A stretch of 22,280 nucleotides of DNA. It comes from a virus. This document shows, one piece after another, positions 1 through 22,280 of this stretch (within the stretch, counting starts at the first letter, position 1; every line of letters starts with the position of its first letter). The notes under the pieces were generated by a model. It made no database searches and had not been told where the DNA came from. It saw nothing but the letters and a program-made list of their open reading frames with translations. The position numbers and the translations under genes were made by a program. Location: IMG/VR virus record IMGVR_UViG_3300045733_000002, positions 1 to 22,280 of that record; one strand, given 5' to 3'.

Positions 1-1265
1 TTCTTCAAAGTACTCCTTTGTATTTGTACAATAGTGTTTACTCTCAACAAATAGATGTTAAACCAGCTATATCTTTGATAGTAGACAAGACTCTTGAAAC
101 TGAATTTGATAGCATGATTAAAGTATCTAATTTTAAATTCAATGGAGAAATAACAGATTCGTGGACTAAGTTTGGTATTAATAATTTCTTAGAGGTTGAT
201 TCTATACATGGTCCTATAAATGCATTAAAGACATTTAATGATAAGATGTTTGTATTTCAGGACAAAGCATTTGCTATGCTAGCAATCAACGAAAGGTCTC
301 TGATAACAGACAGTAATTCATCACAGATAGTATTAGGTACAGGTGGTATATTAGATCGTGCAGATTATGTATCTACTGTAACAGGTTGTAAGGATAAGTT
401 TAGTATAGCAGGTGGTATGACTGGTTTATTCTGGTTTGATAGAGTTAATAACTTTCTTATAAAGTATTCGGGTGCTATTGATAAGATATCATTATCTAAA
501 GAGGTACAGTCTTATTTTGATCAGAATGTTATACCAGATCATACAGTAATTGCACATCCTGATATTAATAACAATGAGATATTGTTTACTTTTTCATATG
601 ACAACGGAATTCTTCCTGAGTCATTTACTATTTCTTTCAATGAGTTTGTAGATACATTTGTTTCATTCTATGGTTTTATACCAGCAATATATATACCGTA
701 TGATAGTAGGTATTTTACTACTAATTATGCAGATAGGGATTTAATATGGTTGCATGATAGCAATATAGAAGATTGTTGCAAGTTTTATGGAGGGTATGTA
801 GATTCTACATTAGAGTTAATTTTTAATCCAGATTATATGAACACTAAGGTGTTTGATAATTTGTTTTTTATATCTAACACTTCGTCTAAGATAGCCATAC
901 TAGTCGATAATAACAATCCAGTTAAGGAGCGTAACATAAATATATTTGACGATACTTTTGATACACTACAATGTTATAATGATTATCAGAATACTGGTGT
1001 TGTTCCACTGCAATACGCATCGGGTGTTGGTAAGAATTTAGAGCGTAGAGAACGTACGTGGACTACGTTTGTTCCAAGAAATATAGTAAGTAGTGCGGTT
1101 AAGAATGATCCAGATCCGTTTGCTACTACAAGTACAATTCAGTTGTTTAAAGAAAGAATGAGGGATAAATATCTCATAGCATATTTTACATACGATAATT
1201 CAAAGGCGTATGATAGGTTTATGGTAAGTAACATGGCGTGTAAATATAGAATTAGTTATAGATAG
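1..1265 (+). CDS. Virion structural protein, probably tail muzzle/stabilisation type (5' partial)
   Basis: The frame is open to the left edge (codons from base 3 read LQSTPLYLYN), so the true start lies upstream; the TTG at 18 is not a convincing start. It ends in TAG at 1263-1265. At least 415 residues are present, rich in beta-strand-like alternation and aromatic residues, with no signal peptide or membrane helix. A Gly-rich stretch (GTGGILDRADYVS, then GGMTGLFWFD) resembles repeated beta-sheet folds of tail tubular proteins. The C-terminus (residues about 335-415) has ERRERTWTTFVPR, then RMRDKYLIAYFTYDN, a pattern I associate with muzzle-type proteins of crAss-like phages. The position, shortly upstream of internal virion proteins and the virion RNA polymerase, agrees with this. 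The role is inferred from context and motif memory. This is the only gene in the window ending in TAG, and the next gene is in the same frame one codon later. Confidence 0.55.
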   Translation, partial: LQSTPLYLYNSVYSQQIDVKPAISLIVDKTLETEFDSMIKVSNFKFNGEITDSWTKFGINNFLEVDSIHGPINALKTFNDKMFVFQDKAFAMLAINERSLITDSNSSQIVLGTGGILDRADYVSTVTGCKDKFSIAGGMTGLFWFDRVNNFLIKYSGAIDKISLSKEVQSYFDQNVIPDHTVIAHPDINNNEILFTFSYDNGILPESFTISFNEFVDTFVSFYGFIPAIYIPYDSRYFTTNYADRDLIWLHDSNIEDCCKFYGGYVDSTLELIFNPDYMNTKVFDNLFFISNTSSKIAILVDNNNPVKERNINIFDDTFDTLQCYNDYQNTGVVPLQYASGVGKNLERRERTWTTFVPRNIVSSAVKNDPDPFATTSTIQLFKERMRDKYLIAYFTYDNSKAYDRFMVSNMACKYRISYR

Positions 1266-1268
1266 AAT

Positions 1269-2297
1269 ATGGAAAAAATATTATTTGTTTTAAAAGATAG
1301 ACTTTATAATTACTCCAATAAAGTTAATTCCTATGGTTTAATAAATTCATCTTTGCTTTTAGCAGAGTTTTTAAATCACAGAGGGCATGAGTGTAAAGTG
1401 GTTACTGTTGTTGATGCTAATGGCATTGATAAAGAGGTTCATGAGTTTAAACCTGATGTAGTAGTTATAGAAGCTTTGTGGGTACCTACTTATAAATTAA
1501 AAGAGTTATTAGCTATTAAGAGATACCATCATATTAAATGGATTGTTAGAGTTCATAGTGATATAGGATTTCTTAGTACTGAAACACAAGGTCTTAAACA
1601 TCTAAATGATTACATAGGGTTGCATGCTCATAATTTAACTATTTCGTTAAATAGTCGTAAATTTGTTGATGCATTATCTGATGCATTAGATTATAAATTT
1701 ACTTATCTACCTAATGTTGTTAATCTAATAAGAAATAAATTAGACAACAGAGGAGAAAGACAACATATTGATATAGGTTGTTTTGGTGCAACTAGGCTAT
1801 TAAAGAATCAATGTTTCCAAGCTATATGTGCTATTAAGGCAGCTGATGTACTTGGTAAGAAACTATTGTTTCATGTTACACCTAATCTAGAGCAAACCAA
1901 TGATCCTGTATTAGAGAACTTAAAACAATTGTTTCAGTCTAATAAGCATGATTTAATTATACATGATTGGATGCCTAACAATGAATTTCAAGAGTTGATT
2001 AAACACATGGACATAGGTATGCAGGTATCATACACTGAGTCTTTTAATATAGTAGCTGCAGATTTTATAAATAACAATAGGCTAGTACTTGTTAGTGATG
2101 CTATAGATTGGCTACCTAACATTATGAGGACTTCTACTACAGACTACGATGAGGCTGTTAAGAAGATACTTTATATGTATAAGTATAGGAATAGTTATTG
2201 GCTTAAAGAGATGTCAAGGTATAAATTAGAAGAGTATAACAAAGGTGCTAAACACGAATGGGAAGAATTTTTGCATAAATTAGATCATCATAAGTAA
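1269..2297 (+). CDS. Glycosyltransferase, GT-B fold (GT4-like)
   Basis: A 342-residue protein, the usual length for a single GT-B glycosyltransferase. The N-terminus starts with a Rossmann-like strand (KILFVLKD), then a helix (residues about 25-37, SSLLLAEFLNHRGHEC), KVVTVVDA, and FKPDVVVIEAL, the pattern of an acceptor-binding half-domain. The C-terminal half has IDIGCFGATRLLKNQ at about 168-182, typical of the donor-binding half, and a late segment YTESFNIVAADFINNN, which matches the 'ExFG...EA' donor-site region of GT4 enzymes in a degenerate form (the second acidic residue is Asp). It would transfer a sugar from a nucleotide donor; the acceptor is unknown. It starts 4 bases after the previous stop and its TAA overlaps the next ATG (TAATG), so it is translated with the structural genes. 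Its place among virion genes suggests sugar decoration of a phage or host surface component, which is inference. Confidence 0.7.
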   Translation: MEKILFVLKDRLYNYSNKVNSYGLINSSLLLAEFLNHRGHECKVVTVVDANGIDKEVHEFKPDVVVIEALWVPTYKLKELLAIKRYHHIKWIVRVHSDIGFLSTETQGLKHLNDYIGLHAHNLTISLNSRKFVDALSDALDYKFTYLPNVVNLIRNKLDNRGERQHIDIGCFGATRLLKNQCFQAICAIKAADVLGKKLLFHVTPNLEQTNDPVLENLKQLFQSNKHDLIIHDWMPNNEFQELIKHMDIGMQVSYTESFNIVAADFINNNRLVLVSDAIDWLPNIMRTSTTDYDEAVKKILYMYKYRNSYWLKEMSRYKLEEYNKGAKHEWEEFLHKLDHHK

Positions 2298-4012
2298 TGG
2301 CAATTCACATTAAAAAAGAAAATAGGGGTAGATTTAAAGCTTATCTTAAGCGTGCTGGTGTTCGTAAGATGCCTAAGATGCCTCAGTTTGCTAGGAATGC
2401 AAAACGCTGGCATCATGCAGAAGGGGGTCAGGTGCAGGGAAATCTATGGGATACTAATAGAGCTGCATTTGTAGATAGCACATTGAATGCAAACAAAGGC
2501 ATGGAGTGGGTACAGAGGTTAAGGCAACCTAATACTCCAGATATGCAATTACCAGGGGTTGAAGGTAGGAGTACACATTATATGTCAGACAATGGGCAAG
2601 GTTATGTATTTCCTCAAATTATAAATAGGGGTAATGGTCTTGAGTTCTTAGGTAACGAAGACAATGCTTATAATTACGCTATCAATAATAATGCTGGTAT
2701 ACAGTTTAATACTCCAGAACAAGCTAGTTGGTTTGCTGCTAATGGCTATAAGAAGGGTACCAACGTATTAAAGGGTAAATACCCAGATGGTGGTAAAATA
2801 GATTATACTGGTATGGGATTAGGGTTTATGAATAATAAAAAGATTTATAATCGTGGAGATCATACGGCTAATTTATTGTCTAAATTGACTGTACGTAATT
2901 CGGATGAACTTGCACATGGAGATTGGGCTAGATATTATGCCGGATATCCATTAACAGGAAAAGGAGTTGGGGCACTAGAAGGAGATAGTCCAAGGACATA
3001 TGATTTACAATATAGTAATTATGCACCAAGTAATGCTAAAAATAAAGATGCAAAATATGTTGCAAACAAAGATCCTGAGTTTGTAAATCAAATATTAAAG
3101 TATTATAATGAAAATTATAAAGGGGAACCGTTACATCCGAGTTATACTGTTAATCCTAAAAAAAGAGGAGATACTAAAACCTATAATACTTTTGGAGATT
3201 TAGGTAATTTTAAAATTGATTCTGGGCAAGATGAAAATGGGAAATATGTATCTTATTATGATGTATGGAATTATGGAAGACATGACAATCCAGATGTAAC
3301 TAAAAAAGAATGGCTTGGTGCTGTAAAACCATATGAAGTATATGATAGAATATATTTAGACGATATGAAAAATAAAAAGAAATATGCATATGGTGGTATA
3401 TCTGCCAATTCAATGCAAAGTACTCAAAAGTCAGTAGCTGGTATGATACCTTATGCTAGTATATTCTCTTCTTTAGGGGGTGCAGCTGCAGATATTATAG
3501 ATCCAAAGGATCCATATGGTGTTAGCAAAAGTGATTGGGCTGCTGGTGGTCGTGCTGCAGTTGATCCATCTATGAGTCTATCTCGTAGTGTAAGTGATAT
3601 ATCAAAGGGTAAGTTTGATAATAATACTTTTTGGGATTTAGCATTTCCTATATATGGTGAGATATTGAGTAACAAGGATGCCAGGGCAGATAGGGCTGCA
3701 GCAACTGCACAACCTCCACAATATGTTAATCCTGGTTATTCCCCATCATTTCCATATGGTGGTATGTCTCCAGATGGTACAGATATAGAAGTAGAACGTG
3801 GTGAAGTATTAAGGGATCCTAATGATGGTTCCTTGGCTAATATTAGTGATAACGCTCCTACGCACGCACAAGGTGGTGTAGACGTTACGGCTGAACCTGG
3901 GACACAGATATATGGAAAATTAAAAGTTAAGTCTGGCAGATTTAAAGGTCAAACATATAAAGATGCAGCAGATTCGATTAGAAAAGAAATAGCTCGTTTA
4001 GAAAAAAATTAA
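2297..4012 (+). CDS. Modular virion-associated protein with crAss-type terminal motifs
   Basis: A 571-residue protein starting at the ATG that overlaps the upstream TAA. Three parts are visible. (1) N-terminus: basic, MAIHIKKENRGRFKAY then FARNAKRWHH (residues 31-40), a tail I recognise from many crAss-like and Bacteroidota phage virion proteins. Next comes IQFNTPEQASWFAANGYKKG, a short recurrent module. (2) Residues about 196-356: WARYYAGYPL, GNF, DENGKYVSYYDVW and KPYEVYDRIYLDD, a conserved domain of unknown function seen in gut Bacteroidota phages. (3) C-terminus (about 502-548): GEVLRDPNDG, THAQGGVDV and EPGTQIYGKLKVKSG, another conserved phage motif. Aromatic-x-GG spacers (HAEGG, YAYGG, PYGG) separate the parts. 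There is no catalytic motif or membrane segment that I can name. It is probably an internal or capsid-associated protein; function is unknown. The Gly codon choice in part 2 differs from both flanks. Confidence 0.7.
   Translation: MAIHIKKENRGRFKAYLKRAGVRKMPKMPQFARNAKRWHHAEGGQVQGNLWDTNRAAFVDSTLNANKGMEWVQRLRQPNTPDMQLPGVEGRSTHYMSDNGQGYVFPQIINRGNGLEFLGNEDNAYNYAINNNAGIQFNTPEQASWFAANGYKKGTNVLKGKYPDGGKIDYTGMGLGFMNNKKIYNRGDHTANLLSKLTVRNSDELAHGDWARYYAGYPLTGKGVGALEGDSPRTYDLQYSNYAPSNAKNKDAKYVANKDPEFVNQILKYYNENYKGEPLHPSYTVNPKKRGDTKTYNTFGDLGNFKIDSGQDENGKYVSYYDVWNYGRHDNPDVTKKEWLGAVKPYEVYDRIYLDDMKNKKKYAYGGISANSMQSTQKSVAGMIPYASIFSSLGGAAADIIDPKDPYGVSKSDWAAGGRAAVDPSMSLSRSVSDISKGKFDNNTFWDLAFPIYGEILSNKDARADRAAATAQPPQYVNPGYSPSFPYGGMSPDGTDIEVERGEVLRDPNDGSLANISDNAPTHAQGGVDVTAEPGTQIYGKLKVKSGRFKGQTYKDAADSIRKEIARLEKN
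2815..3366 (+). other. Central module with distinct codon use inside the 2297-4012 gene
   Basis: Roughly residues 173-356. Counted by eye, Gly codons here are mostly GGA or GGG (for example in HGDWA, AGYPLTGKGVGALEGD, RGDTK, SGQDENGK and NYGRH). Before and after this stretch GGT dominates (KKGTN, LKGKYPDGG upstream; YAYGGIS, SLGGAA, AAGGRA downstream), as it does in the giant downstream gene. The stretch is also more A-rich and uses few AGG Arg codons. The coordinates coincide with the conserved DENGKYVSYYDVW...YDRIY domain, so this may be a domain acquired by recombination. The borders are approximate. Confidence 0.45.
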
Positions 4013-4017
4013 ATAAA

Positions 4018-5442
4018 ATGGGTACATTAATAGATAAGAATACAAAGCAATTAATGCTTGCTAAGAAACAAAAGGAGTTAGACGATTTGTTTGCTGAACA
4101 GGAATCTACTAGGGGTAGTCAACCTAAGCAGTATGCTAAGGGTGGCATAACACCTGATAAAGCTAAACGTATGCTAGAAGATGGTACAGTTAGGGGTAAG
4201 AAGTTAACTGATAGGCAAAAAGCATACTTTGGCTTAATAGCTGGTGGGGGGACACCTAGGTTAAAAGCTAGCGGTGGTTTAAAAGTTCCTTACAGGATGC
4301 CAACCCAACAGCCTTTATATAATTCTATATCAGGTGCTAGTGGGTATGGTTTAGATCCATGGCAACAACAAGATTATAATGCATCTTTATCAGAAATAGG
4401 TTTTGATCCTAGGAATACAACTGGATTTGGTTCTGGTTGGGGGCAACCTTATTATGGGCAGGCTCCAGTACCACAACAAGCCAATGTTGGTTATCCAGGT
4501 GGTGCTAGTTATCCAACTAGGGCTGATTATGTAGCTCCACAACCGGGACAACCTACTTTTAGGCCTAAGGATTGGGCTACTAATTCACAACCTGGTCAAT
4601 CTACTAGCAGATCTAATGGGGTTGCTAGCATGGCAACAGATCCTAGGTTTGGTGCATTCACTCAAGCATCAGAAGAACCATATGGATCTAATTTCTTTAA
4701 TCAGAGTAAAATGCCTGCATACGGTAGTAATTTTTTCAATCAGTATAAAGTTCCTGATGCTGATCCAAATGCTCCACCACCACCAGGACCTAATGATCAG
4801 AATTTTGTAGCTACTGAAGCACCTGATACTAAAACTACAAACTGGGGTAAAATAGGTTCTACTGCAGCACAATTAGCTCCAGTTGTATCTAATCTAATTA
4901 GTAGTTTAAGGAAAGATCAGAAGTTAAAAGCTAGTGATTATTATAACCCTAGAGCTAACGAGGTAATGAATCTTATGCGTAATAGACGTACAAATGTAGA
5001 CCCTCAGTTACAAGCATCATTAAATGCAGAACGTACTAATTACTATAATCTGCATAACACTGCAAATGCTAGGGGGGAACTCATGGGTAATATGACTGCT
5101 GCTTCTAATAATGCAGCTGGACAGAGATCTGCTATATATGCCAATAAACAGAATATGGACTTAGGTTACATGGGTCAAGAGGCAGAGATGGCAATGAATC
5201 TTGGTTCTCAAGAACAGAATGCTAATTGGCAAACAATGGACTATAACAATCAGAATGTTGCTAATAGGCGTAATATGTTTCGTGCTGGTTTATCTCAATT
5301 AGCTCAGTATAGTCAGAATAAAGAATTGATGGCTAATCAATTATTAATGGATCAGAATAGAAATAACATATATAAAGATATGTATTCTTCTATATCACCA
5401 TTTATGGAGTTTATGAAGAATTTTAAATTCAGTAATGTTTAA
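4018..5442 (+). CDS. Virion-associated protein with low-complexity Gln/Asn/Pro-rich body
   Basis: A 474-residue protein starting 6 bases after the previous stop in an A-rich leader. Residues 1-30 are a charged helix. Residues 47-77 carry DKAKRMLEDGTVRGKKLTDR followed by QKAYFGLIAGG, a motif I recognise from many phage structural proteins of gut Bacteroidota. It is preceded by YAKGG and followed by KASGG spacers. Residues about 100-265 are low complexity, rich in Gly, Pro, Gln, Tyr and Asn, with a two-copy repeat (YGSNFFNQ) and a PPPPGP run. The last 170 residues are predicted helical (NARGELMGNMTAASNNA, then EMAMNLGSQEQNANW), with many Asn and Gln. No enzyme motif is seen. It is probably an internal or tail-associated virion protein; function is unknown. 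The last 8 bases overlap the start of the GIY-YIG gene. Confidence 0.65.
   Translation: MGTLIDKNTKQLMLAKKQKELDDLFAEQESTRGSQPKQYAKGGITPDKAKRMLEDGTVRGKKLTDRQKAYFGLIAGGGTPRLKASGGLKVPYRMPTQQPLYNSISGASGYGLDPWQQQDYNASLSEIGFDPRNTTGFGSGWGQPYYGQAPVPQQANVGYPGGASYPTRADYVAPQPGQPTFRPKDWATNSQPGQSTSRSNGVASMATDPRFGAFTQASEEPYGSNFFNQSKMPAYGSNFFNQYKVPDADPNAPPPPGPNDQNFVATEAPDTKTTNWGKIGSTAAQLAPVVSNLISSLRKDQKLKASDYYNPRANEVMNLMRNRRTNVDPQLQASLNAERTNYYNLHNTANARGELMGNMTAASNNAAGQRSAIYANKQNMDLGYMGQEAEMAMNLGSQEQNANWQTMDYNNQNVANRRNMFRAGLSQLAQYSQNKELMANQLLMDQNRNNIYKDMYSSISPFMEFMKNFKFSNV
4681..4755 (+). repeat. Two-copy 39-bp tandem repeat coding YGSNFFNQxKxP
   Basis: The first copy (4681-4719) encodes YGSNFFNQSKMPA and the second (4720-4755) YGSNFFNQYKVP, directly adjoining and in frame. 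The copies differ mostly at synonymous sites, including Ser TCT against AGT, so the peptide has been kept while the DNA diverged. The repeat lies in the low-complexity body of a virion-associated protein. Confidence 0.8.
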
Positions 5443-6151
5443 TAGTATTTATTCTATATCATTCGATACACCTTGGTATAAAGACTGCAATCCTATAATG
5501 AGGAACGGAGGAATTTATATTATTAAAAATTGTATAGATGATAAGATATATGTTGGTAGTAGTAAGTGTTTTCATAGAAGGTACCAAAGGCACAGGAAAC
5601 CATTGTTAAACTCAATACACACAAATAAACATTTGCAAAATGCTTTTAATAAACATGGTGCTGATAACTTTAAATTTTTAATCATAGAGATAATAGAAGA
5701 TTTTAATAATTTACTAATCAGAGAACAAAATTGGTTAGATGAATTAATGTCTTACGATAATGTAATTGGATACAACATAGATAGTATAGTTGGACCAATT
5801 CATAATATAGGCAAGTCTCCTAGTGAAGAAACTAGAAGAAAAATATCAGAATCCCTTATAAATAAACATTATTCTAGTGCTAGGAAAGGAGTAACCTTAT
5901 CTGATGAAATAAAAAATAAGATTTCTGATAGTCTTAAGAAATTGAAATTAAATGGATATTGTTTACCTCAAAGTATACCTGTCAAAATGACTAACGTTTT
6001 TTCTGGAGAGGTGGAGGTGTTTGAGTCTATGACCGATGTAAATATAAAATATGGTATCGATAGAACTACTATGTATAAATACAACGGATTAGATAAACTT
6101 ATTAGAAATGTATATAAAATTGAAATACTAAATGATCAACAAATACGATAA
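5435..6151 (+). CDS. GIY-YIG homing endonuclease, I-TevI-like, free-standing
   Basis: A 238-residue nuclease that nicks or cuts DNA at a recognition site and promotes copying of its own gene into alleles lacking it. The catalytic domain (residues 22-118) aligns with I-TevI by eye: GIY at 26-28, YVG at 39-41, then FHRRYQRH with R49 matching catalytic R27, FNKHGADNF, REQNW with E97 matching E75, and GYNI with N114. Next come two NUMOD3-like segments (GKSPSEETRRKISESL at 126-141; KGVTLSDEIKNKISDS at 151-166). A C-terminal helix-turn-helix resembling NUMOD1/IENR1 (FESMTDVNIKYGIDR, about 196-210) would bind DNA. M22 at 5498 aligns with the I-TevI start, so translation may begin there; the ATG at 5435 adds 21 unmatched residues and overlaps the previous gene by 8 bases. 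The 3' end overlaps the next gene by 20 bases. Both neighbours are intact, so this is not inside an intron. Confidence 0.93.
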   Translation: MFNSIYSISFDTPWYKDCNPIMRNGGIYIIKNCIDDKIYVGSSKCFHRRYQRHRKPLLNSIHTNKHLQNAFNKHGADNFKFLIIEIIEDFNNLLIREQNWLDELMSYDNVIGYNIDSIVGPIHNIGKSPSEETRRKISESLINKHYSSARKGVTLSDEIKNKISDSLKKLKLNGYCLPQSIPVKMTNVFSGEVEVFESMTDVNIKYGIDRTTMYKYNGLDKLIRNVYKIEILNDQQIR

Positions 6152-8378
6152 TGCTGCACAAGTGCAGTTCATTAATACATATTCCCCAATACCATTTCAA
6201 GAAATGATGGCAGCAGGACAAATGAAACAAGAGAGGTTTGATAAAGCAGGTGCTGCTATGGATTCTACTATAGCAGCTATGGATGAGATAGTTGCTATAC
6301 CATTCTCTGATGATGAACGTAGGGCTAAAGAGTATTCTGCTAATCTAAGGTCAGTAAGGGATAAGTATACCCATAGAGATATATCTGATCCTTTTGTACA
6401 AAGGGAGATGGCTAATGATCTTAACAAGAGTGTTAATAAAGAAGATATTAAGCATATACAGCAATCTCATGCTGGTTGGTTAGCATACAATAAAGAATTA
6501 GCTGATAATGAATCTAGAGGTGTACCTACTCCAAAATGGAAAGTAAAAGATTTTACTGGCTATGATTCTCAGAAAGGTGTATATACAGGCACAGCACCGA
6601 CTTATAAGAATCCTGCTGCAGAATTAGATCAATTCTTTAAACCTTTAGAGGCTAGAGATAAAGGTACAACTTATGATACCATAAACGGTAAGCGTACTGG
6701 TTATCTAAAAAGTAGCATTGGCATTGATATGAATGACATACAAGGTTATGTAAAAGATAACATGAGTTCTTTGATCACTGGTCCAGCTATGAGGGATATA
6801 ATAGGTGAAGCTAAAGCTAATGGTGATACAAGGAAGGATGAAGAAATAGCATACGATTATGTTATGGCAAATTCATCAAATAGGATTAAATCAACTCCTA
6901 GTTATAGGCAAGACCTTAATCCTGGTGGTGGTAGTGATCAGAACCCTGGTTCTTTAGAGGAACCAGAATTAACTCTTAAAGACGGTGTACTTGAAGGTAA
7001 GGGATTAAGCGCTAGGAAAATAGACAAAGAGATAGCAGTATTAGAAGAAACTTTAAGAAATAATCCTAATGATAAAGCAACTGAAAATAGATTAACTGCT
7101 ATAAAATTACGTAGGTCTGCTGCTGGTAATACAGTACAAGAAGGGGAACATGTATCTCCAAATAAAAAGATTGAAAGTAATAAATTACATCAGGATGAGC
7201 TTACAGCTGAAACTATAAAATCTTTAATTAAAACAGGAATGACTAAGGAGGATGCTACGAGTTACCTGGCATCTAATACTGTAGACTTTATGTCACGTAG
7301 TGGTACTGAAAATGCAAAGGGTATTATTAGTAATATTATCCCTAGTATTGAAAGAATTGCTAGTAAAATTGGTACTGTTCTTAATAATACAGTATCTGAT
7401 GGTAGTATGGTTGATGAGAGCGGGGCTGCTATAACTAGAATGTTAACCCCTGAAGAGAAAAAAGCTAGAATGGACAGAATAAATAAAATAGGCAAAGGTG
7501 ATCTTACTCCTCAACAAATATTACGTGAGTACCAAAATGCTACATCTAGTGTAGAAAGCAGTACAAGAGAACAAGAAAGGATTATAGCCAAAGCTGAAGA
7601 TGAGGCGTTTAATAAAATGGCACCATACCAAAGGACTTACACTGCATTGAATGGTATGTTTGAGTATGATAAAACTAACGATGTATTTAGAGGTACTTAT
7701 CTAGATGATAAAAACATACGGAAAGATTACAATAGTCTTACAGCAAAATTTTTAACTGATGCTGTTTATAATTCTAAGAATTATCAAAAGGTGTTCTTTG
7801 ATGAAAACGGCAAGGAATTAAGTCAAAGGAAACTTGATGATTTACAGAAATTATTAAACAAAAGTAAAGGGTTCTCTGTAAATAAAGTATACAACGAACC
7901 TACTGATCAAGGTGGTGCAGAAGTATCTATTAGATTAAATACAGTTAATACAGCTGGTGCTGTAAATCCAGCTGGTGCAGAGTATAGGGTTAAATTACCA
8001 TTAGATCAATCTATAAATCACAATAATTTTGTTAAGGAATTACAGAGTAGAGGACAGGTTAGGACAGCGTTTAAGTTTGATAATTATCAAGTTATAGAAG
8101 CTGCTGTAAATAGGGTAGGGGTTTATAAAGGTGGTGAGATTCCTTTGCCTTTGATAAGTGATGGAGAAAAAGATATGGAAGATAAGATTATCTTTGATGC
8201 CGATCCTAGGTATGGTGGTCGTGTTATTCCTATACTTATATACGGTGATAAAAACGAAAAGAAAAAACATGCAATGTCTAGAGAACCTGTAGATCTAAAC
8301 AATGTTGCTAATACAATAAGTAATTTCTTACAAAGTCATACTTTTTCTGATATAGAAAATGAAGGAAAAACAATATAA
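6132..8378 (+). CDS. Predicted internal/cargo virion protein
   Basis: A 748-residue, mostly helical and charged protein with no signal peptide or membrane helix. The N-terminus has VQFINTYSPIPFQEMMAAG, then KQERFDKAGAAMDSTIAAMD and a stretch with DISDPFVQREMANDLNK. This 'YxPIPF...Q..R.DK' opening, followed by helical repeats, I recognise from crAss-like phage proteins encoded next to the large RNAP gene. A Gly/Pro/Asn linker lies at about 262-272 (NPGGGSDQNPG). The later half has charged helices (LEETLRNNPNDKATENRL) and a probable beta-rich end (GGAEVSIRLNTVN). The start at 6132 lies inside the last 20 bases of the GIY-YIG gene. It ends in TAA, 9 bases before the giant RNAP gene and in the same frame. 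By position it may be packaged with the RNAP polyprotein, like the capsid cargo proteins of characterised crAss-like phages; that link is inference. Confidence 0.65.
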   Translation: MINKYDNAAQVQFINTYSPIPFQEMMAAGQMKQERFDKAGAAMDSTIAAMDEIVAIPFSDDERRAKEYSANLRSVRDKYTHRDISDPFVQREMANDLNKSVNKEDIKHIQQSHAGWLAYNKELADNESRGVPTPKWKVKDFTGYDSQKGVYTGTAPTYKNPAAELDQFFKPLEARDKGTTYDTINGKRTGYLKSSIGIDMNDIQGYVKDNMSSLITGPAMRDIIGEAKANGDTRKDEEIAYDYVMANSSNRIKSTPSYRQDLNPGGGSDQNPGSLEEPELTLKDGVLEGKGLSARKIDKEIAVLEETLRNNPNDKATENRLTAIKLRRSAAGNTVQEGEHVSPNKKIESNKLHQDELTAETIKSLIKTGMTKEDATSYLASNTVDFMSRSGTENAKGIISNIIPSIERIASKIGTVLNNTVSDGSMVDESGAAITRMLTPEEKKARMDRINKIGKGDLTPQQILREYQNATSSVESSTREQERIIAKAEDEAFNKMAPYQRTYTALNGMFEYDKTNDVFRGTYLDDKNIRKDYNSLTAKFLTDAVYNSKNYQKVFFDENGKELSQRKLDDLQKLLNKSKGFSVNKVYNEPTDQGGAEVSIRLNTVNTAGAVNPAGAEYRVKLPLDQSINHNNFVKELQSRGQVRTAFKFDNYQVIEAAVNRVGVYKGGEIPLPLISDGEKDMEDKIIFDADPRYGGRVIPILIYGDKNEKKKHAMSREPVDLNNVANTISNFLQSHTFSDIENEGKTI

Positions 8379-8387
8379 TACAACATA

Positions 8388-9710
8388 ATGGCTACAAAAA
8401 ACATTATCGATTCTCAGGGAGAAATATTAAATGGCACTCCCCTGGGAACCGAATCAGTGAGCCCTAATACGGGGTTAACATCTGAAAAAGGAAGTTTTAA
8501 AATAGATGCCAAGAAACTAGAAGCTTATCCAGCTGGACCTAAGTCAGAACTTTTAGGTAACGTATACACTGAAGATGTATTGATGCCTAAATCTGTCTAT
8601 AGAGTTCTTGGTGATGACTATCATCCAGAATTTGATCCTGAATATAATGCTAAGCTTCTATCTACTGAACAAAGCAATGGTGGTAAGTTTTTATCAGCAT
8701 TGAACCAAGCAGTGGTTGGTCAAGTGATCGGAGGTACAATATCTGGCTTCGGTTATATGCTTGATCTTCCAATGCTTTTTGATTTAGCAGAAGGCACAGA
8801 ACAGGAGTTTGGTAATGCTGTATCTAGATTTGGTGATAAGATGTCTACTTGGGCAGAAGAAGCTACTCCTGTATATACAGATCCTACTGCACCTAAGTTT
8901 AACCCATCTAGTTTTGAATGGTGGATGAAGAATGCACCGTCAGTTGCATCTACTTTGTCTCTAGTTATACCTTCTATGGCTGGTATGAAAGCCTTACAGG
9001 GTATCTCTAAATTAGTAGGTTTAACTGAAAAGATAGGGGAACTAGGTAAGTTTAGTAAACTATTTACTACTTCTCTAGGCCAGGCTATTATGTCTAGGCA
9101 CATGGAAAATCTTATGGAGTCTAGAGGTGTATATGATCAAGGTCTTAAAGATGCTAAAGATGCATTATACACTAAGTACGGAGATCAAATACAGAAAGAG
9201 TTAGGTGCTGCTAAAGACGAAGGTGAAGCAAATAGTATTGAGAATAAATGGGAGAATGTTATTAGCCAAGAGGCTGTTAAAGTAGCTGCTCTTGGTGCAT
9301 CTAATACTTATAATAAGCAATGGGTAATGTTACTACAGGACTTGCCTGAGTACATGCTATTAAATAGATTCATTGGTGGTAAAGGTAAGGGTGCTAAGAC
9401 ATTATCAATGGCAGCAGCAGCTGAGGAAAAGAGTGCTGCAGTAGCAAAACGTTTAGGTGCTAATATGCCTATGTGGTATACTAAAAATGCTGTCAAACAA
9501 ACTCTTAACGCATTAGGTGAAGGTGGTGAAGAAGCATTCCAGTTTATAAATGAACAGCAGTCTGCTCAGATGATTCGTAACTTAGGGGATCCTGATAAGA
9601 AGACTACGTTTACTGAGGAACTTAAAAACAATTGGGATAATGGTGATTTGTGGACCAATACATTTTGGGGAGCTATGGGTGCAGGCTTTATGCAGGCAAC
9701 TATGGCTGGT
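8388..9710 (+). other. N-terminal region of the giant protein with hydrophobic segments
   Basis: Residues 1-441. There are three uncharged segments: about 106-125 (NQAVVGQVIGGTISGFGYML), about 183-206 (NAPSVASTLSLVIPSMAGMK) and about 426-441 (FWGAMGAGFMQATMAG). Amphipathic helices lie between them. The Gly/Ala-rich spacing is unlike a normal transporter helix and more like membrane-inserting or ejection proteins of podovirus virions. No enzyme motif is seen. A role in passing the host membrane is inference. Confidence 0.4.
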
Positions 9711-12700
9711 GTTAACTCAAAAGCATTGGCTGCGTCTAATCAGGCTAGGCTAAAGAACTTAGATGAGTTTGCTCCACTTATTAATAAACTTCATGCAGCT
9801 TATGCTATAGCAGAAGATGAAGGCGATGAGATGGGTATGGAGAAAGCTAAGAAAGCTTTCATTAGTGCAATTAGTTTAAAAGCAAAAAGATTAGGCAATA
9901 AAGATCATTTGCTTAATATGGTAGATGCTTTTGCTAAAGGTGATGATGATGTATTGTCTAGTTACGAAACTGATAAATCTGATAGAGATTGGTTCAAAGG
10001 TAGAACTGATATAGCCGATGATCTTAAAGCTGATATAAATAATGTATCTAATAAATTTGATGAGGCGTTTACATATTCTAAATCTAAAGGTTTAACAGAC
10101 AAAGAAAGTAACGATATGGCTATGAGAATGGCTCATAGTAACTTTTTACTTGAATTTTTTAATAAGAAATTAGCAGAACATGAAACAATAGCATCTACAC
10201 AACAGGTACCAGGGTATAATGTACCTAATCCAGAGAATAAACAATTATCCAGTGTTGGTAAACAAAAATTTGAGTTAGAGTATGATAAATTTTATCTACA
10301 GAAGAAGTTAAATGCTGTTAATAAAAAATTAGAAAATAAGGATGCATTACCTGCTGATATAGAGGATTGGAATAAGGACAAGAATTACTTAGAGAAAGCT
10401 ATAGCCTTTAAAAACGATAGCATAGGTATACTTGATAAAGAAAAGACTGTAGACAAAAAGCAAAGGGACATAGATACTGAGTTACATGGTGATTTAACTA
10501 AGCCAGAATACAATGGTACAATGCCTAGGGGTAAAGACCCAGAACACCCAGAAATAAAAGGTATATTGGATGTTATAGATACACGTAAAACTATAACAGC
10601 TTATCAAGAGAATATAGATATTTTTAAACGTATGCTGGACCAAACTAGGGCTAGGGTAGACGAAATATCTGCTAGTAGGAAAGCTAAACCTGCTGATAAA
10701 AAACCTACAACCCCTGTTAAACCTGTAGTAGAAGACAAAGAAAATCTAGACATAAGTGACAATGCAACATACATAGGCACAGATGGTCAACCTGGGCGTG
10801 GTAGGGTAATGCATATTGAACATGCTACTACGGATGGAGAAGGTAAAGATAACACACCTAGTGCTGAGAACATTGATAACACTGTGACTATACAACCTAT
10901 TGATGATAAGGGTGAACCAGTAGGTGATTTAGTATATGTTAAAGGTACTACTGTTCAGAAAGAAAGTAGTGATAAGAAAGTAGATGATACAGCAACTAAA
11001 GCAGAAGATAGTCTAGAAGGTGATGAAATAGAAATGTTACCTGAGGGTCCTAAAGACTGGTCAGATTTGGCAGATAACTTAAAGGATTCGTATAGGAGAC
11101 AGAGTGGTTCTCCACTTGCAGGACTTATAGAATTTCTATCTTATACCGAGTATGATGATAGTATACCTAAAGAAGCTAGGGGTCGTGGTGTACTTAGGAG
11201 ATTGTTAGTTAGAGATAAGAGTTTAAATAAATTTATATCTAACCCAGCTAATCAAAAGTATTTAGCAAGTGCTATTGCAACATATAGCTTTGATTTAAAT
11301 AATGAAAAGTTTGTAAAGGACATAAATACAGCTGTAGAAGCTAAAAGACTACGAAGTGATCAAGCACATTATATATTAGAATTTATAAAGACTGGTAAAC
11401 GTCCTAAGACTAATCATAGGGGTGATGTATTAAAAGAAAGTGACTGGCAGAAAGAATTAGCTAGTTTAATGACTTTGCCAGAGTTTGTTGATTTGCCTAT
11501 CAAGATAGAACTTACTATAAATGGCCAGACGTTTAAGGAACGTTTGTTCATGCATACTATATATAAGACTAGGCAATCTTTAAGTATTAATAATAAAGAA
11601 CTTGGTTCTTTAATGTCTACTTACACATCTATGCGTAAGCAGATGATCACTCATTTGATAAACGGTGATCAAGTATACACTCAAGGTCTTGCTACTAGCA
11701 GGGGTAACCCAACTAATATAGATAAAACTAATGATCCTAGTATAAGTCAAAAAGATAGGGCAGAAAAGAGAAAGAATAACATACTAGACGTATTTGGTTT
11801 AACTTATGATAATGTAGAATTATTTATACTTAAATCAGGTACTAAGACTATGGATGCTAAGTCTTATTCAAGACCTAAATTATTCAGGGATAATGATTCT
11901 CCACCAGAGGCTATGTCATACGATTTCAACTCTGTTGGTTCTGTTATGATAAGGACCAATAGAACTGTAGACGGTCAATGGTATGCAGTTAAACTTAACA
12001 AGTCTTATATATCAGGTGAACATGCTGCAATAATATTCAATGCATTTAGCATGCTTGCTAAAACAGAACTTACTAAAGAAGGTGGGTTCTTACCTGCTGG
12101 CAATAGGAAATTTATAGGTAGGTACAATGCACCTATAGATCCACGTGTAAAGAAAGGTACTGAGGCAGAGGAGTCTGTGTTATGGAATATATCTATTGGG
12201 GAATTCTTAGATTTAATGGTAGTTCATGGTGAGGAATTAACTGATCCAGATAGTTCCAGGTATAAGTATGTCAATGAGAAGAACTCCATGTCTGAGGATC
12301 ATAAGAGATCTTTGAAACTTAAAAGGTTATTCTTAAGACGGGGCTATGGTTTAGATGGCAAGGTAGATGGTATATATTTATGCTATGGTCTTACTAAGAT
12401 AAAAGATAAAACTACTGGTGAAGTAACTTGGGGTACTCCGAATGTTATAAACACTTCTAAAATTGGAGTTCAAGAATCTGTAGATTATAATATGATTAAC
12501 TTAACTGAGTTAATCAAAACCCCTACACAGAAAACAGCACATGATGCAGCAGTTGATGATTTTATGGAATGGGTACAGGAAAATAAAACATATGCTGTTC
12601 ATCTAGAAAATAGAAGGTTGTTTCAAAAACTTAATGGGGGATTTTTAGGTGGTAAAAGTTTTAGGATAGGTAAGGCTGGTAAACGATTTCATCCAGGTGA

Positions 12701-15700
12701 TTCTAATAATAAACAATATTCATATACTACTGCAGGTGAAATAACTAGGCAAAAAAATGAATCTTACGTAGAGTTCTTAATAAGGAATAATTTCATAACC
12801 ACTGATATAGAAGAACGTGATGGTGTAATATTTGATACTCCACATGTAGAGCTAGGTCTTAGTAGGAACAAAGGTGAAAACTATGGAATTCAGGTTGTTA
12901 AGAAAGACAAAGAGTTACCTGATACTACGGCTATAAAAGAAAATCCAAAAGGCACAAGGCGTGTAGTAGCTGATAAAGATAATCCTGCTACTACTATTAA
13001 AGTACCTAAAGAGGAAGTTATAGCACCACCTGTAGTTGAGGAAAAGCCACCTGCAGCTGAAGAGGCACAACCTGCTGAAACTAAACCTAAAAGAACTAGA
13101 ACTCCTAAGGGTAAATTTGATGAGAAATTTAGAGAACGAGAAGATCTAACAAAAGTATATGAAGTACAAGATTTAGTAGAGGAGTTAAGGTGGCTCAGAA
13201 AGACTTTGAACTTAGGTAAGGATGAAGTTGAGATAGAGAAAGATGTAGCTAAAATGGTATTTAATGGTAAGAATGCATGGGGTGTATTCAGTAGTGCCGG
13301 TATGATCATATACGAAGCTGCTGAGAAAGGTACTATATATCACGAGGCATTCCATAAGGTTAACTTAGCATTTCATAGTAAAGCAGAACGTGAGATGATA
13401 TATCGTGCTGCTCGACAGTTATATCATATGTCTAAAGAAGAGTTTACAGACAATCAAGTAGAGGAGAAATTAGCAGAAGAGTTTAGGGACTTCGTTATTA
13501 CTAAACAAAAAGCATCTCAACCTAGTTTTATCAAGCGTGTATTCCAGAGGATATACAATTTTATAAATGCATTATTTTTTAGGGCAGGTTCAAGGTTAGT
13601 ACAGTCTGATATAGACAGGTTATTCAATCAAATACATTCAGGTAAATATAGGTTTGCTAAGACTCTAAAAGAGAACAAACTCATAGAGCCACGTCTAAGG
13701 TCTATAATGGGTGAAGACTTTGATACTATTAGTACATATGAAGATATTACTAATATGCAAAAGTATTTGGCCACTAGGTTATATGAAGTAAGTGGTGTAC
13801 AGAATCTCAAAAGTTCTCGTGATTTTAGATTCGATAAACTAGTCATGGAGATGGAAGAGGATATTATGCAATTGGAATATGATTTGCAAGATCCAAATTT
13901 ACCTGATGCTAGGAGGAATAGGTATATAAAATTATTAGCATCTCTAAAGGATGTACTTGGTGAGAAAGATGAAACTGGTTTCTATCCTAAGTTCACTATA
14001 TTTGTAAAATATATAAATAGGTATTTCTCAGGTTTAGGTGTTAAAAAGAGAAATAACAAAGAGGAAGATGATAGTATAGAGGATCAGGGTAGTAGGTACG
14101 ATGAGTGGTTATCTGATGAAGAAACAAGTAGAGTTGGTGGTGAATATGGTATGGAAGACTTTTTTCATTCATTACAAGATGGTACGTTAGCTAGTGTTAA
14201 ATTTTTCATAAACACTTTGCATGAATCTTCAGATTGGAATGAAAGGACAGGTTATAGGACATTTGTAGATGGTAATTTTGTATGGTATAAATTATTGAAT
14301 GACATAGCTCAATATGACAATGTGTCTGAAATGATAAATGAGATCAGGAGAATTGGTGAGTATGACAACTATTATCCATATATGGAACTGGCTGATAAAT
14401 TAGAGGATGCCACTGAAGAGTTTCGTACTCAATTCCAAATCTCATTTGAAGTGTATAAGCATGTACATTTATTAGTACAATTCACTAGGGCTGAAGGTAA
14501 AGATAATAAAGAAATAAACATGTCCTTTGATAGTGCTACAAGGGAACAGTTATCTAGAACTACTGTACTCAAGTGGAATGAATTAATGCAAGCAGATAGG
14601 AGTGTTATTGGATTACCTGGTACTAAGTTTGGTGATTCTACTATTACAGCAAGGAATAAGGACGTAAACACTAAGTTTTTTGAAGAGTTATTAAAAGAGT
14701 TTGACGAGAAGGTCACAGGTTTTTATGATGATAAGGTAAAGGATGGACCGTTAATATCTGATAAAGATGTAGATACTCTATTTAAAAGAGCTTCTAAGAT
14801 GCTAGACAAAATACACATCAGTATTAAACCAGATGTATTAAGACACTACGCTACTAATTTGAGTGATAAAGAACTTAATAAAAACTTATATAAATTTGTT
14901 AGGAATTTAAGGAGTTTAATGGGCCAAGAGATAGTGCTAGATAATGAAGGCGATATAATACAGTATATGAAGAATACTATTATATTATCTTTATCGGAAG
15001 CATATGCTAATGTTAACAAGCACGAAGAGGCAGATATGGTAGTAGGTCCAGAAGGTCACATGATATGGCGTTATGGTAAGTTAAACCTACCTACTAGTTA
15101 TTTGAGGAAGATAAAGAAAGATTCTAAATGGGCAGAAGGAAGACGTAATTCTGTAGGTAAAAAAGGTTCTAGGATATTAAGTTCTTTTGTTCCTAAGTCT
15201 GATTCAGAAGAAGATGTAGCAACAGCTAGTGCCTATAGAGATAAGTTTGGATTAATGACTATGTCTAGTTTTAAAAGGCAAAGTAACTATGCTTCAAGTA
15301 GTAGGGACTATTTACATTTAACTAGACAAGAAGATTATTTATTTAAAGCTTATAGTATACTAGAAGGTAAGATGTTACCTTTCCCAGTAATGGCTGATAG
15401 GGGTGGTTATTTTGAAATGATTGGTGCTGATTTAATAGGTATATCAGAAGGGGATATGACATCTAATGTTATAACTAGCCTTACACCAGAAGGTGATGTT
15501 GTATTTACAGACGATGTTATAAATGCATTTTATAAATACTACGAAGATGAAAAAGAGATAATAGATGCAGCCTTAGAAGTTAGGAAAACTTACAGGGAAG
15601 GTGTTGAGTTATTTAAAAAAGAGAATGCTAAACCTGATGCTGATAAAGCATATTTGAAAGCATATTCTAGAGATCTTAGAAGTAAACTTATAAAAAATTA

Positions 15701-18700
15701 CCATTATGGCTTTGATAAGAATGGTAAGATGGATCTTAATCTAGGCAATGCTTATAATTTTATACACTTCAAAGGTTTTGAGAAATATAAAACAGTAGAG
15801 GAAATAAGGGTAGGTATAGGCCAATTGTTAAACGATAGGCTAAAGGATGAAATAAAATTTACTTTAAAGCATGATATAATAGGTAGCAACCCAAGTAAAG
15901 AGACACCTGGTGGGATACTGTATCATAACATATTACTAAGTAGTAAGTACACAGAGGCTAATGAGGATATACTAGTTAAGAATTTTGGTATAATATCTGC
16001 ATTGTCTCAAATACTTGTTAATACACAAATAGGTGTAATGGAATCTGAGAAATTGTTTTTAGCAGATCATGCTCAATTTCAAAGGAATTCTAAAGATCCT
16101 GATAATTTTGATACATATGAACAAGTTTATAAGAGGTGGTTTGGTGTCGGTGGTACAGGTACTAAACTAAGGGTTAACATACCTGGTAGGCGTACTTCTT
16201 ACAATGCATCTACTCTCAATACTCAAAAATTTAAATCTCCTGTATTTGATCTTCTAGTTCCTAAACACGAAGAGTTGTATAGGGAAATGCTGATGTCTAA
16301 ATTATCTAAAGAGGAGTTAAAAGACGAACTTAAATTAGCTAGCGTTAAGGTATTAGCTAGGGACCTTGCTGAAAAGCGTTTGTCTAAATATGAGAATGTT
16401 GACTCAACTGATGGTGGTGCTTTTATATCCCCAGAGATGTTCTATGAGATTAGTGATAGACTTGGTATGTGGAGTGATAGAAAGCAAAAAGCATTTGATT
16501 TACTTAATTCAGATGAAAAACTTACAGCAGCTCAAATATTAGCAGCTAGTAATATAATATTCAATCCATTAAAGACTATGTATATAGGACACCATGATTT
16601 CAATGGTGTTGATATGCTAGTGTACAACAAGATGGCTATGTTCACTTTGTTTAGGCAACATGTTAAAGGCACTCATTTGGAAGAAGTGCTGGATAGAATG
16701 GAGACTAAAGGTAAATATGCAGATAAGAAATTAGAGAAGATACATGTTTATAATTTTGATACAGCTGTTAAGGTAGGTGGGCTAATGGGTATGGACTTGT
16801 TCACCAGTGCTACTAAAAGGAATGAAGTAAGTGATTTATCTGGTTCTTTAGTATTCAAACAAAGCTTTGGCAACCTTAGTCATCAACAGGTTATAGATCC
16901 TCACAATGGTATGAGCCAAACCTTTGGTACAGCAGGCTTTAAAATAGCCAGTGCGGATGTAATTAAAGATAGTAAATATAGTGACTTTGGTACTGGGGAA
17001 GAATTGCTAGACGCTCTTCATTATGCTAGGGCTACTTTGAGTGACTTTGGTATACATAGAGTGGATGCAACCTTTGGTATGTCTAATGGTAAAATATCTA
17101 ATAAAGCATTTCTAGATATATTACGTGATGCTGCTGAAGGTGCTAATAAATCTTTTGATTTTCAACAAGCTTTAAGGATAGAGGAGAATGGTGAAAAATA
17201 TCTAGAGATAGATTCATTTAACGATAGGAAATGGATATATGCTAGGATAAAAACTATAGTAGACGAACTTACAGTAGACTTAAATACCCCAGGTAATCAG
17301 CTGGTACAGATGAGTGATTACGGTATGAATAAGACTGCAAGTTATACTGAAGAACTTAATTTCACTAGGTCTGAAGTAAAAGCTGAAGGGTCTGAAGAAC
17401 CTACGAAAGTATATGAAATGGAATGCAGGGTATCTATCAGGCTATTTAAGAATTTCTTTCCACATGGGCATATTATAACTCAGCCTGAGATTCAAATGCT
17501 ATTGGATAGTAGCCCTCAGTTATTTGGTTATCGTGTTCCTACACAGGGTCAGAACTCATTAGTAAGACTAAGGGTTGTAGACCTATTGCCAGAACAAGCT
17601 GGTGATATAATACAGTTACCATTAGAGTTTACTGCTTTGACTGGTTCTGACTTTGATATAGATAAGTTATATGTAGCTATGCATAATTACATATCAGAAA
17701 CTGATAAGCAAGGCAATATTAAATTATCTAAAATAGCATATTCAACTAGTGAAAAAGAAGCACAATCTAGGTGGAATAACAAAGTATTAGAGTTATATGA
17801 TATATATAAAGATTCTATAGAGTCTCTTAGGGGAATGTCTACACAAGATGTAACTATTTCTATTCTTTCTATAATTGACAAATACTATGGTAAAATAACT
17901 AATCATGGTACATACAAACAACGTCATCCAGAGGAAGAGAGTATAGGTAACACCCCTATAGGTGATAGCCTATCAGCAGAACAAGTAGAAGCGCTTAGGA
18001 ACTTAGGTAGAGAGAATCAGAATATACCAGATGATATTGGTACTGTAGACAGTACAGAGAATGCAGAAAGGGGTACTTACTTAAACGAAAGACTCAATTT
18101 ACTTGCTAGGATAGCATCCATAGAAAAGAAAATAGCAGATAAAAGTGGTAATGAAATATACAAAGAACATTTACAACAAGACTTAAGACAAGCTAGGGGT
18201 AAATTAAATAAAATGGTGGATGAATCAAATGTAGTTCCTAAAAACAATCTAATGTCTGAATTCATATCAGAGTTTGATTTAAAGGTACTAGGTGATTATT
18301 TTGTTAAGTCTGGTAAGATACTATCACTCGAAGAGTTCTCTAAATTGCCATTAGAACAGCAGAACACTACTAAAGCTTTGCAGAATAGGTTGTTAGATTT
18401 AATGATGACAATATTAGGTGATGAGAAACACTTTGTAAATTCTACTACACCACTTGGTGTTATGAATGATGTATTGTATGCTAAGAAAGATTTTTACACT
18501 AAAGCATATAATCCTAGTGAATACACAAGTGCTCCTGGGTTGTATACAACTACTCCATCTTTCCAGTCTGCTATGAAGGAAAAGTTTTCAGCTGCTAAGT
18601 TTGGTATAGCTCCTTATGCATTAGGTAACAACCATCATGCATTAACTCAGATGGCTGGTGTAATAATGCAAGAGTCTAAATTAGACTTAGGGTTTAATAA

Positions 18701-21700
18701 AAAAGGTGAAATAGACCTATCTAGAGTAACAGGTGAGGATGGTATGTATATAACTTGGTGGATATCGGCTTTGATAGACATACATGTTGATGGTGTTAAC
18801 AAGCCTATAGCTACATCTCTTAATATAAATGAAGCTACTCATGATATGGTCAACTTCCTTATAAGGGCAGGGTTAGGTGATACTACCTTTGATTTTATTA
18901 ATCAGCCTGTTATGAGGGACTATTCACATTCTTATTTCAATGTTAATAAAAAATATGGTAAAGATAGTAATAGGATATCAACTATAGACAGTACTGATGA
19001 ATTAAGAGACCTTAATGAAAAATGGAAGTATACTTTGCTTAATGAAGGGGTTTTAACAGAAGAACAGTTTGATGCATTTGATAAAAGTTATAAGATACCG
19101 TTACCACAGTTATTAAACAAGGCTCAATTGCGAGCAGATGCTATTGAATCAACTAAACCTAATAAGAGTAAAGCATATTATATAAGGCAATATTCTATAT
19201 CACGCTACTTAGAAGATCTTAAAAAGGATTCAAATGATTTACGTTCATTCGTATTAGCTTGTAGGGTAGATACTAAAAAATATGGTGCTAATCCTGTAGA
19301 GATATTCCACTTCTTAGATACTATATATAACGTAATGCACAACAGCTCTCTTCCTCCAGTAGATGGTAAGAGAGGTAGTAGATTTAAAAACATAGAGCGT
19401 ATTTTAACTACTGATAAAAATTATAAGTATAAGAAAGGTGATACATTCTTACCAACTATAATTAGGAATAGTATGTATAAGATATATGACTTACTAAAGA
19501 ACGATAGTATATATGCTACCAGGGGGTTCAATATGATATTGAACGATATGATTGATTCTACTAGGAATGGTGACTTTGTAAGGAAGAGTATGATCAATAC
19601 TACCATGGAAGAGTTGATGACTTATTTCATTGGCAAGTTTTTCTCAGATCCAGTAGATGGGTTAGGTTTAACTACAAATGATGTTAGGCACTTAATAGTA
19701 GAATTAGACAACAAAGATTCTATATATGAAACTCTTTTGAAATTAAAGACCCCTAACGATCCATTGTATGAAGAAGTTAAAAACAATCCATTATTGAATA
19801 CTTTGATAGTAGATCTTTCTGATGCTATTTTAGAAGATAGAGCAGGGGAACCTATTCCTTATATGTATATAAAAACTCCTTATAGATCTAAGAGTAATGA
19901 GTTAACTAAAGAAGAGTTACAGGAAGGTTTTAAAGATTTATTCTCTAGTCCTAATGAAAGGCTTAGGGATTTGGCAATGTCATTGTATATATATTCATTT
20001 TATACTTCAGGTTTTAGACAGAGGCTAACTTCATTCTCTTCCTATATACCTATATATATGAACAAAGAGTTTAAGTATAAAGGTAAGGTAGTTAGTTTAA
20101 ATGAACACATGAAAAAAATACTAAATAAACTATCGACAGAATATGGTTACTTAGAGTATTTGGCAGAGGCTAAGAGAGAAGTGTTCACTAACATGTGGGA
20201 TACAGAAGGTTACGCTTTTGCTATAGATGATTATATTGGTAAAGAGAACGGTATAAAAGTGTTGAAGAATTTCTCAGATGAAAATTCTGATTCGTTAGGT
20301 ATTAAAATAAAAACAGAAGGTAAGACTGTATTGTCTAGAATGTCACTTGGTGTTAATGCTAGAAAAGAAAATATATTTGTTCCATATATAAAATTTGCTA
20401 GTAACTTATATGAATACATGGGATATGATAAAGCTGATGGTTCCATGTATTATGTATCAGTATCTAAGAAAGGTTTAGGTTCTAATGGTCATGGTAGTAA
20501 AGGTTTGTTTATATATGAAACTGGTTTGGGTAGCATAGATGATAGATTACCTAATGAATCAATGTTAGGAAAAACTAGCAATAACCCTACTAGGAGTGGT
20601 GCTACAGTCAGGGCTAAGAAAGATAGAATTATAAAGAATGGTATAGCAATAGTTAATGCAAATTTGTTAAATTTCGTAGAGGTACCTTTAGAGAATCAAA
20701 TAGTTGCTGATAAATATGCAAGTTTAGCAACTACTTTTTTTGATAAGGATGAAAGTGATGCTGACATACTAAGGCGTCAAGACCAGTTAGCTGCTGTTGA
20801 ACTCAAACGTATGAATGATCAAGACAAGTTACGTAAAAATGCTTTTGATACTGCTACTGCTAGTGATTTTAATGTAAATGATAACTTAAGCATAGAGAGT
20901 GATACAGAGGAATTATTTCCAGGTGAAGATCCAGCTAATAGGGCAGCTAAGAAACACACATCAAATTTAAAAGCTAGCAAAGATAATATGACTACAGAGG
21001 AGAACCCTATTATAATAAGTATAGATGGTTCATCTAAAGGTGAACAAAACAATCATGTGTTAGGTGTAGGAGCATATTCTAAATTTGGTGATAAAGAATA
21101 TTTCTTATATAGAGATGATTCATCAATACGTGGTATGATTGATAGGCTAGCAGGTAGTAGAGGTGTAAAGGTACCAGAAGATATGTCAAATGGCATAGCA
21201 GAGGTATATGCATTGTTATCAGTGATGGCAACGTTTAAGGATACTTCAGAGAATATATTGATAGAAAGTGATAATGAATTAGCCTTATACCTATTTAAGG
21301 ATCATATGATAAACCCAGGTGATAAACCAATTAAAACTGCTGGGAATCCTATTATAAAGATACTACACGAACTTATAACTAAATATATAAATCAACTTGA
21401 AAGTAACGGTGGTTCTGTTAAACTCAGATATACAAAGACTAAATCTACAGCTAATTCTAAAATCGTAGACAAGGTGGCCAAGGGGGAACATAAAATAAAT
21501 ATTGAACACAATGACTTTAAAGATGAGAAATGGGGTGTACCTATTAAATTTACACCAGCTCCTATAATAAATGTTAATAAAGAGTTTACAGGTCATTCCG
21601 GTGGGGCACCAGGGACATCAAAAGTTGGTAGTGAAGCAAGGTGGTCTTCTGATTTAATATGGGAAGATGAAGGTACTGATCATGGTGTTAATTGGGAGAA

Positions 21701-22280
21701 CTTTAGTTTCAAAGGTCATAATCATGGTAGTAGGAAGACTACAGATGTACGTCAGATAGAGAGTTTACCTGTTTCTTCTGTAGATAAAGCAAAATTAGAA
21801 TATGCAAAAGCTGCTGCACAACTAGGTAAGAATGTAGCTAATAAGGAATATACTTATAAACTCATGCTTAGGAATTGGTTCCAAGTTAAATCATCAGATG
21901 GTATATATGCTATAGGTAGACTTGATTTAGGCAAAGGTCAAGTAGATGGTGGTACTGGTTATGCAGTTCAGATGGCTATAAATAATAATAAACTATTGTT
22001 TGTATACGATCTACAAAGTAGGCGTTGGTATAAATATGATTATGTATCAGATAAATTTATGCACTATGCTGCTACACCTATACTAGTTAAGAATTTTGCA
22101 GGTATAGGAACACGTGGTAGTGCTAGTGGTGATAGCTTAATGGATAAAGAAACCTATGATTTAATTAAGTCTGTAGTTAAAGCAGTGTATGATAAGACAT
22201 TTGGGGAATCTAAACCAGTTGATCCAAAGGTTAGTCCACCAGAAGCAAATAAAAGTAATGAAACAAATAAAACTTGTTTG
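8388..22280 (+). CDS. Giant virion RNA polymerase polyprotein: zincin, RNAP, RNase H-like, SLOG-like (3' partial)
   Basis: One frame runs from ATG 8388 to the right edge with no stop: at least 4631 residues, end not seen. No Shine-Dalgarno is visible; the leader is A/T-rich. Order of parts: residues 1-440, hydrophobic patches; about 440-760, charged helices; Pro/Lys linker about 760-785; about 785-1540, mixed region of unknown function; Pro/Glu linker about 1539-1579; zincin metallopeptidase about 1620-1720; RNA polymerase module about 2305-4024 with GSDFDID (Asp 3088, 3090, 3092); RNase H-like about 4206-4368; SLOG-like about 4400-4606; Pro-rich linker at the edge. Known crAss-like virion RNAPs are single chains related to the two-barrel polymerases, are packaged, and transcribe early genes after injection. 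This chain is about twice the length of the characterised phi14:2 enzyme because extra domains are fused at both ends. The role as an injected polymerase is inferred from that family. Confidence 0.93.
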   Translation, partial: MATKNIIDSQGEILNGTPLGTESVSPNTGLTSEKGSFKIDAKKLEAYPAGPKSELLGNVYTEDVLMPKSVYRVLGDDYHPEFDPEYNAKLLSTEQSNGGKFLSALNQAVVGQVIGGTISGFGYMLDLPMLFDLAEGTEQEFGNAVSRFGDKMSTWAEEATPVYTDPTAPKFNPSSFEWWMKNAPSVASTLSLVIPSMAGMKALQGISKLVGLTEKIGELGKFSKLFTTSLGQAIMSRHMENLMESRGVYDQGLKDAKDALYTKYGDQIQKELGAAKDEGEANSIENKWENVISQEAVKVAALGASNTYNKQWVMLLQDLPEYMLLNRFIGGKGKGAKTLSMAAAAEEKSAAVAKRLGANMPMWYTKNAVKQTLNALGEGGEEAFQFINEQQSAQMIRNLGDPDKKTTFTEELKNNWDNGDLWTNTFWGAMGAGFMQATMAGVNSKALAASNQARLKNLDEFAPLINKLHAAYAIAEDEGDEMGMEKAKKAFISAISLKAKRLGNKDHLLNMVDAFAKGDDDVLSSYETDKSDRDWFKGRTDIADDLKADINNVSNKFDEAFTYSKSKGLTDKESNDMAMRMAHSNFLLEFFNKKLAEHETIASTQQVPGYNVPNPENKQLSSVGKQKFELEYDKFYLQKKLNAVNKKLENKDALPADIEDWNKDKNYLEKAIAFKNDSIGILDKEKTVDKKQRDIDTELHGDLTKPEYNGTMPRGKDPEHPEIKGILDVIDTRKTITAYQENIDIFKRMLDQTRARVDEISASRKAKPADKKPTTPVKPVVEDKENLDISDNATYIGTDGQPGRGRVMHIEHATTDGEGKDNTPSAENIDNTVTIQPIDDKGEPVGDLVYVKGTTVQKESSDKKVDDTATKAEDSLEGDEIEMLPEGPKDWSDLADNLKDSYRRQSGSPLAGLIEFLSYTEYDDSIPKEARGRGVLRRLLVRDKSLNKFISNPANQKYLASAIATYSFDLNNEKFVKDINTAVEAKRLRSDQAHYILEFIKTGKRPKTNHRGDVLKESDWQKELASLMTLPEFVDLPIKIELTINGQTFKERLFMHTIYKTRQSLSINNKELGSLMSTYTSMRKQMITHLINGDQVYTQGLATSRGNPTNIDKTNDPSISQKDRAEKRKNNILDVFGLTYDNVELFILKSGTKTMDAKSYSRPKLFRDNDSPPEAMSYDFNSVGSVMIRTNRTVDGQWYAVKLNKSYISGEHAAIIFNAFSMLAKTELTKEGGFLPAGNRKFIGRYNAPIDPRVKKGTEAEESVLWNISIGEFLDLMVVHGEELTDPDSSRYKYVNEKNSMSEDHKRSLKLKRLFLRRGYGLDGKVDGIYLCYGLTKIKDKTTGEVTWGTPNVINTSKIGVQESVDYNMINLTELIKTPTQKTAHDAAVDDFMEWVQENKTYAVHLENRRLFQKLNGGFLGGKSFRIGKAGKRFHPGDSNNKQYSYTTAGEITRQKNESYVEFLIRNNFITTDIEERDGVIFDTPHVELGLSRNKGENYGIQVVKKDKELPDTTAIKENPKGTRRVVADKDNPATTIKVPKEEVIAPPVVEEKPPAAEEAQPAETKPKRTRTPKGKFDEKFREREDLTKVYEVQDLVEELRWLRKTLNLGKDEVEIEKDVAKMVFNGKNAWGVFSSAGMIIYEAAEKGTIYHEAFHKVNLAFHSKAEREMIYRAARQLYHMSKEEFTDNQVEEKLAEEFRDFVITKQKASQPSFIKRVFQRIYNFINALFFRAGSRLVQSDIDRLFNQIHSGKYRFAKTLKENKLIEPRLRSIMGEDFDTISTYEDITNMQKYLATRLYEVSGVQNLKSSRDFRFDKLVMEMEEDIMQLEYDLQDPNLPDARRNRYIKLLASLKDVLGEKDETGFYPKFTIFVKYINRYFSGLGVKKRNNKEEDDSIEDQGSRYDEWLSDEETSRVGGEYGMEDFFHSLQDGTLASVKFFINTLHESSDWNERTGYRTFVDGNFVWYKLLNDIAQYDNVSEMINEIRRIGEYDNYYPYMELADKLEDATEEFRTQFQISFEVYKHVHLLVQFTRAEGKDNKEINMSFDSATREQLSRTTVLKWNELMQADRSVIGLPGTKFGDSTITARNKDVNTKFFEELLKEFDEKVTGFYDDKVKDGPLISDKDVDTLFKRASKMLDKIHISIKPDVLRHYATNLSDKELNKNLYKFVRNLRSLMGQEIVLDNEGDIIQYMKNTIILSLSEAYANVNKHEEADMVVGPEGHMIWRYGKLNLPTSYLRKIKKDSKWAEGRRNSVGKKGSRILSSFVPKSDSEEDVATASAYRDKFGLMTMSSFKRQSNYASSSRDYLHLTRQEDYLFKAYSILEGKMLPFPVMADRGGYFEMIGADLIGISEGDMTSNVITSLTPEGDVVFTDDVINAFYKYYEDEKEIIDAALEVRKTYREGVELFKKENAKPDADKAYLKAYSRDLRSKLIKNYHYGFDKNGKMDLNLGNAYNFIHFKGFEKYKTVEEIRVGIGQLLNDRLKDEIKFTLKHDIIGSNPSKETPGGILYHNILLSSKYTEANEDILVKNFGIISALSQILVNTQIGVMESEKLFLADHAQFQRNSKDPDNFDTYEQVYKRWFGVGGTGTKLRVNIPGRRTSYNASTLNTQKFKSPVFDLLVPKHEELYREMLMSKLSKEELKDELKLASVKVLARDLAEKRLSKYENVDSTDGGAFISPEMFYEISDRLGMWSDRKQKAFDLLNSDEKLTAAQILAASNIIFNPLKTMYIGHHDFNGVDMLVYNKMAMFTLFRQHVKGTHLEEVLDRMETKGKYADKKLEKIHVYNFDTAVKVGGLMGMDLFTSATKRNEVSDLSGSLVFKQSFGNLSHQQVIDPHNGMSQTFGTAGFKIASADVIKDSKYSDFGTGEELLDALHYARATLSDFGIHRVDATFGMSNGKISNKAFLDILRDAAEGANKSFDFQQALRIEENGEKYLEIDSFNDRKWIYARIKTIVDELTVDLNTPGNQLVQMSDYGMNKTASYTEELNFTRSEVKAEGSEEPTKVYEMECRVSIRLFKNFFPHGHIITQPEIQMLLDSSPQLFGYRVPTQGQNSLVRLRVVDLLPEQAGDIIQLPLEFTALTGSDFDIDKLYVAMHNYISETDKQGNIKLSKIAYSTSEKEAQSRWNNKVLELYDIYKDSIESLRGMSTQDVTISILSIIDKYYGKITNHGTYKQRHPEEESIGNTPIGDSLSAEQVEALRNLGRENQNIPDDIGTVDSTENAERGTYLNERLNLLARIASIEKKIADKSGNEIYKEHLQQDLRQARGKLNKMVDESNVVPKNNLMSEFISEFDLKVLGDYFVKSGKILSLEEFSKLPLEQQNTTKALQNRLLDLMMTILGDEKHFVNSTTPLGVMNDVLYAKKDFYTKAYNPSEYTSAPGLYTTTPSFQSAMKEKFSAAKFGIAPYALGNNHHALTQMAGVIMQESKLDLGFNKKGEIDLSRVTGEDGMYITWWISALIDIHVDGVNKPIATSLNINEATHDMVNFLIRAGLGDTTFDFINQPVMRDYSHSYFNVNKKYGKDSNRISTIDSTDELRDLNEKWKYTLLNEGVLTEEQFDAFDKSYKIPLPQLLNKAQLRADAIESTKPNKSKAYYIRQYSISRYLEDLKKDSNDLRSFVLACRVDTKKYGANPVEIFHFLDTIYNVMHNSSLPPVDGKRGSRFKNIERILTTDKNYKYKKGDTFLPTIIRNSMYKIYDLLKNDSIYATRGFNMILNDMIDSTRNGDFVRKSMINTTMEELMTYFIGKFFSDPVDGLGLTTNDVRHLIVELDNKDSIYETLLKLKTPNDPLYEEVKNNPLLNTLIVDLSDAILEDRAGEPIPYMYIKTPYRSKSNELTKEELQEGFKDLFSSPNERLRDLAMSLYIYSFYTSGFRQRLTSFSSYIPIYMNKEFKYKGKVVSLNEHMKKILNKLSTEYGYLEYLAEAKREVFTNMWDTEGYAFAIDDYIGKENGIKVLKNFSDENSDSLGIKIKTEGKTVLSRMSLGVNARKENIFVPYIKFASNLYEYMGYDKADGSMYYVSVSKKGLGSNGHGSKGLFIYETGLGSIDDRLPNESMLGKTSNNPTRSGATVRAKKDRIIKNGIAIVNANLLNFVEVPLENQIVADKYASLATTFFDKDESDADILRRQDQLAAVELKRMNDQDKLRKNAFDTATASDFNVNDNLSIESDTEELFPGEDPANRAAKKHTSNLKASKDNMTTEENPIIISIDGSSKGEQNNHVLGVGAYSKFGDKEYFLYRDDSSIRGMIDRLAGSRGVKVPEDMSNGIAEVYALLSVMATFKDTSENILIESDNELALYLFKDHMINPGDKPIKTAGNPIIKILHELITKYINQLESNGGSVKLRYTKTKSTANSKIVDKVAKGEHKINIEHNDFKDEKWGVPIKFTPAPIINVNKEFTGHSGGAPGTSKVGSEARWSSDLIWEDEGTDHGVNWENFSFKGHNHGSRKTTDVRQIESLPVSSVDKAKLEYAKAAAQLGKNVANKEYTYKLMLRNWFQVKSSDGIYAIGRLDLGKGQVDGGTGYAVQMAINNNKLLFVYDLQSRRWYKYDYVSDKFMHYAATPILVKNFAGIGTRGSASGDSLMDKETYDLIKSVVKAVYDKTFGESKPVDPKVSPPEANKSNETNKTCL
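13245..13560 (+). other. Zincin-like metallopeptidase domain of the giant protein
   Basis: Residues about 1620-1725. GTIYHEAFHKVNLAF places HExxH at H1652, E1653 and H1656. About 41 residues later EEKLAEEFRDF supplies E1697/E1698 as a likely third zinc ligand, the gluzincin-like arrangement seen in the metallopeptidases of phage polyvalent proteins. It is preceded by GMIIYEAAEKGT and followed by a basic helical stretch (FIKRVFQRIYNFINALFF). All residues needed for zinc binding and catalysis are present. It sits just after a Pro/Glu-rich linker and ahead of the polymerase. It could process this polyprotein or attack host or virion proteins; the target is unknown. Confidence 0.8.
15300..20460 (+). 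other. RNA polymerase module (two double-psi beta-barrel type) of the giant protein
   Basis: Residues about 2305-4024, borders approximate. Motifs in order: LTRQEDYLFKAY...PVMADRGGYFE (D2337); FNPLKTMYIG; a barrel with FDTAVKVGG (K2795) and GTAGFK (K2852), candidates for the conserved lysines of the first barrel; YRVPTQGQNS (R3049), matching the RxPTxHR region of beta'; GSDFDIDKLYVAM with metal-binding Asp 3088, 3090 and 3092; KFGIAPYALGNNHHALTQ at about 3404-3421, in the bridge-helix/trigger-loop region; YTSGFRQRLTSF (3872-3883). DFDID in place of the cellular DFDGD is the signature of crAss-like virion RNAPs. The module lies wholly within one chain. It would synthesise RNA from phage DNA; early transcription after injection is the established role in this family. 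Confidence 0.9.
21003..21491 (+). other. RNase H-like domain of the giant protein
   Basis: Residues about 4206-4368. All four acidic positions of an RNase HI fold are present in order and spacing: D4213 in IIISIDGSSKG, E4272 in NGIAEVYALLS, D4295 in NILIESDNELAL, and D4361 in NSKIVDKVAKG, which matches the 'N..AD.lA..G' end of the family. The first motif is followed by a glycine/hydrophobic strand (VLGVGAYSKFG), as in the second strand of RNase H. Intact catalytic residues suggest an active enzyme that cleaves RNA in RNA:DNA hybrids. Fusion behind a polymerase on one chain suggests clearing of hybrids or primer-like RNA during early transcription, which is inference. Confidence 0.8.
21585..22205 (+). 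other. SLOG-like (DprA/LOG superfamily) nucleotide-binding domain of the giant protein
   Basis: Residues about 4400-4606. A glycine-rich N-terminal loop (FTGHSGGAPGTSKVGSEARW, S4404 GG) is followed by a segment similar to SLOG proteins that read SGGA.GSD..WG. Then come LMLRNWFQVKSSDGIYAIGR, DGGTGYAVQMAI (GGTG at 4521-4524), the typical SLOG phosphate loop, and LVKNFAGIGTRGS (4572-4576). This set matches SLOG-type domains I know from gut-phage giant proteins and polyvalent proteins. Such domains bind nucleotides or nucleotide-derived ligands. The ligand here cannot be told from sequence. The SGGA motif reads SGGAPGTS, without the usual Asp after Ser, so binding may be altered. Confidence 0.65.

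Follow-up and report, generated by a model that had tools for sequence, protein, structure and literature searches.

The question raised by this locus is what kind of protein is encoded by a frame of at least 4631 residues that runs to the very end of the DNA, and how such a chain relates to the separately coded cargo proteins of other crassviruses. No viruses are commoner in the human gut than crassviruses, and the answer matters for how megadaltons of crassvirus cargo leave the head and for what that cargo does first. The window analysed here is the entire IMG/VR record IMGVR_UViG_3300045733_000002 (22,280 bases), so that the window edge is also the end of the contig. The giant frame (8388..22280, + strand) starts with ATG and stays free of stops for 4631 codons up to the contig end, just as the first-pass annotation had described it, and its domains follow the order peptidase, polymerase, RNase H, SLOG. 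The features of the window are as follows.

3..1265, + strand: muzzle protein, C-terminal part (PF25731, E 1e-64; PF25729, E 3e-14)
4018..5442, + strand: cargo-type protein of 474 aa without Cys (phmmer 2e-20 to cr53, and to others in the same place)
6132..8378, + strand: cargo-type structural protein of 748 aa without Cys (homologues at the equivalent position in L017, 4e-44, cr55, cr53 and cr50)
8388..13007, + strand: N-terminal part of the giant, residues 1–1540 (collinear with L017, 51% identity)
13155..13517, + strand: zincin-type metallopeptidase domain, about residues 1590–1710 (H1652, E1653, H1656 and E1693)
15486..18926, + strand: crass virion RNA polymerase core, residues 2367–3513 as matched to 6vr4 (phmmer E 8e-29)
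21000..21512, + strand: RNase HI-type domain, about residues 4205–4375 (tetrad D4213, E4272, D4295, D4361)
21579..22208, + strand: SLOG domain, about residues 4398–4607 (phrog_768, E 4e-8)
22209..22280, + strand: disordered C-terminal tail (pLDDT <50), in which Cys4630 (NKTCL) is the candidate junction cysteine

The order of genes in the window (muzzle, two short ORFs, cargo-type gene, GIY-YIG gene, cargo-type gene, giant) is that of Crassvirales, and the crassvirus neighbourhood is present in the form of the muzzle (PF25731/PF25729) and the cargo homologues upstream of the polymerase giant. The product of 4018..5442 is a homologue of the Suoliviridae gene that lies between the muzzle and the next cargo gene, and 6132..8378 is the counterpart of the gene immediately upstream of the giant in relatives. 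The two ORFs between muzzle and cargo genes (342 and 571 aa, within 1269–4012) are without clear family, the 342-aa ORF, which is the first of them, giving merely weak glycosyltransferase-like matches. The GIY-YIG homing endonuclease gene (5435–6151) overlaps the cargo-type genes on both sides, and GIY-YIG genes are found near tail genes in the relatives cr113_1 and cr4_1 as well.

An assembly chimera or a chance frame was ruled out by collinear relatives on independent contigs. In L017, an independent contig from another metagenome, one ORF is collinear with residues 7–4385 of the giant at 51% identity with the RNase H included, and L018 and L097 also align to it through the RNase H at 42–45% identity, so the fusion is no accident of assembly and the frame is not a composite of separate genes; the exact RNase H–SLOG junction is seen in the window contig only.

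All four domains named in the first-pass annotation proved real. The N-terminal part of the giant stands where other crassviruses have a separate cargo protein of the gp67/gp47 type, and residues 1516–1718 match residues 2015–2218 of crAss001 gp47 (E 8e-15). The HExxH zincin signature (HEAFH, residues 1652–1656) follows, and its H, E and H together with the downstream Glu are invariant across 32 aligned sequences. With the peptidase model (pLDDT 78 overall, AF2 core >90) a plain Foldseek search gave nothing significant, and on a second look the structure matched mainly zincins (anthrax lethal factor Z 6.4, IrrE 5.9, PPEP-1 5.4, ArdC 4.9), a modest fold match with Z no higher than 6.4. For the peptidases of polyvalent proteins, lethal factor has been named as a structural relative and ArdC proteins as context (PMC5512222). 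The polymerase match is to the solved phi14:2 gp66 (PDB 6vr4); its catalytic D3088xD3090xD3092 (DFDID, residues 3088–3092) is encoded at 17649–17663, the DxDxD motif is kept in all relatives compared and the polymerase extends to about residue 4120. A search of the record with PF04998 gave no match, presumably because the crass polymerase is too distant from cellular RNAP profiles.

Both C-terminal folds were obtained when the structure of the last 442 residues was predicted (AlphaFold, pLDDT 79). The RNase H part of this model matches RNase HI (Z 13.2, 131 aligned, 2.7 Å) and carries the motifs IDGS (4212), AE (4271), SDN (4294) and VDK (4360), the D-E-D-D tetrad being invariant among relatives. 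Queried alone, the window RNase H had no match in Pfam, among PDB sequences or with a profile, and a single-query search of IMG/VR for its close relatives returned none, but a three-row RNase H profile recovered L097/L098 where the single query had failed and the RNase H of the relative L018 clears the PF00075 cut-off. The identification thus rested on relatives and structure rather than on the window sequence by itself, and from its family the domain would act on RNA:DNA hybrids. The SLOG part gave Z 12.7 (148 aligned) against 3imk, a putative molybdenum carrier that we take to have the cpYpsA-type SLOG fold. The SLOG part carries HSGGAPG (4403), and the motifs SGGxxG...D and GGT...NFAGIGTR have their invariants kept in a 16-row alignment (A6). 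The window SLOG alone passed no Pfam cut-off; its relatives score weakly to several Pfam SLOG families (cpYpsA, YAcAr, DprA, LDcluster4) and the window to none, so that close membership of any single Pfam SLOG family receives no support from the Pfam comparison. Its description as a nucleotide sensor, acting on nucleotide signals, would follow from the fold family. In the model the last 24 residues of the giant are disordered, and a Cys tail of this kind is also found in relatives.

On this evidence the window giant is probably a ‘polyvalent’ injected protein, namely the virion RNA polymerase of a phage in Crassvirales close to Suoliviridae. It resembles phi14:2 gp66 (6vr4) and crAss001 gp50 in the polymerase core, the DxDxD motif and the place in the virion-cargo cassette, but unlike them it has the zincin protein joined on at its upstream side and RNase H and SLOG added at the other; beyond the column where window residue 4030 is aligned, about 94 residues follow in gp66 and 602 in the window. 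The Suoliviridae giants, of 4300–5800 aa, unite the gp67-type and gp66-type parts in one chain and the window follows the same plan, peptidase–polymerase fusion being the rule among the Suoliviridae compared. Zincin and polymerase are likewise in one chain in cr113_1 gp38, cr109_1 gp53, cr130_1 gp79 and cr4_1 gp26. Of the two domains that the first-pass annotation took to be added behind the polymerase, both are present, but SLOG was already there in cr113_1, cr109_1 and cr130_1 (annotated only as ‘DprA-like’), whereas RNase H of the window type was not found in these three giants or in that of cr4_1. cr130_1 differs further by adding NADAR and DUF7831, and all four read TAG as Gln, which the window does not. 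The likeness to the polyvalent proteins of Iyer et al. 2017 (PMC5512222) lies in a long multi-domain chain of polymerase, zincin and variable effectors, and the window chain has the two or more unrelated enzyme domains with a zincin signature by which such proteins are recognized; the terms crass, YAcAr, NADAR and RNase H do not appear in the main text of that paper. The N4-like virion RNA polymerase is of an unrelated, T7-like family. The virion polymerase of Klebsiella phage Pylas (L003, Schitoviridae) has a domain of the same SLOG family at about residues 985–1165, but there it precedes the unrelated N4-type (T7-like) polymerase and no RNase H is seen beside it; a BLAST overlap of Pylas with the RNase H part proved to be linker only, and an RNase H in that polymerase was rejected.

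The idea of an injected multi-enzyme package stands as the best reading by homology, and it is for delivery that homology has to serve. The phi14:2 cargo consists of gp67, gp66 (the polymerase) and gp65, all three with virion MS/MS annotation, and crAss001 gp47, gp49 and gp50 were detected in virions by mass spectrometry (PMC10172136); by analogy the window giant would be packaged in the virion and injected. The label ‘polyprotein’ was not borne out, as we know of no cleavage evidence for the giant chain. It is nevertheless conceivable, if somewhat doubtful, that the zincin frees the domains after injection and the chain is a true polyprotein: its active-site residues are invariant and processing by their own zincin has been proposed for polyvalent proteins, but the N4 virion polymerase, also zincin-bearing, is packaged unprocessed (both PMC5512222).

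The region behind the polymerase was surveyed by fetching 80 crass polymerase loci and scanning 48 C-terminal extensions. These contained SLOG (11), RecD/Dda helicase (6), DUF7831 (5), NADAR (4), RNase H (4) and A1S_2505 (4), with payloads that occur once, such as a 2OG-Fe oxygenase, also among the 48 C-terminal regions, and across relatives the polymerase C-terminus carries SLOG, cpYpsA, NADAR, A1S_2505, DUF7831, a RecD-like helicase or nothing. Several payloads may share one chain (SLOG, NADAR and DUF7831 in cr130_1; A1S_2505, NADAR and SLOG in L036). RNase H marks the clade of the window (L017, L018, L021, L097 and also L020), and directly behind this same RNase H comes SLOG in the window, cpYpsA in L097 (E 2e-20), A1S_2505 in L018 and nothing in L017. 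SLOG is present in only 12 of 138 loci (8 after the polymerase core, 4 before it) and is therefore accessory. From such comparisons the polymerase C-terminus looks like a variable payload bay, in which accessory effectors are exchanged at a fixed slot and which offers a list of candidate first-minute counter-defence enzymes. The payload set overlaps an NAD/ADP-ribose toolkit proposed to counter host signalling (PMC9503650), of which NADAR and cpYpsA are members and which A1S_2505, judged by sequence, appears to resemble. A tentative alternative, to which we give the smaller share of belief, is that RNase H and SLOG just happen to be joined to the polymerase and serve routine DNA metabolism (removing primers or R-loops; handling single-strand DNA in a DprA-like way), with no counter-defence role. 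Housekeeping would predict an RNase H common to the whole clade, as is found, the phrog_768 label is DprA-like, and the RecD/Dda helicases among the other payloads are DNA enzymes; but the NADAR and cpYpsA companions belong to the set that reviews tie to counter-defence (PMC9503650), and payload swapping among close relatives suits an arms race better than housekeeping. In several crass lineages the virion polymerase is followed in the same chain by a RecD/Dda-type SF1 helicase (the C-terminus of L010/L022; L065, L071 and L073). In L041 a SLOG (ORF residues 1262–1483) sits between the polymerase and a fused gp65-like part, in a chain without cysteine.

The second property of these giants lies in their cysteines. 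Cys makes up 0.13% of the giants, which might be expected of proteins threaded through a tail; N4-like polymerases have been reported without any Cys, threading through the tail being the reason given by the authors (PMC3715699, PMC3915230). Against this background a Cys stands within the final few residues of nearly every polymerase, and at residue 2–7 of the cargo protein that follows. In the first set of loci with a separate next gene, a Cys stood at the C-terminal end of the polymerase in 54/55 cases and at the N-terminal end of the next protein in 55/55, whereas none of the 14 polymerases fused to the next protein had the C-terminal Cys, and 13 of these 14 fused ORFs (2300–5600 aa as seen) had no cysteine anywhere. 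For the next gene the start codon closest to the preceding stop was chosen, without regard to Cys, and the homology of the fused part to the gp65-type protein was checked by profile (E <1e-110). From the composition of each protein about 1/55 would be expected, and among the other ORFs of the same loci 16% had a Cys within the final nine residues and 8% within the first nine. Because the nine-residue limits had been set after the first examples, a fresh sample was taken with a different query and with repeated contigs removed. Here the counts were 38/38 for the polymerase C-end and 37/38 for the next-protein N-end where the next gene was separate, and 0/4 for the C-end of ORFs with extensions of more than 1900 residues (fused); eight polymerases without an adjacent next gene nonetheless ended in Cys, and four interrupted or short polymerase frames lacking the end Cys were left uncounted either way. 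Pooled, the two sets give 92/93, 92/93 and 0/18, respectively, counts that overstate independence because the loci are related.

The same holds at the upstream junction, where separate same-strand neighbours had Cys on both sides in 10/10 of the pairs taken as real (L066, L071, L073, L086, L096, L110, L118, L159, L169, L177), a count that omits ORFs with an unplaceable start or neighbour (e.g. L120, L121, L127, L179). In phi14:2, gp67 ends in SNTIC, gp66 starts with MAC and ends in KQECK, and gp65 starts with MSC; in crAss001 the C-end of gp47 is ALRCNS, gp50 starts with MSKRC and has a Cys nine from its end (...NDKICGANTLYEL), and gp49 starts with MAKKC. The outer ends are unmarked, with Cys at the C-end of the gp65-type protein in 2/55 and no N-terminal Cys in gp67 or gp47. 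Two loci that are split upstream and fused downstream (L165, L169) keep the upstream N-terminal Cys and lack the C-terminal one. In a FastTree phylogeny of the polymerase core the fused state falls in several separate clades, the number of fused/split changes being 6 with L080 wrongly scored as fused. A reading of L080 as ‘fused without Cys’ (TAG read through) was rejected, as with the standard code it is split and has Cys on both sides (KEENKC / MAQSC). The sole Cys of crAss002 gp32 is at 2019 of 2020 and fits the junction pattern; gp33 downstream of it (L101, locus 11243) has probably been annotated with a start some 32 codons too early, an internal start giving MSCTPS.

In principle the terminal cysteines could be a nucleotide-level trait of tight gene junctions (start context, overlap or recoding) rather than a trait of the proteins, and the very short intergenic gaps at most pairs and the use of TGT for 48/52 of the Cys codons would fit this. 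We consider it highly improbable, given that 21 distinct combinations of offsets from stop and start occur, that the ends in crAss001 persist with gp47 on the opposite strand and not adjacent to gp50, that the polymerases lacking an adjacent next gene are still Cys-ended, and that the other ORFs of the same loci and the downstream ends of gp65-like proteins have a terminal Cys only at the low frequencies given above. The sequence pattern is best read as head-to-tail tethering of separate cargo chains, probably through disulfides, which would serve in place of gene fusion. Mature crAss001 virions do hold several disulfides, in the tail and portal vertex (PMC10172136), but these join structural proteins, and the end cysteines might instead bind metal, form homodimers or link the chains to the portal or capsid. 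We regard this as unlikely, since the Cys sits at exactly those ends that are fusion points in other lineages and disappears once they are fused, a loss that neither a metal site nor a homodimer predicts, and since L165 and L169 show it side by side with the retained Cys of the split junction.

Tethering thus remains the preferred reading, and we think it reasonably probable that crass phages join their injected transcription proteins covalently via facing-end cysteines, as reversible disulfides, with a swappable counter-defence bay before the tether. By homology, the giant would be packed in the head, travel through the tail in an unfolded state and fold again inside the host, its polymerase part then transcribing early genes. 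Judging from their families, the RNase H might degrade the RNA of RNA:DNA hybrids near the first transcripts, and the SLOG might bind or cleave NAD- or ADP-ribose-type nucleotides, blunting host defence signalling in the first minutes. The cysteine pattern suggests that the Cys tail would form a bond with the N-terminal Cys of the gp65/gp49-type cargo protein that follows, and more generally that the zincin protein C-end would be linked to the polymerase N-end and the polymerase C-end to the gp65/gp49 N-end. The bond, probably a disulfide reduced in the cytoplasm, would let separate chains exit the head as one ordered thread, so that, with their ends joined by disulfides, the products of separate genes would behave in ejection like that of one fused gene. 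If true, the cysteine tether would be a new and simple way to order and co-deliver separately coded injected proteins. What is new relative to known giants is the swappable payload bay together with the cysteine-marked facing ends; in the open-access literature (subscription papers being outside the scope) nothing relevant was found on SLOG, NADAR, polyvalent proteins or a C-terminal cysteine in crassviruses, and judged against that literature the cysteine pattern may be new.

The same pattern bears on where the giant ends. The first-pass annotation had it continuing past the edge, and indeed no stop precedes the contig end; a long continuation is improbable, however, as the SLOG is complete by about residue 4607 (judged against the standalone SLOG genes in L004–L006) and is followed by NKTCL, the Cys tail of the relatives, so that the chain probably ends at, or a few codons beyond, the contig end. 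Since these last visible residues fit a Cys tail, the stop is predicted to lie no more than a few codons on, and the gene that follows to have an early cysteine.

Two minor observations concern the reading of the polymerase frames. The giant polymerase genes of many relatives (L001, L002, L008, L009, L011, L012, L014, L026, L032, L036 and others) open only with TAG as Gln (code 15), while those of the window, L017, L018, cr50_1 and cr55_1 use the standard code. In L068 (10001–10132), L124 (10001–10129) and L127 (10001–10135) the polymerase frame stops inside or just past the start of GSDFDID, as if an intron or inserted element occupied the active-site codons.

Follow-up and report, generated by a model that had tools for sequence, protein, structure and literature searches.

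The analysed DNA, hereafter the window, is the entire IMG/VR record IMGVR_UViG_3300045733_000002 (22,280 nt). Its last gene is a very large open reading frame in which an RNA polymerase (RNAP) core, an RNase H domain and a DprA-like domain are all encoded (Table 1). By homology, the product is a crAss-like virion RNA polymerase (vRNAP), because its core aligned with g066 of phage phi14:2, the DFDID motif was present at residue 3088 within this homologous core, and the N-terminal part (residues 58–514) matched, by tblastn, proteins annotated as "RNAP associated protein fused to zincin protease". The phi14:2 protein is annotated as a catalytic RNAP subunit with MS/MS evidence. The HEAFH sequence at residue 1652 of the window protein is a candidate zincin metalloprotease motif. 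Beyond the RNAP core, a charged, probably flexible linker leads to the RNase H. The contig probably ends at the true C-terminus of the vRNAP or a few codons short of it, because the near-terminal cysteine that is conserved in crAss-like vRNAPs is present. An earlier note on this DNA had placed an RNase H-like domain behind a virion RNA polymerase and had assumed AT-rich DNA. The polymerase assignment was right at the level of homology and the GC content of 33.9% bears out the assumption; the DprA-like domain and the position of the contig end near the true C-terminus had gone unmentioned. Upstream of the vRNAP, the gene block includes a homing endonuclease gene at positions 5435–6151 (phrog_314, E 3.8e-31; also GIY-YIG family phrog_5123).

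Table 1. Features of the vRNAP frame in the window. Residue numbers (aa) count from the start of the frame.
Feature	Coordinates	Strand	Basis or remark
Giant crAss-like virion RNA polymerase ORF	8388..22280	+	4631 aa, last gene, open at contig end; crAss-like RNAP proteins matched by tblastn
HEAFH (HExxH), candidate zincin metalloprotease motif, aa 1652	13341..13355	+	Motif read in sequence
RNAP core region aligned with phi14:2 g066, aa 2473–3888	15804..20051	+	tblastn, query 302–1717, 22.4% identity, E 5e-28
DFDID catalytic motif, aa 3088–3092	17649..17663	+	Read in sequence
Charged linker, RNAP core to RNase H, aa 4110–4206	20715..21005	+	21 acidic and 13 basic among 97 residues
Type 1 RNase H domain, aa 4197–4385; profile match aa 4199–4379	20976..21542	+	Profiles, alignment, predicted structure
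D4213 (GAT), E. coli RNase HI D10 equivalent	21024..21026	+	Profile alignment
E4272 (GAG), E. coli E48 equivalent	21201..21203	+	Profile alignment
D4295 (GAT), E. coli D70 equivalent	21270..21272	+	Profile alignment
D4361 (GAC), E. coli D134 equivalent	21468..21470	+	Profile alignment
DprA-like (SLOG-type) domain, after RNase H	21576..22034	+	phrog_768, E 2.8e-9 and 6.1e-10
C4630, near-C-terminal cysteine conserved in crAss-like vRNAPs	22275..22277	+	Comparison of vRNAP C-termini

The stretch singled out by the earlier note, 21,003–21,491, is in frame with the ORF starting at position 8388 and corresponds to residues 4206–4368. The RNase H-like domain behind the vRNAP was confirmed and the noted extent was found to be slightly short, the profile match covering approximately residues 4199–4379. 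These residues almost certainly form a true type 1 RNase H domain. Taken as a single sequence, the window domain gave no convincing match in Pfam, NCBIfam or the PDB (phmmer), no match to the RNase H profile PF00075 at E ≤ 10, and nothing useful against viral contigs, the window RNAP core alone faring likewise. The Pfam matches Importin_rep_2, Nup54 and SQS_PSY were dismissed as weak, as was the one tblastn match to phages, a tail fibre at E 0.6. The family, in contrast, was readily recognised. A profile of 11 sequences (ten relatives and the window) matched 55 sequences of the PDB at E ≤ 0.1, led by E. coli RNase HI (E 3.3e-10), and PF00075 was found at E ≤ 1 in ten of the 11 aligned members (best 6.6e-14), the window being the exception. 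The curated cut-off of PF00075 was passed by five of 11 records with the fused domain, and four of 11 such records were devoid of any PF00075 match, so that this profile misses divergent copies.

The window domain was itself recovered with 60.4 bits (E 2.6e-21, one protein searched) by a profile of seven distant relatives, built without the window and its nearest three. Shuffling the residues of the domain gave 8.2 bits at best (1830 scored of 2000). Identity to the window in the domain alignment ranged from 24 to 47% across the ten relatives. No relative was found when the domain of one of these ten (L023; loci and contigs of the survey are numbered with the letter L) was used as a single query against genome contigs of bacteria and archaea.

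The predicted structure led to the same assignment. The AlphaFold model of the domain, obtained with the 11-row alignment, had a pLDDT of 90.2 and a pTM of 0.89. The earlier note had made its proposal depend on the presence of an RNase H beta-sheet, and the order of strands and helices in the model was that of RNase HI. Foldseek matched the model to RNase HI with an E value of 4.4e-7, a probability of 1.00 and TM scores of 0.52 and 0.62; the rmsd, 6.2 over 171 columns, was high. With VIA-align the match was an archaeal RNase HI (Z 14.2, rmsd 2.8, 136 aligned residues), followed by the RNase H of HIV reverse transcriptase. Among viral predicted structures, the best match was a putative RNase HI from an uncultured marine phage (E 7.2e-13).

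The catalytic residues of E. coli RNase HI are D10, E48, D70 and D134. The four acids claimed for the window, D4213, E4272, D4295 and D4361, are present, in the order claimed, and aligned to these positions; by this alignment they would form a single catalytic site. They were invariant in 17 of 17 sequences and belong to the ten invariant columns of an alignment that includes the window and the free-standing member L108 and excludes L112. In the latter, the four acids could be read by eye with TGA taken as tryptophan. An active-site loop histidine, H124 in E. coli RNase HI, aids catalysis there and is not essential. It was kept in 13 of the 17 sequences and replaced in the window, L013, L014 and L016, and is thus lost in the window's subclade. 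As H124 is accessory, its loss was not used to exclude membership in type 1 RNase H; the activity of the window domain and its three nearest relatives could be lower for want of it. Five members of the 17-row alignment had an insertion of approximately 25–30 residues ahead of the last aspartate. The domain is predicted, with good confidence, to be catalytically active as an RNase H.

Relatives of the polymerase emerged only once known crAss-like RNAPs were aligned for searching. The scan of viral contigs with this RNAP-core alignment yielded 302 relatives, and the best 80, ranked by similarity to the window, were kept. Together with nine named phages, these 80 loci gave 74 non-redundant complete frames after ORFs open at the 3' end, tails below 500 aa and entries with identical last 60 aa were dropped. 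A C-terminal RNase H homologue was present in ten of the 74 (L013, L014, which is the same as L015, L016, L017, L020, L021, L022, L023, L024 and L028). This proportion is no frequency for the order, because the 80 loci were the best 80 of 302 in likeness to the window. Scans directed at the RNase H added L096 (same as L097), L099, L101, L106, L108, L112 and L114. In L096, L099, L101, L106 and L114 the domain lies C-terminal to the RNAP core in one frame, and in L112 one 3492-aa frame under translation table 4 spans both RNAP and RNase H. L108 is a free-standing member of 179 aa on an 88-kb contig that gave no RNAP match. The total therefore amounts to 17 contigs with the fusion (ten, six and the window) and one with a free-standing domain. 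The same C-terminal extension, for which the earlier note had suggested a survey, occurs in 16 contigs other than the window, and the pairing thus recurs in a set of related environmental viruses. The vRNAP of L112, a crass-like contig, forms an open frame only if TGA is read as tryptophan. The crass-like RNAPs of L099 and L101 (records of about 128 kb) are highly divergent and show GSDKDID at the position of GSDFDID in the window.

In an RNAP tree of 83 rows, the window grouped with L013 (98%) within a four-row clade of RNase H carriers (100%). The tree was computed with a "quick" method after twelve near-copies had been removed by hand; L112 was absent and L096 and L114 formed long branches. 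The RNase H trait required five changes on this tree (four without the open-ended rows), compared with a mean of 14.9 after shuffling. The clustering is partly due to selection, because five of the 16 RNase H rows had been picked for carrying the domain.

The tails of these polymerases differ in their modules. In 60 tails, very short ones being also removed, the Pfam matches at E ≤ 0.001 were DUF7831 (nine tails), RNase_H (eight), cpYpsA of the SLOG type (seven), DUF1848 (six), AAA_30/AAA_19 helicase (five), NADAR (five) and DNA_processg_A (two). By these matches, the vRNAP C-terminus is a variable bay that holds RNase H, SLOG/DprA-like, NADAR and helicase modules. A SLOG-type domain stands beside the RNase H in eight of 12 members examined, as phrog_768 (DprA-like) in the window and L022, as cpYpsA in L014, L017, L021, L023 and L024, and as cpYpsA below the cut-off in L112. 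None was found beside the RNase H in L013, L016, L020 and L028; for L013, L020 and L028 this statement covers Pfam in the stretch ahead of the RNase H and in the whole tails of the 60-tail tally. In L016 and L114 the RNase H is followed by phrog_2072, of unknown function, which may be macro-domain-like. In the window, the GGxxGxD loop of the DprA-like domain has an 11-residue insertion in the alignment. Foldseek gave no match at E ≤ 0.001 with the model of this domain, and the name DprA-like therefore rests on sequence.

The window domain shares with type 1 RNase H (PF00075; E. coli RNase HI, the archaeal 2ehg and 3h08 from Chlorobium) the fold and the D-E-D-D residues at the same positions; it differs in being joined to the C-terminus of an RNAP, in belonging to a subclade without the loop histidine and, for five members of the family, in the insertion. 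Fusions of RNase H with a reverse transcriptase are textbook knowledge. In these fusions (HIV, foamy virus) a polymerase and a C-terminal RNase H are likewise on one chain, whereas the polymerase of the window is an unrelated DNA-dependent RNA polymerase. A related known polymerase, gp66 of phi14:2 in the Crassvirales transcription block, shares DFDID and the homologous core with the window. Its gene has 2181 codons including the stop and no such module was seen in its tail, whereas the window protein is extended by a long N-terminal part and by the RNase H and DprA-like domains. Polyvalent proteins (Iyer et al. 2017, via the available portions of PMC7824862 and PMC9503650) are also very large multi-enzyme chains, thought to be injected and containing modules related to nucleotides or ADP-ribose. 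The window protein differs from them in being built on a crAss-like RNAP, and an RNase H in such a setting was not found in those portions of the two papers.

A PDDEXK domain is described in some large transcription proteins in section 7 of PMC7886860. The terms "RNase H" and "DprA" are absent from the main text of that paper, and from PMC12386605 and PMC10136315. The literature searched contained no description of an RNase H fused with a crAss-like or virion RNAP; the phi14:2 RNAP paper (Drobysheva et al.) and Yutin 2018 lay outside its scope and an earlier mention is possible. As far as these searches reach, an RNase H on a phage-carried DNA-dependent RNA polymerase is undescribed.

We propose, as the reading that we favour on balance, that the C-terminal RNase H, probably active, is injected together with the polymerase and cuts hybrid RNA at the start of infection. 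According to PMC7886860, the phi14:2 RNAP accompanies the DNA into the cell and is responsible for transcribing the early genes. RNAP-associated proteins of crAss001 are virion cargo and were proposed to be ejected partly unfolded (PMC10172136). By analogy with these relatives, the window vRNAP is probably packaged in the virion and injected. In this model, the polymerase with its RNase H tail would enter the cell alongside the DNA, so that the RNase H would arrive with the first RNA polymerase and be present before the phage can express any gene. It would cut the RNA strand of RNA:DNA hybrids, the likeliest substrate being hybrids left as the tethered polymerase transcribes the entering AT-rich DNA early in infection. 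The earlier note had suggested R-loops on injected DNA or hybrids with host RNA as possible substrates; its interpretation is supported in part, for the fold, the catalytic set and the fusion. That the enzyme acts on hybrids of its own polymerase's transcripts, and does so at entry, is a narrower proposal and one on which we lean slightly towards doubt. The model raises the question of whether the virion RNAP leaves RNA paired with DNA that has to be cleared.

The invariance of the four acids in the face of such low identity to the window speaks in favour of the model. The domain is lacking in 64 of the 74 vRNAPs and is therefore not required for vRNAP-driven early transcription in general. 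L108, free-standing and on a contig without an RNAP match, is as compatible with a general RNase H as with one linked to a polymerase.

A different function would be replication housekeeping, in which the domain would be a general phage RNase HI removing RNA primers, including primers made by RNAP, and its location on the vRNAP would reflect gene economy or an early delivery of the first copies. Across 14 records that contain the fused domain, PF00075 matched nowhere outside the fused frame. The comparators, 34 crAss-like records without the fused family (one of them, L035, with the end of its vRNAP cut off), included four with a stand-alone RNase HI of 162–167 aa (cr118_1 and the records of L046, L053 and L057), and the function can therefore come another way. 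RNase H1 occurs in all jumbo phages of group 1, which possess multisubunit RNAPs of their own and for which priming by RNAP-made transcripts was suggested (PMC7824862). Against this, 30 of the 34 comparators were without a PF00075-detectable RNase H, which argues that crAss-like phages generally need none of their own. The comparison of 0/14 with 4/34 moreover involves too few records, with a profile that misses some fused copies, and we do not claim that the fused and the stand-alone RNase H exclude each other. A housekeeping role appears to us rather improbable.

The module turnover at one place of the chain, where the tails hold DUF7831, RNase_H, cpYpsA, DUF1848, helicase or NADAR, and the frequent SLOG-type neighbour of the RNase H could also be explained by a counter-defence payload. 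The C-terminus would then be a delivery bay whose RNase H destroys the hybrids of retrons, of defence reverse transcriptases or of Argonaute guides, and the SLOG and NADAR modules may act on NAD or ADP-ribose signals. Virion-packaged polyvalent proteins with such domains were published as conflict factors (PMC7824862 and PMC9503650). Nevertheless, the analysis turned up no direct link to a defence system, RNase H is also an ordinary nucleic-acid housekeeping enzyme, and counter-defence by SLOG/DprA-like modules is itself a prediction. Retron defence was in addition reported to depend on the host RNase H1 (PMC8989520), so that an extra RNase H need not harm retrons. We consider a counter-defence payload unlikely. 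Finally, it is highly improbable that the domain is an inactive RNase H fold, serving to bind hybrids or nucleic acids or to support the structure of the polymerase, as the missing loop histidine of the window's subclade might suggest, since metal-binding acids without a catalytic role would be expected to drift when the rest of the domain diverges to this degree, and they are kept throughout.

Returning to the model of a co-injected RNase H, a broader version of it can be put forward with much reserve. The vRNAP C-terminus would be a swappable payload bay with a near-invariant terminal cysteine, from which enzymes are delivered with the first RNAP. Here, the tethered RNase H would act on the polymerase's own product before phage gene expression, as a machine that makes RNA and clears hybrids (if the transcript stays paired to the DNA), or else as a hybrid-destroying weapon against host immunity. 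The resemblance of crass RNAPs to RNA-interference polymerases is described in PMC7886860. As an exchange site for enzymes (RNase H, SLOG, NADAR, helicase), the vRNAP C-terminus may help to find cargo that acts before phage gene expression.

In the Klebsiella phage Pylas (L003), of the Schitoviridae (N4-like), the vRNAP is unrelated to that of the window, and its chain too includes a DprA-like domain. This domain lies at approximately residues 985–1160, in the first third of the chain, whereas that of the window is C-terminal, and the alignment showed no RNase H. Two unrelated vRNAP lineages thus carry the same accessory domain. Pylas had been considered as a combination of RNase H and DprA-like domains; the local alignment was convincing for the DprA-like part alone and the preceding stretch was dismissed.

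The vRNAP C-terminus of L010 (cr130_1) combines DprA-like, NADAR and DUF7831 modules. The tails of L007 (cr50_1) and L009 (cr118_1) appeared by eye to contain an SF1-type helicase, the whole proteins being annotated "DNA helicase" and "exonuclease V". A cysteine was present within the last six residues in 69 of the 74 non-redundant complete vRNAP frames, against a cysteine content of 0.17% in the remaining tail, and was the sole cysteine of the available frame in several (L017, L021, L040, L041, L043, L046 and L049). The five exceptions were L011, with a cysteine at position −11, L066 and L074, in which the cysteine is followed by a short extension, and L030 and L032, in which the frame continues without a cysteine. 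In the next large ORF, a terminal cysteine was seen in 0 of 15.
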